A DNA stretch of 64,000 bases from positions 1 to 64,000 of the forward strand of contig NZ_PDCM01000002.1 in assembly GCF_008634025.1 (NCBI RefSeq), read 5' to 3'. Below the pieces are notes generated by a model. The model searched no databases. It was given only the letters and a program-made list of their open reading frames with translations, and was not told the origin of the DNA. Positions within the stretch are counted from its first letter, which is position 1. Each line of letters begins with the position of its first letter. Source of the stretch: Streptomyces albofaciens JCM 4342. Lineage in GTDB: Bacteria > Actinomycetota > Actinomycetes > Streptomycetales > Streptomycetaceae. Both the position numbers and the translations under genes were made by a program. This document shows, in pieces, positions 1 to 64,000 of this stretch.

Positions 1-1
1 C

Positions 2-112
2 CGGCCCAAGACGACCGCCGGGTACCAGAAACCGCCACGCCGCCCCCACTACGACGTCGGCAAGATCCTCAAACGCCCCGCGACTATCACCGAACGTGAC
101 GGAACAGGTTAA
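2..112 (+). CDS. C-terminal end of an unidentified protein (partial)
   Basis: An open frame enters from the left edge and stops at TAA 110-112, giving 36 residues rich in Lys, Arg and Pro and ending in ITERDGTG. The tail is short and basic and I do not recognise the family. The alternative frames stop earlier or look less protein-like. It could be the end of a transposase or a DNA-binding protein, but nothing here decides it. The start lies outside the window. Confidence 0.35.
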   Translation, partial: RPKTTAGYQKPPRRPHYDVGKILKRPATITERDGTG

Positions 113-279
113 GGAACAAGCTCACCTGTTCGCCCTGCTTTCGCATTCGGTCGGCGACGGATAGCGCCTCTTGATCGTCTCCAGCCCTTCGCCCACCATC
201 GACGGTGTACCTAACCCCCCGGCCGATCGGGGGGCGCAGCGGATGGTCCGGGGCGCCCCCGTGCGGCGAGAGTTGCGCC

Positions 280-1686
280 ATGAACACGCACAAGGCCCTG
301 CTCGCCGTCCTGCTCGTCCCGCTCGGTGCCACCCTGGCCGTCGCCCCGGCCGCCTCCGCAGCCACCCCGCCCGCCCCGCCCGCCGCATCGACCGCCGCCC
401 ACGCGCCCGCCGGCCCGGAGGAGGCCGCGGCCGCCGCGTTCGGCTCTCCCGAGGCGGCCCTGGGCCGGGTGGCCCACCCGCTGCGCACCACCGAGCCCCG
501 CGGCGGCCTGGCCGATCTGCGCCCGTTCGGCCGGATGGTCGGCGACGCCCGGGTGGTGGGCCTGGGGGAGGCCACCCACAGCTCGCACGAATTCTTCACC
601 GTCAAGCACCGGATCCTGCGGTATCTGGTCGAGGAGAAGGGCTTTCGGGCCTTCGCCCTCGAAGCCCCGTGGAGCACCGGACTGCGGCTCGACGCCTACC
701 TCACGCACGGCAAGGGCAACTTGAAGCAGATCATGGACGAGGAGTTCCAGGGCGACTACCGGTGGTGGAACAACGCCGAGTACCGGGATCTATTCCGGTG
801 GATGCGCGCGTACAACGTCAAGCACCCGAAGGACCCGGTCCGCTTCGTCGGCGACGACGGCGGGTTCGCCGGTGCCGAGCTGTACGACAAGGTGAACGCC
901 TACGCGGCCAAGGCCCGCCCCGAACTCGCCCCGCGCCTCGCCGAGCTGTACCGGGGCCTGCGGCCCGCCACCGATGCCGAGACGTACGTCAACGACTACC
1001 TGGCGAAGCCGCTGGCCGAACGCAAGAAGCTCGCCGAGCGGACCGGCCGGGCGGTGGACCTGCTCAAGCAGCGGCCCGGCACGGGCGCCGACGCCGACGC
1101 GCACGCCTGGGCCCTCCAGCACGCCACCGCGATCCACCAGATGACCACGCTGTATGCCTTCGACCTGGACGACCCGCAGGGCGCCACCGGCGCCATGCGC
1201 TACCGCGACCGGATCATGGCGGAGAACGTCGCCTGGTGGCAGCAGCAAACCGGCGACAAGATCCTGCTCGCCGCCCACAACGGCCACATCGCCCTCAAGA
1301 CCTACGTCCCCCGCACCCATCCGAAGGCCCAGGGCGCATTCCTCCGCGAGAAGTTGGGCGGCGGCTACCTCAGTGTCGGCCTCACCTTCGACCACGGCTC
1401 GTTCAACGCCTCCGGCCAGGACGGCGGCGTCCACCGCTTCACCGTCGGCCCGGCCGCGCCCGGCACCACCGAGCACACCCTCGACCGGGTGCGGTACCGC
1501 GACTTCGTGGTGGACCTGCGCAACACCCCAGCGGCGGCCCGCACCTGGCTCACCGCGCCGCACACCGTCAAGAACATCGGCGCCACCTACCCCTGGAGCG
1601 GGAACGCCCCGCAGATCCGGCTCGCGGAGACGCACGACGTCGTCATCCACCTCCACCAGGTGCAGGCCGCCCGCCTGCTCAAGTAG
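280..1686 (+). CDS. Secreted erythromycin esterase family protein
   Basis: This 468-residue protein resembles the erythromycin esterase (EreA/EreB-like) hydrolases. The family signature GLGEATHSSHEFF lies at about residues 94-106 and includes the conserved Glu97, His100 and His103. It is followed by an EAPWS motif and later by LLAAHNGHIA, another conserved block. Residues 1-28 form a signal peptide (basic start, Leu/Ala-rich core, ASA cleavage region), so the enzyme probably acts outside the cell. The ATG at 280 is chosen because it starts the signal peptide and follows a GCGAGAG ribosome site; an upstream in-frame start at 205 would bury it. Most Streptomyces members have no proven macrolide substrate, so resistance is only a possibility. 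Confidence 0.88.
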   Translation: MNTHKALLAVLLVPLGATLAVAPAASAATPPAPPAASTAAHAPAGPEEAAAAAFGSPEAALGRVAHPLRTTEPRGGLADLRPFGRMVGDARVVGLGEATHSSHEFFTVKHRILRYLVEEKGFRAFALEAPWSTGLRLDAYLTHGKGNLKQIMDEEFQGDYRWWNNAEYRDLFRWMRAYNVKHPKDPVRFVGDDGGFAGAELYDKVNAYAAKARPELAPRLAELYRGLRPATDAETYVNDYLAKPLAERKKLAERTGRAVDLLKQRPGTGADADAHAWALQHATAIHQMTTLYAFDLDDPQGATGAMRYRDRIMAENVAWWQQQTGDKILLAAHNGHIALKTYVPRTHPKAQGAFLREKLGGGYLSVGLTFDHGSFNASGQDGGVHRFTVGPAAPGTTEHTLDRVRYRDFVVDLRNTPAAARTWLTAPHTVKNIGATYPWSGNAPQIRLAETHDVVIHLHQVQAARLLK

Positions 1687-2005
1687 CAACGGGCCCACGC
1701 GGCGCGGTGGCGGCGCGGCAGTCAGCCGGCCCGACGTCCCGCTCTCCTCGCACACCTGCCGACAGGCCGCCTACCGAGCACGAGACTCGGGAGATCGGCG
1801 GCAGCACCTGACCAGCACTCACTCAATGTTTCGTGTCAAAGGCGAGCTGATTGCCGGGAGCGCGCGCCCTGCTGGTCGAGGAGCACTGCGGCTGCCGGTT
1901 GCGGCGAAAGGGGAGGCGGCGGAACGGGTACGGGGAGGAATGCGGGAAGGTCGGTGGCAAGAAGAAGGGGGGGGCCGTTCGCGGGCGTCGCCGACAGGGG
2001 CGGGT
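1687..2005. other. Convergent gap without a recognised gene
   Basis: These 319 bases separate two converging genes. Long open frames cross the stretch, but they are high-GC shadows with Pro/Arg/Gly-rich translations. I see no clear terminator hairpin. Confidence 0.4.
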
Positions 2006-5000
2006 TCACGGAGCGCACGCCGTGTGGCGCGGTGGGTCCGGCAGGTAGGTGGAACGTTCCTGCTCGGTGAGGTCCCGGCCGACGGTGCGGCAGATTCTGC
2101 TGATGGCCTCGTCGGGTGCCGGCAGGTCCAGGTGCCACAGATGCGCCTTGTTGTCGCCCTGGCCGATGGCGAGCGTATGGCCGTCGGGACTGACTGCCAT
2201 CGAGGTGACCGGCCAGCCGCGGCCGGACAGGGTCATGCGGGGCCGGGCCGAGGCGATGTCCCACAGCCGGACGACGCGGTCGTCGCCGCCCGTTGCGAGG
2301 GTGCGGCCGTCGGGCGTGAAGACGACGGCCCGCACGGTGCCGGTGTGGCCGGTGAGGACGGTGCGGGCCGTGCCGGTCGCGGTGTCCCACAGCCGTACCG
2401 TGCCGTCGACACCGCCGGAGGCCACGGTACGGCCGTCCGGGCTGAAGGCCACCGACCACACCGTGTCCCGGTGCCCGGTCAGGGTCGTGCGCAGCCGTCC
2501 GGTGACGGTGTCCCACAGCCGTACCGTCTTGTCGAAGCCGCTGGAGGCCACCGTGCGGCCGTCCGGGCTGAAGGCCACCGACACCACGCTTTCGGCGGAC
2601 CTGCCGAGGATTGCCCGTGGCTTACCACGGGCTGTGTCCCACAGTTGGGCCCTGCCGCTCCCGTCGCCCGTGGCCAGCGTACGGCCGTCCGGACCGAACG
2701 CCACGGCGAACACCTCGCTCCCGGCGTCGAAGGCCGTACGCCTGCGGCCGGTGGCGGTGTCCCACAGCCGGATCGTCCCATCCTCACTGCCGGTGGCCAG
2801 CGTACGGCCGTCCGGACTGAACGCCACGGTCAGCACCGCGCCGCTGTGGCCGCCCAGGACGGCCCGCGGCCTGCCCGTGCGCGTGTCCCACAGCCGCGCC
2901 GTGCCCTCGTCGCTGCCGGTGGCGAGGGTGCGTCCGGTACGGCTGAAGGCCACCGAGGTCACATCACCGGTGTGCCCGGTGAGCGTCGTGGCGGCCGGGT
3001 GCCGGCGGACGTCCCACAGCCACAGCGCACCGTCGGCATCGCCGGTGGCCAGAGTGCGTCCGCCGGGGCCGAAGGCGATCGCCGCCGTCCCGCCGGTCTG
3101 GCCGATCGGGGTCGCACCGGACTTGCCGGTCCGGGTTTCCCACAGCCGTACGGTGCCGTCGTCGCTGCTGGAGGCGAGAGCGCGGCTGTCGGGGCTGAAG
3201 GCCACCGAGGTCACGGCGTCGGTGTGGCCGCTGAGTACTGCGCGGGTCGTCCCGTCGGCCGGGGAGCGCAGCCGTACGGTGCCGTCGTCGCTGCCGGTGG
3301 CGAGGGTGCGGCCGTCGGGGCTGAACGCCAGCGTCGCCACCACGTCCGTGCGGTCGGTGAGCGTGGTGCGGGGGCGGCCGGTGTCCGCGTCGCGCAGTTT
3401 CACCGCGCCGTCGTCGCCGGCCGTGGCCAGGGTCCGCCCGTCCGGACTGAACGCCACCGCCTTCATGCGGTCGCTGTGATCGGTCAGCACAGTGCGCGTG
3501 GTGTGTCGCCGCATGTCCCACAACCGCACCGTGGTGTCCCAGCTGCCGGTGGCCAGGGTGCGCCCGTCGGGGCTGAAGGCCATCGACGTGGCGGCGGCGG
3601 CATGGCCGGAAAGAGTGGCCTGGACCGTGCCGGTGGCTGTGTCCCGAAGCTGCACCGTACCGTCGCTGACTCCGGCAGCCAGGGTCCGCCCGTCAGGGCT
3701 GAAAGCCACCGTCTGGACGCCGATCCTGGCGCCGCCGAACGTGGTGGCGAAGACGGTGGTGCGGGGCCGGCCGGTGTCCGCGTCCCACAGCCGTACGGTG
3801 CCGTCGTCGCTGCCGGAGGCCAGGGTCCGCCCGTCCGGACTGAACGCCACCGCCCGCACATCCTGGGTATGGCCCCTGAGACGGCGTTTCAGGGGCAGGG
3901 CGGCAGCGGCAAAGACGCTGGTGGTGGCCTCGGCGGTGGGACGGATGCGGTAGGCGTGGGCTGCCAGGAGGGACGCCAGGTCCGGGTGGCCGCCGAGCAG
4001 CGTGGAGGACTGGGCCGCCAGTTGCCGTGACAGCGCCGTGCGCCGCTGGTCCTCGCTGCTGCGATACTGGACGAAGGCGGCCGCTCCCGCGACCAGAGCG
4101 AGTACCAGAAGGACGGCCAGCGAGGCCGCCGCCCCGCGCAGACGGCGGGTGGTACGGGCCGCCGCGCGCCGCTCCTGTTCGTGTGCGGTGGTGCTGGCGG
4201 TGAGGAAGTCCCTTTCCAGCGGGGTGAGTTCGTCGTGGGCGGCGGCAGCGGCGAAGGCTTCGCGGGCGGTGGCCAGACGGGTGCCGCGGTACAGCGCCCC
4301 CGGATCGCGGTCGAGCGCCGCCCACGCGGCGGCGGCTTCGGTCAGGCGGCGGTGCGCGAGCAGCCGTTCCCGGTCCTCGTCGACCCACTTCCGCAGCCGG
4401 GGCCACGAGGTGATCAGCGCCTCGTGCGCCAGGTGGACGGCCTCCTCCTCCGTGGTCACCAGGCGGGCGCCGGCCAGCCGTTCCAGTACCGGGGCGGTGG
4501 TGGCGTCGCCGGCGTCCAGCTCGTCGTGCGGCGTGGGGCGGCGGGTGTCCGGGTGCCCCTCCCCCGGGGCGATCAGGCGCAGCAGGATACGGCGGGCCGT
4601 CCGGGCCTGGGCCGGCGTGAGGCGGGTGTAGAAGTGTTCCGCGGTCTGGGCGACGGCGCCGTGGATACCGCCGGCGGCTTCGTAGGCGTCGAGGGTGAGG
4701 GTACGGCCGCGGCGGCGGCGCCAGGTCTCCAGCAGGACGTGCGACAGCAGCGGCAAACCGCCCGGCTCCTGGCCGGCCTCCTCGATGAGGCGGGCGGTCA
4801 GCGCACGCTCCACGATCAGCCCCTCCGCGGCTGCGGGTCTGACGATCACCGCACGCAACTCGTCCGGCGTCATCGGGCCGACCGGAAGACTCGCCTCCTT
4901 GAGGACCGCCGCCAGTCCCTCGTACTCAAGACAGCGGGCATAGAAGTCCGCCCGTACCGCCACGCATATCCGCAGCCGGCTGCCGGGATCGCGGGCCGAC

Positions 5001-5680
5001 GACAGCAGGCGGACGAACTCCGCTCGTTCCGCCGCATCCCGGCAGAGCGTGAAGGTCTCCTCGAACTGGTCCACCACCAGCCAGGTGTCTCCCGGCCCGT
5101 CGGCCGGGGTGAACAATCCGCGGTGGTCGTGCACCGGCCGGGGGCCGGGCGTGAGGATACGGATCGCCGCCGGGCGCAGCGCCGTGTCCGCGGTGGTCTG
5201 CAACCGCGGGATGAGGCCGGCGCGCAAGAGGGAGGACTTACCGCTGCCCGACGGGCCGAGCACCATGACGCACCGGTGGGTTTCGGCCAGGACGGTGAGG
5301 TCGTCCGTCAGGCGGGCGCGGCCGAAGAACCGGGCATGGTCGCCGGGTTCGAACCGGGCCAAACCACGGTAGGGCGGATCCGCTGCCTCCTCGTCCGGGT
5401 CACGGGGCCGGTTGGCCGCTTCATCGCGTACCTCCTGCCACCGCTGCTCCCATTCTTGCGGGTTTCCGCCGCAAGCCCGCACATAGGCCAGCGTCAGCGG
5501 CAGCGACGGCAGTGTCTCGCCCGCCGCCGCGCGGGACAGCGCAGCGGTCGAATATCCCGCCTTTCGGGCCATCGCCCGGTAGGTCGGGCTGCCGGCCTCT
5601 GCCCGTAGCTTGCGCAAGGCGAAGGCGAACCGCTGCACCGGCCCCGCACCCGGATCGATCGGCTTTTCACGTCGCCCCAC
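2006..5680 (-). CDS. HTH / STAND-type NTPase / WD40 repeat protein
   Basis: This protein of about 1224 residues has three parts. An Xre-like helix-turn-helix (residues ~15-75, with YRAMARKAGYSTAALSRAAAG) is followed by an NTPase with Walker [10 protein letters not shown] near residue 140 and a Walker-B-like LVVDQFEE, typical of STAND ATPases. After a single membrane-spanning stretch (AVLLVLALVAGAAAFV) come 14 WD40 repeats, each with FSPDGRTLA and a closing LWD, enough for two seven-bladed propellers. GTG at 5680 is preferred because GGGGAGG lies about 10 nt upstream. Such proteins are thought to sense ligands or assemble signalling platforms; the target is unknown. Repeats 2-13 are very alike, consistent with recent internal duplication. 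Confidence 0.85.
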   Translation of the reverse strand: MGRREKPIDPGAGPVQRFAFALRKLRAEAGSPTYRAMARKAGYSTAALSRAAAGETLPSLPLTLAYVRACGGNPQEWEQRWQEVRDEAANRPRDPDEEAADPPYRGLARFEPGDHARFFGRARLTDDLTVLAETHRCVMVLGPSGSGKSSLLRAGLIPRLQTTADTALRPAAIRILTPGPRPVHDHRGLFTPADGPGDTWLVVDQFEETFTLCRDAAERAEFVRLLSSARDPGSRLRICVAVRADFYARCLEYEGLAAVLKEASLPVGPMTPDELRAVIVRPAAAEGLIVERALTARLIEEAGQEPGGLPLLSHVLLETWRRRRGRTLTLDAYEAAGGIHGAVAQTAEHFYTRLTPAQARTARRILLRLIAPGEGHPDTRRPTPHDELDAGDATTAPVLERLAGARLVTTEEEAVHLAHEALITSWPRLRKWVDEDRERLLAHRRLTEAAAAWAALDRDPGALYRGTRLATAREAFAAAAAHDELTPLERDFLTASTTAHEQERRAAARTTRRLRGAAASLAVLLVLALVAGAAAFVQYRSSEDQRRTALSRQLAAQSSTLLGGHPDLASLLAAHAYRIRPTAEATTSVFAAAALPLKRRLRGHTQDVRAVAFSPDGRTLASGSDDGTVRLWDADTGRPRTTVFATTFGGARIGVQTVAFSPDGRTLAAGVSDGTVQLRDTATGTVQATLSGHAAAATSMAFSPDGRTLATGSWDTTVRLWDMRRHTTRTVLTDHSDRMKAVAFSPDGRTLATAGDDGAVKLRDADTGRPRTTLTDRTDVVATLAFSPDGRTLATGSDDGTVRLRSPADGTTRAVLSGHTDAVTSVAFSPDSRALASSSDDGTVRLWETRTGKSGATPIGQTGGTAAIAFGPGGRTLATGDADGALWLWDVRRHPAATTLTGHTGDVTSVAFSRTGRTLATGSDEGTARLWDTRTGRPRAVLGGHSGAVLTVAFSPDGRTLATGSEDGTIRLWDTATGRRRTAFDAGSEVFAVAFGPDGRTLATGDGSGRAQLWDTARGKPRAILGRSAESVVSVAFSPDGRTVASSGFDKTVRLWDTVTGRLRTTLTGHRDTVWSVAFSPDGRTVASGGVDGTVRLWDTATGTARTVLTGHTGTVRAVVFTPDGRTLATGGDDRVVRLWDIASARPRMTLSGRGWPVTSMAVSPDGHTLAIGQGDNKAHLWHLDLPAPDEAISRICRTVGRDLTEQERSTYLPDPPRHTACAP

Positions 5681-5944
5681 CGCAGTCTGGCCTCCCCGTT
5701 CCTGTGGGACCGTCCACCTCAACACGGCCGCCACAACGCCACAAGGCCCCCACGAGCCAACCCCGGTCCCCCGAGCGGTCCGCCGTTGCGTTTTCTACCA
5801 GCACGAACAGGGGCTGCGAGACAACCAGCCGGCCGCTGGGATCACTAGGGCACGGCCTGGACCGGCACTGCCCACGAGAGCGGTCCGGGTCCGCGCAGAA
5901 GTGCCGAACACACCGCAACCACACCATGAACGAAGGGAATCATC

Positions 5945-6355
5945 ATGCGTATGGGCCGTATAGCCGCGCTGGGCATCGGTATCGTCACGCTCACAGCCGG
6001 GGCGGTCGTTCCCGCGGTCGCCGACAGTTCCGAGGGCGCCGCGCAGACCCGCCAGGCGCCGTCCGCCTCCGGTGATCTGGCCAGGGGGGCTCTGTGGCTG
6101 TACCAGGACAGCCACTACAAGGGCGGCAAGAAGAAGATCACGCACAAGGACGCGAACTTCAAGAACAACTACTTCGGCAACGGCAAGAGCCTCAACGACC
6201 GTGTCAGCTCGGTGAAGAACCGCTCCTCCAAGGCGTGGAGGCTGTACAAGGACGCCGGGTACCACGGGCCGAGCACGAAGATCCTCCCGAACCACCAGCT
6301 CTTCACCCTGCGGGGGACCAATGTGGGCAACGACGCCGCGAGCAGCGTGAAGTAG
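5945..6355 (+). CDS. Secreted peptidase inhibitor family I36 protein
   Basis: This is a 136-residue secreted protein. A signal peptide covers about residues 1-27 (MRMGR start, Ala/Gly/Val core, AVADS cleavage). The mature part has the beta/gamma-crystallin-like pattern of the I36 family (SMPI-like metalloprotease inhibitors): LWLYQDSHYKGGKK, then YFGNGKSLNDRVSSVKN, then a second repeat WRLYKDAGYHGPS ending in NDAASSVK. Unlike SMPI it has no cysteine pairs in the mature part. GAAGGGA sits 8 nt before the ATG. It probably acts outside the cell, as an inhibitor or a crystallin-like binding protein. Confidence 0.8.
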   Translation: MRMGRIAALGIGIVTLTAGAVVPAVADSSEGAAQTRQAPSASGDLARGALWLYQDSHYKGGKKKITHKDANFKNNYFGNGKSLNDRVSSVKNRSSKAWRLYKDAGYHGPSTKILPNHQLFTLRGTNVGNDAASSVK

Positions 6356-6382
6356 GCGAGTAGGCAAGGAAGGGGTACGGGT

Positions 6383-6406
6383 GGTGCCGGCAGAGCCGTC
6401 GGCACC
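6383..6406 (+). terminator. Hairpin after the I36 gene
   Basis: GGTGCCG (6383-6389) pairs with CGGCACC (6400-6406) across a 10-nt loop, 27 bases after the I36 stop codon. No T-tract follows, which is common for Streptomyces terminators. It lies between the inhibitor gene and the lipoprotein gene and may separate their transcription. Confidence 0.5.
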
Positions 6407-6439
6407 CCCCGTGCCGGTTTCCCACGGAAAGAGGCCGCC

Positions 6440-7315
6440 GTGACCGTCTCCGTCCACCCGAGGGCCGTCGCCCTGCTGCTCCTTCTCGCGGCCACCGGCT
6501 GCGCGGGAACACAGCCGCAGCCCTCCGCTCCCCGAACGGCGGCGGGCCCCGCCGCCAGCGCGGAAGCCAGGAAGCTGATCCTGCCCTTCGACTCCTACGC
6601 CCAGTCCGACGCCGACCTGCTCACCATCTCCTCCGCCGAGGATGTGCTCATGGGCCCCTGTATGCGCGCCCAGGGGCTGGCCTGGAAGACACTGCCCCGC
6701 ACCTCCGGCGAGGACGCGGACCCGCCGAACCGCCGCCGCTACGGGGTCATCGAACCCGAGGTCGCCCGCCGCTACGGATACCACCCGCCGCCCGACCCTC
6801 CCGCGGTGGCGCGGCACAAGGCCGACGAGAAGAAGCGAGACGCGGCGCTCGGCCCCCGCGAACGGCGAGCCGCATACGGCACCGACGGGGTGGGCGGGTG
6901 CTGGAAGAAGGCGCACGCCCGCCTGGAACAGCGCATACCGGAATCCGCCGAATCCCTGTTCAACGACCTCAACCTGCGCCTGTTCGACAGATCACAGCGC
7001 GACGCCGGCGTCGTCCGGGCCGTGCGGGCGTGGAGCGCCTGCATGAGGCGCGCGGGATGGCACTACGCCACCCCCGCGCAAGCCTCCGACGCCCCCGGGT
7101 GGAACGACTCCCCACGTGTCACCGCCCGCGAGACCAAGGTGGCCGAGGCCGATGTGCGCTGCAAACAGCAGACCCACCTCGTCTCCACCTGGGCCGCTGC
7201 GGAAACCCGCATGCAACGCGCCGCACTCGTTCGGCACGCCGAAGCTCTGGAGGCGTTGGAGACGGGGTTCACACGCTGGCTGGTGAACGCCCGCGCGGTC
7301 CTCAGCACCACGTAG
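6440..7315 (+). CDS. Putative lipoprotein
   Basis: The 291-residue product starts with a lipoprotein signal peptide: hydrophobic ALLLLLAATGC with the lipobox LAATGC, so the cysteine near residue 21 should be lipidated and anchor the protein outside the membrane. The rest has regularly spaced cysteines (PCMRAQG, GGCWKKA, SACMRRAGW, RCKQQT), a pattern common in uncharacterised Streptomyces lipoproteins that carry two copies of a C-x-M-R helix. GTG at 6440 is supported by GGAAAGAGG just upstream. The function is unknown. It is co-oriented with the I36 gene, but a hairpin lies between them. Confidence 0.78.
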   Translation: MTVSVHPRAVALLLLLAATGCAGTQPQPSAPRTAAGPAASAEARKLILPFDSYAQSDADLLTISSAEDVLMGPCMRAQGLAWKTLPRTSGEDADPPNRRRYGVIEPEVARRYGYHPPPDPPAVARHKADEKKRDAALGPRERRAAYGTDGVGGCWKKAHARLEQRIPESAESLFNDLNLRLFDRSQRDAGVVRAVRAWSACMRRAGWHYATPAQASDAPGWNDSPRVTARETKVAEADVRCKQQTHLVSTWAAAETRMQRAALVRHAEALEALETGFTRWLVNARAVLSTT

Positions 7316-7324
7316 GAGGCGGTG

Positions 7325-7358
7325 GCCCGGCCGCCGGTACATGTACTGGCGGCCGGGC
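7325..7358 (+). terminator. Strong hairpin terminator after the lipoprotein gene
   Basis: A near-perfect 34-nt inverted repeat starts ten bases after the lipoprotein stop. The outer arms are GCCCGGCCGCC and GGCGGCCGGGC; the centre GTACATGTAC is itself palindromic, and only one pair is a wobble. A stem this long beside a stop codon is a good intrinsic terminator candidate. Confidence 0.75.
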
Positions 7359-8158
7359 TGCTCAGCGCCCTAGCGCGTCGGACAGAGCCGCGCCGCAGCC
7401 GCTGCCCTCCTCCCGGCGGCAACCCGGTTTTCAGGAATGTCACCGACCCAGTCCCACCGGCCCGCATCTCCCGGCCCGGGCCCGTACAGCACCCGGCCGC
7501 CGGCGCCGAACCGCCCGACCTCCGTCATCAGTGGTGGACCAGCCCGTCTCCAGGCCCAGGGCCGGCACGGGCCGACGCTGATCGTGCTGGCACGCGGCAC
7601 TGCGGCCGTGACCGCGGCCGCGGGACCGTGCCACCGCCGAAGTCCTCCGCGCCCGGCCGGCCCCGGCAGCAGGGCTGTGAGCTGATCACCCCACACCGAC
7701 AAGACCTGCGCCGCGCCTCGGGCGTCACGCACGCCACGGCCCGGTATGTGCCCGTGCCAACATCGGTCCCCGGCAGCACGAAGCGACTCGGCGAGCTGCG
7801 GACGAGGCCCTCCAGCCCGAAGCCCCGCCCTGCCCTGCCCCGCCCGCCCCGCCCGCCCCGCCCCGCCCGCCCCGCCCCAAGTAGATTACCGTTCAACCTT
7901 TTCTCGCTACTGGACGCACACCGGGCCAGTATCCGCCATCGCGGCGGCGGACCTACGTGAACGGGACGGGCGAGTGCGACGTCGGACCAGGTCGCAGCCC
8001 TCACGCCCGCCAGGCCCAGCCCACACCGAGCGGCGGGCCCGTCCAGGCACGGATGCAGCACCACGCACCACCCGGCGCAAGCCAACCACCCGATGCCAAC
8101 CCCCGCCGGCCGGCCGACGGGCCACCCGCTCCCCGGCGCACACACAACGGCTCGAATT
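7359..8158. other. 800-bp stretch without a recognised gene
   Basis: Open frames here give only Pro/Arg-rich shadow translations. Bases 7825-7876 are a CCCGCC/CCGCCC low-complexity tract. Immediately after it, GATTACCGTTCAACC (7884-7898) resembles the sequence just before the VOC gene (GATTTAGCGTTCAAC, 8159-8173). The two similar sites may bracket a regulatory region or the remains of a lost regulator gene. Confidence 0.4.
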
Positions 8159-8182
8159 GATTTAGCGTTCAACATAATTGAG
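8159..8182 (+). promoter_or_regulatory. MarR-like operator and possible -10 before the VOC gene
   Basis: The inverted repeat TTCAA-cataa-TTGAG (8168-8182) lies about 80 bp upstream of the VOC start. Its spacer and right arm contain CATAAT, which resembles a -10 element. Short AT-rich palindromes of this shape in a high-GC genome are typical MarR or HxlR targets. No matching regulator gene stands next to it. Confidence 0.4.
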
Positions 8183-8260
8183 CGGCATGCTGACCACTAG
8201 GCCGACCACCACCCAGGCCACCAGCCCAACACCCCAACCCATCAAGAGAGATGACTTGAC

Positions 8261-8791
8261 ATGAGCGAGACCCTGCCGCTCCGCCTCCACCACCACGCCT
8301 GGATCACTGACGACCAGGAAGCCAACCGGCGCTTCTACGAGGATGTGATCGGCCTGCCCCTGGTCGCCACGTGGACCGAGCGCGAGGTGCTGTTCGGGGC
8401 CGAGCGCGTCTACAGTCACACCCTCTACGGCCTGGCCGACGGCAGTGCGCTCGCCTTCTTCCAGTTCGCGAACCCCAAGGACCAGGAGAAGTTCAAGACT
8501 GACATCAATTCCACCCCCGTGCGCCACATTGCCTTCAAGGTCGAGGCGGAGGCCCAGGAAGCCATACGTGAGCGCATCACCGCGGCCGGCCATGCTGAGA
8601 CGAACGCCCACGTGATCGACCACGGGTACTGCGTCTCGCTGTACATCACGGATCCCAACGGGCTGATACTGGAGTTTGCCGTCGACCACCCCGACGCGGA
8701 AAAGATCGACGCCGAGCGGCGAGCCACAGCACACGACGACCTCTCCCGCTGGCTCGCCGGCGACCACACCAGCAACAACCGCTGGCGCTGA
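8261..8791 (+). CDS. VOC family (glyoxalase/dioxygenase-like) protein
   Basis: This 176-residue protein has the paired beta-alpha-beta-beta-beta layout of vicinal oxygen chelate enzymes. Candidate metal ligands are His at residues 10-12 (LHHHAW), His89 (VRHIAF) and Glu138 (LILEFAVD), the usual H/H/E set of ring-cleaving dioxygenases and glyoxalases. FYEDVIGLPLVATW near residue 26 is a typical N-terminal VOC motif. AAGAGAGA precedes the ATG. The NmrA-like gene starts 40 bp downstream, so the two probably form an operon for handling a small electrophile or aromatic compound. The substrate cannot be read from the sequence. Confidence 0.85.
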   Translation: MSETLPLRLHHHAWITDDQEANRRFYEDVIGLPLVATWTEREVLFGAERVYSHTLYGLADGSALAFFQFANPKDQEKFKTDINSTPVRHIAFKVEAEAQEAIRERITAAGHAETNAHVIDHGYCVSLYITDPNGLILEFAVDHPDAEKIDAERRATAHDDLSRWLAGDHTSNNRWR

Positions 8792-8831
8792 CCACTCGTC
8801 CTTGTTCTCCGGCCCGTGAGGAGCAGCGGCC

Positions 8832-9764
8832 ATGCCCGTCGACAGCGATACCGTCCTGGTCACCGGAGCCACCGGCCGGCAAGGCGGGGCCACAGCTCGC
8901 GCACTCCTGGCCGCCGGGATACCCGTACGCGCACTCGTACGCGATCCGTGGTCGAAGCCCGCGCGGGCGATCGAGGCGCTGGGCGCCGAGCTGGTGCGAG
9001 CGGACCTTTGCGACCGGGCCACCCTCGGCCCGGCGGTCGAGGGGGTCCGCGCCGTGTTCTCCGTACAGATGCCGCCGATGACCGAGACCAGTGTGGACTT
9101 CGCGGGCGAGCTCACCCAGGCCACCAACCTGGTGGATGCGGCGAAGGCCGAGGGAGTGCGGCAGTTCGTGCAGTCCTCGACCAGTGGAGTCGGCGAGCAC
9201 ACCCAGGCCCCCGGCTGGGCCGAAGGCCGCTGGGCGGCGATGGCCGGTTACTTCCACACCAAGCAGGCGATCATGGAGGCGGTACGCGATGCGGGCTTTG
9301 CCCGCTGGACGGTGATCAAGCCCGCCTTCTTCATGGAGAACCTGCCCCTGCTGGCGCCCAGGGGGCCCCGCGGCGGCCTGCTGACGGTACTGAAACCGGA
9401 TACCGAACTGGCCCTGGTGGCCGTGCGGGACATCGGCACGGCCGCGGCGCACGCCCTCCGGGATCCCGACCGGTTCCACCAGGTGGAACTGGAACTGGCC
9501 GGTGACCTGCGCACGATGGAACAGATCGCACAGACCTTGTCCGCCGTCTGGGGCGTGCCGGTGACCGCGCCTTCCATGAGCCTGGAAGAGGCCCTCGACG
9601 CGGGCATGCCGAAGTGGGGAGCCGGACACGAGTGGAACAACGTGGTCCTCCAGCCCGCCCGGCCCGAATTCGCCCAGGAGCTGGGCATCCCGCTCACCAC
9701 CTTCGCCGAGTGGGCGGATGAGCAGCTGACCCCCGTGTCCGGCCATGGGTATCCGGCGCTGTGA
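8832..9764 (+). CDS. NmrA-like NAD(P)-binding oxidoreductase
   Basis: The 310-residue protein starts with a Rossmann dinucleotide-binding motif, VLVTGATGRQGGATARAL (about residues 8-25), followed by an Arg in VRALVRDP that suggests NADP(H) preference. QSSTSGVGEH near residue 115 and the HTKQAIMEAVR helix match atypical SDRs of the NmrA/HSCARG group, which act as redox sensors or quinone/aldehyde reductases. GAGGAG stands 9 nt before the ATG. It sits downstream of, and probably co-transcribed with, the VOC gene. Confidence 0.85.
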   Translation: MPVDSDTVLVTGATGRQGGATARALLAAGIPVRALVRDPWSKPARAIEALGAELVRADLCDRATLGPAVEGVRAVFSVQMPPMTETSVDFAGELTQATNLVDAAKAEGVRQFVQSSTSGVGEHTQAPGWAEGRWAAMAGYFHTKQAIMEAVRDAGFARWTVIKPAFFMENLPLLAPRGPRGGLLTVLKPDTELALVAVRDIGTAAAHALRDPDRFHQVELELAGDLRTMEQIAQTLSAVWGVPVTAPSMSLEEALDAGMPKWGAGHEWNNVVLQPARPEFAQELGIPLTTFAEWADEQLTPVSGHGYPAL

Positions 9765-10034
9765 CCTTCGTCCACGCCCGCCGGGGCGCACGGGAATGAG
9801 AAGTGGATTGCCTGACCCGGCATTCCCACCGTGGTGAATCCCGGATTCGCCGGGCACCCATTGGCCGGCCTGCCCTTCTTCAACACACAGACGGTGACGA
9901 CCGACGGCGGAGACGGGGCAGGCCGGCTCGGCGACGAGCATCGGCAGCCGGTGCCCGTCGGCCGGGGCGGGCACGGCCCCTGATGACACGGGGCAGGAGA
10001 TCGGCGGAGAGCCGGGCAGCCCGCCGACGGTACC

Positions 10035-10607
10035 CGGCAGCTCGCTACGGGCCCCGCCGCGCAGCGGGCGCAGCAGACCGGCGAGCTGGTGGCGCAGCGC
10101 GGCCGGCGGCGGCAGGCTCAGCCCGACAACTCACAGGGCACCGCGGGTGCGGGGCAGACCAAGGACGAGGGCCCGGGCGGCCGGGCTGGTGTTGGTGACG
10201 TCGGCGAAAATGGCTTCGGTCGTCTCGTACACACACCTCCCACCAGCTGCCCGCCGACCCGGACGGTACTTTCCGAGTCTGCCTTCACGGCTGCGGCCGC
10301 CTGGGGCATTGGTGGCGTCCACGGACGACCGGGCGGTGGCCGGGGAATGGCTCGTCCCGGAACCCGGAATGGGGCCGCCGGGCCCGCTGCTGAAGCGCCG
10401 CGAAGTCCAGGCGGCCTCCGTGGAAGACGACGAGCTCGCCATCAAGGACCAGGCCCTCTTCCACGCCTGCGGCGGCCTCGGCGAATTCCGGGAACGCCGG
10501 CAGCACAAGCGCGCCCCGCCTGGACTGGAGCTGTACCATCCCGCGCGGACGAACGCGATGCACCGGTATCCGTCGTTCTCCAGACTGCGGCTTGGCTCAT
10601 GGGACAC
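10035..10607 (-). pseudogene. Decayed ATP-dependent DNA ligase (NHEJ ligase type)
   Basis: Reading the minus strand, pieces of an actinobacterial ATP-dependent ligase appear in order but in different frames. An adenylation-domain part (10607-~10370) reads NDGYRCIAFVRA, then LQSRRG in the next frame, then LDGELVVFHGGRLDFAALQQRARR, the conserved LDGE block. After a gap an OB-fold-like tail (10240-10035) reads FADVTNTSPAARALVLGLPR and, after another frameshift, LRHQLAGLLRPLRG. The catalytic Lys motif and the middle of the protein are missing. Assignment rests on the LDGE block and the order of pieces. Confidence 0.55.
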
Positions 10608-10639
10608 GAGGACCCGGCACCGGATGCGAATGATCGCCC

Positions 10640-10890
10640 GTGCAAGGGTGGAGGTTGGCTGTCCATGCGGTGGGGGGCGAGGCCGGTCTGCCGTCGGAAG
10701 AAGGTGGTGAAATTACCGGTGTCACGAAATCCGAGGCGGTGCGCGCAACTGCCGACCGGCAGGTCGGTGTGGGCAAGCAGGCGTTTCGCTTCGAGCAGGA
10801 TGCGCTGGTCGAGGAAGGACTTGGCGCCGGTCCCGGTGACGGCGCGGGTGGCGCGGGTGAGCGTGCGCGTGTCGGGCTCCGCGTCCGTGG
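10640..10890 (-). pseudogene. C-terminal fragment of an AraC family regulator
   Basis: The minus strand encodes an AraC/XylS DNA-binding tail without its start: KSFLDQRILLEAKRLLAHTD followed by GFRDTGNFTTFFRRQTGLAP, the second helix-turn-helix with its typical F-x-R-x-x-G-x-x-P ending. About 80 residues survive. The N-terminal sensor domain is gone, cut where the GMC oxidoreductase gene ends (10891). The tail then runs out of homology close to the ligase relic. Confidence 0.7.
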
Positions 10891-12516
10891 TCAGCCCTGG
10901 TCGGCTGTGATCATTTCTGCGGCCCGTTCGCCGACCACCATGGAGGGGGCCATCGTGTTGGCGACCGTCACATGGGGCAGCACCGAGGCGTCGGCGACAC
11001 GGAGGCCGTCGATGCCGTGCACCTGGAGCCGGGCATTCACGACGGCGTCCGCGTCCCGGCCCATCCGGGCCGTGCCGCTCTGGTGCCAGTACGTCTCGAC
11101 GGCGTTGCGCAGGAACAGGTCGAGGGTGTCCGCATCGCAGGACGCAGGGGAGACCTCCCGTTTGGCGAACGGGCGGAGCGCGGCGGAGTTGCCGACCTCG
11201 CGGGCCATGGCGACCGCGGACAGGGCCGAGCGGACGTCGTCGGGGTCGGCGAAGAAGTTCGTCTCGATGTGCGGCTTGGCCAGCGGGTCCGGGCTCACCA
11301 GGCGGACCCGGCCGCGGCTGCCGTGGCGCAGGCGCATGGCGGGCATCAGGGTGAAACACCGTTCTGGCGGCGGGTACTGGGCGGCGCTCTCGGCGGAGAC
11401 GGACGGGGCGGGCGAGAGGTACATGACGAATTCCGGTGCGCCCGGCCGTGTGTCGTCGCCCCAGAAGCAGACGGCCTGGCTGCGTGTGGGCACCGGCATC
11501 GGTACGTCGGCGGCCTCCCACATGCAGGGCAGGCGTATGTGGTCGTCGAGGTTGCGGCCGACGCCGGGCAGGTGCTGGGCCACCGGGACGCCGGCGGAAC
11601 GCAGTTCGGCCTCGTCCCCGATCCCGGAGCGCATCAGGACGGCCGGGGTGCCGATCGCGCCCAGCGACAGCACCACCTCCTGCGACGCGTGAGCGTGCAC
11701 CGGCTTGCCGTCGTGGACGATCTCGACGCCGGTGGCCCGGCCCCCGGAGAGCAGGACACGGGAGACCGTCGCGTGTGGCAGGACCGTGAGGTTGGGCTGC
11801 TCCAAGCGGGGGGCGACGTAGCGGCTGAAGGGGGTCTGCCGTACTCCCGCGTGGTAGTTCTCCTCCCGTACGGCGCAGCCCGCCCCCTTCTCCATCAGGG
11901 CGCCGTTGGAGCTGTCGAAGCGGGGGACGCCGGTGGCTTCGGCGCCGTCGAGGAAGGCGGTGAACAGCGGGTGTACGTCCTGTGCCGGCTGGATCCGCAT
12001 CGGCCCACCACTGCCCCGGCGTTCAGGGTCGGGCGCGCCCTGCCAGTCCTCGATCTTCCGGTAGAGCTCCAGTGCGTGCGCGTAGCCCCACGCGGGCTCG
12101 CCCGTCAGCTCGGCGTAGGAATCCCAGTCGCTTCGGTGCCCGCGCGCCCATACGCCGGCGTTGATGGAGCCGCCCCCGCCCAGACCGCGGCCCGTCGCGT
12201 AGGCGAGCCGGCGCCCGTTCAGGTGCGGGTTCGCCTGCGTGACGTGGTCCCAGGTCCGCTCGGTGCCGAGGTTGGCGGGCCACAGGTCGGGGTTGCGTAC
12301 GCGCTCGTCATCGTCGTCGCCGCCGCTCTCGACGAGCAGCACCGTGACCGCCGGGTCGGCCGCGAGCCGGCCGGCCAGGACGGAACCGGCCGAACCGGCG
12401 CCGCACACGATGTAGTCGAAGGCGGCGCCGTCGTCGATCCGGTCGGCAAGTCCGGTCCGGTGCGGCAGTGTGGCAGCCGTGGCGTCGCCCTGTCCGGGCG
12501 CACTGCTCATGCTCAT
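10891..12516 (-). CDS. GMC family FAD-dependent oxidoreductase
   Basis: This 541-residue enzyme belongs to the glucose-methanol-choline oxidoreductases, which oxidise alcohols using bound FAD. The FAD motif is CGAGSAGSVLAGRLA. GMC signature 1 is GRGLGGGGSINAGVWARG, and signature 2 is LSLGAIGTPAVLMRSGIG. The C-terminal catalytic region has HQSGTARMG and the closing VADASVLPHVTVANTMAP. Of three in-frame ATGs, 12516 is chosen because AAGGAG sits 9 nt upstream; the earlier ATG at 12525 touches that site. A decayed TetR gene lies immediately upstream, so the original regulator may be lost. Choline dehydrogenase-like activity is possible but not shown. Confidence 0.88.
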   Translation of the reverse strand: MSMSSAPGQGDATAATLPHRTGLADRIDDGAAFDYIVCGAGSAGSVLAGRLAADPAVTVLLVESGGDDDDERVRNPDLWPANLGTERTWDHVTQANPHLNGRRLAYATGRGLGGGGSINAGVWARGHRSDWDSYAELTGEPAWGYAHALELYRKIEDWQGAPDPERRGSGGPMRIQPAQDVHPLFTAFLDGAEATGVPRFDSSNGALMEKGAGCAVREENYHAGVRQTPFSRYVAPRLEQPNLTVLPHATVSRVLLSGGRATGVEIVHDGKPVHAHASQEVVLSLGAIGTPAVLMRSGIGDEAELRSAGVPVAQHLPGVGRNLDDHIRLPCMWEAADVPMPVPTRSQAVCFWGDDTRPGAPEFVMYLSPAPSVSAESAAQYPPPERCFTLMPAMRLRHGSRGRVRLVSPDPLAKPHIETNFFADPDDVRSALSAVAMAREVGNSAALRPFAKREVSPASCDADTLDLFLRNAVETYWHQSGTARMGRDADAVVNARLQVHGIDGLRVADASVLPHVTVANTMAPSMVVGERAAEMITADQG

Positions 12517-12649
12517 GCTCGTCATCTCCTTGAAGGCGGGTACTGATTGATTGAATGAATGACGGGTCTCCGCTGTGGCCGTTTTGCGGCTGATGTGGTG
12601 AAGGGGGCGGGGCCAGCCGGTGGTTACCTGGGACGGGCCGAGGGGAGCC

Positions 12650-13020
12650 TGGTGCTGGCTGTTCGATGTCTTGCCGGGCAGGACGGGGAACGGTCGGGCA
12701 GCTCGGCGATGGCGTTGATGCACGGGCAGCCCCGGTGCGAGAGCGCCGGCAGCCCCTCGGCGTTGAAGCGGGGCGGGGCAAGGATCTGGCCCCTGGGCCG
12801 GGCCGGGGTGTTCGGCCTTAGCCCTGCCGAAGGCCGCCTGGTAGTCCGCGGCGTCGAGCCGCAGCCACTCCGCGACCAGCGCGTCCTTGGTCCGAAGTGC
12901 CGGTAGATGACCATGGGGGTCCCGGCCGGCCCGGCGACCGTCTGACGCCCGCCCGCCGGATCCCCTCGCTCGGGAAGAACTCTTGCGCGGCGTCGAGGAT
13001 GCGCTCGCAAGGTGGCAGTT
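12650..13020 (-). pseudogene. Frameshifted TetR family regulator
   Basis: TetR pieces lie in order on the minus strand but in at least three frames. ERILDAAQEFFPSEGIRRAG (about 13013-12955) is the first helix. MVIYRHFG (about 12915) is the recognition helix. Then follow KDALVAEWLRLDAADYQAAF in another frame and GCPCINAIAELPDRS near the end. An intact gene would be about 190 codons. It stands directly upstream of the GMC oxidoreductase gene in the same direction, a usual place for a local repressor. The reading frame cannot be rescued by a single change. Confidence 0.72.
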
Positions 13021-13143
13021 CGGTGCGGTGCGCCGGCCCCACCGGCCATGCCCAGGAGGGTCGGCCGTAGTCAGGAAGGGGCAGGGTGCTGTACGCCGCG
13101 TCCGGCCCCTGGGGTGTTCCGCCCGCTCGGCGGTTTCGTTCGG

Positions 13144-14010
13144 TTACGCGCGTGCTTCGACGCGTGCCAGGTAGTCCCGAACGAGGCCTACGTACGCCTC
13201 GCGGAGCGGCCCCTGCTCCAGAAACCCCATATGGGCTGCGCCGGGCTGTGTTACATGCTCGGAATCCGGAATTCTTGCGGCGATGTCGGCGAGATGGGCG
13301 GGTACGCATTCATCGAATTCGCCACCGAGAACGAGTGTAGGGACCTGAATCCGTTCCAGTGTGCCGAAGATGTCCCAGTTCTTGAGAATGCCGGTCACGT
13401 GGTAGTCCGCGTGGCCGATCATGGTCCGGAACGTCGTCCAGCTCATGAGTTCCGGGTCCAGGCTCATAGCAGAGGTGCGCAGCACGCACGCGCGCAAGTA
13501 CTCCCCTTGGGCCTTCCGGTAATCAGGGTCGTCTGTTTCGCCTCTCAGCTCCCGGCCGTAGGTGCGGTCAAGTACGTTGCCCGGCAGTTTCGCCATCAGG
13601 TCCCGGACTTCCCGCTCGAACCGGGGCACGCTCGCCAGGCCATTGGCGCAGACCAGGCTGGTCCATTCCGGCGCCCGCTCCGCGGCGTACTGCAGGCCGA
13701 GCATCGCTCCCCAGGAGTGGCCGTAGATGTGGGGGCGTTCCAGACCGAGCCCCTCGCAGACCGCGCCCAGTTCGTCGAGAAAGCGGTCCACCGTCAGCAG
13801 CGAGATGTCGTCGATGGGATCCGAACGCCCCACGCCGAGCTGGTCGTACCAGATGACCTCGCGTTCCTGGGCGAGTGGGGTGAAGGCGTCGGACAGCGGG
13901 TCACTCGGGTAACCCGGCCCGCCGTGGACGAGCAGCAACGGCACACCACCGCTGCCCGTTCTGCGGTACCACACCTTGCCCCCCGGCACCGAGATCCTGC
14001 CTTCCGTCAT
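13144..14010 (-). CDS. Proline iminopeptidase-like alpha/beta hydrolase
   Basis: This 288-residue protein has the S33 (prolyl aminopeptidase) layout. The oxyanion motif is HGGPG near residue 30 and YDQLGVGRSD near residue 57. The nucleophile elbow is GHSWGAML (Ser about residue 96), with Asp in LGGEFDECVP and His in GAAHMGF completing the triad. Its ATG overlaps the stop codon of the upstream NTF2-like gene in an ATGA arrangement, so translation is probably coupled. Members cleave N-terminal Pro from peptides, but many act as esterases or in secondary metabolism, and the NTF2-like partner makes a small-molecule role plausible. Confidence 0.87.
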   Translation of the reverse strand: MTEGRISVPGGKVWYRRTGSGGVPLLLVHGGPGYPSDPLSDAFTPLAQEREVIWYDQLGVGRSDPIDDISLLTVDRFLDELGAVCEGLGLERPHIYGHSWGAMLGLQYAAERAPEWTSLVCANGLASVPRFEREVRDLMAKLPGNVLDRTYGRELRGETDDPDYRKAQGEYLRACVLRTSAMSLDPELMSWTTFRTMIGHADYHVTGILKNWDIFGTLERIQVPTLVLGGEFDECVPAHLADIAARIPDSEHVTQPGAAHMGFLEQGPLREAYVGLVRDYLARVEARA

Positions 14011-14369
14011 ACCGGGCCCACCCCACAGGAATACTCCTCCATCCGGTCGATGAGGTATCCACCGAACCGGAAGTGCTTAGCGGCGCGGACCTCACTGCGC
14101 GCCCCATCGGGCCTGCCCGGACGGAGAACGTTTCGCTGAAGCACCTCGTGCGCGCTGCGGAATTGGCGTGCTCCATCGAACCGCAGCGAGGCGGCCGTGC
14201 CGGCAAGAGGCCTGAGCCGTTCCAGCTTTTCGCCGACCGCCTGGCCACCCTTCCCGTCGTTGTGCCATACGGTGGCCGTTTCCGGGCACATGGCCCGCAC
14301 TTCACCGAAGTCATACGCTTCCAGGTGCCGCAGACACCGGGTCGCCATCTCGCCGACGTTTTTCCTCAT
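14007..14369 (-). CDS. SnoaL/NTF2-like protein
   Basis: The 120-residue product has the size and pattern of NTF2-fold SnoaL-like proteins: an N-terminal helix (ATRCLRHLEAYDFGEVRAMC), then ATVWHNDGKGG and a beta-rich second half ending DRMEEYSCG. Such proteins bind or cyclise small molecules. The ATG at 14369 is chosen because GGAGGA stands 7 nt upstream; a longer frame to 14471 has no such site. It is the first gene of a two-gene operon and overlaps the hydrolase start by 4 bp. Confidence 0.72.
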   Translation of the reverse strand: MRKNVGEMATRCLRHLEAYDFGEVRAMCPETATVWHNDGKGGQAVGEKLERLRPLAGTAASLRFDGARQFRSAHEVLQRNVLRPGRPDGARSEVRAAKHFRFGGYLIDRMEEYSCGVGPV

Positions 14370-14833
14370 GCCACATTCCTCCAAGGTGCTGGCGTGATGG
14401 CCCCGAATATAGGAGGGAACGCCTGCGAGAATAAGTCTTGACTTGGTTGTACGCTTCAGGCAGTCGGCCATTGAGCGCGAAAAACCCGCAGGTCAGAGGG
14501 GTGACGGCACGTCCGAGAGGACCTTTCTCAGGGAAAATCGGTGGTTCGCCGGCGGTGCAGCGGGACTTCTTTCCTGCGGGCCCCGCCAAGGCAAGGACCA
14601 GGGGCTGCAGTTCATGCGGTCATAGGGCTTCGCCCTCCCGCTGCACCGGGTACGAGGGATCGAGGCCATGGCGACGGGCGAAGGCCGGCCACCGCAGGCC
14701 GCCGCGCCGCACCCGGTCTCCGGCCGTCCGCACCCGGTCTCCGGACGTCCGCACGCGCGCACCGGCCTCCCGCTCTTCCCAGTGCTGCGCCGCGACCAGG
14801 TATCCATGGGCATGCCTCGCGGGTCCGGGCCGG
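14370..14833. other. Intergenic stretch without a recognised gene
   Basis: These 464 bases lie upstream of the NTF2-like operon and downstream of the next hydrolase gene. A comparatively AT-rich patch (14401-14465, with GAATAAGTCTTGACTTGG) probably carries the operon promoter. Bases 14700-14755 contain a near-duplicate of CGCACCCGGTCTCCGG. No open frame here looks like a protein. Confidence 0.4.
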
Positions 14834-15781
14834 TCACGCGTGCAGGGCTTCGCGCAAGGCGCGTACCTGGTCGGCGAGGTTGCGTTCGCTGATGCGGGCC
14901 CGGGGGAAGAGGAGGTCGAAGCCGTGGACGGCGCCGGGCACCTGCACAAGTTCGGTGGTGACGCCGGCGGCGGACAGGCGGGCGGCGTAGGCGCGGCCCT
15001 CATCGCGCAGCGGGTCGACCTCCGCCACGGCGATGTAGGCGGGCGGCAGCCCGCCAAGATCAGCGGCGCGCAGCGGAGAGGCGTACGGATCAGCGTGGCT
15101 GTCTTTCGCGTAGTACTGCCAGGCCCATTCCATCGCGCCGCGGTTGAGGACCGGGGTGTCGGTGAACTCCCGCACCGAGGCGCTCGTCAGGCTGCCGTCC
15201 ACGCCCGGGTAGGTCAGCGACTGGAAGAGTACGTGCGGGCCTGCCTGGTCGCGGGCGCGCAGCACGGTGGCGGCGGCGATGTTCCCGCCGGCGCTGCCGC
15301 CGGCCACCGCGATGCGTGCGCGGTCGCCGCCGAGTTCGGCCGGGTGAGCGGCGATCCAGGCCAGAGCGGCGTAGGCGTCGTCGGCCGCGGCCGGATAGGG
15401 GTGTTCGGGGGCGAGACGGTAGTCGACGGAGACGACGACGGCCCGGGCATCGCGGGCATAGCGCAGGGCACGCCCCTCCTCGGCCTCGGGGGATCCGTAG
15501 GTGAAGGCGCCGCCGTGCACGTAGAGGATCATCGGCAGGGCGTCGGGGGTGCCGGGGGTGCCGGGCCGGTAGACGCGCAGCCGCAGCTGCCCTGCGGGGC
15601 CGGGGATGTACAGGTCGCGCACCTTGACCCGGTCGTCGACGGGGGTGTCGGGACGGGCGCGCAGCAGGGCGTAGCGCTGGGGGTCGGCGAGGACCTCGTC
15701 CAGGCCGTAGACGGGGAAGACGCCGGTGTCGGCGGTGTCGAGCAGGGTCTGGATCTCTGGGTCGACGGCGGGGACGGTCAT
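14834..15781 (-). CDS. Alpha/beta hydrolase fold-3 (HSL family) esterase
   Basis: The 315-residue enzyme carries the hormone-sensitive-lipase family signature HGGAFTYGSPEAEEG (oxyanion hole) and the nucleophile motif GGSAGGN. The catalytic Asp is in VAEVDPLRDEG and the His in GAVHGFD. Such enzymes hydrolyse short acyl esters in the cytoplasm. ATG at 15781 is preferred over an upstream in-frame start because AAGGTGG precedes it at 8-9 nt and the family N-terminus fits. A GlxA-type regulator gene is divergently oriented 130 bp away. Confidence 0.88.
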   Translation of the reverse strand: MTVPAVDPEIQTLLDTADTGVFPVYGLDEVLADPQRYALLRARPDTPVDDRVKVRDLYIPGPAGQLRLRVYRPGTPGTPDALPMILYVHGGAFTYGSPEAEEGRALRYARDARAVVVSVDYRLAPEHPYPAAADDAYAALAWIAAHPAELGGDRARIAVAGGSAGGNIAAATVLRARDQAGPHVLFQSLTYPGVDGSLTSASVREFTDTPVLNRGAMEWAWQYYAKDSHADPYASPLRAADLGGLPPAYIAVAEVDPLRDEGRAYAARLSAAGVTTELVQVPGAVHGFDLLFPRARISERNLADQVRALREALHA

Positions 15782-15911
15782 GGCTGGCGGCCACCTTCCT
15801 GGTGTGGTCCGGGTGTTGCCCGGTGCCGGTGTTTCGCGACTGACCTCAGTCTCTGCCGAGCGTGAGCAGCACAGAAGTGGCCCGGGGGCCACCATCTGCA
15901 ACTATCGGGCC

Positions 15912-16901
15912 ATGACAGTTGCGACTCCTCACCAGGTGGCCGTTCTCGCTCTCGCACCGGTGGTGGCCTTCGACCTCAGCATCCCAGCCCAGATGCTGGC
16001 CGGGGTCGAAACCCGCGCCGGGACCGCGGCCTACGAGGTGCGCACCCTCACCCCCGACGGCTTGCCGGTGCCGACGGTGAACGGGTACAGCGTCCTGCCC
16101 CAGGGCGACCTGTCCCTGCTGGAGCACGCCGACACCGTGATCATCGCGGGAACCCGCTGCCCGCAGGTGGTCGAGGACGGCGCGGTGGACCCCTGCGTCG
16201 CCAAGGCCTTGCGCGCGGCCCGGGAGCGCGCCCGCCTGGTGTCCTTGTGCACCGGCTCGTTCGTCCTCGCGGCCGCCGGCCTGCTGCAGGGACACCGGGC
16301 CGCGACCCACTGGCGCTACGCGCAGCAGTTCCGGCGGCTCTTCCCCACGGTCGACCTCGACACCCACCCGCTCTACGTCGCCGACCGCGGGATCCTGACC
16401 TCGGCCGGCGGCGCGGCGGCCATCGACCTGTGCCTGCACCTGGTCAGAGAGGACCACGGCAGCTCCGTGGCGAACCGGGTGGCCCGCTACAACGTGGTCG
16501 CGCCCCTGCGGGACGGCGGGCAGGCGCAGTACGTCGAGCACCCGGTCCGGGAGGACGCAGGAACCTCGACGGCCGGGGCACGGACGCTGATGACAGAACA
16601 CCTGGACCGGCGGCTGTCCCTCAAGGACCTCGCGGCGCACTGCCACATGAGCGTACGGACGTTCACCCGGCGGTTCCGGCAGGAGACCGGACTCTCCCCC
16701 GCCGCATGGCTCACCTCAGCGCGTCTGCAGCACGCACGCCACCTGCTGGAATCGACGGAACTGCCCGTGGACGACATCGCGGCCAGGACCGGCCTGGGCA
16801 GCGGGACGAACCTGCGCCAGCACATGCGGGACACCCTGGACACCACCCCCTCCGCCTACCGCAGGGCATTCCGCTCCTCCCCCGCCGCGCACGCGCCGTA
16901 G
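15912..16901 (+). CDS. GlxA-like AraC family regulator (DJ-1/PfpI + HTH)
   Basis: This 329-residue transcription factor has an N-terminal DJ-1/PfpI-like domain (VAVLALAPVVAFDLSIPAQM; nucleophile-elbow region LVSLCTGSFVLAAAGLL near residue 115) and a C-terminal AraC double helix-turn-helix (LSLKDLAAHCHMSVRTFTRR, then DDIAARTGLGSGTNLRQHM). It probably senses a small molecule and controls the divergent esterase gene. The ATG at 15912 matches the family start; no strong ribosome site is visible, and the mRNA could have a very short leader. Confidence 0.88.
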   Translation: MTVATPHQVAVLALAPVVAFDLSIPAQMLAGVETRAGTAAYEVRTLTPDGLPVPTVNGYSVLPQGDLSLLEHADTVIIAGTRCPQVVEDGAVDPCVAKALRAARERARLVSLCTGSFVLAAAGLLQGHRAATHWRYAQQFRRLFPTVDLDTHPLYVADRGILTSAGGAAAIDLCLHLVREDHGSSVANRVARYNVVAPLRDGGQAQYVEHPVREDAGTSTAGARTLMTEHLDRRLSLKDLAAHCHMSVRTFTRRFRQETGLSPAAWLTSARLQHARHLLESTELPVDDIAARTGLGSGTNLRQHMRDTLDTTPSAYRRAFRSSPAAHAP

Positions 16902-16969
16902 ACCCAAGCCTCGACGGCCGGAGGCCCACCACCGCGTACGGCGCGGGTCGGCGCGCGGGTCGGCAAGAG

Positions 16970-17065
16970 ACGGCAGAGGTGGCTGACGGCAGAGGTGGCT
17001 GACGGCAGAGGTGGCTGACGGCAGAGGTAGCTGACGGCAGAGGTGGCTCACCGCAGAGGTAGCGG
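16970..17065 (+). repeat. 16-bp tandem repeat, six copies
   Basis: The unit ACGGCAGAGGTGGCTG is repeated head to tail: three identical copies, then three with one to four changes (AGGTAGCTG, AGGTGGCTC, ACCGCAGAGGTAGCGG). It begins 68 bp after the GlxA-like gene. The period is not a multiple of three, so it is unlikely to be coding. There is no spacer diversity, so it is not a CRISPR array. Confidence 0.9.
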
Positions 17066-17428
17066 GGCTGTGCGAGCCGGGTTGCGTACCAGGTGGAGTG
17101 CGGGGTGCGGGGCCGTCCCTGGGAGTTCGGGCGGCGGCCCCTCACCGTTCGTGCAGCAGCCGCTGACGGCCCCGGCCGCCGGTGGCCCGTGCCCGTCGAC
17201 GACCGCTCAAAAGCGCCGGAGATGCACCATCCAAGGCAGCAACCACCGAACCAGCCCGAAGTCCGCACCCGCGACCGCCCGCAGAGCGTTTGCAGCGTCA
17301 GCTTCTCCGACTCGACCAGCTCACGGAAGAGGGCATGGCGGAGACGGCGGCCTGGCCGTGTGCTGAGAACCAACTCACCGTTCGATTCTTGTTGCACTGG
17401 CCGTACTTCATGCGCCTACGGGAGTTGG
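17066..17428. other. Gap without a recognised gene
   Basis: No convincing coding sequence or strong hairpin is visible in these 363 bases, which lie between the tandem repeat and a regulator fragment. Confidence 0.35.
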
Positions 17429-17560
17429 TCAAGCGGTGAAGGCGGCGAGGAGCTTGCCGGTGAGGCGGTCGAGGTAGTTGGCGCCGGTCCGGGTGCGGAT
17501 CGCCATGAGGCGCCAGTAGAGCGGGCCGACGAGAAGATCAAGGGCGAGTTCGCAGTCCAT
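17429..17560 (-). pseudogene. C-terminal fragment of a TetR family regulator
   Basis: Minus-strand translation from about 17560 gives MDCELALDLLVGPLYWRLMA followed by YLDRLTGKLLAAFTA and a stop at 17429-17431. This is the typical end of TetR regulators with the TetR_C_11-like domain (ALDLLVGPLYWRL). The DNA-binding N-terminus is absent. Only about 43 residues remain beside the truncated LysR gene. Confidence 0.6.
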
Positions 17561-17636
17561 GCCCGGGGGTCGCGGTCCACGTCCGGGGGGGAGTTCCCCA
17601 CGCTCGATCGGCCCTCCAACGGGGACGCCGACGGGA

Positions 17637-18375
17637 TCACCTCTCGCCGAGGACCGCGCGGCCGGACTGGGTGAGGAACTCGGTGAACCGGCGTGCAGGG
17701 GGCGGGAGCCGCCGTGTGGCGGGCCAGACCACGCCCAGCAGGCGGTGTGCTGGGGGGTGCCCGATGGGCAGGTAGGTGACGCCTTCGTCAGGTGCCGGGC
17801 TGCCCGGGAGTACGGCGACTCCGAGACCGGTGCTGACGAGGCCGCGGAGGGTGGCCACGTCCTCACCCTCGAAGGCGAGATCCGCCTCGAATCCCGCAGC
17901 CGCGCACATCTCGTCGAACACCTGCCGCAGCCCGTGTCCCAGGGTCAGGGCGATGAACCGCTCGCCCGCGGCCTGGCGGAGTTCGGCCGTCTCCTGCTGA
18001 GCCAGCCTGTGCCAGGCGGGGACCGCGAGAAACAGTTGCTCATCGCGCAGGACGACCGAGTGCAGGGTCTTGTCCTCGGGGACGGGCGCGGTGATGACGA
18101 CGTCGATCTCGCCGGCGCGCATCCGGTCGAGAAGGGCCAGCGCCGGGCCTTGGGCAAGAGCGAAGCGCACGTCCGGGTGGGCGGCGAGGAAGGCGTCGAG
18201 CAGCCGGGGGACGTCGCGCACACCGAGGGTGTGGAGAAAGCCGAGGCAGACCTGCCCCCGCTCCGGGTCGATGACATCTGCCAGTTCCTGGCGCGCCGCG
18301 CGCAGTGTGGCGAGCGCCTCCCGTGCGGCCGGCAGGAAGGCCCGCCCGGCCGCGGTCGGCACGACCCCGCGGCCG
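17637..18375 (-). pseudogene. LysR family regulator lacking its DNA-binding domain
   Basis: The frame encodes a full LysR effector-binding domain: VPTAAGRAFLPAAREALATL (linker helix), GQVCLGFLHTLGVRDVP, and LVSTGLGVAVLPG near the end. Homology begins only at the end of the winged helix (GRGVVPTAAG). The N-terminal ~60 residues with the helix-turn-helix are missing, because the sequence switches near 18375 into the body of a MaoC gene on the other strand. An in-frame ATG at 18362 could still start a 241-residue protein, but it could not bind DNA as a LysR factor. Confidence 0.75.
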
Positions 18376-18856
18376 ACCCGATGACTTCACCGTCGGCGAC
18401 GTCTACCGCCACCCGCTGGGCCGGACCATCACCCAGACCGACAACTGCTGGCTGACGCTGCTCACACAGAACACCGCGCCTTTGCACTTCGACGCGCACT
18501 ACGCGGCGCAGACGGCCTGGCAACGGCCGCTGGTCGACTCGACGTTCACCCTCGCGCTCGTCACCGGGCAGTCGGTGGCGGACGTGAGCCGGCACGTGTT
18601 CGCGAATCTCGGGTGGGACGAGGTGCGGCTGCCCGCCCCCGTCTTCGAGGGCGACACGATCTACTCGCAGTCCACGGTGGTCATGGCACGGGAGAGCAAG
18701 TCCCGTCCCGAAGCCGGCATCGTCCGGGTGAAGACCGTGGGTTACAACCAGGACGGCACCGTCGTCATCAGCTTCCTGCGCACGCTGATGGTCTTCCGGC
18801 GCGGACACGGTCCCGTCGGCGTACCTGCGCCGAAGGAAGCCGGGGCGGACGCATGA
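18376..18856 (+). pseudogene. MaoC-like hydratase missing its N-terminus
   Basis: From DDFTVGDVYRHPLGRTI (18380 onward) the plus strand encodes a MaoC family (R)-hydratase: hot-dog fold segments LTLLTQNTAPLHFDAHYAAQ, then VTGQSVADVSRHVFANLGWD and FEGDTIYSQSTVV. Family members begin about 15-20 residues earlier. Here that start is replaced by LysR-derived DNA, so no native start or ribosome site remains. The stop overlaps the ATG of the following lyase remnant, showing an old hydratase-lyase operon. Related pairs occur in acyl-CoA and mesaconyl-CoA metabolism. Confidence 0.75.
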
Positions 18857-19240
18857 ACGTGGATGCCCGCGACCGGCTGTTCACATCCGGCGACCGGCCG
18901 GAGTGGTTTTCCCAGGCCCTCGCCTCCAGGGCTGAACGCGGTGATCCTCGATTACGAGGACGCGGTCGCGCCTGACGCCAACCCCGGGCGTGCAAGAGTG
19001 TGCCGGCGTGGCTGACGTACAGCCACCAGACGTGGATCCGGATCGACGGCCGTCGATCCGGGTACCGGGCGGACGACGTCGCCACCTGGCGGGCAGCCAC
19101 GGCCTGCTCGGTGTGGTCCTGCCCGAAAGACCGGGACAGCCCCCCGCGCTCACCGGCGTTCTCGGCGACGAAAACCGAGAGCCGGTGACCGAAAAGGGAT
19201 GCCTGCCAGCTGCCAGGGCCGTACGGCCTCGCCCCTGAGG
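18853..19240 (+). pseudogene. Frameshifted HpcH/HpaI (CitE-like) CoA lyase
   Basis: The gene starts at ATG 18853, overlapping the MaoC stop, with RDRLFTSGDRPEWFSQALAS, the usual CitE-like N-terminus (LFTPGDRPERF). It then shifts frame to LNAVILDYEDAVAPDANPGR, the conserved metal/CoA-binding LDLEDAV block. Another shift gives TWIRIDGRRSGYRADDVATW and a third gives HLAGSHGLLGVVLPERPGQP. Only the first ~120 of about 280 codons are recognisable. The gene cannot yield an active enzyme. Confidence 0.72.
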
Positions 19241-19399
19241 AAGCAGCCAAGTCCTCGGCCTCTTCCAGTTCGTTGAGCAGACGTGAACAACGAGAAGACA
19301 GAGCCATCGGCGCCCTCGGTGCTGGCGCCGGCCGACGAAGTACTCCTGGAGGAGATCCAATGACAGGTGGTGATGGCAGATCCGCAGTCGGCGCCGGAG

Positions 19400-19890
19400 A
19401 CGGTGGATCGACGCGTGACGGGCATGCACTCCGCATCGTGCGGGGCTACCGGCACGGCGCGGAAGGCCGGCGCGTCAGCCGGCACAAGATCGGACGCGCA
19501 CACGCCGCGCTGGAAGGCGCGGGCATCCTCCTGCGGCAGGCGGCAGCGCTGTTCCTGGACCTGCCCGCCGCCGACCGTGCCGCTGAACGCGAGAGGCTCG
19601 CTCAAGCCCCCGGCGAGCCTACGCACGGAGAAGGTGAGGCCGCTCGCGGCTGCGAAGACGCGTCCAGGTCGATGGTGCCGAAGGCTGCGCGGGACCGGCT
19701 GTACGTGCCCACTCCCTGAAGCCGCCGACGCAGCAGAGGAGTCCGGCACCGCGCTTGCCGACCGAGCCGGGGAAGGCCGGACCATGGGCGCGGACGTGAC
19801 GCAGGGCGGCGAAAGTGACGTCCGCCAGGTGGTGGCTGTGGGCCTCGCGCAGCCCCACCGGCGTCTGGTCGTCACCGGCTGCGCTGCGGC
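19400..19890 (+). pseudogene. Possible acyl-CoA dehydrogenase-like remnant
   Basis: The frame reading AHAALEGAGILLRQAAALFL and then LPAADRAAERERLA resembles the C-terminal helical domain of acyl-CoA dehydrogenase-like flavoproteins. After a frameshift, ESGTALADRAGEGRTMGADV resembles the later G-x-G-x-x-L-x-x-x-x-x-x-x-R-x-x-R-D stretch. The match is weak and rests on pattern and context (hydratase and lyase remnants upstream). Confidence 0.3.
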
Positions 19891-19920
19891 TGCGGCTGCG
19901 GCTGCGGCTGCGGCTGCGGC
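19883..19920 (+). repeat. Hexanucleotide microsatellite (GCTGCG)6
   Basis: Six uninterrupted copies of GCTGCG plus two bases. The plus strand would read as poly-Ala or Leu-Arg. It lies in noncoding or decayed sequence and is prone to slippage. Confidence 0.9.
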
Positions 19921-19988
19921 CACTGAGCATCTGCTCAGGCGTTTCGGCGCGGGCCGCCCGTCATTGAGTGCGCTCGTGATCAATACAC

Positions 19989-20477
19989 CTAGAGCACCGA
20001 TGCTCGGCTGCGGAATCGGAGGGCGGCAAGGCCGAAGGCCATGCCTCCGGCGATGAACCAGGGGTTCCACAGGGCCAGCGTCCAGGCCCGCTGCTCCTCG
20101 CTCACCGAAGTGTCCAGGAGCGCCGTACCGGTCAGCAGCAGTACCTCGACACCGATGCCCCGGACCAGCAGGAGGGCACTGACGCTCCACCCCAGCCACC
20201 TGACCTGCAGAGCGGAAACGCCACGGAATCCGGGGTGGGCGAGCAGCCATCCCAGCAAGGCACCGAGTAGACAGAGCGCCCCCACGCCCCACAACCCGGC
20301 CACCACGAACCACAGCGGACGCTCGGCGGCCAACGGACCGGCGGAGATGCTCAGCCCCACCTCACCACCGAAGGCCCAGTAGAAGTGCAGACCGGCGAAC
20401 GCGGCCGCCCACGAGCACGCGATATGCCCCCACCACGGGGACCATCGCCCGCCTGTGCCCTCCGGTCCGCGGCTCAC
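19989..20477 (-). CDS. Four-helix membrane protein (DUF3995-like)
   Basis: The 162-residue protein has four predicted membrane spans: ACSWAAAFAGLHFYWAFG, LWFVVAGLWGVGALCLLGAL, LGWSVSALLLVRGIGVEVLLL and a last one around WFIAGGMAFGLAAL. Size, spacing and the conserved H-F-Y-W in the first span match DUF3995 proteins of unknown function. Its GTG start overlaps the stop of the upstream DUF6191-like gene by 4 bp (GTGA), so the two are translationally coupled. Confidence 0.78.
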   Translation of the reverse strand: MSRGPEGTGGRWSPWWGHIACSWAAAFAGLHFYWAFGGEVGLSISAGPLAAERPLWFVVAGLWGVGALCLLGALLGWLLAHPGFRGVSALQVRWLGWSVSALLLVRGIGVEVLLLTGTALLDTSVSEEQRAWTLALWNPWFIAGGMAFGLAALRFRSRASVL

Positions 20478-20815
20478 CGTCGACCCCCGCGGACATCGTC
20501 CCGCTCAGCGCACGGGCCGCCCGCCTCCTCCGGCACCACGATGAACGCCGTGCCGCCGGTCAGGTCAACACGGGAACAGGGCGGCGCGCCGTCGCTTTCG
20601 TCGTCCCGCCGCAGCAGTTCCACCTGTCGCTGCTTCAGTTCCGCCGCCTTGTTCCCGTTGACCACGGCCGTGAATTCGTCGAAGGCGATGCTCGACAGCG
20701 AAGGCCCGGAGCGTCTGCGCAGCCAGGGAATCAGGCCCAGGCCCGTCAACCACCGCCATACGCTCTCCACCAGGGCGAACAGGGCCAGCGCACACGCGAA
20801 GGCCGGAAACGACAT
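20474..20815 (-). CDS. Small membrane-anchored DUF6191-like protein
   Basis: From ATG 20815 the product is 113 residues: one membrane span (FPAFACALALFALVESVWRW), then SLSSIAFDEFTAVVNGNKAA and a Gln/Arg-rich segment ending in VDLTGGTAFIVV. A GTG at 20830 is an alternative start with a G-rich stretch upstream. The SIAFDEF block and the final VDLTGG-strand match DUF6191 proteins, whose role is unknown. A second, divergent member of the same family lies 178 bp away on the other strand. Confidence 0.65.
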   Translation of the reverse strand: MSFPAFACALALFALVESVWRWLTGLGLIPWLRRRSGPSLSSIAFDEFTAVVNGNKAAELKQRQVELLRRDDESDGAPPCSRVDLTGGTAFIVVPEEAGGPCAERDDVRGGRR

Positions 20816-20993
20816 GAGCCAGACCGTCACGGACGGCCCCCCGCCGCCCACACCCCAGCCGCACACGTCCCGTTGATCACCATGAGGACCACTGTTGCGG
20901 GTCCACGGCGCGCAGGGATCAGACCCGAGGACGAGCCGCCTCCCCATCCGGCGGAGGCGCCACGGGCCAGATCAGCGAAGTACGCTCCAGCCC

Positions 20994-21308
20994 ATGAGTG
21001 CGTTCTTAGCGTTGTTGGTCCTGCTCGCGGTCCCCGCGGTGTTCCTGGCCGACCGTGTGCTGTTGGCGATGGAGGCCCGGGGCTGGATCTACTGGCGCAA
21101 GACCAAGCGTCTGTCGTCCATCGGCGCCGACCTGGTCCAGGAGGGCTCCCCCGGCGCCCAGGCCGTCAAGCGCGCCATGGAACAAGAACGCGTGCGCAAA
21201 AACGTCAGGCCGGCGCAGGACCCGCCCGTGCGGGTGGACCTGGACACCGGCACCGTGCACATCCGCCGCACCGGTCACAACGGACAGGAACAGGCGCCCC
21301 CGCGCTGA
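20994..21308 (+). CDS. Small membrane-anchored DUF6191-like protein
   Basis: The 104-residue protein has one N-terminal span (AFLALLVLLAVPAVFLADRV), a basic stretch (YWRKTKRLSSIGADLVQEGS) and a C-terminal VRVDLDTGTVHIRR strand. The order span, SSIG block, helix, VDL-TG strand parallels the oppositely oriented neighbour at 20474-20815, so they look like diverged paralogues. No strong ribosome site precedes the ATG; the start is chosen by the membrane segment. Confidence 0.65.
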   Translation: MSAFLALLVLLAVPAVFLADRVLLAMEARGWIYWRKTKRLSSIGADLVQEGSPGAQAVKRAMEQERVRKNVRPAQDPPVRVDLDTGTVHIRRTGHNGQEQAPPR

Positions 21309-21661
21309 CCGCCTGCTGGCCGACGGGCACGGTCCTGCCGGGAGATGGCTCGGTAGCAGCGGCATCGTCACCGGTCTCACCGGTCTCACCGGGCAACCCA
21401 CCCTGCCCGTACTACGCCCGCGTGACGCCCGTACTACGCCGCCGGCCGCAGCGCCTCCAACTCCTCGCTCAGCCAGCCGAAGGCCGCCGGGTGACCTTCG
21501 AGGTCCGGACTCCCCTGATCCGCGTTCTCCGAGTTCCATGCTCGCCTCGTCACGTAGTGCACCGAAGAGAGTTCCGCGCATCGGTGTTGGACAGGTCGCG
21601 CCTCCCTCAACGGCTCGTTACTCTGCGGCTAGTCAACTTCGATTAGCAGAGGAGCCTTCGC

Positions 21662-22402
21662 ATGGCCAACGAGGTGGCCATCCCCCAACTGCCCTGCCGC
21701 TCGATCGACGAGGTCACAGAGTTTTACGAGGCGCTGGGGTTTTGTGTGACGTACCGGCAGGTCCGTCCGAACCCCTATGTCGCCTTCCGCCGCGAAGACC
21801 TTGAGATGCACTTCTTCGCCATCGAGGGCTTCGATGTCACCGACTCCTACGGCGCGTGCGCGCTCTACGTTCCCGACACCGGCGCCCTGTACCGCGCCTT
21901 CGCGGACGGCCTGCGCGCGGCGTACGGCAAAGTGCCCGTATCCGGGATACCGAGGATCACCGCGCCCCGCAGGCGCAAGAACGACGGCCGCCGGACGGGG
22001 TTCACCATGGTCGATCCGGGCGGCAACTGGATCCGGGTCTTCAACCACCCGGAGAAACCCGAACCGGTCCCAGCGCCGCCGCCGACGGCGAACAGGCTGG
22101 CCACAACGCTGGAGAACGCTGTCGTGCTCGGCGACTCCAAGGGTGATACCGCCCAGGCCGTCAAGATCCTGGACGCGACCCTGGCCCGGGAAGGGGAACG
22201 GGCGCACCCCGTGGACCTCGTCGAGGCCCTCGTGTACCGCGCCGAGCTCGCCCTGCGCCAGGAGGACGCCGAACGAGCCCGGACGCTGCTCGCCCGCGTA
22301 CGCGCGACGCCCCTTGAGGACAGCGAGCGCGAACGTCTCGCCGACTGCCTCGGCCTGGCGGAGCAGATGCTGAGGGACCTTGCGGCGGACGCGCAGAACT
22401 GA
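21662..22402 (+). CDS. VOC / bleomycin-resistance-like protein with C-terminal helical domain
   Basis: The 246-residue protein starts with a VOC domain (residues 1-130: IPQLPCRSIDEVTEFYEALG, YVAFRREDLEMHFF, FTMVDPGGNWIRVF), as in bleomycin-resistance and glyoxalase-like proteins. It continues with an Ala/Glu/Leu-rich helical region (residues 140-246) resembling tetratricopeptide hairpins. GAGGAG sits 9 nt before the ATG. The candidate operator GCTA-N12-TAGC (21629-21648) overlaps the likely promoter. Ligand binding is plausible, but whether it gives drug resistance is unknown. Confidence 0.82.
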   Translation: MANEVAIPQLPCRSIDEVTEFYEALGFCVTYRQVRPNPYVAFRREDLEMHFFAIEGFDVTDSYGACALYVPDTGALYRAFADGLRAAYGKVPVSGIPRITAPRRRKNDGRRTGFTMVDPGGNWIRVFNHPEKPEPVPAPPPTANRLATTLENAVVLGDSKGDTAQAVKILDATLAREGERAHPVDLVEALVYRAELALRQEDAERARTLLARVRATPLEDSERERLADCLGLAEQMLRDLAADAQN

Positions 22403-22599
22403 CACTGTGCCCTGCCGCCGACAGGGTTCTCCTGAACGGTTGCCGGACCGGCACCGCGCCATCTTGGCCATCGTCCCTACGTCACCGTGTTGCCGTCTGC
22501 CGCTCGATAGCTGAACAGCGTGCCCCGGCGTGTGTACGTGCGAGGAGGGAGCCCGCTCCTTCGAGCCGAGCGCCGGTGCTCAGGCTGCGGGGCCGTCAC

Positions 22600-22812
22600 C
22601 CCTAGGTTCTGTCGTCAAATGTCACGCCCACATCAGCAGGGCTGCGAGGGTGACGGGCGCTGGGTAGGACTTGGCGGTCTTCTCGTACCGGATGGCGATA
22701 CCGCGCCACTGCTTCAGCCGGCTGAAGCACCGTTCCACCACATTGCGCCGCTTGTGGATATCGCGGTCGAAGGCCGGGGGCCGTCCGACACGGCTGCCGC
22801 GGTTCACCGATC
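22600..22812 (-). mobile_element. 3' fragment of an IS5-family element
   Basis: The minus strand encodes the last ~60 residues of an IS5-like transposase: RGSRVGRPPAFDRDIHKRRN, then VVERCFSRLKQWRGIA and LAALLMWA with a stop at 22622. The conserved YREK-like region and terminal RLKQWRGIA are diagnostic. Just beyond the stop, GTTCTGTCGTCAAATG (22606-22621) resembles the element's terminal repeat. The rest of the element is missing; homology ends near 22810. Confidence 0.75.
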
Positions 22813-23235
22813 AGACCGCCACGGGCCGGAAGGCGCCCGCCCTAATTGATGGCGTTGAGGTCGCGTCCAGGGAAACGTGCCAAGGCCGTTGCGCGGGCCG
22901 CGACGTGTAGTTTGGGCGAGCCGGGCCCGGCCCGTCCCGGATGTGCGGCCGACGTGGCGGTCCGTGGCGGCAGGGCCTGCCGCTCGTGTCGCCTTCTGCA
23001 AAGCCGTTGGGCCCTGCTGAGTGTGGCCCGCTCGCGTACTCGGCCGACGGGCACAACACGGTCGGCCGGGCACGCCGACAGGCGGCAGCCTCATGCCCGG
23101 CGACTGCGGACCCGACCGATCAGGGCATGTTCACGCCACCTCCACGTAGCTTCGCGAGTTCTCCTTCGACCGGAAACACGGTGGCAACCCCGCAAGCGGC
23201 TTTGCCAGACTAAAATCTTTCTTTGCCGGGAATTG
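22813..23235. other. Gap without a recognised gene
   Basis: 423 bases right of the IS fragment. Open frames are short and Arg/Pro-rich. A comparatively AT-rich patch (23205-23235, AGACTAAAATCTTTCTTTGCC) sits just before the inverted repeat at 23236 and is the likeliest promoter zone for the carbonic anhydrase operon. Confidence 0.35.
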
Positions 23236-23264
23236 ACCACCTGTTGGCGCGCGCAATAGGTGGT
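23236..23264 (+). promoter_or_regulatory. Inverted repeat upstream of the carbonic anhydrase operon
   Basis: ACCACCT (23236-23242) and AGGTGGT (23258-23264) are perfect complements separated by 15 bp. The repeat lies about 420 bp before the carbonic anhydrase start, after a short AT-rich stretch. It could be an operator or a leader hairpin. No riboswitch fold was recognised. Confidence 0.4.
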
Positions 23265-23687
23265 GTGCTTCCTGGAGGGGCGCATGTTGCGAGACGGGAG
23301 GACTCGGGCCGGTCTGAACTCCTCGGCGCCGTCCTGCTCGTCCTCCCGATCGCCAAGCCCTCGATGCTCTTCGTATCCGCACACACCCTGCCATGTCGAG
23401 ACCAAGCTCTGTCGGGGCAGCCCGGCTCCCCGCGGCCTTGCGCGACGGGGCCGCCGCCTGGCGGGACTTCAGCGTCCGAAAATCCCGACGGCCCCTCACG
23501 AGCTTTGCGTTGCGCCCGAATCCAGTCGGCCGCACCCGACCGCACCCAGGCCGCAGGCCGAGCGCGGCACCAGCCCGTTCACCGACCGCACCACCAGCGT
23601 TTTGCTGCGCGGCAGCAGAGCAACCCCCCACCTCTGTGTCCTGTCAGCCCGACGCGCCCCACAGCGGCGCCAGGAGGAGTGACCACC

Positions 23688-24269
23688 GTGCAATCCCTCA
23701 TCGACAACGCCCGCACATTCGGACAGCGTCCTGAGGCGTTCGCCAAGCTGGCCGAAGGCCAGTCGCCCGAGGTGCTGTTCATCACCTGCTCCGACTCCCG
23801 GGTCGTTCCCGCCCTGATCACGGGCGCGACACCGGGCCAGCTCTTCGAGCTGCGCACCGCGGGCAACATCGTCCCTCCCTACGCCGCGGCCGCCCCCACC
23901 GGTGAGGCGGCGACGATCGAGTACGCCGTGCAGGTGCTCGGCGTCCAGCACATCGTGGTGTGCGGCCACTCCCACTGCGGCGCGGTCGGCGCGGTGGTCC
24001 GCCACGACGACCTATCCGCCGCACCCGCCGTACGCGACTGGCTCGCGCACGCCGCGGACGAGCCCGCGTGCTCCGACACGGCCGACCCGACGGTCGCCGA
24101 GGCCGTGCAGCACCACGTGCTGAAGCAGCTGGTGCGGCTGCGTTCCTACCCGTGCATCCGACAGCGCCTCCAGGCCGGGCACCTCCAGCTGCACGGCTGG
24201 TACTACGAGGTGCACACCGGCACGGTGCTGGCACACCGCACGGACTCCGACACGTTCGAGACGCTCTGA
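23688..24269 (+). CDS. Beta-carbonic anhydrase
   Basis: This 193-residue enzyme interconverts CO2 and bicarbonate. The beta-class zinc ligands are visible: Cys34 in ITCSDSRVVP, with Asp36 and Arg38 forming the catalytic dyad, and His94 and Cys97 in VCGHSHCGAV. ATIEYAVQVLGV is the usual helix before the second ligand pair. GTG at 23688 is chosen because AGGAGG lies 10 nt upstream; a GTG at 23679 is too close to that site. A SulP transporter gene follows after 14 bp, so the pair probably imports and equilibrates bicarbonate. Confidence 0.93.
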   Translation: MQSLIDNARTFGQRPEAFAKLAEGQSPEVLFITCSDSRVVPALITGATPGQLFELRTAGNIVPPYAAAAPTGEAATIEYAVQVLGVQHIVVCGHSHCGAVGAVVRHDDLSAAPAVRDWLAHAADEPACSDTADPTVAEAVQHHVLKQLVRLRSYPCIRQRLQAGHLQLHGWYYEVHTGTVLAHRTDSDTFETL

Positions 24270-24283
24270 GGAGACGGGAGGTC

Positions 24284-25780
24284 ATGATGCCGAAGTACCC
24301 TTACGCCTGGCAGGACTTCACCGCGTCCATCGTCGTCTTCCTGGTCGCCGTGCCGCTGTGCGTCGGTGTGGCGGTCGCCTCCGGCGTACCGGCGGAGCTC
24401 GGGCTCGTCACCGGCATCGTGGGTGGCCTGGTCACCGGATGCATGCCCGGCAGCAGCCTGCAGGTGTCCGGGCCCGCCGCGGGCATGACCGTGCTGGTCT
24501 TCGAGGCCGTCAGCGAGTTCGGGGTGTCCACGCTCGGCGTGATCGTGCTGGCCGCCGGGCTGCTCCAGCTCGCCATGGGCATCTTCAAGGTGGGCCGCTG
24601 GTTCAGGGCCATCTCCGTCTCCGTCGTCGAGGGCATGCTCTGCGGCATCGGCCTGGTGATCATCGCCGGGCAGATCTACGCGGCGGCGGGCCTGAAGGCC
24701 CCGGGCTCGGGGATCGGCAAACTCGCGGGACTCCCGAAGGCGCTGGTCGACGCCCTGTCCAGCAGCCAGTCCTTGGCCTCGCTCGCGATCGGCGCGGGCA
24801 CCATCGCCGTGATCGTGCTGTGGAAGCAGATGCCGCGCAAGGCGCGGGCGGTGCCCGGCGCCCTCGCGGCGGTACTGCTCGCCACCACCGCCACCCTCGC
24901 CTTCGGCCTGCCGGTCGCCACGGTCCAGGTGGAAGGACTGCTCGGCGTCATCCAGCCGCCGGGCCCGGAAGCCTTCGGCGAGCTGGCCGGCCCCGCCATC
25001 TGGGGCACCGTCCTCGCGTTCGCGCTGATCGCTTCCGCGGAGAGCCTGTTCAGCGCGGCGGCCGTGGACCGGCTGCACAACGGCCCGCGCACCCGCTACG
25101 ACCAGGAGATGATCGCCCAGGGCACCGGCAACACCGTGTGCGGCCTGCTCGGCGCCCTGCCGCTGACCGCGGTGATCGTACGCAGCTCCGCCAACGTCAA
25201 CGCGGGCGCGAAGACCAAGGCATCGCGGGTGCTGCACGGTGTGTGGCTGCTGCTGTTCGCCGCCGCCCTGCCGTCCGCCCTGGCCCTGATCCCGATCCCC
25301 GCCCTGGCCGGCATCCTCGTGCACGCGGGCTGGAAACTGATCCCGTTCCGCCAGGTCGCGGCACTGTGGCGAGGCCACCGCAGCGAAGCGCTGATCCTCG
25401 TGGTCACCGCCGTGGCAATCGTCGCGGTGAACATGTTCGAGGGCGTGCTCATCGGCCTCGGCCTGTCGGTGGTCAAGAGCGCCTGGGAGGCTTCGCACAC
25501 CAGGCTGGAGATCGTCGACAAGGGCGCCGGCCCGGTCCAGGTCCATCTGTCGGGGTACGCCACCTTCCTGCGGCTGCCGAAAATCCTCGACAGCCTGGAG
25601 GCACTGCCCCGCCGGCGGCCGGTCGAACTGGACCTGAGCGGACTGCACCACCTGGACCACGCCTGCCGCACCGCCCTGGAAAGCTGGGCCGAAGGACACA
25701 GCACGATCGGTACGCAACCGGTGAAGATCACCGCACCGGTGACGGCCGCCGCAGGCGCGAAAGCCCCGACGGCCCAGTGA
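24284..25780 (+). CDS. SulP family anion (probably bicarbonate) transporter
   Basis: The 498-residue membrane protein has about 10-12 spans and the SulP core: PLCVGVAVASGVPAELGLVT, then CMPGSSLQVSGPAAGMTVLV near residue 65, and ALIASAESLFSAAAVDRL near residue 245. A degenerate C-terminal STAS-like segment (VQVHLSGYATFLRLPKIL, then VELDLSGLHHLDHACRTALE) ends the protein. SulP transporters move sulfate, bicarbonate or dicarboxylates; close linkage to a carbonic anhydrase favours bicarbonate. GGGAGG precedes the ATG, and the two genes should be co-transcribed. Confidence 0.9.
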   Translation: MMPKYPYAWQDFTASIVVFLVAVPLCVGVAVASGVPAELGLVTGIVGGLVTGCMPGSSLQVSGPAAGMTVLVFEAVSEFGVSTLGVIVLAAGLLQLAMGIFKVGRWFRAISVSVVEGMLCGIGLVIIAGQIYAAAGLKAPGSGIGKLAGLPKALVDALSSSQSLASLAIGAGTIAVIVLWKQMPRKARAVPGALAAVLLATTATLAFGLPVATVQVEGLLGVIQPPGPEAFGELAGPAIWGTVLAFALIASAESLFSAAAVDRLHNGPRTRYDQEMIAQGTGNTVCGLLGALPLTAVIVRSSANVNAGAKTKASRVLHGVWLLLFAAALPSALALIPIPALAGILVHAGWKLIPFRQVAALWRGHRSEALILVVTAVAIVAVNMFEGVLIGLGLSVVKSAWEASHTRLEIVDKGAGPVQVHLSGYATFLRLPKILDSLEALPRRRPVELDLSGLHHLDHACRTALESWAEGHSTIGTQPVKITAPVTAAAGAKAPTAQ

Positions 25781-26071
25781 CCCCGTCAGCTGCACGACGT
25801 TGCGGTGGCCGACGGGAAACGCGCACGGCCACCGCATGCACACCAGAGCTCCAAGGTCCCGGAGAACGCACAGGTTTCACAGGCCCGCTGGCGTTCCTCC
25901 CACGCACCGCGTGGACCGGCCCGGCACGGGCCCCCGGGAGGATCGGCCGGAGGGTGGCCGAGGCGGTGCCTTGAGGCTGCGCGGAGGGCCCTTTCATGGT
26001 GGCAGTGCGCGGTGGCGGAACCTGAAGGACGTCGGCCGGGGTGGCCGGTGTCGGGCAGGGGCCCGGTGAAG

Positions 26072-26500
26072 GTGTGATGGACGGGGCGGGGTCGACCGGG
26101 CTGGTGTTGGCGGCGGAACTCGCCCTGGCCGGCGTCGAGGTGGAGGTCGTGGGACGGTTGCGGACCGCTCGCCGTTCTGCCGCGGCTTCCCCCTGAGCGC
26201 CCGCAGCCTGGAGCGCTGGGCCGCCGTGGTCTGGCCGACCGCTTCCTGGCGGAGGGCCCCACGGTGGCCTACGGCATGTTCACCGGCCCGAGCCGTCCCC
26301 TGGGCCCGAGTTCGATGAACACCGACCACCCGTTCGTCCTCGGCATCGCACAGACCCGGGTCGGAGAACTCCTGGAGCAGTGGCTGGCCGAGCTTGGGGG
26401 ACGGTGTCCTGGGGCACGAGGTGGTCGGCCTCGCCCAGGACGGTGACGGTGACGGGTGGAGGTGACCGTCCCGGCCTGCGGCGAACATGAGCGTCGGCGG
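26072..26500 (+). pseudogene. Broken FAD-dependent aromatic monooxygenase
   Basis: The start resembles a PheA/TfdB-type flavin monooxygenase: GAGSTGLVLAAELALAGVEV (26078 onward, FAD motif G-A-G-x-T-G-L), then in another frame CRGFPLSARSLERW, and in another ADRFLAEGPTVAYGMFTGPS with IAQTRVGELLEQWLAELG. At least two frameshifts and a lost C-terminal two-thirds make it non-functional. An FAD monooxygenase of the rifampicin-inactivating or phenol hydroxylase kind was probably here once. Confidence 0.68.
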
Positions 26501-26982
26501 GTCGGCTGCCTCGCCGGTCGGCACGGCTGCCGCAGCGCCGTACGCAAGCCCACCGGGAGCGGCTTTCCTGGCACCGTAGCCACCACCTTCAGCCTGCTCA
26601 CGGAGTCGGCGAGATCGATGGCGGGGTGGCCGATGCCGGGCGGGCCGATGGCGGGATGGCCGATGCCGGGCGGGCCGATCCACCGGTTGTACCGCAGGCA
26701 GACGTGAACGTGGTGGGGCAGGCGCCGGAGCACCCGGCCGCCGGGACGGCGGGTGTCGCAGGGATGGCGGCCGGCCCGCGACTGGTGACGGAACACCACC
26801 CATTCCTGCGGCCGCTCCCCCAGCTCCAACGTGGCACGTGCCCGGCCAGGGCATGGACGCGGCGGCCGGTCAGCGCGGCGAGCCGTTCGGGACGACGACG
26901 CGGCGGCCGACGCCGGGACGCTCCGGCACGGCGGCCTCGGTCCAGTGGCCTCGGTCCAGAGGCAGTCGGCGCCCGGCCCTGG
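26501..26982. other. Low-information stretch beside the monooxygenase relic
   Basis: 482 bases with no recognised gene. It contains the 30-bp tandem repeat at 26621. The minus strand around 26700-26830 reads ELGERPQEWVVFRHQSRAGR, which may be a decayed protein, but I cannot name a family. Confidence 0.3.
26621..26680 (+). repeat. 30-bp tandem duplication
   Basis: Two copies of a 30-bp unit (26621-26650 and 26651-26680) differ at two positions. Each contains GGCCGATGCCGGGCGGGCCG. The unit itself has an internal near-repeat (GGCCGATG). No gene depends on it. Confidence 0.85.
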
Positions 26983-27909
26983 TCACCGGCACTCGGCGCA
27001 GACCCGGGCCGGGCCGTTGTCGCGTCGTACGACCTCCGCGGCGGCCTCGCCGAAGGCGCGGATGCGGCTGGTCTCGGTTGCCGTGCGCCAGGTCAGGCCG
27101 TATTCCAGTGGTGGCGCGTCGGTGATCGGTACGTAGGTGACGTTGGGGCGGGCGTAGTAGCGGACCTCGTGGGCGGCCGTCGGGTGGACGCCCTGGCCCG
27201 CGCCGACGAGGGCGAGGAGTTCCTGGCGGGTCGCGGCCGCGGTGCCGCGTGCGACGGTCCGGCCGCCGGGGGTGGTGCGCGGCAGCAGGTGGTCGAGCCA
27301 GTAGTCGGGGACGGGGCCGGAGAGGCTGAGCAGCTTTTCCGTGGCGAGGTCGTCGAGGGTCACGCAGGCGCGGCGCGCGAAGCGGTGCCGGCCGGCCACG
27401 GCGAGGACTCGCGTGTCGGAGATCAGCACGGGTCCGGTCCGCAGGTCCGCCTCCGCTACGGGGTACTGGGCGAGCAGCAGGTCCAGTGCGCCCGAGCGCA
27501 GGAGCCCGTACGGGTCGTTCAGCGGCGTCTCATGGAGGAGGACTTCGCCGGCTCCCGGGTTCCGCTCCCCGTACACGGAGGCGGCGGCCAGCACCAGTTC
27601 GCCCGCGAGCGGGCTGCTGAAGCCGACGCGCAAGGGCTCGGCCAGGCCGCGGCCGGCGGCGACGGCGCGCTCAAGGCCCGCCTTGATGAGGTCGTAACCG
27701 GGCCGTACGTCCTCCAGGAACTGCCGTCCGACCGGGGTCAGTTCCACCCGGCGGCTGGTCCGCGCGAAGAGCGCGGTGCCGATCCGCCGCTCCAGTTGCT
27801 TGATGCTCTGGCTGACCCGGGCCTGGGAGACGTGCAGCCGTTCCGCGGTACGACCGAAGTGCAGCTCGTGCGCGAGGGTCAGGAAGATCTCAAGATCGCG
27901 GCGTTCCAT
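26983..27909 (-). CDS. LysR family transcriptional regulator
   Basis: The 308-residue protein has the N-terminal winged helix (DLEIFLTLAHELHFGRTAER, then VSQARVSQSIKQLERRIGTA and FARTSRRVELTPVGR) and a C-terminal effector-binding domain starting LRVGFSSPLAGELVLAA. The ATG at 27909 sits at the conserved family start, although no strong ribosome site is visible. It is divergent from a short-chain dehydrogenase gene 70 bp away, the classical LysR arrangement, so it probably controls that gene and itself. Confidence 0.9.
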   Translation of the reverse strand: MERRDLEIFLTLAHELHFGRTAERLHVSQARVSQSIKQLERRIGTALFARTSRRVELTPVGRQFLEDVRPGYDLIKAGLERAVAAGRGLAEPLRVGFSSPLAGELVLAAASVYGERNPGAGEVLLHETPLNDPYGLLRSGALDLLLAQYPVAEADLRTGPVLISDTRVLAVAGRHRFARRACVTLDDLATEKLLSLSGPVPDYWLDHLLPRTTPGGRTVARGTAAATRQELLALVGAGQGVHPTAAHEVRYYARPNVTYVPITDAPPLEYGLTWRTATETSRIRAFGEAAAEVVRRDNGPARVCAECR

Positions 27910-27923
27910 AAGCCGCAGCTTAT
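27908..27923. promoter_or_regulatory. LysR-type palindrome between the regulator and the SDR gene
   Basis: ATAAGC-CGCA-GCTTAT is a perfect inverted repeat of two 6-bp arms with a 4-bp spacer. It covers the first bases of the regulator gene and lies about 55 bp before the SDR start. It contains the T-N11-A form expected for LysR proteins, so autoregulation by steric block is plausible. Confidence 0.55.
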
Positions 27924-27979
27924 CGATCGTTTCGCGGTTCGCCGTTGTTCCGGCTCCGGGGGCCGCCGAAGCTGGAGCC

Positions 27980-28711
27980 ATGAACACGGAGATCACCAAG
28001 CCCCTCGCCGTCATCACCGGAGCCAGTTCGGGCATCGGCGCGGCCACCGCGCGCGTCCTGTCCGGACAGGGCCACCCCCTGCTCCTCCTGGCCCGCCGGG
28101 TGGCCCGGCTGGACGCGCTCGGCCTTCCGCACACCCTCGCCCGGGCCGTCGACGTCACCGACGCCGACGCGGTGTCCGCCGCCGTGCAGGAAGCCGAGGC
28201 ACAGTACGGACCGGCCGATCTGATCGTCAACAATGCCGGTGTGATGCTGCTCGGCGAGGTGGTCCAGCAGCCTGCCGAGGAGTGGCAGCGGATGCTCGAC
28301 GTGAACGTACGGGGGCTGTTGAACGGCGTACGGGCCGTGCTGCCGGGCATGGCCCGACGAGGCCGCGGCACGATCGTCAACGTCAGCTCCGTCGCGGGCC
28401 GCAAGAGCTACCCCCACCACACCGTCTACAGCGGTACCAAGTTCGCGGTGCACGGCATGTCCGAGAGCCTGCGTGAGGAGGTGGCGCCGCACGGTGTGCG
28501 TGTCGTCACGATCGCGCCCGGCGCCGTGGAGACGGAGCTGCTCTCCCACACGACCGACGCGGCGGTCAAGGCCGACTACCAGGCATTCAAGGACTCGATC
28601 GACGTGCTCACCCCGGAGGACGTGGCCGCCGCGATCAGCTATGCCTACCAGCAGCCGCAGCGCATCACCCTGCGTGAGATCGTCCTGGCGGCCACGGCAC
28701 AGGCTGCCTAG
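27980..28711 (+). CDS. Short-chain dehydrogenase/reductase
   Basis: The 243-residue enzyme is a classical SDR: cofactor motif TGASSGIGAATARVL near residue 14, NNAGV near residue 85, catalytic Ser in NVSSVAGRKSYP, and Tyr-x-x-x-Lys in VYSGTKFAVHG (about residues 150-160). Arg in LARRVARLDA after the second strand suggests NADP(H). IAPGAVETELLSH is the usual active-site lid. Clade features resemble the SDRs that LysR regulators of this type often flank. The substrate is unknown. Confidence 0.9.
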   Translation: MNTEITKPLAVITGASSGIGAATARVLSGQGHPLLLLARRVARLDALGLPHTLARAVDVTDADAVSAAVQEAEAQYGPADLIVNNAGVMLLGEVVQQPAEEWQRMLDVNVRGLLNGVRAVLPGMARRGRGTIVNVSSVAGRKSYPHHTVYSGTKFAVHGMSESLREEVAPHGVRVVTIAPGAVETELLSHTTDAAVKADYQAFKDSIDVLTPEDVAAAISYAYQQPQRITLREIVLAATAQAA

Positions 28712-28733
28712 GCCGTGACGGGCACAGGCTCGC

Positions 28734-28767
28734 CGGGTTGGCTGTCATGGCGGGTTGGCTGTCATGG
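28734..28767 (+). repeat. 17-bp tandem duplication
   Basis: CGGGTTGGCTGTCATGG occurs twice in direct succession (28734-28750 and 28751-28767), 22 bp after the SDR stop codon. Confidence 0.9.
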
Positions 28768-28949
28768 CGGTTCGGCGCGCGGTGAAGTCCGATACAACCA
28801 GAGGCAGCTCGTACCCGCAGCGTTGGTGGAACCGCAAGGCCAGCTCGTGTACGTCAGCTCGCCTGCCGGCATCCGGGCAACAAGGCCCGCGCGGCGGCTT
28901 CCCGTACGGGATATCCGTCTCCGCTCTGCACGAAATCGCTGCGCACGCC

Positions 28950-29205
28950 GGGCAAGGACTGCCGCGAAAGCGACCGGGATCAGACGGACGAAGCCGCCCC
29001 CGCCGGACTGTCCGGGCAGCTTCGCCTGTCCCCCGCAGCAGCCCACCGGCCGGCCCTCCGCGGCATGCCCGACGAGGACGTCGCCACACGCTTCGGCATC
29101 AGCATCGAGATCACACGACGGCGCATGAACAGCATCGGAGCACACATCACCAGCCAGCACGCCCGTACCTGCACCCGGACCCGCGCTCGCCGCAACGCCC
29201 ACTGA
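28950..29205 (+). pseudogene. C-terminal relic of an ImmA/IrrE-like metallopeptidase
   Basis: The frame reads LSGQLRLSPAAAHRPALRGM, then PDEDVATRFGISIEITRRRM and NSIGAHITSQHA to a stop at 29203-29205. The order (L-x-LSPAAA-x-R-xAL-RGM, then VA-x-RFGIS-E-x-x-x-RRMN-xxGA) matches the C-terminal region of ImmA/IrrE peptidases found in phage and mobile regulatory modules. The HEXXH active site and start are gone. Confidence 0.42.
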
Positions 29206-29520
29206 CAGCGTGCCTCACCACACCCCACGCAGCCCGACGGCAACCGGTCCGACACCACCGGCAACCGGCCCGACATTACCGGCGCCCGGTCCGGTCACCG
29301 GCATCTGGCGTTATGTGACCTGTACGGATGTCTCAGCCTCAGGATGTCCCGGGCGATACGTCTGCCGTAGGGAATACGCGTTCGCCGTCTTTGTACCCCG
29401 CGATCCGGGGCCGTCTTCCCCGCGCTCCGCCTCAGCCGGTAAGGCTGAAGCAGGCACGCCTGTCGCTGTCGGCCCGGTCCCGTGGAATACGGGGCATCTT
29501 GGCGCCCAGCGGTCCGTCCG
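29206..29520. other. Gap without a recognised gene
   Basis: 315 bases downstream of the TetR gene. Several copies of CAACCGGYCCGACAY (29238-29280) give a short degenerate repeat. No protein-like frame or strong terminator was seen. Confidence 0.35.
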
Positions 29521-30150
29521 TTACCGAGAGGAGGGCGTCGTCTCGGTCTGCGGCGCGGGGCCGGGGAGGGGCGGCGTGTCGGCCCGCATACCGTCGAAGA
29601 CCAGGCGCAAGTAGCGTCGCCACAGATGCGGCTGGGACGCCAGCAGCGGCGATGCCGTCTGGTAGACGCCGCTCATGAGCAGCATGACATCCTGCCCGGT
29701 GATGTCCCGGCGGATGGCGCCGTGCCGCCGAGCGCGGTCGGTCAGTTCGGCGGTGATCCTCTCCAGCGCCGCGAGACCGTTGCGTACGTCCGGATGGTCG
29801 TGTGCTTCTCCGTGGGCGACCTGGCAGAAGGCGCGGTTGCTGATCTGCAGTTCGATGGCGGCGGTCATGAACTGCATCAGCGCGTCGGCCGGCTCCTCGG
29901 TCTCTGCCAGCCGCTCGCCGGTCGCCGCGAGAGAGAACTGGTTCTCGCTCACGATCGCCGCCAGCAGGTCGTCCTTGGTGGCGAAGTGCCGGAAGACGGT
30001 GCCTTTGCCGATGCCGGCGCGTTCTGCGATGTCGGAGACTGACGCCTCGACGCCTTGCTCGGCGAAAGCCTCGGTCGCCGCTTGCATCAGCTGACGCCTG
30101 CTCCGTACCGCGTCACTGCGCATGGGTTTGGTGCCGGTCGGCTTGGCCAT
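29521..30150 (-). CDS. TetR family repressor
   Basis: The 209-residue protein has the TetR helix-turn-helix [20 protein letters not shown] (about residues 35-54) followed by [11 protein letters not shown] and a helical ligand domain ending in [23 protein letters not shown] at 30150 is chosen because AAGGGAGG lies 7 nt upstream; the frame opens at 30168. It is divergent from the epoxide hydrolase gene, and three copies of one 18-bp motif lie between them, so it very probably represses that gene and itself. Confidence 0.9.
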
Positions 30151-30185
30151 GGCGTCCTCCCTTTTCACGAACCGACCCTAACGCC

Positions 30186-30370
30186 AAGCGGACCTATCGG
30201 TCACCTTCGCGCGCACTCCGGCGGCCTGCGACGACGCGCGGGTCGGCGCATTGGGTCCTGGGCCTCTCGACCCTACGGCCATCCTGACCGCACGGTCCGC
30301 TTAGTGATCCACCTAACATGACCACCCGGTCCGGATCGCGTACAGTCGAAGGTGACCGGGCGGTCCGCTT
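30186..30370. promoter_or_regulatory. Three copies of a TetR-operator-like motif
   Basis: The motif TGACCG-N3-GGTCCGCTT occurs three times in the 274-bp gap between the TetR gene and the epoxide hydrolase: inverted at 30186-30203, direct at 30285-30302 and direct at 30353-30370. The two direct copies are also followed by AGTG. Each contains an ACC-N4-GGT inverted core. Copy 1 lies close to the TetR start and copy 3 about 55 bp before the hydrolase ATG, as expected for a divergent repressor. Confidence 0.7.
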
Positions 30371-30424
30371 AGTGGCCGCCGGGGACAACCACCATTCACC
30401 ACACCCACGAGGAAGCACCACGCC

Positions 30425-31657
30425 ATGAGCAACGACAGCAGGCCCCACACCCTGGACCCGTTCACGATCGATGTCCCCCAGGACGTCCTGGACGACCTGA
30501 AAGCCCGGTTGAAGGCCACCCGGTTCGCCCCGGACCCCGACAACGAGGACGAGTACTACGGCCTGAGCACGGCCTACATCAAGCCGCTGGTCGAGTACTG
30601 GGCCGATCGTTTCGACTGGCGAGCGGCGGAGAAGCGGCTGAACTCCCACCCCCAGTACAAAATCGACATCGATGGCACGCCGGTCCACTTCCTCCACGTA
30701 CGCGGAAAGGGCCCGGACCCGACGCCGCTGCTGGTCCTGCACGGATGGCCGTGGCCGGGAGAGTTCAACCACCCGGTCATCGGCCCGCTGACCGACCCCG
30801 CCGCCCACGGCGGCGACCCGGCCGACTCCTTCGACATCATCGTGCCGACCCTCCCCGGTTTCACCTGGTCCTCCCCGGTCAAGGGCGATCTGAACTACTG
30901 GAAGATCGCAGACATCCTGCACACCCTGATGACCGATGTCCTGGGCTACGGCAGGTACGGGTCGGTGGGCAGCGACTACGGCGCCCTGGTCAACAGCGCG
31001 CTGGGCCACAAGTACGCCGACAGCATCATCGGCCTGCACTATGGGCACGACCTGCCCCCGGGCATGTTCCAGCACGACCGCTACTGGGACCTCACCGGCG
31101 GAGCGCCGATCCCCGAGGACGCATCGCCGCAGGTGCGCGCCGAGATCATGAAGATGCACTCCACCTACGCCTCCCACGTCGCCGTCCACATGCTCGACGG
31201 GCAGACCCTGACCCACGGGCTGAACGACTCCCCGGTCGCCCTGCTCGCCTGGCTGGTGCAGCGGTGGAAGAAGTAGAGCGACAAGAACGGCGACTTCGAG
31301 GAAGCCTTCTCCCGCGACTTCATCCTCACCCAGGCGACCGCGTTCTGGGTCACCCAGACGATCGGGTCCTCCATCCGCATGTATCGCAACGCCGTTCGCT
31401 ACCCCTGGACGCCGGTGCACGACCGGCAGCCGACGGTCGAGCCCCCGGCCGGCTTCACCTTCCTGCTCGGCGACGTCTACCCGCCCGGAGTCCACACCCC
31501 TGAAGAGCGCATCGCCGCCTTCGAAAACGGCCCCACCCGGGGCTTCTTCAACCCTGTGCACGTCAACGCGCACTACAAGGGCGGCCACTTCGTCCACTAC
31601 GAGAACCCCGAAGCACTCGTCGGCGACGTCCGCGAAACCTTCCGCAAGCTTCGTTGA
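30425..31657 (+). pseudogene. Epoxide hydrolase split by an in-frame amber codon
   Basis: Read through one TAG (31274-31276, codon 284), this frame encodes a complete epoxide hydrolase-like alpha/beta hydrolase of about 410 codons. The EHN-type N-terminus is FTIDVPQDVLDDLKARLKAT. HGWPWPGEF is the oxyanion loop, VGSDYGALV holds the nucleophile Asp, and after the stop come RNAVRYPWTPV and NAHYKGGHFVHYE with the catalytic His. The codon before SDKNGDFEEAFSRDF is normally Trp, so TGG to TAG is the simplest cause. The first part alone (283 residues) lacks the His and should be inactive unless the stop is read through. GAGGAAG precedes the ATG. Confidence 0.85.
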
Positions 31658-31755
31658 ACGCACGCGCCGTTGCACGCAGGTTTGGTTGGGCGCACGTGCC
31701 GTTGAACGCAAGCTCCGATGAACGCAAGCTTCGTTGGGTGCCCGCGCCGGCGGGC
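31644..31755 (+). repeat. Degenerate 16-bp tandem array, seven units
   Basis: Units of exactly 16 bp follow each other: GCAAGCTTCGTTGAAC, GCACGCGCCGTTGCAC, GCAGGTTTGGTTGGGC, GCACGTGCCGTTGAAC, GCAAGCTCCGATGAAC, GCAAGCTTCGTTGGGT and GCCCGCGCCGGCGGGC. Units 1 and 6 are nearly identical. The first unit holds the last codons and stop of the epoxide hydrolase, so the array seems to have grown out of the end of that gene. Confidence 0.8.
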
Positions 31756-32711
31756 GCCCGCGCCGAGGCCGGCTCACGGTGCCCGGCCAGCCAGAGCGCG
31801 ATCGACGTGCACTCCGGGCGGGTCACGACGCACATCGTCACCCGCCCCGCCGAACCGTGAGCCGGGCCCAGTCCAGCCGGAACGGACACCGCCAAGAAGC
31901 CTCACGCAGTCAGAACACCCGCCGCCGGCCGCCGGTACACAGCCGCACATCGCCCAGCCGTGCGGCACCGGCTCCGAACCATCGCACGCGGACACCGCGA
32001 GCACGCCTTCTCCCGAACGCGGCGCGCCGTGACGCAGGACACCGTAACGCAGGACCCCCTGCCAGCTCCCTTGCCGGACCACCGCGCGACCGGATCACCC
32101 CGCCGGCCCGTTCGCGTTCGCGGTCTACCCCTTGCCGGATCCGCACGCCTCTCGCCGAAATCAGGGACGTCCCCGCCGCACCAGGCCGGCGCCCCGCCAC
32201 GATGAGGCGCATCAGTCGTACGGCGCCCGGTCACGACCAGGGAAGTCAGGACCCCGATGGAGGTACGGACGGCGATGGCGGCGACGGCCAGGTTCATCTG
32301 CCCGGTGGGTGCCAGCCAGCCGAGTGCGGCCCGGCCGCGGCGGGCAACAGCCTGCTGACAACCTGCCAACCTGACGACCGCGCCGAGCAGCGCGACCGCA
32401 GCACCCGGGGCGCTGCCGCAACACTCGGGGCGCGGCCGCAGCGCCGCACTCCCTCGCGCCGCGACCGCCCTCGTCACCCATCCGGCCCAGTCGCGACGTA
32501 TCGCACCACGAGCAGGACGGGTGCCGGGCGCGCGGTGCGGCCGAGGGCGTCCGGCGAACGAGCACCACCCCGGGGCACCGGTCGCTGCCGTGCGACCGCT
32601 GTCGTCGGCCCGCAGCATGGCCGTGCAGGGAACCGTCATTATCGCCTCGCGTCGGTCGGTGCGGTGAAAGCCGTGCGCTCACGCGGACGGCGGTGGTTCG
32701 GAGAGGCAGTC
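31756..32711. other. Nearly 1 kb upstream of the cyclodipeptide locus without a recognised gene
   Basis: Long open frames on both strands give low-complexity Arg/Pro/Ala translations. A minus-strand frame (32639-31902) includes LAVAAIAVRTSIGVLTSLVV, which could be a membrane span, but nothing else supports a gene. The promoter of the cyclodipeptide synthase should lie in the last 150 bp (CCGTCATTATCGCCTCG at 32633-32649 is the least GC-rich part). Confidence 0.35.
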
Positions 32712-33452
32712 ATGGGCAGGTTCGATTCCGCCGGCGTCGCCGAGATGTTTCGAGTGCGGCCGTTGACGGCGCGGAGCGAGGGCATATGGCAGGACGGTGA
32801 CCACGCTCTGATCGGCGTGAGCACCGGCAACAGCTACTTTTCCACGCATCGCCTCGCGACTCTGCTCAGGTGGGCGCAGCACCAGTTCCGCAGGGTGGAT
32901 GTCATCTGCGCGGACACCCAGATCGACACCATGTATAGGGCTTCCGGATATGAGCCGGCGGAAGCCGCCCGGCGGGCCAAGCGGAGGGTATCAGCCACCC
33001 GGCGTCGAATCCGGGGCGCGCTGCGCGCCTCGGCTGTCGTGGGCGGAAGAGTGCAGTCGCACTTGCTGTCCGATTTCCTCTCGGACGAAAGCTACATGCG
33101 CGTTCGCGAACAGGTGCGGGAAGCGCTGCGTACGGAGACACCGTTCACCCGTGCATGCGAGAAAATGGTGGACGGCTTTCTGGCCAACAATTCTGACACA
33201 CCGGAATGCGGGGACACCGAACGAAGGGACGCCCAATGGCGTGCCGGGATGACCTACGTATCCAACGAAATGCCGTTCCTCATCGATACGCCGGGCATTC
33301 TGGGCGTGCCTTCCTCACTGTCCGTGTACCACCTGCTGCCGCCTGCGGTGGAGGAGCTGTACTGCGCTGCCGGCGTCCCGGCCCCGGCAACCCGCCAGGG
33401 TTTCGCCGTGGTCACCCCCCGCGTGCCTGATCCGAACGGACGGGAAAAATGA
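32712..33452 (+). CDS. tRNA-dependent cyclodipeptide synthase (NYH type)
   Basis: This 246-residue enzyme uses two aminoacyl-tRNAs to make a cyclic dipeptide (2,5-diketopiperazine) in the cytoplasm. The family residues are all present: the nucleophile Ser37 and Asn40 in LIGVSTGNSYFS, Tyr182 and Glu186 in MTYVSNEMPFLIDTP, and Tyr206-His207 in SLSVYHLL, corresponding to Ser37, Asn40, Tyr178, Glu182, Tyr202 and His203 of AlbC. Asn40/Tyr/His places it in the NYH subfamily. The basic helix RRAKRRVSATRRRIRGALR is the tRNA-binding patch. GGAGAGG lies 5 nt before the ATG. The stop overlaps the start of a P450 gene, so the product is probably oxidised. The amino acids used cannot be read off with confidence. 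Confidence 0.93.
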   Translation: MGRFDSAGVAEMFRVRPLTARSEGIWQDGDHALIGVSTGNSYFSTHRLATLLRWAQHQFRRVDVICADTQIDTMYRASGYEPAEAARRAKRRVSATRRRIRGALRASAVVGGRVQSHLLSDFLSDESYMRVREQVREALRTETPFTRACEKMVDGFLANNSDTPECGDTERRDAQWRAGMTYVSNEMPFLIDTPGILGVPSSLSVYHLLPPAVEELYCAAGVPAPATRQGFAVVTPRVPDPNGREK

Positions 33453-34684
33453 GTAGGGACCGTATGGATGACGTGGATGGTGACCGGGGGCCGGGCGGGA
33501 CCGTGGACGTGGAGTGGCCCCTCTCGCGGCGCGGTGACGTGGTACCTCCGGAGTGCGCGTGGCTGCGCAACCACCGCCCGGTGGCCCGGATCCGTACTCT
33601 GACCGGTGATCCGGCCTGGCTGGTGTCGACGCATGCCCTGGTCTCCTACGTATTGAAGGAAGACGCCCTCTTCAGCATGGACCCCGTCGGTGCGCCGGAC
33701 GCGCCCAGACTGTGCGCCGCCGCCTTCCCCGCCGGATTGCGCAACAGCATGACTCACTTCCACAGCGCAGGTCTGCGCGAAGCGGTGATGCACGCGCTGT
33801 CCCCCCCAGCGGTGGCCCGGGCCGCCGAGGTAATGCGCGAGCGGGCGCACCAGCTGATCGACGCGTTCCAGGCCGAAGGACCGCCGGTGGATCTCAAGCA
33901 GCACTTCACCGACCCCTACACCGTCACGACACTGTGCACGGTACTGGGGCTGCCCGACACCGACTGGCGTCGCATGCTCTCCTGCCTGGACATCACCATC
34001 ATGACCGCATGCGCCCCGTTCGAGGGCGCCGCGCTCAACTGGGACAAGGGCGTGGCCCGGATGGCCGCCTACCTCCAGGATCCGCACGCCGCCCAGGCCC
34101 CCGGGCTGCTCGGCTTGCTGGCGAGGTTCCGCGAGCAAGCCGACCCCGTACCGGACGAGACGCTCGCGACGGCTCTGCACACCCTTTTCGAAGCCGGAGT
34201 GGCCAGCGCCAGCACCGCGCTGCTCAACACCGTCCTCCTGCTGCTGCTCCGCCCGGAGGAGGCACAGTGGCTGCGTGCCCATCCCGAGCACCTCGGGACC
34301 GCTGTCGACGAGCTGCTGCGCTACAACCTGTCCATCGGGGACGGCATGTCGCGCATCGCCACGCAGGACACCGAACTCGGTGGTGTGGCCATCCGGGCCG
34401 GTGAGCTGGTCGTGGTCCTGGTGGAAGGCGCCAACCATGATCCGCAGGCCTTCCCTTCCCCCGAGCGCCTGGATCTGACCCGCAGCCCCAACCCCCACAT
34501 GGCCTTCGGCGCCGGCCGACACTACTGTCCGGCCACCCACCTGGCGCGCACCCACGCGGCCGTGGCGTTCGCAGCGCTGCTCGAACGCCTTCCCGACCTG
34601 CGTCTGGCTGTCCCCGCCGATCTGCTGAACTGGCGCTCTCGCTGGGTCAAACGCACCCCGGAACGGCTGCCCGTGCTGTGGTGA
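33449..34684 (+). CDS. Cytochrome P450 coupled to the cyclodipeptide synthase
   Basis: The 411-residue P450 starts in an ATGA overlap with the synthase gene and so should act on its diketopiperazine. The heme-binding loop is MAFGAGRHYCPATHLA with ligand Cys360; the family glycine two residues after the Cys is replaced by Ala. ExxR appears in VDELLRYN. The I-helix reads FEAGVASAST, in which the usual acid-alcohol pair for oxygen activation (x-G-x-D/E-T) is Ala-Ser. P450s in cyclodipeptide clusters can hydroxylate, dimerise or couple nucleobases; the altered I-helix suggests a coupling or other atypical reaction. Confidence 0.9.
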   Translation: MSRDRMDDVDGDRGPGGTVDVEWPLSRRGDVVPPECAWLRNHRPVARIRTLTGDPAWLVSTHALVSYVLKEDALFSMDPVGAPDAPRLCAAAFPAGLRNSMTHFHSAGLREAVMHALSPPAVARAAEVMRERAHQLIDAFQAEGPPVDLKQHFTDPYTVTTLCTVLGLPDTDWRRMLSCLDITIMTACAPFEGAALNWDKGVARMAAYLQDPHAAQAPGLLGLLARFREQADPVPDETLATALHTLFEAGVASASTALLNTVLLLLLRPEEAQWLRAHPEHLGTAVDELLRYNLSIGDGMSRIATQDTELGGVAIRAGELVVVLVEGANHDPQAFPSPERLDLTRSPNPHMAFGAGRHYCPATHLARTHAAVAFAALLERLPDLRLAVPADLLNWRSRWVKRTPERLPVLW

Positions 34685-34717
34685 CAGGGCCGTACACACG
34701 CCCGGTCGCCGCCACGG

Positions 34718-36070
34718 TCACGAGGCGGCCTGCCGTCCGGCGCTCGTCCGGGCCAGGGGCTTGAGGTACAGCCCGTTCGGATTGAGCACGCTGCTGGGCG
34801 CCGGACGTACGGTGCGGCCCGGCACCGCTTCCAGACGCCAGCGCGCCGTGATGGTCGCCAGCGCGAGGGTCGCCTCGGTCACCGCGAAGCCGTCCCCGAT
34901 GCACTGGTGGGCACCGGCTCCGAACGGAAGCATGCCGGGCGCCCGCCGCCAGTCGAAGCCGTTCGCCCACCGTTCGGGCAGGAAGCGCTGTGGCTCGTCG
35001 TGCAGCTCCGGCAGCCGGTGCATGAGGTAGGGGCTGTAGGCCAACGTGATGCCCGCGGGTACGTGACAGCCCGCCAGGACGGTGTCTGCCATCGCGACGC
35101 GGGTGGTCAACCAGGCCGGAGGGTACAGCCGTAGCGTCTCCGCCAGAACCTGACCGGTGAACACCAGACGCGGCAGGTCCTCGAATGCGGCAGGCCGGCC
35201 CTCCAGCACCTCATCCACCTCCGCCTCCAACCGCCGCATCGCTGAAGGGTGCCGGGACACCAGGTACAGGGCCCACGCCAGCGCCGCCGCGGTGGTCTCC
35301 ATGCCCGCGAAGAAGAACACCTTCAGCTCATCGGTGATCTCAAGGTCGGACAACCCTTCGCTGTCGGCATCGCCGGCGGCCAGCAATGCCGAGAGCAGGA
35401 CCCCCCTGTCGTCGCCTCCCGTCCGGTAATCGCTGATCATCCGTGCCATCGCGACGGCGATCCGCTGCCGCGCCGCCCGGTAGCGCCGGTTTCCCGGCAG
35501 CGGCAGCCCGCCCAGTACCGGAGGCAGGAACAACCGCCGGAAGATCCCGCGCGAGACGACGTTGCAGTCCTCGATCAGCCCGAGAGCGGTGTCCTCCTCG
35601 CAGGCGGAGACCATCACCGCCACGACGGTCCGGGCGGCCACTTCCTGCGTCTGCGCCAGCACATCCAGCTCGCGCCCTTCCTGCCACGCCTGCGTGACCC
35701 GCGTGATCTGGTCCGTCATCACCCGTGCGTAGTCCGCCATCCGCCGGGCCCGGAAGGCCGGCTGCGCCAATCGCCTCCGGCGCCGGTGTGCCGCCCGGGG
35801 ACACGTCCCCAGCCCCTCCCCCAGCACCACCCGTGCCCGGTCGAACAACAATCCGCCCCGATCGAAGGCACGATCGTCGAGCAGCATGTGCCGGACCTCC
35901 CCCGGCCCACAGACCACCAGCACGGCCGCCGTACCGACTCGGATCTCGACCAGCCGCCCCTGCGCGGGAAGCGAGGACACGAACGCCAGCGGCTGCCGGA
36001 GCAGTTGCCGCGCATGCCCCAGCACCGGAACCGCGCCCGGCGCCACAGGAGCCCTGCCGAGGCCTGTCAC
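34718..36070 (-). CDS. Cytochrome P450 (second)
   Basis: This 450-residue P450 has a conventional set of motifs: I-helix FFFAGMETTAAALAW with the Glu-Thr pair, ETLRLYPPAW (ExxR), and heme loop MLPFGAGAHQCIGDGFA with Cys390. Overall it resembles terpene- or fatty-acid-oxidising bacterial P450s such as the pentalenene oxygenase group more than the small diketopiperazine P450s. It converges on the first P450 with only 33 bp between stops, so it is not in the same operon and may or may not belong to the pathway. GTG at 36070 is supported by GGGAGT 7 nt upstream. Confidence 0.9.
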   Translation of the reverse strand: MTGLGRAPVAPGAVPVLGHARQLLRQPLAFVSSLPAQGRLVEIRVGTAAVLVVCGPGEVRHMLLDDRAFDRGGLLFDRARVVLGEGLGTCPRAAHRRRRRLAQPAFRARRMADYARVMTDQITRVTQAWQEGRELDVLAQTQEVAARTVVAVMVSACEEDTALGLIEDCNVVSRGIFRRLFLPPVLGGLPLPGNRRYRAARQRIAVAMARMISDYRTGGDDRGVLLSALLAAGDADSEGLSDLEITDELKVFFFAGMETTAAALAWALYLVSRHPSAMRRLEAEVDEVLEGRPAAFEDLPRLVFTGQVLAETLRLYPPAWLTTRVAMADTVLAGCHVPAGITLAYSPYLMHRLPELHDEPQRFLPERWANGFDWRRAPGMLPFGAGAHQCIGDGFAVTEATLALATITARWRLEAVPGRTVRPAPSSVLNPNGLYLKPLARTSAGRQAAS

Positions 36071-36258
36071 CCAGACTCCCTCGCAGTCGCAATCCCGCTC
36101 ACGGCCACGTCCGCATCCACAACCGCAACCGCATCCGCCATCACGGCCGCATCCGCAACCGCATCCGCAACCACGACCGCTCTCACGGCCGCATCCACAT
36201 CCACCACCGCTTCATCACGCAGCGCGGGCAGACGAATCACCCGGCACACCCGCCTCAC
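36067..36258 (-). CDS. Small low-complexity ORF overlapping the P450 start
   Basis: A 63-residue frame (GTG at 36258) ends in a GTGA overlap with the P450 start. After CRVIRLPALRDEAVV it consists of imperfect repeats of V-A-D-A-V (AVRAVVVADAVADAAVMADA), produced by DNA repeats of the kind CGCATCCGCAACCG (36110-36215). The overlap looks like translational coupling, but the repetitive composition may simply keep frames open. There is no strong ribosome site. I cannot tell whether it is a gene. Confidence 0.3.
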   Translation of the reverse strand: MRRVCRVIRLPALRDEAVVDVDAAVRAVVVADAVADAAVMADAVAVVDADVAVSGIATARESG

Positions 36259-36616
36259 TTCACACTCCCGGCCACGTCATGTGGCTACGTCATCTCTACA
36301 TTCTCTCCGCGGGCCCGGAGCGCACGACGCAGCTCAGCGCTCCGGGATGTCCGCCGATCGGCGGGCCCGGCCGGCAGTCGGACCAGGATTTCTGTGATCG
36401 CTGTGATGGGAGCGGTACGGTGCCCGGTACGGTAACCGGTCCGCTCAACGACGCGGCCGACGGCGACGAGCCTGATGTCGGCGGATACCTCGCGGACTGC
36501 CGCAGCCGCGGTAGGTGCCCGGTCGGATGCGCCAGGAACGCGGGCGGTCCGCGAGCGCGGGCAACGTGACCTCACTCCCGCGGACCGCGGACCAGAACGG
36601 ACAGCGCGCCGTGACC

Positions 36617-36643
36617 GCGCCTTGACATCGATGTCAGAGGCGC
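36617..36643. promoter_or_regulatory. Orphan LacI-like palindromic operator
   Basis: The perfect 14-bp palindrome TGACATCGATGTCA (36623-36636) is flanked by GCGCC and GGCGC, extending the symmetry to 27 bp. Its centre CG and form are typical of LacI family operators upstream of sugar-utilisation genes. It overlaps TTGACA (36622-36627), a good -35. However, the nearest downstream genes on either strand face the wrong way or are far, so its target is unclear. Confidence 0.55.
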
Positions 36644-36677
36644 GGTCCGCGCGAGACGGATGTACTCCTACTGGATG

Positions 36678-36700
36678 CGGTGAACCCCGCGGGGCCACCG
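36678..36700 (-). terminator. Hairpin downstream of the GH18 gene
   Basis: CGGTG-aa-CCCC and GGGG-c-CACCG form a bulged hairpin 22 bp after the stop of the GH18 gene (read on the minus strand). There is no T-tract. Confidence 0.4.
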
Positions 36701-36722
36701 TACGCCGAGGCGCGTGGCCGCC

Positions 36723-37646
36723 TTACGGCGTGTATACGGCGTCACTGCCGTACAACTCCCTGGTGAACGCGGAGACGTCGGCGCTGCGGTCGGCGCCGTC
36801 GAGGTTGTACGTGAGATATACGCCGTACCCTTCACGGACGGTGCGGCGAGCGAGGCCGGCGGCCGTGCTCTGCGAGGTCCGTCCGATTTCGACGGCCGCC
36901 GGTGAGAGCTTCGATTTGGGCAGCGCGATGCGGGGAACCTGCCAGGTGCCGTAGTACGGGTTCCAGGCGTAGTCGAACTTGGAGGAGACGTCGACGCCGC
37001 CGTAGGAGAGGCGCGACGCGGACGGACCGATGTTGTAGAGGCTGATGATCTTGTCCGGTATGTTCGCCCGCAGCGCCGTCACCAAGTGCACGAACGAGCT
37101 GCTGTTGGGCTGGCCGGTGCCGTTGGCGCCGTACTTGGCGTACTCGTCGTCGAAGTCGATGCCGTCCAGGCCGTACTTGGCCACGGTGTCGGACAGCTGT
37201 TTCGCGAACGCCGAAGCCGCCTGCTGCGACGGGAAGTTGGCGAAGCCCGCGCCCTGGTGGTTGCCGAGCACCGAGAGGACGACCTTGATGCCCTTCCGCT
37301 GCAACGGCCGCACCTCGGTGGCAACGTTGTCAAGGACGCGCTGCACGTTCTCGTTCAGGTGCAGATACGCCGTCTTCGTGTCCGTGTTGTAGTTGATGTT
37401 CGCTGCGAAGATCACGGCGACGTCGAAAACGTTGCCGCCGCCGTTGGCGAGGGTGTACTTGCCTACGTGGAGCATGCTGTGGTCGTTCACCTCGACGTAG
37501 GCCACCGAGGTCGGCCCCTGCTTCTTCGGAGCGGGGGCAGGGGCTGCTGCCGCGCCGGTCGGGGCGGTCGCGCCGAGGGCGAGGGCCGCGATGGTCGAGA
37601 GCGCGAGCGCGGCCGTCCGCACTCTGCGCCGTACCAGGTTCAACAT
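36723..37646 (-). CDS. Secreted GH18 endo-beta-N-acetylglucosaminidase (Endo H-like)
   Basis: The 307-residue enzyme has a signal peptide (about residues 1-35, RRRVRTAALALSTIAALALG) and a single GH18 barrel. The catalytic motif D-x-x-D-x-D-x-E is LDGIDFDDEYA (Asp161, Asp164, Asp166, Glu168), the exact form seen in Endo H of Streptomyces. Its length matches Endo H, with no carbohydrate-binding module. Such enzymes cut the chitobiose core of high-mannose N-glycans outside the cell. GGGAGA precedes the ATG by 8 nt. GDNPYYGTWQ-type loops (WNPYYGTWQVPR) also match the group. Confidence 0.9.
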   Translation of the reverse strand: MLNLVRRRVRTAALALSTIAALALGATAPTGAAAAPAPAPKKQGPTSVAYVEVNDHSMLHVGKYTLANGGGNVFDVAVIFAANINYNTDTKTAYLHLNENVQRVLDNVATEVRPLQRKGIKVVLSVLGNHQGAGFANFPSQQAASAFAKQLSDTVAKYGLDGIDFDDEYAKYGANGTGQPNSSSFVHLVTALRANIPDKIISLYNIGPSASRLSYGGVDVSSKFDYAWNPYYGTWQVPRIALPKSKLSPAAVEIGRTSQSTAAGLARRTVREGYGVYLTYNLDGADRSADVSAFTRELYGSDAVYTP

Positions 37647-38126
37647 GGGTGATCGGTCTCCCGTCGTAGGGCCCGGCGCCCGACCTGTTCGATGTGCCGG
37701 GTGAGCCCTGCGAGTTTCACACTCCCCTCAGATGTTTCGGAAGGGGTCCGCAGCCACCAGCGAGCCGGCCGTGTGGCCGGCGGGGGTGGCCGACGCGGCA
37801 CTACCGGTGGGCCGAACGCCGTGCCGCTCCAGCAGGGGGACGGCATCTGGCGCGACGGCAGCTGGTGCCAGCCACGGCTCGTACGCATACGCGGAGACCG
37901 GCCCGGGCCGACCCGCCGAGGGGCAGGACCGGCAAGAGGCGCCTACCGGGCAGCCTTACCTCGCCCGTCACCACCTGCACCAACGGCGTCGCCACGGTCA
38001 CCGTGATGCGGCCGCCACCGACCGTACCGACCACACCAGCGGCCCGTCGGCCGACGCCGCCTGCCGCCTGCCGCCTGCCGCCTGCCGGGCCATGGTGCGG
38101 CTCACTGACAACTCCTGAGCGTCGTC
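37647..38126. other. Gap upstream of the GH18 gene
   Basis: 480 bases with no convincing gene. It should hold the GH18 promoter (right of 37650). Four tandem copies of GCCGCCT/CCGCCTG (7-bp period, about 38056-38088) form a small microsatellite. Confidence 0.4.
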
Positions 38127-38542
38127 GTGCGAAAGACAGAGGCCGCCGTCGTCGGCGGCATGCGCTTCCCGAGCGGCACGGTCTGCCGGGACATCTTGTA
38201 CATCGACCCAGGCACCACCGTCACCGTCACGACCATCGACGCCAGCGGCATGCGTTACGGCGGCGCCGTCCGCGAAACGGCAAGCCACCGATCTCCGGTT
38301 GGCCCGAGCTCCCGGCGTCCCCGAAGGCGAACACCCGTGATGAGCCCCAACCTGGCGCGCGCACGACGTCATCTCGATGCCGCGCTGAGCGGCCTGGCCG
38401 TCATCTTCCGCGGGACGACGGCTCACCCGACGAGTACGACTGCGACTGCCACTGGGGCAGCACGCAAGATCTCGCGCAGTTCCAGGTGACGAACACGGAA
38501 CCGGACTGGGTGATCCCGCCCCAGGCGGCATACGATCTGTGA
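38127..38542 (+). pseudogene. Possible decayed hypothetical gene
   Basis: GTG 38127 opens a frame reading EAAVVGGMRFPSGTVCRDIL and YIDPGTTVTVTTIDASGMRY, which looks like a beta-rich protein. It then degrades into Arg/Pro-rich sequence. The natural-looking continuation, DEYDCDCHWGSTQDLAQFQV then TNTEPDWVIPPQAAYDL and a stop at 38542, lies in another frame. A frameshifted gene of about 135 codons is the simplest reading. The family is not recognised. Confidence 0.3.
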
Positions 38543-38950
38543 CGGAACCCGTTCATCCGTACGAGGCTGGGCCGATCGGCGACGTAGGTCGGCAATAGGC
38601 TGCTTCAGGGCACCGCACTGGGTAAGGGTGCTGCGCTCGGCATCGGCGAATCGCGCGTACGCTCACTTCGCGATAACCGCACAGCAAGCCCGATGCAAAG
38701 CTGAACGACGGCCGACCTTTTGCATAGGGGAATCGACGAAGCTGTCACCGGCCGACACGGATTCATACCACTGCGGGATTTGGACCGATATCACCATGGT
38801 CAGCTCAGCAGGTGGCCACTGACTAGCAAGCGCGCAGTGGCTTACCAGCGACATGCGAAGCTGAACATCTCAGTGGCGACCTCCCCGAATCTCACACCGC
38901 TCCGGTGCGGAGAGGCCTGCCGCACCAGGAGACCGCGGTGGTTTCGAAGC
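38543..38950. other. Gap without a recognised gene
   Basis: 408 bases, distinctly less GC-rich than the rest (38640-38890), with only short open frames. This composition hints at imported or phage-derived DNA, but no feature is recognisable. Confidence 0.35.
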
Positions 38951-39493
38951 TCACCCCCGGCGGCCTGGCGTCGCGCTCGATGAGTCCGGCACCCGCGGCG
39001 CGCCAGTCGCGACCGCGTCTTGCTGTGCCCAGGTCGACCGGTACTTGACCATGGCGAGAATCATGGTCACAGTGAGAAGCAGGGCACCGCCGTCCGTCAC
39101 CGCACTCGGGACAATGCCCCAGGGGCCGTACAGGTCCGTGGCGGCGTCCCACATCGAAGGCGGGATAACCCAGAAGCCGAGCCCTTGCGTGCAGTTCACG
39201 GCGAGCGCGAGCCACCACAGGGCACGCGACCGGCTGCGCAGGGCGAGGATTCCTGCCGCGTTGCCAAGAATGTAGAGACAACCGGCGATCCGGAGCCACA
39301 GGGTAAAGCCAGGAGCGGAGGCCGTTGGATCGGCGCTTCCGCCGGCCCGCATCATCATCTCCACCAGATCGTTGTTGATGATGACGAAGTTGTGCACAGC
39401 GGTGCCGATGGTGAACACCACCGAGCACACGCCCACGGTGATGTGCAGCTTCTTCGTGACAGGTGTGGCAATCAATTGCTTTCCGGTGCTCAT
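38951..39493 (-). CDS. Four-span membrane protein of unknown function
   Basis: The 180-residue protein has four predicted spans: LHITVGVCSVVFTIGTAVHN, FTLWLRIAGCLYILGNAAGI, ALWWLALAVNCTQGLGFWVI and AVTDGGALLLTVTMILAMV. Conserved Asn/His in the first span and the GYW-like GFWVIPPSMW loop are notable, but I do not recognise a named family. GAGGGG precedes the ATG. No operon partner: the IS element lies upstream. Confidence 0.65.
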   Translation of the reverse strand: MSTGKQLIATPVTKKLHITVGVCSVVFTIGTAVHNFVIINNDLVEMMMRAGGSADPTASAPGFTLWLRIAGCLYILGNAAGILALRSRSRALWWLALAVNCTQGLGFWVIPPSMWDAATDLYGPWGIVPSAVTDGGALLLTVTMILAMVKYRSTWAQQDAVATGAPRVPDSSSATPGRRG

Positions 39494-39719
39494 GGCAGCC
39501 CCTCGGTGGGTCGACTTCTTGTCTCATCGCCCACGAAGACGCCTCCCGGCGCTGGTTACCTGCTGGCTGGCGCCACCTGGAAGCAGATGTCACCGGGCTC
39601 TGTCACGCGACTGCATGGCGCGCCACCCCCACCACGCAATTCGCACAAAGCCCCCTTCCGGGAAGTGAGCTACGTCTTCCCAGCCCACCGGTTCTCCGAA
39701 GCGCCGGTGCCCCCTGCTA

Positions 39720-40591
39720 GAGGCTGTCCCGTAAATCACCAGGGACGTGCAGGTTGAGCTGCTCGTTTGCTTGTCATCCGGTGAGGGTCAGGTTGTGCAG
39801 GCGGGCGATGCCGAGCATGGCGTGGTGGGCGCCGTGGCCTCTGAGGCGGCAGTCGCGCAGGATCTTCCAGCTCTTCATGTGAGCGAAGGCGTGCTCGACG
39901 CGGGCACGGACCTTGCGGTGGGAGGCGTTGTGCTCTTCCTTCCAGGCGGGCAGTTCTTCGTCCTTGCGCCGGCGGTAGTGCGGGATGGTCAAGCCGGTAC
40001 CGCGGTAGCCGCCGTCTGCGATCACCATGGGGGTGGTGCCGACGGCAGCCTTCGCGCCGGAGTCCTCCCAGGCCCGGCAGTCGTTGCGGTTGCCGGGCAG
40101 CGGCTTGCCGACGGCGACGACCAGGCAGGAGTCGGCGTCGATGACGACCTGATGGTTAGTGGAGTAACGGTAGTTCTTGCTGGAGGCGGCCACGGCCCGG
40201 TCGCGGGTGGGGACCAGCGTGCCGTCCACGATGAGCACGGTGTTCTTGCGGAACCGCCGCCGGGGTTGGAGGGCGAGAGCCGGTCCGAGGTGGCCGACGA
40301 TCCGGTCGGCCGCGGACTTGGAGATGCCGAAGAGCGGGGCGAGTTGGCGCAGGGTGAGGTTGGTGCGCCAGTACGCGGCCACCAGCAGCACCCGGTCCTC
40401 AAGCGGCAACGACCACGGCCGGCCCTTGCGGACCGGATCGGCGCCCTCGCGCCGCAACGCGGTGATCAGCTTGTTGAACTGCCGTGGGCTCAGCCCGGTG
40501 AACGGACCTATCCACGAGGGATCCGACGCCTTGATCACACCAGCCACGGCAAGATCGTCTCACCTCTGACCGGCAGTTACGGGACAGCCTC
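39720..40591 (-). mobile_element. Complete IS5-family insertion sequence (872 bp)
   Basis: The element is bounded by inverted repeats GAGGCTGTCCCGTAA (39720-39734) and its complement (40577-40591). TA flanks both ends (39718-39719 and 40592-40593), consistent with a 2-bp target duplication as in the IS427 group. The inside holds one full-length transposase gene. Ends, target duplication and gene are intact, so it may be active. The right flank is a gene already broken by other lesions. Confidence 0.88.
39774..40547 (-). CDS. IS5-family DDE transposase
   Basis: The 257-residue transposase has a helix-turn-helix-like N-terminus (SPRQFNKLITALRREGADPV, then LTLRQLAPLFGISKSAADRI) and a DDE_Tnp_4 catalytic core: VDGTLVPT (first Asp), ADGGYRGTGL (second Asp) and RVEHAFAHMKSWKILRD (Glu with the Y/R-x-x-x-E-x-x-x-x-x-x-K-like signature). 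GTG at 40547 is 30 bp inside the right inverted repeat. It is a single continuous frame. Confidence 0.92.
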   Translation of the reverse strand: MAGVIKASDPSWIGPFTGLSPRQFNKLITALRREGADPVRKGRPWSLPLEDRVLLVAAYWRTNLTLRQLAPLFGISKSAADRIVGHLGPALALQPRRRFRKNTVLIVDGTLVPTRDRAVAASSKNYRYSTNHQVVIDADSCLVVAVGKPLPGNRNDCRAWEDSGAKAAVGTTPMVIADGGYRGTGLTIPHYRRRKDEELPAWKEEHNASHRKVRARVEHAFAHMKSWKILRDCRLRGHGAHHAMLGIARLHNLTLTG

Positions 40592-41722
40592 TAGGCAGTA
40601 AGCACGGATACAGCGGCCGTGTTCACCCACCTCAGCGGCGTCCTCGTGCCGCTCTGGCGGCCTGTCGCAGCCAGGCCGCATCGCCTTCGGGGTCCGGTGT
40701 CGAAATCGCGAGGCGGGCGTAGGGGGCGTCGGGGCCGAAGGCCGATGCCACGAGCACCGGCCCTTACGTACGCAGGGCGACGAAGTCCCGGCCGTGGGCG
40801 TCTCCAGCTCGCCCACACACCAGCGTCCCGGGCGGAAGCGGTAACCACGCCCGGGGCGCGGGCGCACCGCCCACCACCAGTGCGGCTCCACGCAGATCTC
40901 GCCCATCGAAGCCAGCGGCAGGCCCACGGTGGCGCGCCGCGCCGCGAGCGCCCACCGCCAGGGCAAGCGCACCGCCAGGGCAAGCGCACCACCAGATCGC
41001 CGTCCTTGACGTACAGCCGTGTCACGATGCTCACCCGCCTTCCGGACTTTCCCTCGGCGCACCGCAGTCGGCGGCCCGCGGTGCGCCGTGACGAGACGTA
41101 CGAAGGGCCGACTCGTCAGTGGGCCACGCGGGCCCGGAGGCGGGCCGCCTCCACGACCGGTGTGCACGCGGTGCTCACGCCAGGTCGAAACCAGCCACAC
41201 ACCGCCCGCGACCAGCGCGCACGCCCCCAGAACCAGGGAGATGGCCACCGCGCCGACGTCCGGGCGCAGCCACAGCAGTACACCCGCCGCCACCGACACC
41301 ACGGCGGAGACGAGCCACAGCCACACGTGCCGCAGCCCCTGCCGCATCCGGAGGGCGGCCCACAGTTCCAGACAGCCCGTGACTACGGCCCAGGCACCCG
41401 CCATGACCACCAGAACCAATGCCGTCAGGCCCGGCCACAGGGCAGTCACCATCGCGACCACCACGCTCAGCGCACTGGCTGCCGCGCAAGCCAGGGCGGA
41501 CCAGCGCTTACCGCGATTCCGCCAGGCCGCCCCCAGGGGTATCGCCCCGCCCACCAGTGCGTACGCGCCGAACGCCAAGGCCAGGGCCAGCACCGTCAGC
41601 TGCGGCCAGAGCAGTGCCAGCACACCGAACATGACCGCGGCGGCACCGCGGGCCCCAGCAGCCAGACAGTCTTCGTTCCTTCCGCCACCAGCAGCCTCCC
41701 TTCTCGCTCCCTGCGTCGGCAC
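40577..41722 (-). CDS. HdeD-like membrane protein with a run-on C-terminus
   Basis: Residues 1-180 form an HdeD/DUF308-like membrane domain of six short spans: AAVMFGVLALLWPQLTVLAL, FGAYALVGGAIPLGAAW, LVLVVMAGAWAVVTGCLELW, LWLVSAVVSVAAGVLLWLRP and AISLVLGACALVAGGVWLVS. HdeD-like proteins are linked to acid or envelope stress. GAGGAGGG precedes the GTG at 41722. After about residue 190 the frame runs without a stop through a decayed neighbouring gene and ends inside the IS right end (40577), so the last ~190 residues are unlikely to be native. A shorter product ending near 41100 would be normal. Confidence 0.65.
   Translation of the reverse strand: MPTQGARREAAGGGRNEDCLAAGARGAAAVMFGVLALLWPQLTVLALALAFGAYALVGGAIPLGAAWRNRGKRWSALACAAASALSVVVAMVTALWPGLTALVLVVMAGAWAVVTGCLELWAALRMRQGLRHVWLWLVSAVVSVAAGVLLWLRPDVGAVAISLVLGACALVAGGVWLVSTWREHRVHTGRGGGPPPGPRGPLTSRPFVRLVTAHRGPPTAVRRGKVRKAGEHRDTAVRQGRRSGGALALAVRLPWRWALAARRATVGLPLASMGEICVEPHWWWAVRPRPGRGYRFRPGRWCVGELETPTAGTSSPCVRKGRCSWHRPSAPTPPTPASRFRHRTPKAMRPGCDRPPERHEDAAEVGEHGRCIRAYCLEAVP
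40632..41034 (-). pseudogene. Hypothetical gene broken by a 17-bp duplication and further lesions
   Basis: GTG 41034 opens SIVTRLYVKDGDLVVRLPW. A directly repeated 17-bp segment then shifts the frame; removing one copy restores RLPWRWALAARRATVGLPLA, ASMGEICVEPHWWWAVRPRP and PGRWCVGELETP. A second shift gives HGRDFVALRT followed by a stop, and the third piece reads GPVLVASAFGPDAPYARLAI and TPDPEGDAAWLRQAARAARG to 40632. The reconstructed ~130-residue protein resembles small uncharacterised Streptomyces proteins with WW-rich PH-like folds. Confidence 0.65.
40956..40989 (+). repeat. 17-bp tandem duplication causing a frameshift
   Basis: CGCCAGGGCAAGCGCAC occurs twice in direct succession (40956-40972, 40973-40989) inside the broken gene at 40632-41034. 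Seventeen is not a multiple of three, so the insertion changes the frame exactly where the protein homology breaks. Confidence 0.9.
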
Positions 41723-41837
41723 CCCCGAACCCTCCTCTGGGAAGGCACGCGCACCCCTCCTCGGAGAGGCACGGCCATCGACGCGACCGAGCGTTCACTG
41801 ACCGTAATAAAAATTCGTTGTCAAGGCAGGGAGTTAT

Positions 41838-41906
41838 ATGGGTAAGTGGCTGGGACGAGCAGCCCAGTCGGCAAGCTCCGCCACCTGCGACGGCTGTGGC
41901 ATCTGA
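41838..41906 (+). CDS. 22-codon upstream ORF before Hsp20
   Basis: ATG 41838 follows GGCAGGGAG at 4 nt spacing, the best ribosome site in this gap, and encodes MGKWLGRAAQSASSATCDGC-GI. Its stop TGA (41904-41906) lies just after GTG 41896, the likely Hsp20 start, so its translation could control or couple Hsp20 synthesis. Alternatively it is the old N-terminus of Hsp20 separated by a frameshift. The sequence alone does not decide. Confidence 0.4.
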   Translation: MGKWLGRAAQSASSATCDGCGI

Positions 41907-42351
41907 AGCGAAAGGGGAAAGGGAAACTCTTGCGCGCAACGGCGCTCTGGACGGTCTCGACCGGCTGGTGCACCAGCTCGCACACACCGCCGCGACCTCG
42001 GCGGGCGCCGTCATCCCGGCGGATGCCTGGCGCGACGACGACGCGCTCTACGTACAGTTCGACCTGCCGGGCATGGACCGCTCCAGCATCGAACTGACCA
42101 CGGAGCAGAATGTACTGACCCTCCGTGCGCAACGCCCCTCGCCGGTCCCGGCCGACGCCCGGGCCGTGCTCACCGAACGCCCCACCGGACCGTTCTCCCG
42201 GCGCCTGTCCCTGCCCGACGCCCTGGACACCGCAGCCGCCGAAGCGGCCTACGACAACGGCGTGCTCACCTTGCGCATCCCGCTGGCCGCGCACGCCAAA
42301 CCCCGCAAGATCACCGTCTCCGGCGGTACACCCAAGCAGCTCACGGCCTGA
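41896..42351 (+). CDS. Hsp20 / alpha-crystallin small heat-shock protein
   Basis: The 151-residue product (from GTG 41896) has the alpha-crystallin domain: DAWRDDDALYVQFDLPGMDR, SSIELTTEQNVLTLRAQRPS, RRLSLPDALDTAAAEAAYDN and GVLTLRIPLA, where G-V-L-x-L-x-I-P is the family signature. It is an ATP-independent holdase that keeps unfolding proteins soluble. The start is uncertain: TTG 41818 opens the same frame and no start has a good ribosome site, while a 22-codon ORF with a strong site overlaps it. It precedes a dnaK-grpE cluster, consistent with heat-shock control. Confidence 0.85.
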   Translation: MASEAKGERETLARNGALDGLDRLVHQLAHTAATSAGAVIPADAWRDDDALYVQFDLPGMDRSSIELTTEQNVLTLRAQRPSPVPADARAVLTERPTGPFSRRLSLPDALDTAAAEAAYDNGVLTLRIPLAAHAKPRKITVSGGTPKQLTA

Positions 42352-42389
42352 GAAGCCGCCCATCCCGCCCCACCGAAGGAGGTTGAACC

Positions 42390-42551
42390 GTGAGCGCCCT
42401 GCTGTGGCTGCTCATCCCGCTGACCACCGGCATCGCCGCCAGCACCTGGGCCTGGAACGCCGGACGCCACCACCCCGGCCCGCCCGACCGCGACATCTTC
42501 GAAGACCTCGACCACCACCAGCGGCTGCGGACCGCCCTCGGCAACCACTGA
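42390..42551 (+). CDS. 53-residue membrane protein in the heat-shock cluster
   Basis: GTG 42390 follows AAGGAGG at 6 nt, the strongest ribosome site around. The product is one membrane span (SALLWLLIPLTTGIAASTWA) followed by a His/Asp-rich cytoplasmic tail (GRHHPGPPDRDIFEDLDHHQ) ending at 42551. It starts 38 bp after Hsp20 in the same direction and is probably co-transcribed. Similar tiny single-span proteins with a DIFEDL-H tail are common and uncharacterised in Streptomyces. Confidence 0.7.
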   Translation: MSALLWLLIPLTTGIAASTWAWNAGRHHPGPPDRDIFEDLDHHQRLRTALGNH

Positions 42552-42812
42552 CCACCACCGCCGCCGCCATCGTCCCTGCCCGGCCGTGTCACCAGGACGA
42601 CGAACAGGGGCCTGGCCTCGATGGGGGCTCGCCCACAACGCAACCCGGTCTGGCGACGGTGCCGCGCATCTGCCGGGCGAGCCGGTCGAAGCCCTGGAAG
42701 AGTTCCGTACGAAGGAGGACCGTCGTCGCACGCCTTTGCCTGGTCACTTCCGTCCGTCCGGGCCTGGGAGCCCGGAGCGCCTTGTCTTTGCGTCTGCCCG
42801 CAAAGACGCTGC

Positions 42813-42842
42813 CTTGACAATGCCCCGCTCAAGTTTTATCTC
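42813..42842 (+). promoter_or_regulatory. HAIR-like HspR operator overlapping the J-dnaK-grpE promoter
   Basis: CTTGACA-ATGCCCC-GCTCAAG (42813-42833) matches the HspR-associated inverted repeat (CTTGAGT-N7-ACTCAAG) in length and in 11 of 14 arm positions. Its left arm contains TTGACA (42814-42819), a perfect -35, and 17 bp further lies TATCTC (42837-42842) as a -10. HspR bound here would block the promoter until heat shock. The J-like gene starts about 60 bp downstream. Confidence 0.75.
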
Positions 42843-42901
42843 TATCGGTAGGCAAGTCTGTCCGAACTCGCAGCTCGCGGCTGGTGGGGAGGCGACTTGA
42901 A

Positions 42902-43264
42902 GTGCGGGATCGGCACCGGACGACGAATCTGACGGACCTGTACGCGGTCCTGGGAGTGCACCCCTCGGTTACGGCCGAGATGATCACCTCCGCTTTCCGC
43001 GCCCGCGTGCGGGAACTGCGTCCCGACACGCGCGTCGACACCGACACGGCGGAGCGGTACGGCCGGCTGCGCGCCGCGTACGACACCCTCCGCGACCCCG
43101 GGCTGCGCGCCGCCTACGACCGCGAGCACACCGTGCCCGCCCCCACCCCGGCCCCGACCCCGGCCCCTCCGGTGCATCGGGTCGTGGCAGTCCGGGTGGA
43201 CGGTGGTGTGCCGCCCGAGCCGCCGCTGCGAGTGGGACCGGTCCGGTGGGAGCGGAGAGCCTGA
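42902..43264 (+). CDS. J-domain-like protein lacking the HPD histidine
   Basis: The 120-residue protein begins with a J-domain: [60 protein letters not shown]. In the loop that activates Hsp70 ATPase, the obligatory His-Pro-Asp is Arg-Pro-Asp. A Pro-Ala-rich linker ([13 protein letters not shown]) and a short tail follow; there are no zinc-finger or client-binding domains. GTG 42902 is chosen because GGGGAGG lies 9 nt upstream. It is the first gene after the HAIR operator and precedes dnaK by 62 bp. It may recruit DnaK without stimulating it, or use Arg in place of His. Confidence 0.75.
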
Positions 43265-43326
43265 AGCGGACGTCGTCCGGATCCGCGAGCCCGGCAGTTT
43301 CCGGCAACCGTGAGGAGGAGAACAAG

Positions 43327-45213
43327 ATGGCGCGCTCGGTCGGCATCGATCTCGGCACCACCAACTCGGTCGTCTCGGTCCTCGAAGGCGGCGAGCCCAC
43401 CGTGATCACCAACACGGAGGGGGCCCGGACGACACCCTCGGTCGTGGCCTTCGCCAAGAGCGGTGACGTGCTGGTGGGCGAGGTCGCGAAACGGCAGGCC
43501 GTCACGAACGTCGAGCGCACCGCGCGCTCCGTGAAGCGGCACATGGGGGACCACGGCTGGCGGTTCCCGGACAGCGGGGACATCGACGGCCGGCGGTACA
43601 CCGCGCAGGAGCTTTCCGCGCGCGTCTTGCAGAAGCTGAAGCGGGATGCGGAGGCGTACCTGGGCGAGGACGTCACCGACGCCGTCATCACCGTCCCCGC
43701 CTACTTCGACGACACCCAGCGGCAGGCCACCAAGGAGGCCGGTGAGATCGCCGGCCTGAACGTCCTGCGGATCATCAACGAGCCGACGGCGGCGGCGCTG
43801 GCGTACGGGCTGGACAAGGAGAGCGATCAGACGGTACTGGTCTTCGACCTCGGCGGCGGCACCTTCGACGTCTCGCTCCTCGAAATGGGCGAGGGCGTCA
43901 TCGAGGTGAAGGCCACCAACGGTGACACCCGCCTGGGCGGCGACGACTGGGACCAGCGGATCGTCGACCATCTCGTCAAGCAGTTCAAGAACGGGTACGG
44001 CGTCGACCTGTCCAAGGACAAGATGGCCGTGCAACGGCTGCGCGAGGCCGCGGAGAAGGCGAAGATCGAGCTGTCCTCGTCCACCGAGACGACGATCAAC
44101 CTGCCCTACATCACCGCGTCCGCCGAGGGCCCGCTGCACCTGGACGAGAAGCTCACCCGCGCGCAGTTCCAGCAGCTGACGGCCGATCTGCTGGAACGCT
44201 GCAAGGGGCCGTTCCACAACGCGGTCAAGGACGCGGGGATCAAGGTGTCCGACATCAACCACGTGATCCTGGTGGGCGGTTCGACGCGGATGCCGGCTGT
44301 CACGGACCTGGTGAAGGAACTCACGGGCAAGGACCCGCACAAGGGCGTCAACCCGGACGAGGTCGTGGCCGTCGGCGCGTCGCTGCAGGCCGGTGTCCTC
44401 AAGGGCGAGGTCAAGGACGTCCTGCTGCTCGACGTCACCCCGCTGTCCCTCGGCATCGAGACCAAGGGCGGCATCATGACCAAGCTCATCGAGCGGAACA
44501 CGACGATCCCGACCAAGCGCTCGGAGACCTTCACCACCGCCGAGGACAACCAGCCCTCCGTGGCCGTGCAGGTCTACCAGGGCGAACGGGAGATCGCCGC
44601 CTACAACAAGAAGCTCGGCATGTTCGAGCTGACCGGCATCGCCCCCGCTCCGCGCGGCGTGCCGCAGATCGAGGTCACCTTCGACATCGACGCGAACGGC
44701 ATCATGCACGTCTCGGCGAAGGACCTCGGCACCGGCAGGGAGCAGAAGATGACCGTCACCGGCGGCTCGGCGCTGCCCAAGGACGACATCGACCGCATGG
44801 TCCGGGAGGCGGAGCAGCACGCCGAGGAGGACCGCAGGCGGCGCGAGGCGGCCGAGACCCGTAACCAGGCCGAGCAGCTCGTCTACCAGACCGAGAAGCT
44901 CATCGCGGACAACACCGACAAGATACCCGCGGACGCGAGGAGCGAGACCGAGACGGCGCTCGCCACCTTGAAGGAGCGGATGAAGGACGAGAAGGCGGAC
45001 ACGGCGTCGGTCCGGCAGGCCATGGACCGCGCCGCACAGGCGGCCCAGAAGATCGGCACGGCGCTGTACGAGCGGTCGCGCGCCGAGACCGCGGGCGCCT
45101 CCGGGGCGCCCGGCGGCTCCGACGCTTCCGGCGGCTCCGGAGGGCCCGGCGGATCCGACACCGAGGTGGTGGACGCCGAAATCGTCGACGACGACCGGCC
45201 GGAAGCGAGGTAG
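43327..45213 (+). CDS. dnaK: DnaK (Hsp70) chaperone, accessory copy
   Basis: The 628-residue Hsp70 has all hallmarks: phosphate-1 loop [16 protein letters not shown], connect and phosphate-2 [20 protein letters not shown], adenosine loop [17 protein letters not shown], interdomain linker [16 protein letters not shown], and a substrate-binding domain with a helical lid and Gly/Ser-rich tail ending EIVDDD. It folds proteins with J-protein and GrpE help in the cytoplasm. GAGGAGG stands 8 nt before the ATG. Because Streptomyces carry a housekeeping dnaK-grpE-dnaJ-hspR operon, this cluster, with its reversed-order grpE and no hspR, looks like a second set. Confidence 0.95.
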
Positions 45214-45215
45214 TC

Positions 45216-45761
45216 ATGGGAAACGGCCGACCGCGCACGGAGAACACCGAGTTGCAGCGCCTGCTGGAGGAGCGCACGGCGGATCTCCAGCGGGTGAAGG
45301 CCGAGTACGACAACTACCGCAAGCGGGTGCGGCGGGACCGGCTGGCCGTACGCGAGGCCGCCGTGGCCAATGTGCTGACCGCCTTGTTGCCGGTACTGGA
45401 CGCCGTGGACCGCGCGTGCGAGCACGAGCCCATGACGCCGGGCCTCAAGGACATCACCGGCACCCTGGAGACCCGGCTCGCGACGCTCGGAATGCAGGAA
45501 GTCGGCAAGGAGGGAGAAAGGTTCGACCCCACCCGCCACGAAGCCGTGACCCACCACCTCGACACCACTGCAAGGCACCTGACCTGCACGAAGGTGCTGC
45601 GCCCCGGCTACCGGCTCGGTGACCGTCTGCTGCGTCCGGCGTACGTGGAGGTCACCGGGCCGCCTCCGGCCGACGGGCAGCCGGGCAGTCGGGCCCGGAA
45701 CGAACCACGGGTGGCCGGCAGTCAGGTTGAGGGACGGAACGTTCCCGCCCTTCACCGCTGA
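45216..45761 (+). CDS. grpE: GrpE nucleotide exchange factor
   Basis: The 181-residue protein starts 2 bp after the dnaK stop. It has the long N-terminal coiled coil (ELQRLLEERTADLQRVKAEY, then DNYRKRVRRDRLAVREAAVA) and the C-terminal beta domain (FDPTRHEAVTHHL, LRPGYRLGDRLLRPAYVEV). The R-P-G-Y-x-x-x-x-x-L-R-x-A-x-V motif is the GrpE signature. It releases ADP from DnaK. The C-terminal tail after EVTGPPP is Pro/Arg-rich and not conserved. Translation is probably coupled to dnaK. Confidence 0.92.
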   Translation: MGNGRPRTENTELQRLLEERTADLQRVKAEYDNYRKRVRRDRLAVREAAVANVLTALLPVLDAVDRACEHEPMTPGLKDITGTLETRLATLGMQEVGKEGERFDPTRHEAVTHHLDTTARHLTCTKVLRPGYRLGDRLLRPAYVEVTGPPPADGQPGSRARNEPRVAGSQVEGRNVPALHR

Positions 45762-45777
45762 CCGCCGGGTTGGTCAG
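45758..45777 (+). terminator. Hairpin at the grpE stop codon
   Basis: CTGACC (45758-45763) pairs with GGTCAG (45772-45777) across GCCGGGTT. The arm includes the grpE stop. It is short and without a T-tract, so it is only a weak terminator candidate. Confidence 0.3.
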
Positions 45778-45874
45778 TGACGCTGCTTGCCGGGTCTGTG
45801 GTGATCGGCGACGACGGACGGGCACATCGGATATGAGTCCGGGTTGGAGTTGGAGTGGAGTTGGAGCGGGACAG

Positions 45875-46765
45875 GGTGATGCTGCCGCACTTCGATCCGG
45901 CGGTGGTGGGGGTCTCCTCGAAGCCCTTCTGGTTGTTCTGGCCGACGGCGAGCGGCCAACCGGTCTCGCACGCGCCGGACTACCTCGTCCGCCGTGGGGA
46001 CGGGGCGGCCGTGGGGACGGGGCGGCCGTGGTCGTCGACCGCCGTCCGGCCGTGCTGATCGGCTTCGGCCACGGCATGGTCGGCGGACCGCTCGCCGACC
46101 TGTCCCCCGCCCCGGCCGTCATCCGCCGCCGCGGCCGGGCTCGGCTGACGGCCTGGCTGGCCAACCGCAGCGTGCGCGGCGCCGACACCGTCGCCGCCAC
46201 CGCGCTGGAGGCCGCCCAGGCGCAGCAGACCGCCCTTCCTGGCAAAGGCATCGCCGGGCAGCTCGTGGCCGAACTGACGGGGCAGGTCCTGGCGCCCGAC
46301 GACCGCCTCAAGCACATCGACCGGCAGATAAACGACACGTTCCGTACCCACCCCCAAGCCGAGATCATCGATTCTCTGCCCGGCATGGGCCCGATCCTCG
46401 GAGCCGAGTTCGTCGTCACAGGTGACATGACCGCCTACACCGACGCCGACCACCTCGCCTCCGCTGCCGTCCTCGTGCCCGTGCCACGTGGCTCCGGCCG
46501 CCGGGCCGGCAACCCACACCGCCCCAAGCGCTACAGCCGACGCCTGCGCCGCGTGTTCTACGTGTCCGCGCAGACGAGCATCATCCGCGAAGGGTCCAAC
46601 GGCGACTTCTACCTCAAGAAGCGCAGCGAGGGCTGCAAACACGTCCAGGCCCAATTGGCGCGATAGTTCATCGCCCTGGCCCGCCGACGCGCCAGCGTCC
46701 TGTGGGAACTGCTGCGCGACAACCCGCTCTTCACCCCCGAGCTGCCGGTCGCGCAGACGGCTTAA
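45875..46765 (+). pseudogene. Decayed IS110-family transposase
   Basis: The C-terminal part is clear: TALEAAQAQQTALPGKGIAG, then IIDSLPGMGPILGAEFVVTG (helix-hairpin-helix-like transposase_20 motif), HLASAAVLVPVPRGSGRRAG, PKRYSRRLRRVFYVSAQTS and FYLKKRSEGCKHVQAQLAR. An amber codon (46664-46666) interrupts just before FIALARRRASVLWELLRDN, which ends at 46765. The N-terminal DEDD domain is scrambled over several frames (SKPFWLFWPTASGQPVSHAP) and has an internal deletion. It is inactive. Confidence 0.8.
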
Positions 46766-47037
46766 CTTCATCAGGGAGACTCCGTGCGGTGTGAACGCTG
46801 GTTCCCACTGACGACCTCGCTGTCAGCTCCCTACTCAGCGATCATTCGCAATTCCTAATCGGCAGCCGAGTCGTCGCAGGCGCCGAGCGGCCGATCAGTC
46901 AAAGCCACCAGCGGCAGAGCGTTTCCAGCCACACCCGGCACCCCGGGCGGGTCAACCATACGAAGGGCTCACCCCGTCCCGCAGAACAACGTGGGAGCGC
47001 TGCGGTTGGCGAGTTGAGCGCGCGCGGGATTGGGCGG

Positions 47038-47688
47038 TTACGCTCTCGGAGCTCCGGCATACAGAGCGGCCAGCAGTGGTATCAGTCCTCTCACTCCCCG
47101 GTCATGCTCGGCCCTAAGGACTGCCCCGAACTGCGAGTAGCTGGTGACTGCCCACTTCTCGTTGTGCAGCCCACCCGGGAAGAGCTGCTCCATGGGCTTT
47201 CCGTAGCCGTCGAGAACGACGAATGCCACTGGGAGACTCGGGTCAGTCTCATGCATCCATCGAGGCCAGTAATCACTGGTCGCGGCTTCGTAGACCTGGT
47301 CGGTCTGCCAACGAGCGTTGGGATTCTTCTTGTACCCCGGGGCGTGAGAAGGGGAGGTGAAACGCTTGTGCTCGACCACTACCAGTCCACGAAAATCTTG
47401 CTGCTGGGCTTCGACCACGAGATCGACCCCGCTGGACGGACAGTAGGCCGACAGTGGCAGGACAACGTCAACTCGTGACGATGGGTTGAGGCTGACGAAC
47501 AGAGCGCGGCATACGGACGGGGCGGAGTCCGGATCCAACAGGCCGGCCAGGATGAGTCCAGTGAAGGAATCCTCCGTCAGGGCGTGCGGCTGCTCGTTGA
47601 TCTTGTTATCGCGCAGCCATGCCCGATGGGCCGCGTGGTCGTCGATCAGCTTCTGCTTCTGGTCCGCCGTGGGTGCTGGGAAGGCCAT
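47038..47688 (-). CDS. Putative PD-(D/E)XK nuclease-like protein
   Basis: The 216-residue protein (from ATG 47688) contains GVDLVVEAQQQDFRGLVVVE followed by HKRF: Asp89 in a beta strand and Glu106-x-Lys108 after 16 residues, the layout of the restriction-endonuclease-like active site. Later it has YKKNPNARWQTDQVYEA and WAVTSYSQFGAVL. I do not recognise a named family; the context next to tpg-tap and IS relics suggests defence or a replicon-maintenance role. Base composition is lower in GC than neighbouring genes, a sign of transfer. A longer start at 47778 lacks a ribosome site too. Confidence 0.6.
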   Translation of the reverse strand: MAFPAPTADQKQKLIDDHAAHRAWLRDNKINEQPHALTEDSFTGLILAGLLDPDSAPSVCRALFVSLNPSSRVDVVLPLSAYCPSSGVDLVVEAQQQDFRGLVVVEHKRFTSPSHAPGYKKNPNARWQTDQVYEAATSDYWPRWMHETDPSLPVAFVVLDGYGKPMEQLFPGGLHNEKWAVTSYSQFGAVLRAEHDRGVRGLIPLLAALYAGAPRA

Positions 47689-47836
47689 CTGCCTGATGTT
47701 GCCAGTGCTTCGTTGGTACAGAAAGGGCTTCCCCACCTCACAGGGTCTGGCGGCACACCCGCCAGAACAACTGCTCACTCGTCAACCGAAACACTCAGGC
47801 ACACCAGGCCCGCCCACTGTTCGGGGGGGGCGGCTT

Positions 47837-48394
47837 CTACAGCTCGAAGTCCAGATGGATCACGTCGTTGATCTGCACCTCCTGCAGGGAGCCGGCGCGG
47901 CGGCCGCCGTCTTGGAAGTAGACCTCCTTGAGGGCTTCGGCGGTCAGCTCGCGCAGCCGGTCGTCGCCGGCGCCCTGCTGCTGGGCGTCGAAGAGGCGGG
48001 CAGCGTGCTGGGGCGGCAGGGCGACGGTCAGGTGCCGGATGCGGTCCTGGTCCGTCGTCCCGATCGGGGCGGTGTAGCCCAGGCGGGCGTGGACGTCGAT
48101 GACGATGCCGTCGGTCGTCGCCGCCTTCTGCCGGGCCTTGGCCCGGATCTGCGGCTGCCACCGCTTTTTGACCTCGCGCTCCAGACGGGCGGCCAGGTCC
48201 GCTCGCGGCTTTTTGATCTGGTCCTTCACGTACCGCTCGACGGTGCGCTGGGAGATCCGCAGCAGTTGGGCGACCGCCTTGGTGCCCTTGAGCTGCTTGA
48301 CCAGGTACCGCATCTGCGCGCCTGCGCTCTTGGGCGCCGGACGGGTGAACGCCTTCTGCACCGCGGCGTCCAGGCCGTCCCCGAACCTGCTCAT
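47837..48394 (-). CDS. tpg: Telomere terminal protein Tpg
   Basis: The 185-residue protein matches Streptomyces terminal proteins, which are covalently attached to the 5' ends of linear chromosomes and plasmids and prime end-patching. Visible features are FGDGLDAAVQKAFTRPAPKS, the helix-turn-helix AVAQLLRISQRTVERYVKDQ, the basic stretch PRADLAARLEREVKKRWQPQ, and the conserved end ELTAEALKEVYFQDGGRRAG. Length is typical (184-185 aa). It lies 7 bp downstream of tap in the same direction and is surely co-transcribed. Confidence 0.93.
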   Translation of the reverse strand: MSRFGDGLDAAVQKAFTRPAPKSAGAQMRYLVKQLKGTKAVAQLLRISQRTVERYVKDQIKKPRADLAARLEREVKKRWQPQIRAKARQKAATTDGIVIDVHARLGYTAPIGTTDQDRIRHLTVALPPQHAARLFDAQQQGAGDDRLRELTAEALKEVYFQDGGRRAGSLQEVQINDVIHLDFEL

Positions 48395-48401
48395 CGTCTG
48401 C

Positions 48402-50645
48402 CTACTCCCCGTTGTCGATACTGGTGACGGTGCCGTCCTTGATGTACCGGGCGAGGTTGAGCGCCGGGGCGTCGAACTGCTCCCGTACGCCCTCGCCCCA
48501 CAGGACGCTCTGCGTGCCCTCGTGCTTGACCAGGCCCGGGTTCACGCCGAGCTTGAAGCCGCCCGGCAGCGGCTTGCCGTCCCGGTAGGGCAGGAAGTCC
48601 AGCGGGCTGTCGCCGTCGACCGCGTAGACGACGCAGTCGGACAGGATCGCGACCGGGTACTGCCCGGTGAATGCCGCGTGCTTGACGATCTTGCGGTGGA
48701 AGTTGATGCGGGTGCGGGAGATGACCGCCGCGCGGATGTCGGGCCGCCAGGTCGGCCGGGCCAGGGCCCGCCACGGCTCACCCGGCTTCCAGCCCTCGCC
48801 GCGGGGGCGCTCGCGCAGCTTGCCGAGGCCGCCCTTGACCGTCGCCTTGATCGCCGAGACGACGATCGCCAGCTGCGGGTCTCGGCTGCGGTAGCCGTCC
48901 ATCGCCGCCAGGAAGCCGGCCGGCGACAGGTCCGCATCCACGCCGAGGTCGGCCATGGTCGCGAGGTAGGCGTCGCGCAGCCGGGTGTACCAGGCGTCCA
49001 GGTAGCGGCCGTTCTCGTACCGTACGTATGCCTCGACCGGTGCGACGTCGTAGCCGAGTTCCACCGCGTAGGCGACGGTCGGTGTCGCGTACCAGGCCGG
49101 ACCCTCGGGGCGCTCGCCCGTCGGCGTGAACGGGCTGGGCAGCAGATCCGCGTCCAGCTGCGCCCACCGGTCCTTGGCGACCTTCACCCGGGACAGGTCG
49201 ACGTGCGAGAGGTCGACCAGCCAGCTGCCGGGCAGCTTCGCATCGAAGACCGGGTTCTTGACGTGGGTGGGCGCGCCGAGACCGACGATCAGGCCGTTGG
49301 CGCCGGCGGCGAAGGCCATGTTGACATCCAGGCCCACGAGGTTGCGGCGCAGGCATTCGGCGTCGGTCATCGGCCGCGCCCAGTCGTAGGCCTCCTCGAA
49401 CAGCTTCTCCGCCGGGCCGCGCACGTGGAAGCGGGGCAGGTCCGCCAGGAGCGGGTGCCCGTCGGGTGCCTCGCACGGTGCGCAGTCGACCGGGTCCTTG
49501 CCCAGCGAGCCGGGATTGTGCTCGGAGTGCCGCTTGCCGTCGGCGTCCGGCTCGGAGGCCCGGGTCGGCGGGTGCAGCGCGGTCATCAGTTCCAGGCCGG
49601 TCACGGCCGTCGATCCGCGCGGCGTCATCACCCTTGAGGCGTACACGCCCAGGAGCCGGGCGAGTTCGGCCGGTGCCAGCTGTCCGGCAGTGCCCCAGTG
49701 GCGGGTGTCCAGCGCATTCCACGACGGGATGCACAGCTGTACGCAGGCCCGCTCCGAGCCCTGCGCGGGGCGGTAGATCCGCGCCCACGGCCCGAACCCG
49801 CGCTTCGTCAGCTGCCACTGCGCGCGGGTCAGCTGCTTGACGACCTTGTGGCCCTCCTGGATGCGCCCGGCGACCCGCTCTTGCTCCGTGAGGTTGGCCG
49901 GAAGGCCGTAGCGCTCCAGCGCGGCCTCGGTGAGCACGAGCAGCGGGTCGGCGTCCTTGCCGGGACCGGAGAGCTTCGCCTGACCGAGCTTGGCCTCCGT
50001 CAGCGTCCAGTCCACCAGGGACGGCAGGGACTTGGCGGGCACGTCCAGGACCAGGCCGCCGGTGCAGTACGCGAGCACCTTCCCGTCCTCGACGTCGACG
50101 ACGGCCAGCGGCCCGTTCTCGAACCGCGGGTCGGTGCCGCCCGCCGGGATACCAGCCGGGGTTCCGGCCGGGGCCGCCTTCCGCGCGCCCGGACGGCGCG
50201 ACGTCGACGCCGGCCTGGTGGTGCGCGCCGGACGCGCCGCGGCCGCCGGAGCGGAGGCGGCGGGAGCAGGGGCCTGGGTGTTCTCGTGATCAGTCACGGC
50301 CGCAGCCTCGGGCGCCGGGGCTGCGGGCAGAGTCCCGGTTTCCGCCGGGTCGGATGCGCCGGTGAGCGTGGCGGACACCGGGGCGGACCGCTCCTGCGGT
50401 GCGGGGTAGAGCTCCGCGAGCTGCTTGAGCAGCCGCGCGTACGCCTCGCGTTCCGGGCCGCGCGGCTCGGTCGGCTTCTTCGCCGACTCCCAGGCGGACA
50501 CCGTGGCCCGGCGCACCTTCAACGCGCCGGCCACATCATCCAGCGTCAGGCCGTGCGCCTGGCGCAGCCGCTTGCGTTCCTCCGCCGACGGCAGCGGAGA
50601 GCGAGACGCGACCAGCGCGTCGACCGCATCAAACAACTCGGACAT
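48402..50645 (-). CDS. tap: Telomere-associated protein Tap
   Basis: The 747-residue protein is the partner of Tpg: it binds the 3' overhang of replicating telomeres and recruits Tpg. An Xre-like helix-turn-helix lies near residues 20-55 (RLRQAHGLTLDDVAGALKVR, ATVSAWESAKKP), followed by an Ala/Pro-rich linker and a long conserved body containing RNLVGLDVNMAFAAGANGLI, GSWLVDLSHVDLS and VVSAIKATVKGGLGKLRERP. Length matches known Tap proteins (about 740 aa). ATG 50645 is chosen because GGGAGG lies 8 nt upstream. Three phased CGTACG sites lie in its promoter region. It appears intact. Confidence 0.93.
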   Translation of the reverse strand: MSELFDAVDALVASRSPLPSAEERKRLRQAHGLTLDDVAGALKVRRATVSAWESAKKPTEPRGPEREAYARLLKQLAELYPAPQERSAPVSATLTGASDPAETGTLPAAPAPEAAAVTDHENTQAPAPAASAPAAAARPARTTRPASTSRRPGARKAAPAGTPAGIPAGGTDPRFENGPLAVVDVEDGKVLAYCTGGLVLDVPAKSLPSLVDWTLTEAKLGQAKLSGPGKDADPLLVLTEAALERYGLPANLTEQERVAGRIQEGHKVVKQLTRAQWQLTKRGFGPWARIYRPAQGSERACVQLCIPSWNALDTRHWGTAGQLAPAELARLLGVYASRVMTPRGSTAVTGLELMTALHPPTRASEPDADGKRHSEHNPGSLGKDPVDCAPCEAPDGHPLLADLPRFHVRGPAEKLFEEAYDWARPMTDAECLRRNLVGLDVNMAFAAGANGLIVGLGAPTHVKNPVFDAKLPGSWLVDLSHVDLSRVKVAKDRWAQLDADLLPSPFTPTGERPEGPAWYATPTVAYAVELGYDVAPVEAYVRYENGRYLDAWYTRLRDAYLATMADLGVDADLSPAGFLAAMDGYRSRDPQLAIVVSAIKATVKGGLGKLRERPRGEGWKPGEPWRALARPTWRPDIRAAVISRTRINFHRKIVKHAAFTGQYPVAILSDCVVYAVDGDSPLDFLPYRDGKPLPGGFKLGVNPGLVKHEGTQSVLWGEGVREQFDAPALNLARYIKDGTVTSIDNGE

Positions 50646-50702
50646 GGAACACCTCCCGGTCCATACGCTATCCCATAAACCGCACGGAGAGCGTTCTTTC
50701 AC

Positions 50703-50730
50703 CGTACGATTCACGTACGACGCGCGTACG
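50703..50730. promoter_or_regulatory. Three CGTACG palindromes at 11-bp spacing upstream of tap
   Basis: CGTACG occurs at 50703-50708, 50714-50719 and 50725-50730, start-to-start distance exactly 11 bp, i.e. one helical turn, so a protein could contact one DNA face. The set lies 58-85 bp before the tap start, in the likely promoter. It may be an autoregulatory site for Tap's helix-turn-helix or a replication iteron. Confidence 0.6.
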
Positions 50731-50833
50731 GGGCTTCTTTTACAGGTCAGTGGTGAGCGGAGCCGTGAACTGGTTCAAGTGCCCCTGCGTCAGGCCCGTT
50801 TTACGCCGAAAAGCCCATGAAAGGGCAGGACGG

Positions 50834-51195
50834 ATGCCGCACTCGCTACGGCAGGGAGCCCTGAGCTTCAGGCCGGTCACCGTGCCGATCCCCCTGCACG
50901 CCGCCACCGGCAGCGGACCGTCCGTGTCCTTCGTGCGCGTGCACAAGGCCGACGGCGGGCGTGTACGTAACCAGCCCGTGTGCTCCCTGGAGGACCACGG
51001 CTCGGTCGCCATCGGCAAGATCGCCCAGCGCAGAGCAAAGAGACCCTCGCGCTGGTACGGCCGATGGGCGACATGCTCGTGCTGCACTCGCTGCGCTGGC
51101 CCCACCAGATCCGCACCTCCACCGGCGTGGTCCCCGACCGGCCGGCCGACATCAGCGAAGATGAACTCGCCGCGGCCGAAGAGCTAGGTGAAATC
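50834..51195 (+). pseudogene. Ku homologue with internal deletion and frameshift
   Basis: ATG 50834 starts a bacterial Ku N-terminus: GALSFRPVTVPIPLHAATGS, VSFVRVHKADGGRVRNQPVC. It then jumps directly to SVAIGKIAQ (normally about 85 residues later), shifts frame near 51035 and continues SKETLALVRPMGDMLVLHSL, RWPHQIR and DISEDELAAAEELGEIL. Ku binds DNA ends in non-homologous end joining. The loss of the ring-forming middle and the frameshift make it inactive. It is divergent from tap, with starts 189 bp apart. Confidence 0.75.
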
Positions 51196-51606
51196 CTCTC
51201 CCGCTCCGACGTCTACCGCGCCGTCGTGAAGCCCCGCTACCGCACCCTGGAGCATCTGCGCCAGATCCCCGCCGACGAGGTCCTCGCCCGCCACGAACCC
51301 GAAGCGGCCCTGAAGATCCTGCTGGACCACTGCGGGCGCAGCACCGAGCGCTGGGAGGCACTCGCCGCCGCCATGACCTTCGGCTATGACGAAGAGGAGA
51401 TCACCTTCGGTCAGCTCCTCGACTCCCTGCCCCGCGCCCCCAGAGGCGCAGACATCCTGACCGGACGTCCCGCAGACCGGTGCGTGCGTGGTGCCTCCGC
51501 GCGCGCAGACCGCAATGCAGGAGCTGCGGCTGGCGCGCACTGGACCGCCCTGTGGAGAGGGCGCAATCCGGGCTCGATGTGCAGCGTTGGCGCTGATGCG
51601 CGGTGA
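51196..51606 (+). pseudogene. Unidentified coding tail fused to the Ku relic
   Basis: After LSRSD the frame no longer looks like Ku but still looks like a real protein: VYRAVVKPRYRTLEHLRQIP, ADEVLARHEPEAALKILLDH, CGRSTERWEALAAAMTFGYD, EEEITFGQLLDSL. The family is not recognised. After about 51450 the translation becomes Arg/Ala-rich and is probably not native. It seems to be the 3' part of another gene joined to Ku by deletion. Confidence 0.35.
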
Positions 51607-51699
51607 GCAATGGGAGGCTCCGCCGCGATCGAGCCGCGCGACGAGCGAAGCCACCATCGTCTTTCGGCCCCGGACTGGCTAACCGCCGATCCTCGCCCC

Positions 51700-52021
51700 G
51701 CCTTCGGCGACGATCAGCCTGGTCACGGCTGGTCGGTGGCAGGACGGCGACCGGCACATCCTGGTCGTGACGGACACGGGCTACGGCGTGATGCGCCTGG
51801 CCTGGGTACTGCGCGACCTACCCGTCGAAGTGGTCGGGCGCCTTCGTTCCGATCGTGTCCTGCGGCTGCCGACGCCGCCGCGTGCCTACGACCCTAAGGG
51901 CGGTCGGCCACCCAAGCACGGAGCGAAGTTCCGCCTGGCGGAAGCCGGAGAAATGGCCGGAGCCGGCAGCAGTGACGAGCAGGCGGCAGGTGCCCGGAGC
52001 GAGGCTGGTGAGGATGGATGA
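51700..52021 (+). pseudogene. Relic of an IS701-like transposase
   Basis: The frame reads DGDRHILVVTDTGYGVMRLA, WVLRDLPVEVVGRLRSDRVL and GRPPKHGAKFRLAE, a block found in the middle of IS701-like (NF-type) Streptomyces transposases, including the second catalytic Asp in VVTDTGYG. A frameshift near 51945 gives KPEKWPEPAAVT in another frame. Both ends are missing. Confidence 0.65.
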
Positions 52022-52202
52022 CGGCCTCAAGGTCAGGCGGCCCAGGGGACAGACCGCCTGGCGGCCCACTCCAGGGACGTACATAGGCGTGGCGGGAGCG
52101 GGACAGCAACGATGGTGATCGGGGGCTGCCGCCTCCCACGGCACGGGGAGCGCGGAGCGTCGCAGTCGAGGCGCGGCGGCCGGAGCCACCCGGCCATGGC
52201 GC

Positions 52203-52238
52203 GGTGCCGACCGCGGTGCAGAGGCCGCGGTCGGCACC
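52203..52238 (-). terminator. Strong hairpin after the MFS efflux gene
   Basis: GGTGCCGACCGCGG (52203-52216) and CCGCGGTCGGCACC (52225-52238) are perfect complements with an 8-nt loop. The 14-bp GC stem lies 20 bp downstream of the MFS stop codon on the minus strand, an excellent intrinsic terminator candidate although no T-tract follows. Confidence 0.8.
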
Positions 52239-52258
52239 GGCCTTCGGGTTCGGACCGC

Positions 52259-53845
52259 TCAGTGCGGGACCTTCGTGGGCGAGCGCTTCACGCCCGCGAA
52301 GGCCAGGACGGCGCCGAGGACGCACAACACGCCGGCGACCAGGACCGCGCAGTGCACTCCGTTCATGAACGCCTGATGGCTTCCCTCGGTGATTGCCTGC
52401 TTGAGCTGTGCCGGCGCCGGGGTGGGGACAGGCGCGACTCCCATCGCCACCGTGTCCTTCGCCTCCAGCAGCCCGGCCGCCGCCGGGGCGGGGACGCCTG
52501 CCGAGGCGAGTTCGCCGGTGAGGGTGGCGTCGACCCGGCCGGCGATGAGGGAGACGAGGACGGAGGTGCCGAGGGCGCCTCCGACCTGCAGTGCCGTTGC
52601 CTGAAGGCCACCGGCCACACCCGCGTCCTTCACCGGGGCGTTGCCGACGATGGCGTCGGAGGACGAGGCCATCACTATGCCGACGCCGAGGCCGAGGGCG
52701 ATGAAGGGAGGCCACATGAGGACGTAGGCGCTGTGCGCGTCCCAGCTGAGCAGGGTGAAGCACGCGACGGCCTGCAACGCCATGCCCAGGGGCATGGTGA
52801 GGCGGGGGCCGAACCTCTCCGTGAGGGCCGCTCCCAGCGGCGAGGCGACCACCGAGGCCAGACTGAGAGGAAGGCTGCGGACACCCGCCTCGACAGGGGT
52901 GAACCCGCGGACGTTCTGCAGGTAGATCATGACGAAGAAGATCACGCCGAGCAGGACGAAGAAGTTCAGGGCGGTGATGACGGTGCCGATGGTCAGTGCG
53001 GGGTTGCGGAACAGACGCATGGGCAGCAGGGGCGAGGCGACACGGGTCTGCCACCACCCGAAGAGCACGAGGAGCAGGGCGCCGAGGGCGATGGCACCGA
53101 GTGTGCCGCCGGAGGCCCAGCCCCAGGTCTCCCCCTTGACCACGCCGAAGACGAGGGCGAGAAGCCCCAGGGCCAGCAGGGCGACTCCGAGGATGTCGAA
53201 CTTCTCCTGCGCGGCGTGTTCGTTCCTGCTCTGCGGGAGGACGGCCGCGCTGAAGGCGAGGGCGGCGACCCCGATGGGGGCATTGACGTAGAAGACCGAT
53301 TCCCAGCTGACATGCTGGACGAGGAAGCCGCCGACGATGGGGCCGAGGGCGGTGGAAACCGAGGAGACCATGGCCCAGATGCCGACCGCCATGCCGAACT
53401 TCCACGGGGGGAAGACGGCACGTAGCAGGCCGAGGGTGTTCGGCATCAGCAGGGCGCCGAAGAAGCCCTGGAGGGCGCGGAAGGCGATGACGCCTTCGAT
53501 GGATCCGGCCAGGCCGATGGCGACGGAGGCGAGGGTGAAGCCCGCCACCCCTATGAGGTAGAAGGTGCGGCGGCCGAAGCGGTCGCCGAGCTTGCCGCCG
53601 AGAATGAGGGCCGCGGCAAGGGCGAGCAAGTAGGAGTTGGTGACCCACTGCAGGTCGGAGGTGGAAGCGCCGAGGTCGCGCCCGATCTCGGGGTTGGCGA
53701 TCGATACGACGGAACCGTCGAGTCCGACCATGAAGAGACCGAAGGCTACCGCGATCAGCGTCAGCCAGGGGTTGGACCGCCGGCCGGCTCTCGTGCCGGC
53801 CGGCGCGGGGCGGGAGGATTCTGCCAGGGTGCTGGCGGAGGACAT
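52259..53845 (-). CDS. MFS drug efflux transporter (DHA2, EmrB/QacA type)
   Basis: The 528-residue protein has 14 predicted spans and the DHA2 motifs: FGLFMVGLDGSVVSIANPEI (motif D1), LGGKLGDRFGRRTFYLIGVA (motif A) and SVSTALGPIVGGFLVQHVSW (motif C, antiporter signature). It should export toxic compounds by proton exchange. A MarR regulator gene lies 121 bp upstream in the same direction, and a perfect terminator follows. No strong ribosome site precedes the ATG at 53845. Confidence 0.92.
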   Translation of the reverse strand: MSSASTLAESSRPAPAGTRAGRRSNPWLTLIAVAFGLFMVGLDGSVVSIANPEIGRDLGASTSDLQWVTNSYLLALAAALILGGKLGDRFGRRTFYLIGVAGFTLASVAIGLAGSIEGVIAFRALQGFFGALLMPNTLGLLRAVFPPWKFGMAVGIWAMVSSVSTALGPIVGGFLVQHVSWESVFYVNAPIGVAALAFSAAVLPQSRNEHAAQEKFDILGVALLALGLLALVFGVVKGETWGWASGGTLGAIALGALLLVLFGWWQTRVASPLLPMRLFRNPALTIGTVITALNFFVLLGVIFFVMIYLQNVRGFTPVEAGVRSLPLSLASVVASPLGAALTERFGPRLTMPLGMALQAVACFTLLSWDAHSAYVLMWPPFIALGLGVGIVMASSSDAIVGNAPVKDAGVAGGLQATALQVGGALGTSVLVSLIAGRVDATLTGELASAGVPAPAAAGLLEAKDTVAMGVAPVPTPAPAQLKQAITEGSHQAFMNGVHCAVLVAGVLCVLGAVLAFAGVKRSPTKVPH

Positions 53846-53966
53846 GGCTGTTCTCTGTCTTTCATTGACGCTGTGCCGGCCCGGTGCGGCGATCTGGGCG
53901 CACGACCGGCCGGCGGCAGGAAGGGACAGCCCGCACCGCGGCGTCGGGCAGTTCCCGAAGCCGTGA

Positions 53967-54437
53967 TCAGCGGGCGGAGTGAAGGCGCTCGTTGAGCGTC
54001 CGGAGGGCCCCCAGAGCGGAGCCGAGAGCGTCCAGCTCGCCGTCGGTCATCGCCCGCAGGACCTGCCGGACGTTGTCCCCCATGAGCTGCTTGACCTCAC
54101 CGAGTCGATGCCGGGCGGTCGAGGTGAGATGCAGATGGGCGATCCGCTTGTCGGCACCGTCCTGCCGGCGTTCCAACAGGCCCTGCTCGGTGAGCTGGGT
54201 GACCAGGGCACTGACGTTGTTGGGCTTCATCAACACCGCATCGGCGGCGGCACGCACGGTGGTGCCGTCGTTGGCCTCGACGTGCCGCAACAGGATGAGT
54301 TGGGCTTCGGAGGGCTTGGGGTGCGGGTAATCCCGGTCGACGTGCCGTTCGAGCGCCCTGGCCAGCTCAGGCAGGCATGCCGCAAGGCCGGTGGCGATGC
54401 GGTCGACGTCCTGACCGGATGGGCTGAGCTGGGGCAC
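53967..54437 (-). CDS. MarR family regulator
   Basis: The 156-residue protein has the MarR winged helix: PSEAQLILLRHVEANDGTTV, RAAADAVLMKPNNVSALVTQ, LTEQGLLERRQDGADKRIAH and LHLTSTARHRL, where D-x-R-x-x-x-x-x-L-T is the wing signature. It is upstream of and co-oriented with the efflux gene and probably represses it. GTG at 54437 lies at the predicted transcription start, so the mRNA may be leaderless. Confidence 0.9.
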   Translation of the reverse strand: MPQLSPSGQDVDRIATGLAACLPELARALERHVDRDYPHPKPSEAQLILLRHVEANDGTTVRAAADAVLMKPNNVSALVTQLTEQGLLERRQDGADKRIAHLHLTSTARHRLGEVKQLMGDNVRQVLRAMTDGELDALGSALGALRTLNERLHSAR

Positions 54438-54472
54438 CCCGGCATTTAACTATGAGCACATACCTATGTCAA
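54437..54472 (-). promoter_or_regulatory. Promoter of the MarR gene with an overlapping palindrome
   Basis: On the minus strand, TTGACA (54472-54467) and TTAAAT (54449-54444) are separated by 17 bp, a near-consensus housekeeping promoter. The start of transcription, about 7 nt further, coincides with the GTG start codon. TATG-AGCA-CATA lies in the spacer (54451-54462) and could bind the MarR protein itself. Confidence 0.6.
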
Positions 54473-54732
54473 AGGATGGGGCTACGGAGGGGCCGGCCGT
54501 CCGAGGCGTCAGTCAGCAGCTCCTCGACCGGCCGCTTCCCGGCGGGCGCCGGGTGTGGCCCTCCGGCGAGGCACGGCTCTGGACCGCCGGGGTGTCGGGC
54601 CGTGGGCCACAATTGGGACACTGCGAACGGGGCCTCACCGCTCGGCACCGAGCAACAGTGCTGCCATGCAGGTTTTCAGGCCGCCTACGGCGGCCCCCGG
54701 CAGCTCGTTCCCGTACGCCCTTGCCTGCCCGT

Positions 54733-55782
54733 TCAATCCTTCAGGAGGCCACGCTCACCGACGAGGTAACCCGCGTGCATGCGGGTCTTCGCACCCAGCC
54801 GCCGCATGATGACTTCTATGTGGCGTTGGCAGGAGCGCAGGGACATGTTCAGTCGGCGCGCAATCACTCGATCCTCGACACCTTGCACCATGAGACGCAA
54901 GATGGTGCGCTTGGTGCTTTCGGAAATCTCGTCGACCACCTGGCGCTCGCAGGAGGTACTGAACGTGACGCCCCGGGTCCACGCCCGCTCGAATGCGGCG
55001 ACCGCGAAGGCGATCACGGTGGAGTCCCGCACCAACACGATTCCACCTGAACGAGTGTGATCAGGGAAAACCGCCACCTGCCCGTCAAAAACGGTCAGCG
55101 GCATGAAGCTGTCGCTCCGAGTGCGGTACGACGTATTGCACCGCGTCTGGGCCTGCATGCGCTCGGTCAGGTCCCGCCGGAAGCGCGCCGTGTGCGGGAA
55201 CAGGATGCGGACCTCGACATCCGCACCGAGTATGGACTTGCCGCCTGAATGAAAATACGGCATGGCCGCGAGAGCGGCGGCCGCATCCGGCTCGGAGAGC
55301 AGGATCTCCGAGCGGCAAGAGGCAGCCAACTGCAAGGTCAGATCGGCGGCTTGGGAAGACGAGGTGACGACCTCCACGGACGCGGGTCCCGCATGGCGTG
55401 CCACTCCTTCCTGGTAGACATTGGTGAGCTCGTACAGCACCGCGCGCATGCGGTCGACCTCATGTTGCCGGTGTTCGATATCGCGCTGCAGGGGCGCAAT
55501 GAGCTCGACTCGCGCCGTCTCAGGCGACACCGCGAAGTATTTCGAAGGCAACGTCGGGTCGACACGGACCAGATGCATCCGAAGCAACCTGCCGATCGAC
55601 GCCTCGATCTCCTGCTGCTGCCGCCCGGTCCCTGAGGCGATTTCCTTGACGGAGCAATGCGCGACCCCGGCAATCCAGCTGTATATCTCGCGGTCCTCAC
55701 TTCGCAGAAACCCCGTCTCGGTCTCCGTGGACCGCGACCTGAGTGACCCCTCATCGCGTGTGACGCGCGACACATTAGGCAC
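54733..55782 (-). CDS. TrmB-like / LuxR-type HTH regulator
   Basis: The 349-residue regulator has an N-terminal TrmB-like winged helix (EDREIYSWIAGVAHCSVKEI, EIEASIGRLLRMHLVR), a central region resembling phospholipase-D-like sensor domains (SRSEILLSE-type, here CRSEILLSEPDAAAALAAMP), and a C-terminal LuxR helix-turn-helix (ILRLMVQGVEDRVIARRLNM, SLRSCQRHIEVIMRRLGAKT). Such proteins often control secondary-metabolite or stress genes. GTG 55782 is supported by GAGGGA 6 nt upstream. It lies left of the lanthipeptide cluster, divergent from the next regulator. Confidence 0.82.
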   Translation of the reverse strand: MPNVSRVTRDEGSLRSRSTETETGFLRSEDREIYSWIAGVAHCSVKEIASGTGRQQQEIEASIGRLLRMHLVRVDPTLPSKYFAVSPETARVELIAPLQRDIEHRQHEVDRMRAVLYELTNVYQEGVARHAGPASVEVVTSSSQAADLTLQLAASCRSEILLSEPDAAAALAAMPYFHSGGKSILGADVEVRILFPHTARFRRDLTERMQAQTRCNTSYRTRSDSFMPLTVFDGQVAVFPDHTRSGGIVLVRDSTVIAFAVAAFERAWTRGVTFSTSCERQVVDEISESTKRTILRLMVQGVEDRVIARRLNMSLRSCQRHIEVIMRRLGAKTRMHAGYLVGERGLLKD

Positions 55783-56050
55783 GGTGGAATCCCTCGTCCT
55801 GCCGCCGGGCGGAAGTACGACCCCCTGGCTGGCGTTCTCTTGCTGGGCCGGAAGCCTAACCTATCCGTGTCACCGGAACCGGCATACGCGGCGCGGTCGG
55901 CATCTACGCCTTCTCGTGGTCGCAGGTATTCGGCAGCCGCCCTTCTGCCCGCGCGGATTACCGCCACATGAGATGACGTCAAGGCGCATGGTCCGTTCGC
56001 CTCCGGCAGACACGCAAAACTTCACGCCACGAAACGGAAATGTCAAACTC

Positions 56051-57004
56051 GTGCAACACATAACTCTTTGTGTCGACGACTTGGCGCGTACCAGAATCAT
56101 CGGCCCACTCAGCCGGCACGTCGAGGCGATTTTCGCAGTGGATGCCCTGCGCAACACGCAGAGCGACTTCCTGCAAGCCTGGCGCCGTAGAGTGATCGCG
56201 ACGATAGCGCATCCCGGCAAGGAGCTGGATGGAGCCCGGCAGCTGACGAGGGTCAGCGGCGGCTCCCGGGAGGTTCTGTCCGCCTGGTCGGGCATCGTAA
56301 AGGCGCCGGGTACGACCCACTCCAGCACCCCGGGAGTACAGAGAGCACATTTAGCAGCTGCCGTCGAAGAGATGTGCCGAGTGGCCGTGCGACCGCACTG
56401 GAGACGCGTTCACGCTCACCTCGCCTCGGCCCGGGACTTCCGCCGGGACACCATGTGCCGTGACGGAATCGAGGCTCTCCTGAACAGCCTGGGCCCGGGA
56501 ATACGCTGGAAGGCGCCCGTGCTGGAAATCAACTCCGCAGGCATGGCACCTGTCGTGCCGAACGGGCGCGGCCTGCTGCTGTCCCCTTCGCTCTTCCTCC
56601 AGGGGGACGCCGCGGTGCTTCCGTCGCTCCCGGGCGAGGCGGGGAGCAGTCCGGTCCTGATTTTCCCTGACCGCCCAGGTGGAGATCACTGCTCACTCCT
56701 GGACGAGGAACCGCCGTCCACGCCTGCCGCAAGCCGCCTGCCGCAAGAGAGCCTGGCTGCCCTGCTGGGCAGGACCCGGGCAGCCATCCTCCAGGCATTG
56801 CGTGACGGCTGCGGCAACGGCGAACTCGCCGAGAAACTGGGGATCACCCCGGGTGCGGTGAGCCAGCACACCAGCACACTGCGGAACGCCGGGCTGGTCT
56901 CGACCCGCCGCAGCGGCGGTCGGGTCGTGCACACCGTCACCACGCTCGGTCGCCATCTTCTGCACGCCGGCCCGGACGCCGACGAACCGTGTGCCACCAC
57001 ATGA
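56051..57004 (+). CDS. ArsR-like winged-helix regulator with large N-terminal domain
   Basis: The 317-residue protein ends in an ArsR/SmtB-type winged helix: LGRTRAAILQALRDGCGNGE, LAEKLGITPGAVSQHTSTLR, NAGLVSTRRSGGRVVHTVT. The first 230 residues (HITLCVDDLARTRIIGPLSR, DALRNTQSDFLQAWRRRVIA) match the actinobacterial DUF5937-type sensor region found with such HTHs. GTG 56051 is chosen at the family start; its ribosome site is weak. It points toward the lanthipeptide synthetase gene 256 bp downstream and may regulate it. Confidence 0.78.
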   Translation: MQHITLCVDDLARTRIIGPLSRHVEAIFAVDALRNTQSDFLQAWRRRVIATIAHPGKELDGARQLTRVSGGSREVLSAWSGIVKAPGTTHSSTPGVQRAHLAAAVEEMCRVAVRPHWRRVHAHLASARDFRRDTMCRDGIEALLNSLGPGIRWKAPVLEINSAGMAPVVPNGRGLLLSPSLFLQGDAAVLPSLPGEAGSSPVLIFPDRPGGDHCSLLDEEPPSTPAASRLPQESLAALLGRTRAAILQALRDGCGNGELAEKLGITPGAVSQHTSTLRNAGLVSTRRSGGRVVHTVTTLGRHLLHAGPDADEPCATT

Positions 57005-57134
57005 CAGACGGCTCGGCGGCCGACCCTTCCATGACACCCGACGGCTTTCGCCTACGCATTCCTGCGCCCTTCTCGTGCGCCATGTCTACAAGTCAGCCGC
57101 TATGTGCCGCCCTGTTTAGCTGACACTAAAAAGG

Positions 57135-57167
57135 TTGCAAGTTGTACGACCGTCTTGGATCATGATC
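57135..57167 (+). promoter_or_regulatory. Possible promoter of the lanthipeptide cluster
   Basis: TTGCAA (57135-57140) and GATCAT (57158-57163) with 17 bp between them form a weak promoter-like pair. GATCATGATC (57158-57167) is a perfect palindrome overlapping the -10. The 57105-57180 stretch is the least GC-rich part of the 256-bp leader before the synthetase gene. Confidence 0.35.
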
Positions 57168-57260
57168 TTTCATTGACAGGGCCGGGAGCCCCGACCTCTT
57201 CATTATGTCCGGCGCACCGCTGGGCGAGTTCCCTACAGCTAGGGACAACGGAGGAACGAA

Positions 57261-59921
57261 GTGGACCCGAAATATGGGGTGTATATCGTCGCGGATCCCC
57301 ATTGGTATGAGCCACTGGAACGCTGTGACGATGTCGCCTCGCGGTTCTCTTTGGCCGAGCGTGAATTACCTGACGGGTGGAAACGGGACCGGTATGGCAT
57401 CTGGGAGATTCTCACCCCTATTGGGGGGCCGCAGTTGCCCAACCAAGGCTGGAAGATTCACGTCACCGCCACGCCCGATACCGCAGAGAAGACCATCGAG
57501 CAGACCTGGGCAGTGTGTCGGCGGCTGAACCTTTCCTGGAAGTTCCTGCGCAGCCGTCGCGTCACGCATGTGCTCAACAGCAAGTACGCCAGCCGCGCCG
57601 CCAGCGGAAAGGTCGTCACCGTCTATCCGCGTGATACCGAAGAGCTGCGCATTGCCCTCACCGAACTCGATGCGGTACTTGGCGGCCGCCCCGGTCCGTA
57701 CATCCTCTCCGACCACCGCTGGAACACGGGACCGGTGTCGGTCCGGTACGGGGCCTTCACGCTGATGTGGTGCGAACTGCCCGACGGCTCACGGGTGCCG
57801 GCACTGCGCGATCCGCAGGGCAACGCCGTCCCCGACCGGCGTCGGCCGGCCTTCACCGTTCCCGACTGGGTCGACATCCCGGACTTCCTCACCGCCAGCC
57901 TTGCCGCAACGGCCGGGTGCGCTGACATCACGCTCAACGGCTATACGGTGCTCATGGCCCTGCACTTCTCCAACGGTGGTGGCGTATACCTGGCCGAGGC
58001 CCCCGACGGCACCCAGGTCGTCTTGAAGGAGGCGCGCCCGCACGCCGGTCTGGACGCGGCCGGCGCTGACGCGGTGGCGCGGCTGCGCAACGAATGGTCG
58101 GCCCTGGAAGCCGTCGGCCACCTGCCGTTCGTCCCACGCCCCATCGAGTACTTCACCGTCTGGGAGCACCGCTACCTGGCCATGGAGCATATCCAGGGGG
58201 AATCGCTCAGCACGTGGATGGGCCGCGACTACCCGCTCACCCGGCATGAACCCGATGAGCGGGTACGGGCCACGTACACCACGCTGGTCATCGACTACTT
58301 GGGGCAGGTGGAGTCCGCCGTCGAGGCCCTGCACGAGGCGGGGCTGGCCTTCGGCGACCTCCACCCGCACAACATTCTCATCCGTGACGACGACACCATC
58401 GCCCTGGTGGACTTCGAGACCGCCACGGCTGTCGACACCGAACGCACCACCGTGCTCGGCGCCCCCGGCTTCATCGATCTGTCACTCACCGGCGCCCGCG
58501 AGTGCGACCTCTACGCTCTGGGCTGCTGCCAGCTTTCCGCGGTCATGCCGCTCACCGGCCTGATACAGCGCACGCCGGCGGTCGTCGGCCACCTGATCGA
58601 GATGGCCACCACCGCCTTCCCGACGCTGCCGGCCGCATACGTCGAGCGGATGGCGGAACGCCTGGCCCTGTCCCCGACCGTGCGCCCCCACCTTCCCGGA
58701 TACCGGACCGACGCGGTGCCCGCGCTCACCTCACCGCGCGCCCCCTCTCTGCTGCGCGGCATTGACCGGGCCGCCGGCACCACCCGCACCGACCGGCTCT
58801 TCCCCGGCGATATCGCCGGGCACCGGGACGGTGCGCAGCTCGGCCTCGCCCACGGAACACCCGGAGTCCTCCTCGCCCAGCTGAGCACCGGCTCCTGCGT
58901 AGACCCCGAGCACCTGAGGTGGCTGGAACGCGCGGTCCGGCGGGCGCCGGCCGGCACCCCGCTCGGTCTGTACGACGGCCTGGCCGGCACGGCATGGCTG
59001 CTGCACCGGCTCGACAACCCACTGGGTGAAGAACTGATCGACCGCGTTCTCTCCAGCCGGCTGCCTTCCTCGCCGGGACTGTTCAGCGGACTGACCGGCA
59101 TCGCCCACCTTTTGTTGGACGTCGGCGTGCGTAACGAAGCTCTCACACTGGCAGCGGCCGTTCGGGACCGCATCGGCGAGGACGGCGCGCTGGACCGCCC
59201 CGGCCTGATGTACGGCTGGTCGGGACCAGCCGTACTGCTCGCCCGCTGCGCCCACCTGACCGGCGACGAGGAGTGGGCCGAGGCCGCCGCGACTGCTGTC
59301 CGCGCTGACCTCAAGCATGCGCGGGAGCTGGACGGAACCCTCCAGATGAGCAGTTCCCGACGGCTGCTGCCCTACCTCGCCGAGGGCTCGGCCGGAGTCG
59401 CCCTGGCAGCCATGGCACTGCCCGGCACGCAAGCCGCCGAGATGGACGTCCACGCCATCGTGACGGGGGCAGCACACGCCGCAGCGGTCCACACCGTGGC
59501 CCAGGGCGGCCTGTTCAACGGCCGGGCCGGTCTTGCCTACTTCCTGTCCCACGCCACTGCCCACGTACCGCAAGCGCGCAGGTGGGCCGAACACCAGCTG
59601 CGCCTGCTGTCCCTGCATGTGGCCGACCACGACGGCGGACAGGTCCTCTACGGTGACCAGCTCCTGCGCCTGTCCACCGACCTGGCCACCGGCGCCGCCG
59701 GCGCCCTGCTGGCGATGCAAGCAGCCAAGACGTCCGGCGCGCCCCTGCTGCCTGGTGCTCACCCGACCAGAGCTGATCACCGGCCGCAGCGGCCCGCCGG
59801 ATCCTGTGCATCCGCACGCGGAGAGGAGGTGCCCGATCATGACGAACGTTCTCGCACTGCAGGAACTCGCCGAGGACACCCGCCTGGAGGGGCTGAGCAC
59901 CATCAGCTTCATCGGCTGTGA
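57261..59921 (+). CDS. Class III lanthipeptide synthetase (LanKC)
   Basis: This 886-residue trifunctional enzyme phosphorylates Ser/Thr in a precursor peptide, eliminates phosphate and cyclises with Cys. The N-terminal lyase domain starts YGVYIVADPHWYEPL; KIHVTATPDTAEKTIEQTW is conserved. The kinase domain (about 225-480) shows VVLKEARPHAG (Lys), YLAMEHIQGESLSTW, FGDLHPHNILI (catalytic Asp365) and VDFETA (metal-binding Asp384). The C-terminal LanC-like domain (about 525-825) has GLMYGWSGPAVLLARC, but NGRAG stands where zinc-binding LanC proteins have CHG, so it is class III, not IV. GGAGGAA precedes GTG 57261. The last ~65 residues are Arg/His-rich and run over the precursor gene, so the native stop may have been lost. 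Confidence 0.93.
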   Translation: MDPKYGVYIVADPHWYEPLERCDDVASRFSLAERELPDGWKRDRYGIWEILTPIGGPQLPNQGWKIHVTATPDTAEKTIEQTWAVCRRLNLSWKFLRSRRVTHVLNSKYASRAASGKVVTVYPRDTEELRIALTELDAVLGGRPGPYILSDHRWNTGPVSVRYGAFTLMWCELPDGSRVPALRDPQGNAVPDRRRPAFTVPDWVDIPDFLTASLAATAGCADITLNGYTVLMALHFSNGGGVYLAEAPDGTQVVLKEARPHAGLDAAGADAVARLRNEWSALEAVGHLPFVPRPIEYFTVWEHRYLAMEHIQGESLSTWMGRDYPLTRHEPDERVRATYTTLVIDYLGQVESAVEALHEAGLAFGDLHPHNILIRDDDTIALVDFETATAVDTERTTVLGAPGFIDLSLTGARECDLYALGCCQLSAVMPLTGLIQRTPAVVGHLIEMATTAFPTLPAAYVERMAERLALSPTVRPHLPGYRTDAVPALTSPRAPSLLRGIDRAAGTTRTDRLFPGDIAGHRDGAQLGLAHGTPGVLLAQLSTGSCVDPEHLRWLERAVRRAPAGTPLGLYDGLAGTAWLLHRLDNPLGEELIDRVLSSRLPSSPGLFSGLTGIAHLLLDVGVRNEALTLAAAVRDRIGEDGALDRPGLMYGWSGPAVLLARCAHLTGDEEWAEAAATAVRADLKHARELDGTLQMSSSRRLLPYLAEGSAGVALAAMALPGTQAAEMDVHAIVTGAAHAAAVHTVAQGGLFNGRAGLAYFLSHATAHVPQARRWAEHQLRLLSLHVADHDGGQVLYGDQLLRLSTDLATGAAGALLAMQAAKTSGAPLLPGAHPTRADHRPQRPAGSCASARGEEVPDHDERSRTAGTRRGHPPGGAEHHQLHRL

Positions 59922-59928
59922 CACCTGA
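59839..59928 (+). CDS. Class III lanthipeptide precursor peptide
   Basis: A 29-residue peptide with AGGAGGT 8-10 nt before its ATG. The leader MTNVLALQELAEDTRLEG contains L-A-L-Q (residues 5-8), the amphipathic L-x-L-Q box recognised by class III synthetases. The core LSTISFIGCDT holds Ser20-x-x-Ser23-x-x-x-Cys27, the S-x-x-S-x(2-5)-C pattern that becomes labionin or lanthionine rings, as in SapB and labyrinthopeptin-type peptides. Only one ring motif is present, with Thr21 and Thr29 as extra dehydration sites. It begins 83 nt inside the synthetase frame and precedes an exporter set. Confidence 0.9.
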   Translation: MTNVLALQELAEDTRLEGLSTISFIGCDT

Positions 59929-59942
59929 TGGCTCTCAGCCAT
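59928..59942 (+). terminator. Hairpin immediately after the precursor gene
   Basis: ATGGCT-CTC-AGCCAT forms a perfect 6-bp stem that begins at the last base of the precursor stop codon. Such hairpins after lanthipeptide precursor genes can stabilise the precursor mRNA or attenuate transcription into the transporter genes, which start 84 bp later. Confidence 0.5.
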
Positions 59943-60025
59943 GAGAGAGGGGTGCGGGGGGCGCCACGTCGAGTGTGGTCTCTCCGCACCTTCTCCAGCC
60001 GATCGCTCTGTGAAGGACAGCAACC

Positions 60026-61975
60026 GTGTCTGTGGCGCCCCCCTCCCCGCCCCCTCTGAGCATCCCCCGCCTCACCCCCACCCGCCTTCTCCTGTCGGAG
60101 GTACGGGTGTATCCCGGGCGGGTGATCGGCGTGGCGGCAGCGTGCTGCGCCACCGCGGCGGGGGTCGGGGCCTGTCTGTTGCTGCTGCTCGGCGCGAGTC
60201 TGGCCGATCATCAGGCGGACTCGCCCGAAGCGGCCGCCGCCCAAGGCGCTCAGCAGATCATGGGGCTGCTGATGTCCATGCTGCTGATGTGCGCGGTCCT
60301 GGTCACCGGCTCCACCGTCTCGCTGTGGACGGGACAGCGGCTGCGCCAGTTCGCCGTCCTCAGGGCCCTGGGGACCACCGCCGCCCGGCTGCGGCTGATG
60401 GTGGCCGCGGACGTGGCACGCCTGGCCCTGGTCTCGGCGGCCGTCGGTGCCGCAGCCGGAGCCCTGCCGCTCGCAGTGCTCGGCCGTCACTTGCTGATCG
60501 AGCAGCAGATGTGGCCCGCCGGCACCTCGCTGCCGCCGCCCGTCCAGATATGGGGCGTCTGCGCCGCCGTGTGCCTGGCGACCGGCGGCATCGGCGTACT
60601 TGCCGCGCTGCTGAGCGTGCGGGCCGCAGGACGGGTCAACGCGATCGACCTCCTGAAGGACCACGAGAGCGCGCCCGGACTCCAGCGGAGTCGGGCCCGG
60701 TTGATCACCGGTCTGTCCTTGGCGTTGCTGTGCGGGTCCCTGCTGCCCTATATGGTCCTCTCGTCGCTTCCGGCGAAAGTACGCGCCGGCATCCCCACAG
60801 CACTGGCCCTGCTCGTCATCCCCACTCTGGCCGTGCTGGCCCCGTGGATCATCCCGCCGCTGACCCGACCGCTGTGCGCGGTCCTGCGCGTGCTGGACCG
60901 GCGCGTGGGCGCCGTCGCCACCGCAGGCCTGCGGGCCACGCCCGCCCGCACCGCGGCCCTGGCCGTTCCCGTCCTGCTGGCCGTGGGGATCACCGCCTGC
61001 ATGCTCGGCGCCGGCGCCACCCTGGGTCGCGCGACCCAGCAGGAGGTCGCATCGGCGCTCCGGGCCGACGCGGTGATCAGCGCGGAACCGGGAGTTCGGC
61101 TCCCGGCCAGTCCCGGCCCGCTCCCTGGAGCCACCGCCACCCCCGTGGTGGCCACCCAGGTCACCGTGCCCGGCCGCAAACGCAGCTCAGCGCCCAAGCC
61201 GGTCCGTGCCTGGGGCGTGGACGGACGCGTGCTGACACGCGTGCTGGACCTTTCCGCGCGGGAGGGGGACCTCACGAAGGTCGCCGAGGGCACCTTCGCC
61301 GCAGGTGCCACCTTCGCTGACGAGGCGAAGTGGAAGATCGGCCAGTCCGTCGACCTGACGCTGGCGGACGGGACGACACAGCGGTCCACCCTCGTCGCGA
61401 CCTACACGCGGGACCTGGCGTTTCCCCGCATGATTCTCCCGCGCGCCACCGCCCTCGCCCACACCGCCTCCGCCGCTGCCGACCGGATCTTTTTGACCGG
61501 ACCGGGCAACGCCTGGCCCGCGGCGAAAGGCCAGACCGTCGCCTCACGCGAGGAATACGCGCAGACCTTCACCCGCAGCCCCGGCGACGACCTGGCCGCC
61601 CGGCTGATCGTGGCAGTGGTCGCGGCATACGCACTGCTGGCGGCGGCCAACACCAGTGCCCTGGCGCAGCGGGACCGGGCGGCGCAGCGCGCCCACCTGC
61701 GGGCCTTGGGGCTCAGCCGGTTCCAGATGCTGCGCTGTGTGCTGTACGAGGCACTGGGCGCAGGGGCGGTCGGGGCGGTGCTCTCCGGCCTGGTAGCCGT
61801 GGTGTGCCTGGTGCCGCTGTCCGTGACGCTCAGCCTCGGTCCGCTGCCGACGGTCGACGCGCCGTGGACCGGGGGTGTACTGGCGGCTGCCGCCGTGGCC
61901 CTCGGCGTCCCCGCCGTCCTGACGGCCCACCCGCTGCTGGCCGTCCAGCGGCAGTTCGCCCGGAGAGGCCAGTGA
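60026..61975 (+). CDS. FtsX-like ABC transporter permease
   Basis: The 649-residue permease has about eight spans in two FtsX-type halves. The first half includes VIGVAAACCATAAGVGACLL and MGLLMSMLLMCAVLVTGSTV with the RLRQFAVLRALGTTAARLRL coupling helix (A-L-R-A-L-G). The second half has LIVAVVAAYALLAAANTSAL, RAHLRALGLSRFQMLR and GVLAAAAVALGVPAVL. A soluble extracytoplasmic region lies between them. It pairs with the ABC ATPase at 63329 as a MacB-like exporter, probably for the lanthipeptide or for self-protection. GTG 60026 is preceded by AAGGACA. Confidence 0.9.
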   Translation: MSVAPPSPPPLSIPRLTPTRLLLSEVRVYPGRVIGVAAACCATAAGVGACLLLLLGASLADHQADSPEAAAAQGAQQIMGLLMSMLLMCAVLVTGSTVSLWTGQRLRQFAVLRALGTTAARLRLMVAADVARLALVSAAVGAAAGALPLAVLGRHLLIEQQMWPAGTSLPPPVQIWGVCAAVCLATGGIGVLAALLSVRAAGRVNAIDLLKDHESAPGLQRSRARLITGLSLALLCGSLLPYMVLSSLPAKVRAGIPTALALLVIPTLAVLAPWIIPPLTRPLCAVLRVLDRRVGAVATAGLRATPARTAALAVPVLLAVGITACMLGAGATLGRATQQEVASALRADAVISAEPGVRLPASPGPLPGATATPVVATQVTVPGRKRSSAPKPVRAWGVDGRVLTRVLDLSAREGDLTKVAEGTFAAGATFADEAKWKIGQSVDLTLADGTTQRSTLVATYTRDLAFPRMILPRATALAHTASAAADRIFLTGPGNAWPAAKGQTVASREEYAQTFTRSPGDDLAARLIVAVVAAYALLAAANTSALAQRDRAAQRAHLRALGLSRFQMLRCVLYEALGAGAVGAVLSGLVAVVCLVPLSVTLSLGPLPTVDAPWTGGVLAAAAVALGVPAVLTAHPLLAVQRQFARRGQ

Positions 61976-63318
61976 CTGCAGCGCCGCCGGGGCCGGCACT
62001 GGGCAGACCGTTCTGGCTGCTGTTCGGCGAGGAGGCCGCGTCAGCGTTCGGAACAAGCGCCTCGGTCATCGCGCTGCCGGTGGTCGCGATGCGGGCCTCC
62101 GGGGATGTCCGGCAAGCCGGGCTGGCGAGCACGGCGTTGTCCGCGGGCATTCTCCTGGCCCGTCTGCCCGCCGGAGTGTGCGCGGACCGATGCAACCGCC
62201 GGACGCTGCTGCGCTCCGGCAATCTGCTCGGCGCGGCGATCCTCGCGACTCTGGCGCTGCTCCAGTCGCAAAAAGCCCTGTGCCTGCCCGTGCTGGCGCC
62301 TGCCGCGCTCCTTTTGGGCATGGCCGGAAGTACCCTGGTCCCGGCCGAGAACGTCGCCGTCCGGACGTTCGTGCACCCCGACCCTGTCCCGAAGGCCTTG
62401 TCGTTGATGCAGGCACGCACAGCCGTGTCCATGATCGCCGGGCCGGTGGCCGGCGGCGCGCTGCTCACGGTGGAACCGGCGTGGGTCTTCACCCTCGATG
62501 CCGCCACCTACCTCCTCGCGGCAGCATGCGTGGCGGCCCTGCCACCGAGGGCAGGGTTCATCGGCGCCGGGCAGCTCACACTGAAGGCAGCCTGCGACGG
62601 CGTCCGTTTCCTGTGGCGCTCGCCGTTCCTGCGATACGCCGCGGTCAATGCCGCTGTCCTGAACCTGATCTTCAACGGTCTGTTGATCGTCATCATCACC
62701 TCGGCCGGCAGCGGAGAGCGGGCCGGTCTGGGCATCGGGTTGCAGACCGCGGCGATCGGGGCCGGGGCCCTGGGAGGTTCTCTGATCGCGGCTCCGGTGG
62801 CCCGGCGTCTGCCGGCAGCGCGCGGGATCGCGTTGTCGACCGGCGCGATCGCTGTGGCATTGACTTGCTTCGCGCTCGTGCCCGGCGGCGCGGCTGCGGC
62901 GTTCCCGCTCGCCGTCGCCTCCGCTTTCGGACCGGTGGTCACCGTCTTGCTGACCACCGCGCAGATGCGGATGACTCCGGCTGAGCTTCAGGGCCGGGTG
63001 CACAGCGGGACCAGTTTCCTCGCTCAGGCCGCCTCCCCGCTGGCCCCGACTTCCGCCGCCGTGTCCACCCATGCCTTCGGACTTCTTCCGACCGTGCTGG
63101 GAGCCGCGCTGGTGGTGGTCCTCCTCGCTCTCGTCGGCAATGTCGTCACCGCCCGCCACATCCCCGTCTCATCACCAGCCACGGCTGGACGCACCGCGGC
63201 CGGCGGAGCCGGTGCTGAGACGACCGACGCCCGCGGAACCAGCGCAACCGAGCTGCCGGGCACGGGCCAGGACACCGGAGCCGGTGATCAGAAACCAACG
63301 CTCGGAAACCAGGAATGA
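61972..63318 (+). CDS. MFS transporter in the lanthipeptide cluster
   Basis: The 448-residue protein has 10-12 spans of the MFS_3/enterobactin-exporter-like type: FWLLFGEEAASAFGTSASVI, ARLPAGVCADRCNRRTLLRS (motif A) and MQARTAVSMIAGPVAGGALL. It starts in a GTGA overlap with the permease gene, so the genes are coupled. It could export the mature peptide or a by-product. The last ~50 residues are a hydrophilic Thr/Gly-rich tail. Having both an MFS and an ABC exporter in a class III cluster is less usual. Confidence 0.88.
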   Translation: MTAAPPGPALGRPFWLLFGEEAASAFGTSASVIALPVVAMRASGDVRQAGLASTALSAGILLARLPAGVCADRCNRRTLLRSGNLLGAAILATLALLQSQKALCLPVLAPAALLLGMAGSTLVPAENVAVRTFVHPDPVPKALSLMQARTAVSMIAGPVAGGALLTVEPAWVFTLDAATYLLAAACVAALPPRAGFIGAGQLTLKAACDGVRFLWRSPFLRYAAVNAAVLNLIFNGLLIVIITSAGSGERAGLGIGLQTAAIGAGALGGSLIAAPVARRLPAARGIALSTGAIAVALTCFALVPGGAAAAFPLAVASAFGPVVTVLLTTAQMRMTPAELQGRVHSGTSFLAQAASPLAPTSAAVSTHAFGLLPTVLGAALVVVLLALVGNVVTARHIPVSSPATAGRTAAGGAGAETTDARGTSATELPGTGQDTGAGDQKPTLGNQE

Positions 63319-63328
63319 GGTACCGCAC

Positions 63329-64000
63329 ATGACTCCGGCACACACCCCGCCCAGCCACCCAGATGATCATCCGGCAGCCGCTGCCTACGGCCTCACCAAG
63401 GTCCACGACATGGGCGGCCACCGGGTCACGGCGTTGGACAAGGTGTCCTTGGACATCCCCCGAGGGCACTTCACCGCCATCATGGGTCCCTCGGGCTCCG
63501 GTAAATCCACCCTGTTGCATTGCCTGGCCGGGCTCGACTCCCCGTCCTCCGGCGCGGCCTGGATCGGTGAGGTGAATCTGACCGAGCTGTCGGACCGGCA
63601 GCTGACGCTGATGCGCCGGGACCGGATCGGTTTCATCTTCCAGGCGTTCCACTTGCTGCCGACCCTGACTGTCTTGGAAAACATCACCCTGCCCACGGTG
63701 ATCGCCGGTAAGCGCCCGGATCCGCAATGGCTCACCGAGGTGATCGCCACGCTGGGCCTGCGGGACCGGCTGGCCCACCGGCCGCCGCAACTGTCCGGCG
63801 GGCAGCAGCAACGAGTGGCCTGTGCCCGTGCGATGCTGAGCCAGCCGGAGATCATCTTCGCGGACGAACCCACCGGGAACCTCGATTCCCGGGCAGGCGC
63901 CGAGGTGCTGCGGCTGCTTCAGGAGTCGGTCCACCGGCTCGGCCAGACCATCGTCATGGTCACGCACGACCCGGTGGCCGCCTCCTGCACCGACCGTGCG
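63329..64000 (+). CDS. ABC transporter ATPase (partial, cut by window end)
   Basis: The first 224 codons of a MacB/LolD-type ATPase: Walker [10 protein letters not shown] (residues 53-61), Q-loop [20 protein letters not shown], signature [15 protein letters not shown], Walker [14 protein letters not shown] and H-loop MVTHDP. The family length is about 230-260 residues, so little is missing. ATG 63329 follows GAGG 8 nt upstream, 8 bp after the MFS stop. It should power the FtsX-like permease encoded two genes upstream. Confidence 0.93.

Follow-up and report, generated by a model that had tools for sequence, protein, structure and literature searches.

The gene cluster and its synthetase

The window, a stretch of 64,000 nucleotides from Streptomyces albofaciens JCM 4342 (contig NZ_PDCM01000002.1, positions 1 to 64,000), contains a gene set that, judged from sequence, looks complete for a small ring-shaped class III lanthipeptide. 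All cluster frames are open, and the features are as follows.

54733..55782, minus strand: LuxR/TrmB-like regulator with a GerE domain, possibly linked to the cluster
56042..57004, plus strand: transcriptional regulator of ArsR/HTH_5 type, probably that of the cluster (36.5 bits to Pfam HTH_5 close to the C-terminus; homologues in relatives)
57261..59921, plus strand: LanKC, class III lanthionine synthetase (lyase-kinase-cyclase), 886 aa (NF038151, RamC_N, Pkinase, LANC_like)
59839..59928, plus strand: LanA precursor, 29 aa (LALQEL leader, core region STISFIGCDT, one SxxSxxxC, upstream ribosome-binding site)
60026..61975, plus strand: FtsX-like ABC permease, 649 aa (Pfam FtsX, two stretches; each of the five relatives has a homologue, at 57-88% identity)
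61972..63318, plus strand: MFS transporter (Pfam MFS_1 and MFS_3; homologue in all five relatives)
63329..64000, plus strand, the frame running on to 64102 past the window: LolD/MacB-type ABC ATPase (Pfam ABC_tran; homologue in all five relatives)

An earlier note on this DNA had listed a LanKC, a 29-residue precursor with a leader box and one motif, an FtsX permease, an MFS protein and an ABC ATPase, all of which were confirmed by translation, NCBIfam and Pfam. Its assignment to class III with a single core motif is supported by the precursor translation, by the NCBIfam class III synthetase model NF038151, which scores 875 bits on LanKC (cut-off 575), and by the Pfam domains RamC_N, Pkinase and LANC_like, corresponding to the lyase, kinase and LanC-like parts; the class IV synthetase model reaches 337 bits, far under its cut-off of 650. 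The catalytic motifs of LanKC are intact (GWKIH, SGK, VLKEARP, GDLHPHN and VDFE conserved). When aligned to ThurKC, the cyclase domain lacks the Cys/Cys/His zinc set that separates class III from class IV, and the ThurKC cyclase is likewise described without it in the accessible part of PMC10604976. The positions of ThurKC Ser726, Phe770 and Asp771 are occupied in the window enzyme by Ala (PYLAEG) and Phe-Asn (GGLFNG), with the chain numbering shifted by 3. Asp771, proposed in the same part of that paper as the base for Cys, aligns with Asn, and Asp is found there in only one of 38 LanKC rows of the alignment, in a cyclase region where plain alignments are unreliable, as the same text warns. 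Relatives with solved structures already exist for class III synthetases.

Conservation of LanKC stops near residue 836, and the last ~50 codons are an unconserved read-through into the precursor gene, which the frame overlaps by 83 bases; in all five relatives, unlike the window, this frame stops ahead of the first precursor. The gene order regulator-synthetase-precursor(s)-FtsX-MFS-ABC is common to these five Streptomyces relatives, which form one clade with the window in a LanKC tree (support 100/100). Plasmid carriage of the subfamily was considered and rejected, the 89 plasmid records that match LanKC all lying below 60% identity.

In each of the five relatives an ArsR-type regulator homologue (42-80% identity) precedes LanKC, at a distance that varies (257 bases in the window, about 140 in loci L010 and L011, 955-1143 in L012-L014), and the ArsR-type gene is probably part of the cluster. 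The LuxR/TrmB-like regulator has an 86% identical homologue in L011; searched at 1e-6, the four remaining relatives' loci gave no match. The MFS gene, taken to begin at a GTG, overlaps the stop codon of FtsX, and the end of the ABC gene was read on the same contig beyond the window (L009). LolD-like NCBIfam models match the ABC ATPase, but under their cut-offs; it is likely the partner of the FtsX permease, which may serve in export and/or self-protection, and the MFS protein may have a role in export. Pfam analysis of selected neighbouring ORFs gave regulators, transporters, a nitronate monooxygenase, a transposase and an ALF-repeat protein; a protease gene was not seen among those scanned around the cluster.

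The precursor and its conservation

Translation of 59839-59928 gives MTNVLALQELAEDTRLEGLSTISFIGCDT, in which the LxLQ-type leader box is LALQEL (residues 5-10) and the SxxSx(2-5)C core motif occurs once, at S20, S23 and C27; a strong ribosome-binding site, ggagaggaggtg, precedes the start. A core length of 11 residues is only a guess. The precursor scores 26.7 bits against NCBIfam NF038154 (lanthi_III_a; curated cut-off 22), the match covering residues 1-25 of the protein and 1-39 of the 41 model positions with some skipped, and is thereby a member of a curated kind whose model is silent on structure and function. The motif is present beyond chance expectation: exactly one ORF in the window (20-80 codons, any in-frame start) combines the leader box with S..S...C, with a strong ribosome-binding site ahead of it, while 200 versions of the window simulated with a first-order Markov model yielded three such ORFs in total, none with a ribosome-binding site.

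The window has one precursor copy versus two to four in each of the five relatives, and a blastn search of the window with the second copies from L010 and L011 recovered the one known copy only, with no second, degenerate one. Among the relatives' precursors, 12 of 13 are short with a single motif. In an alignment of 13 rows (the window and twelve others), L5, L7, Q8, E9, L10, S20, S23 and C27 are invariant throughout, ggaggtg stands ahead of 12 starts and gaggtg ahead of the remaining one, and NF038154 matches every row at E up to 1 (best 3.1e-7). Two pattern matches were excluded from the family count: G050, which adjoins a different lanthipeptide-synthetase-like gene and whose precursors, judged by eye, have three to five Cys, and G166, which lies inside a longer frame without the motif.

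The ten residues STISFIGCDT recur identically in a Streptomyces chattanoogensis precursor copy, the only change there being a synonymous one, and the leader differs from two copies of that species by synonymous to non-synonymous ratios of 5:1 and 6:1. Relative to S. rimosus, all of the 5-6 core changes are non-synonymous, and the leader ratios are 2:3 and 3:2; because these changes are mostly non-synonymous, the case for conservation rests on S. chattanoogensis and the invariant columns.

Predicted product and alternative readings

Very probably the locus is functional and directs the synthesis of a class III peptide with one ring. Gene content, the intact catalytic motifs and the precursor with its conservation are read directly from the DNA; the kind of ring, the cut site, the protease, the direction of transport and the regulation are inferred as follows. 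LanKC would bind the LALQEL box, phosphorylate Ser20 and Ser23 (possibly also Thr21 or Thr29) and eliminate the phosphate. Attack of the Cys27 thiol on one dehydroalanine would then produce an enolate that reacts with the other, closing a single labionin across S20/S23/C27; should the reaction stop after the first addition, the ring would be a plain lanthionine. A protease encoded elsewhere, at best guess an M1 enzyme of AplP type, would cut off the leader, leaving ~10-12 residues; FtsX together with the LolD-type ATPase would, like the MFS protein, carry the peptide out of the cell and/or shield the producing strain from it, and the ArsR-type protein would control the operon. The calculated [M+H]+ of a trimmed STISFIGCDT is 1007.450 after loss of two waters and 989.440 after loss of three; one additional Leu would shift these values to 1120.534 and 1102.524, and Gly-Leu to 1177.556 and 1159.545.

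That the same cluster makes a simple lanthionine ring (one Ser to Cys), with at least one residue left as dehydroalanine or dehydrobutyrine, is possible though rather doubtful. Depending on the class III peptide, SxxSxxxC can become either lanthionine or labionin, according to the available text of PMC7268733, but the spacing here matches the labionin motif SxxSx2-5C (PMC11251773, accessible part), both Ser are invariant in the aligned precursors, and durhapeptin carries two SxxSxxxC motifs that become two labionins, as the accessible part of PMC13380574 has it.

A decaying cluster that yields little or no product, its remnants being the lone precursor and a synthetase frame lacking the usual stop, is improbable. 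Such decay would fit the single copy where relatives have several, the continuation of LanKC into the precursor, the missing linked protease and the mostly non-synonymous divergence from S. rimosus; set against it are the open frames, the intact LanKC motifs, and the core shared with S. chattanoogensis together with the largely synonymous leader changes there.

Noursin (nor cluster, Streptomyces noursei) is a characterised class III peptide with one Cys that shares with the window its class, the single Cys and an LQEL-type leader (LELQEL in noursin), and its one labionin resembles the ring proposed here (PMC10206099). Its S9 peptidase has a counterpart in three of the five relatives, not in the window, and some relatives' precursors end in Cys-His. 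Noursin differs, however, in its spacing (Ser3/Ser7/Cys15 with Thr8-His11, not SxxSxxxC), its Thr-His histidinobutyrine bridge and its copper binding (PMC10206099). A copper-binding product with labionin and such a bridge is thus very unlikely here, and for the window core, from a precursor with no His at all, the histidinobutyrine type was rejected. That the 29-codon ORF, overlapping LanKC, is a chance frame with the true precursor elsewhere is very improbable given the lanthi_III_a match, homologues with invariant residues in the same position in five species, and the simulations.

The SapB/AmfS type (NF033212) resembles the window in LanKC chemistry, LxLQ leader and SxxSxxxC motif, but has two motifs versus one; the window precursor does not match NF033212 (cut-off 25 bits) at E up to 1, and the genome encodes a SapB/AmfS precursor (61.8 bits) at a separate locus, L059. 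In lipolanthines, a decarboxylase helps to turn a Cys at the C-terminus into avionin, and their clusters contain decarboxylase and acyl-chain genes. The window peptide ends Cys-Asp-Thr, not in a C-terminal Cys, and a lipolanthine was rejected on this ground; neither gene was found among the selected neighbouring ORFs given to Pfam. Lipolanthines such as microvionin are otherwise single-Cys peptides with a labionin-derived ring (PMC11251773, accessible part), bearing an acyl chain and avionin (PMC10435860, accessible part).

In 2024, 179 single-Cys lanthipeptides were predicted, which like the window have one Cys, a labionin motif and a type III synthetase (PMC11251773, accessible part). Across its 2785 genomes, the same part counts zero lyase-type-dehydratase-only clusters among those whose sole candidate has a single Cys, the sort to which the window cluster, with a sole single-Cys candidate and a lyase-type dehydratase alone, belongs. 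Class III peptides with a single cysteine have been described before (noursin, lipolanthines) and predicted in large numbers, so the cluster adds a member to a known kind. The earlier suggestion that its product is probably undescribed holds in part: no paper in the open-licence text searched contains any of six leader and core strings, and no report of the product was found within the searchable literature; the kind itself is known, also as a curated family, and the same core occurs in S. chattanoogensis.

Leader processing and meaning of the group

The clusters of three of the five relatives include an S9 prolyl-oligopeptidase gene, and in most precursors of those relatives a Pro lies close to the core. 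Pro is absent from the window precursor, and a search of its genome at E up to 1e-3 found no orthologue of this S9 peptidase; the genome does contain 16 further matches to the Peptidase_S9 domain, one under cut-off. Trimming by an unclustered protease is most likely. That a linked peptidase goes together with Pro at the border of the core suggests a rule for leader processing that can be put to the test.

With one motif and three ring residues, the precursor is a minimal natural substrate for asking what makes LanKC choose labionin over lanthionine, determinants listed as an open question in the accessible part of PMC10604976. The group is also poorly visible to large surveys such as that of PMC7268733, which by its available text dropped ORFs under 30 residues, since the precursor has 29.

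The subfamily architecture is apparently without earlier description. Tentatively, and with the odds against it, these clusters may constitute a distinct class III subfamily of the smallest stand-alone lanthipeptides (9-12 residues, a single labionin), with small combinatorial sets of 1-4 precursors per cluster, a dedicated ArsR-type regulator and FtsX/LolD/MFS genes for export and immunity with each set, and a swapped leader protease (linked prolyl oligopeptidase and Pro near the core in one branch, unlinked protease in the branch of the window). If so, their products would act as signals or as very small peptides active on membranes, not as SapB-like surfactants.

Cluster genes and precursor

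The window holds a real class III lanthipeptide cluster for a one-ring peptide and, judged from its sequence, the cluster is probably a working one. The synthetase (LanKC), 29-residue precursor, FtsX, MFS and ABC ATPase genes described in the earlier note are all present, and their NCBIfam and Pfam assignments agree.

Genes of the cluster and its surroundings (window coordinates, strand, assignment, source)
57261-59921, +, LanKC, class III synthetase (NCBIfam, Pfam)
59839-59928, +, precursor, class III lanthipeptide, 29 codons (NCBIfam)
60026-61975, +, FtsX (NCBIfam/Pfam)
61972-63318, +, MFS (NCBIfam/Pfam)
63329 to window-equivalent 64102, past the window edge, +, ABC ATPase (NCBIfam/Pfam; end read from L009, the stretch right of the window)
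Upstream of LanKC, ArsR-type gene (Pfam)
Left of the cluster, LuxR/TrmB-like regulator, MarR gene, second MFS gene (Pfam, ORFs submitted)
Right of the cluster, nitronate monooxygenase, IS4/5-type transposase, ALF-repeat protein (Pfam, ORFs submitted)

LolD was the nearest NCBIfam model for the ABC ATPase, with a score below that model's cut-off. The IS4/5-type transposase frame to the right (L009:12778-14301, about 66777-68300 in window coordinates) is a possible sign of mobility. Elsewhere in the window (41818-45761), closely spaced Hsp20-like, DnaK (43246-45213) and GrpE-like (45216-45761) ORFs were recognized by eye from their translations.

With all in-frame starts allowed, one ORF of 20-80 codons across the 64 kb combined the leader box with S..S...C, and it has a strong ribosome-binding site; 200 windows simulated with a first-order Markov chain yielded three such ORFs in total, none with a ribosome-binding site.

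Streptomyces relatives

A non-exhaustive scan of 84,980 species' genomes with exact short peptide patterns returned 24 loci with a LanKC relative. The synthetase was 62-81% identical in five of these, all from Streptomyces, and at most 38% identical in the other 19. The five are S. chattanoogensis (L010, two precursors), S. rimosus (L011, two), S. acidiscabies (L012, three), Streptomyces sp. L-9-10 (L013, two) and S. flavofungini (L014, four, in tandem at about 12430-13270). All share the gene order ArsR, LanKC, precursor(s), FtsX, MFS, ABC, with LanKC starting about 140 bases after the ArsR end in L010 and L011 and 955-1143 bases after it in L012-L014.

Twelve of the 13 precursors in these relatives carry one SxxSxxxC and are 28-31 residues long, provided that one L013 copy, 32 residues long from its earlier start, is read from the following one. 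The thirteenth, from L014, is 40 residues long and carries an additional motif led by Thr (LSTLSLTGCHPVTTISVGSCH); missed by the ORF filter and found in the frame translation, it may stand midway between the one-ring and two-ring precursor types. When the window precursor was aligned with the twelve single-motif ones (13 rows), L5, L7, Q8, E9, L10, S20, S23 and C27 were invariant. One of the two S. chattanoogensis copies encodes exactly the ten-residue core region STISFIGCDT, its DNA differing by a single synonymous change, and the leader differs from the two copies there by 5 synonymous changes to 1 other and by 6 to 1. Compared with the S. rimosus pair, the core has 5 or 6 changes, none of them synonymous, and the leader 2 synonymous to 3 others and 3 to 2; these counts speak against strict conservation relative to S. 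rimosus. Several L013 and L014 cores end in Cys-His, which might permit binding of a metal or cross-linking through His and recalls the His enrichment in single-Cys peptides described in passages of PMC11251773.

Close relatives were rare in the genus. Besides the own genome, only G047 among 61 sampled genomes encodes a close synthetase (85% identical), the next best by score being 42% identical and partial matches reaching 44%; G047 is apparently the same S. rimosus assembly as L011, given identical contig coordinates. An NVLALQEL DNA pattern matched 4 of 392 genus genomes, of which the own genome and G047 were the only true members, and E 1e-200 was passed by the own genome only in a set of 21 (own, 12 genus, 8 order).

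For comparison, 18 genus LanKC loci (best-scoring, non-random matches) and L060 from the own genome were used. Two-motif precursors occurred in 17 of the 18; the exception, L052, has short precursors at 1044 and 1207 with leader LQELEEET and Cys ahead of the Ser residues (WPCANSSHSS), reminiscent of the 'reverse labionin' group in passages of PMC11251773. L060:5137 (minus strand; C2 near 4221136) encodes a precursor of 28 residues with a single Cys, MSIVLDLQGLEVPAEEAARVSSTVSSHC, which scores 31.2 bits to lanthi_III_a; the class III loci of this genome thus comprise two one-Cys and one SapB/AmfS type. Three two-motif loci used for comparison (L015, L016, L021) yielded no homologue of FtsX or MFS at 1e-6, and ABC matches there were 30-37% identical; these therefore have a different transporter type. 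Against a sharp line between cluster types speaks L025, an Actinomycetaceae MAG locus with a more distant LanKC: its single-motif precursor at 12546 (VSTLSVIPPCPG end) is directly followed by a LolD-like ABC ATPase (12772-13482, 37% identical), where the contig ends.

Synthetase, leader removal and predicted export

In a tree of 38 LanKC rows the window synthetase groups with L010-L014 (support 100/100) on a long (1.23) stem; L052 joins this clade, possibly as a long-branch artefact. The lyase, kinase and activation motifs are all intact, the zinc-ligand positions differ from Cys/Cys/His, and the best-matching solved structures are labelled class III LanKC by their depositors. LanKC would bind the leader, phosphorylate the precursor with its kinase, eliminate the phosphate with its lyase and close the ring with a zinc-free cyclase, as the named families suggest and as PMC10604976 describes for ThurKC. 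The conserved part stops near residue 836. The window frame extends 83 bases into the precursor, and in all five relatives it ends ahead of the first precursor (two bases before its start in S. rimosus); the extension may reflect loss of the stop codon and overlapping translation, or else be a mark of decay.

An S9 prolyl-oligopeptidase gene lies between MFS and ABC in L012-L014. Queried with the L013 protein, the genomes of L012-L014 gave near-full-length orthologues, S. rimosus one weak match (E 4.5e-4), and the own and S. chattanoogensis genomes no orthologue. Among the nine precursors of the peptidase-bearing loci, seven have a Pro two positions ahead of the first core Ser; none of the five from the window, L010 and L011 shows this, and in two of those five a Pro immediately precedes that Ser. 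As the precursors are related to one another, the pairing serves as a lead rather than a test. FlaP cleaves after Pro, according to passages of a review (PMC10885120), which also describe AplP-type M1 proteases encoded outside the cluster as serving class III peptides. The own genome gave seven M1-peptidase matches, any of which may act on the window precursor. Export would proceed via FtsX/LolD and MFS, to judge by their families and by their linkage, which is constant across six loci.

Standing among known peptides

Neither leader or core strings nor one-ring lanthipeptide phrases matched open-licence PubMed Central full text, and none of ten related papers found there mentions FtsX or ArsR. 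Passages of PMC11251773 predict 179 single-Cys peptides, find that none of the lyase-only clusters has a single-Cys peptide as its one candidate, and name lipolanthines as the sole characterised single-Cys peptides; contrary to the last statement, noursin has one Cys (PMC10206099). ORFs below 30 residues were dropped in PMC7268733. The product had been proposed as a probably undescribed member: its strings are indeed absent from the open-licence text, but the kind is known and the core also occurs in S. chattanoogensis. Behind the window cluster, which belongs to a known kind, stands a small Streptomyces subfamily that is apparently unreported.
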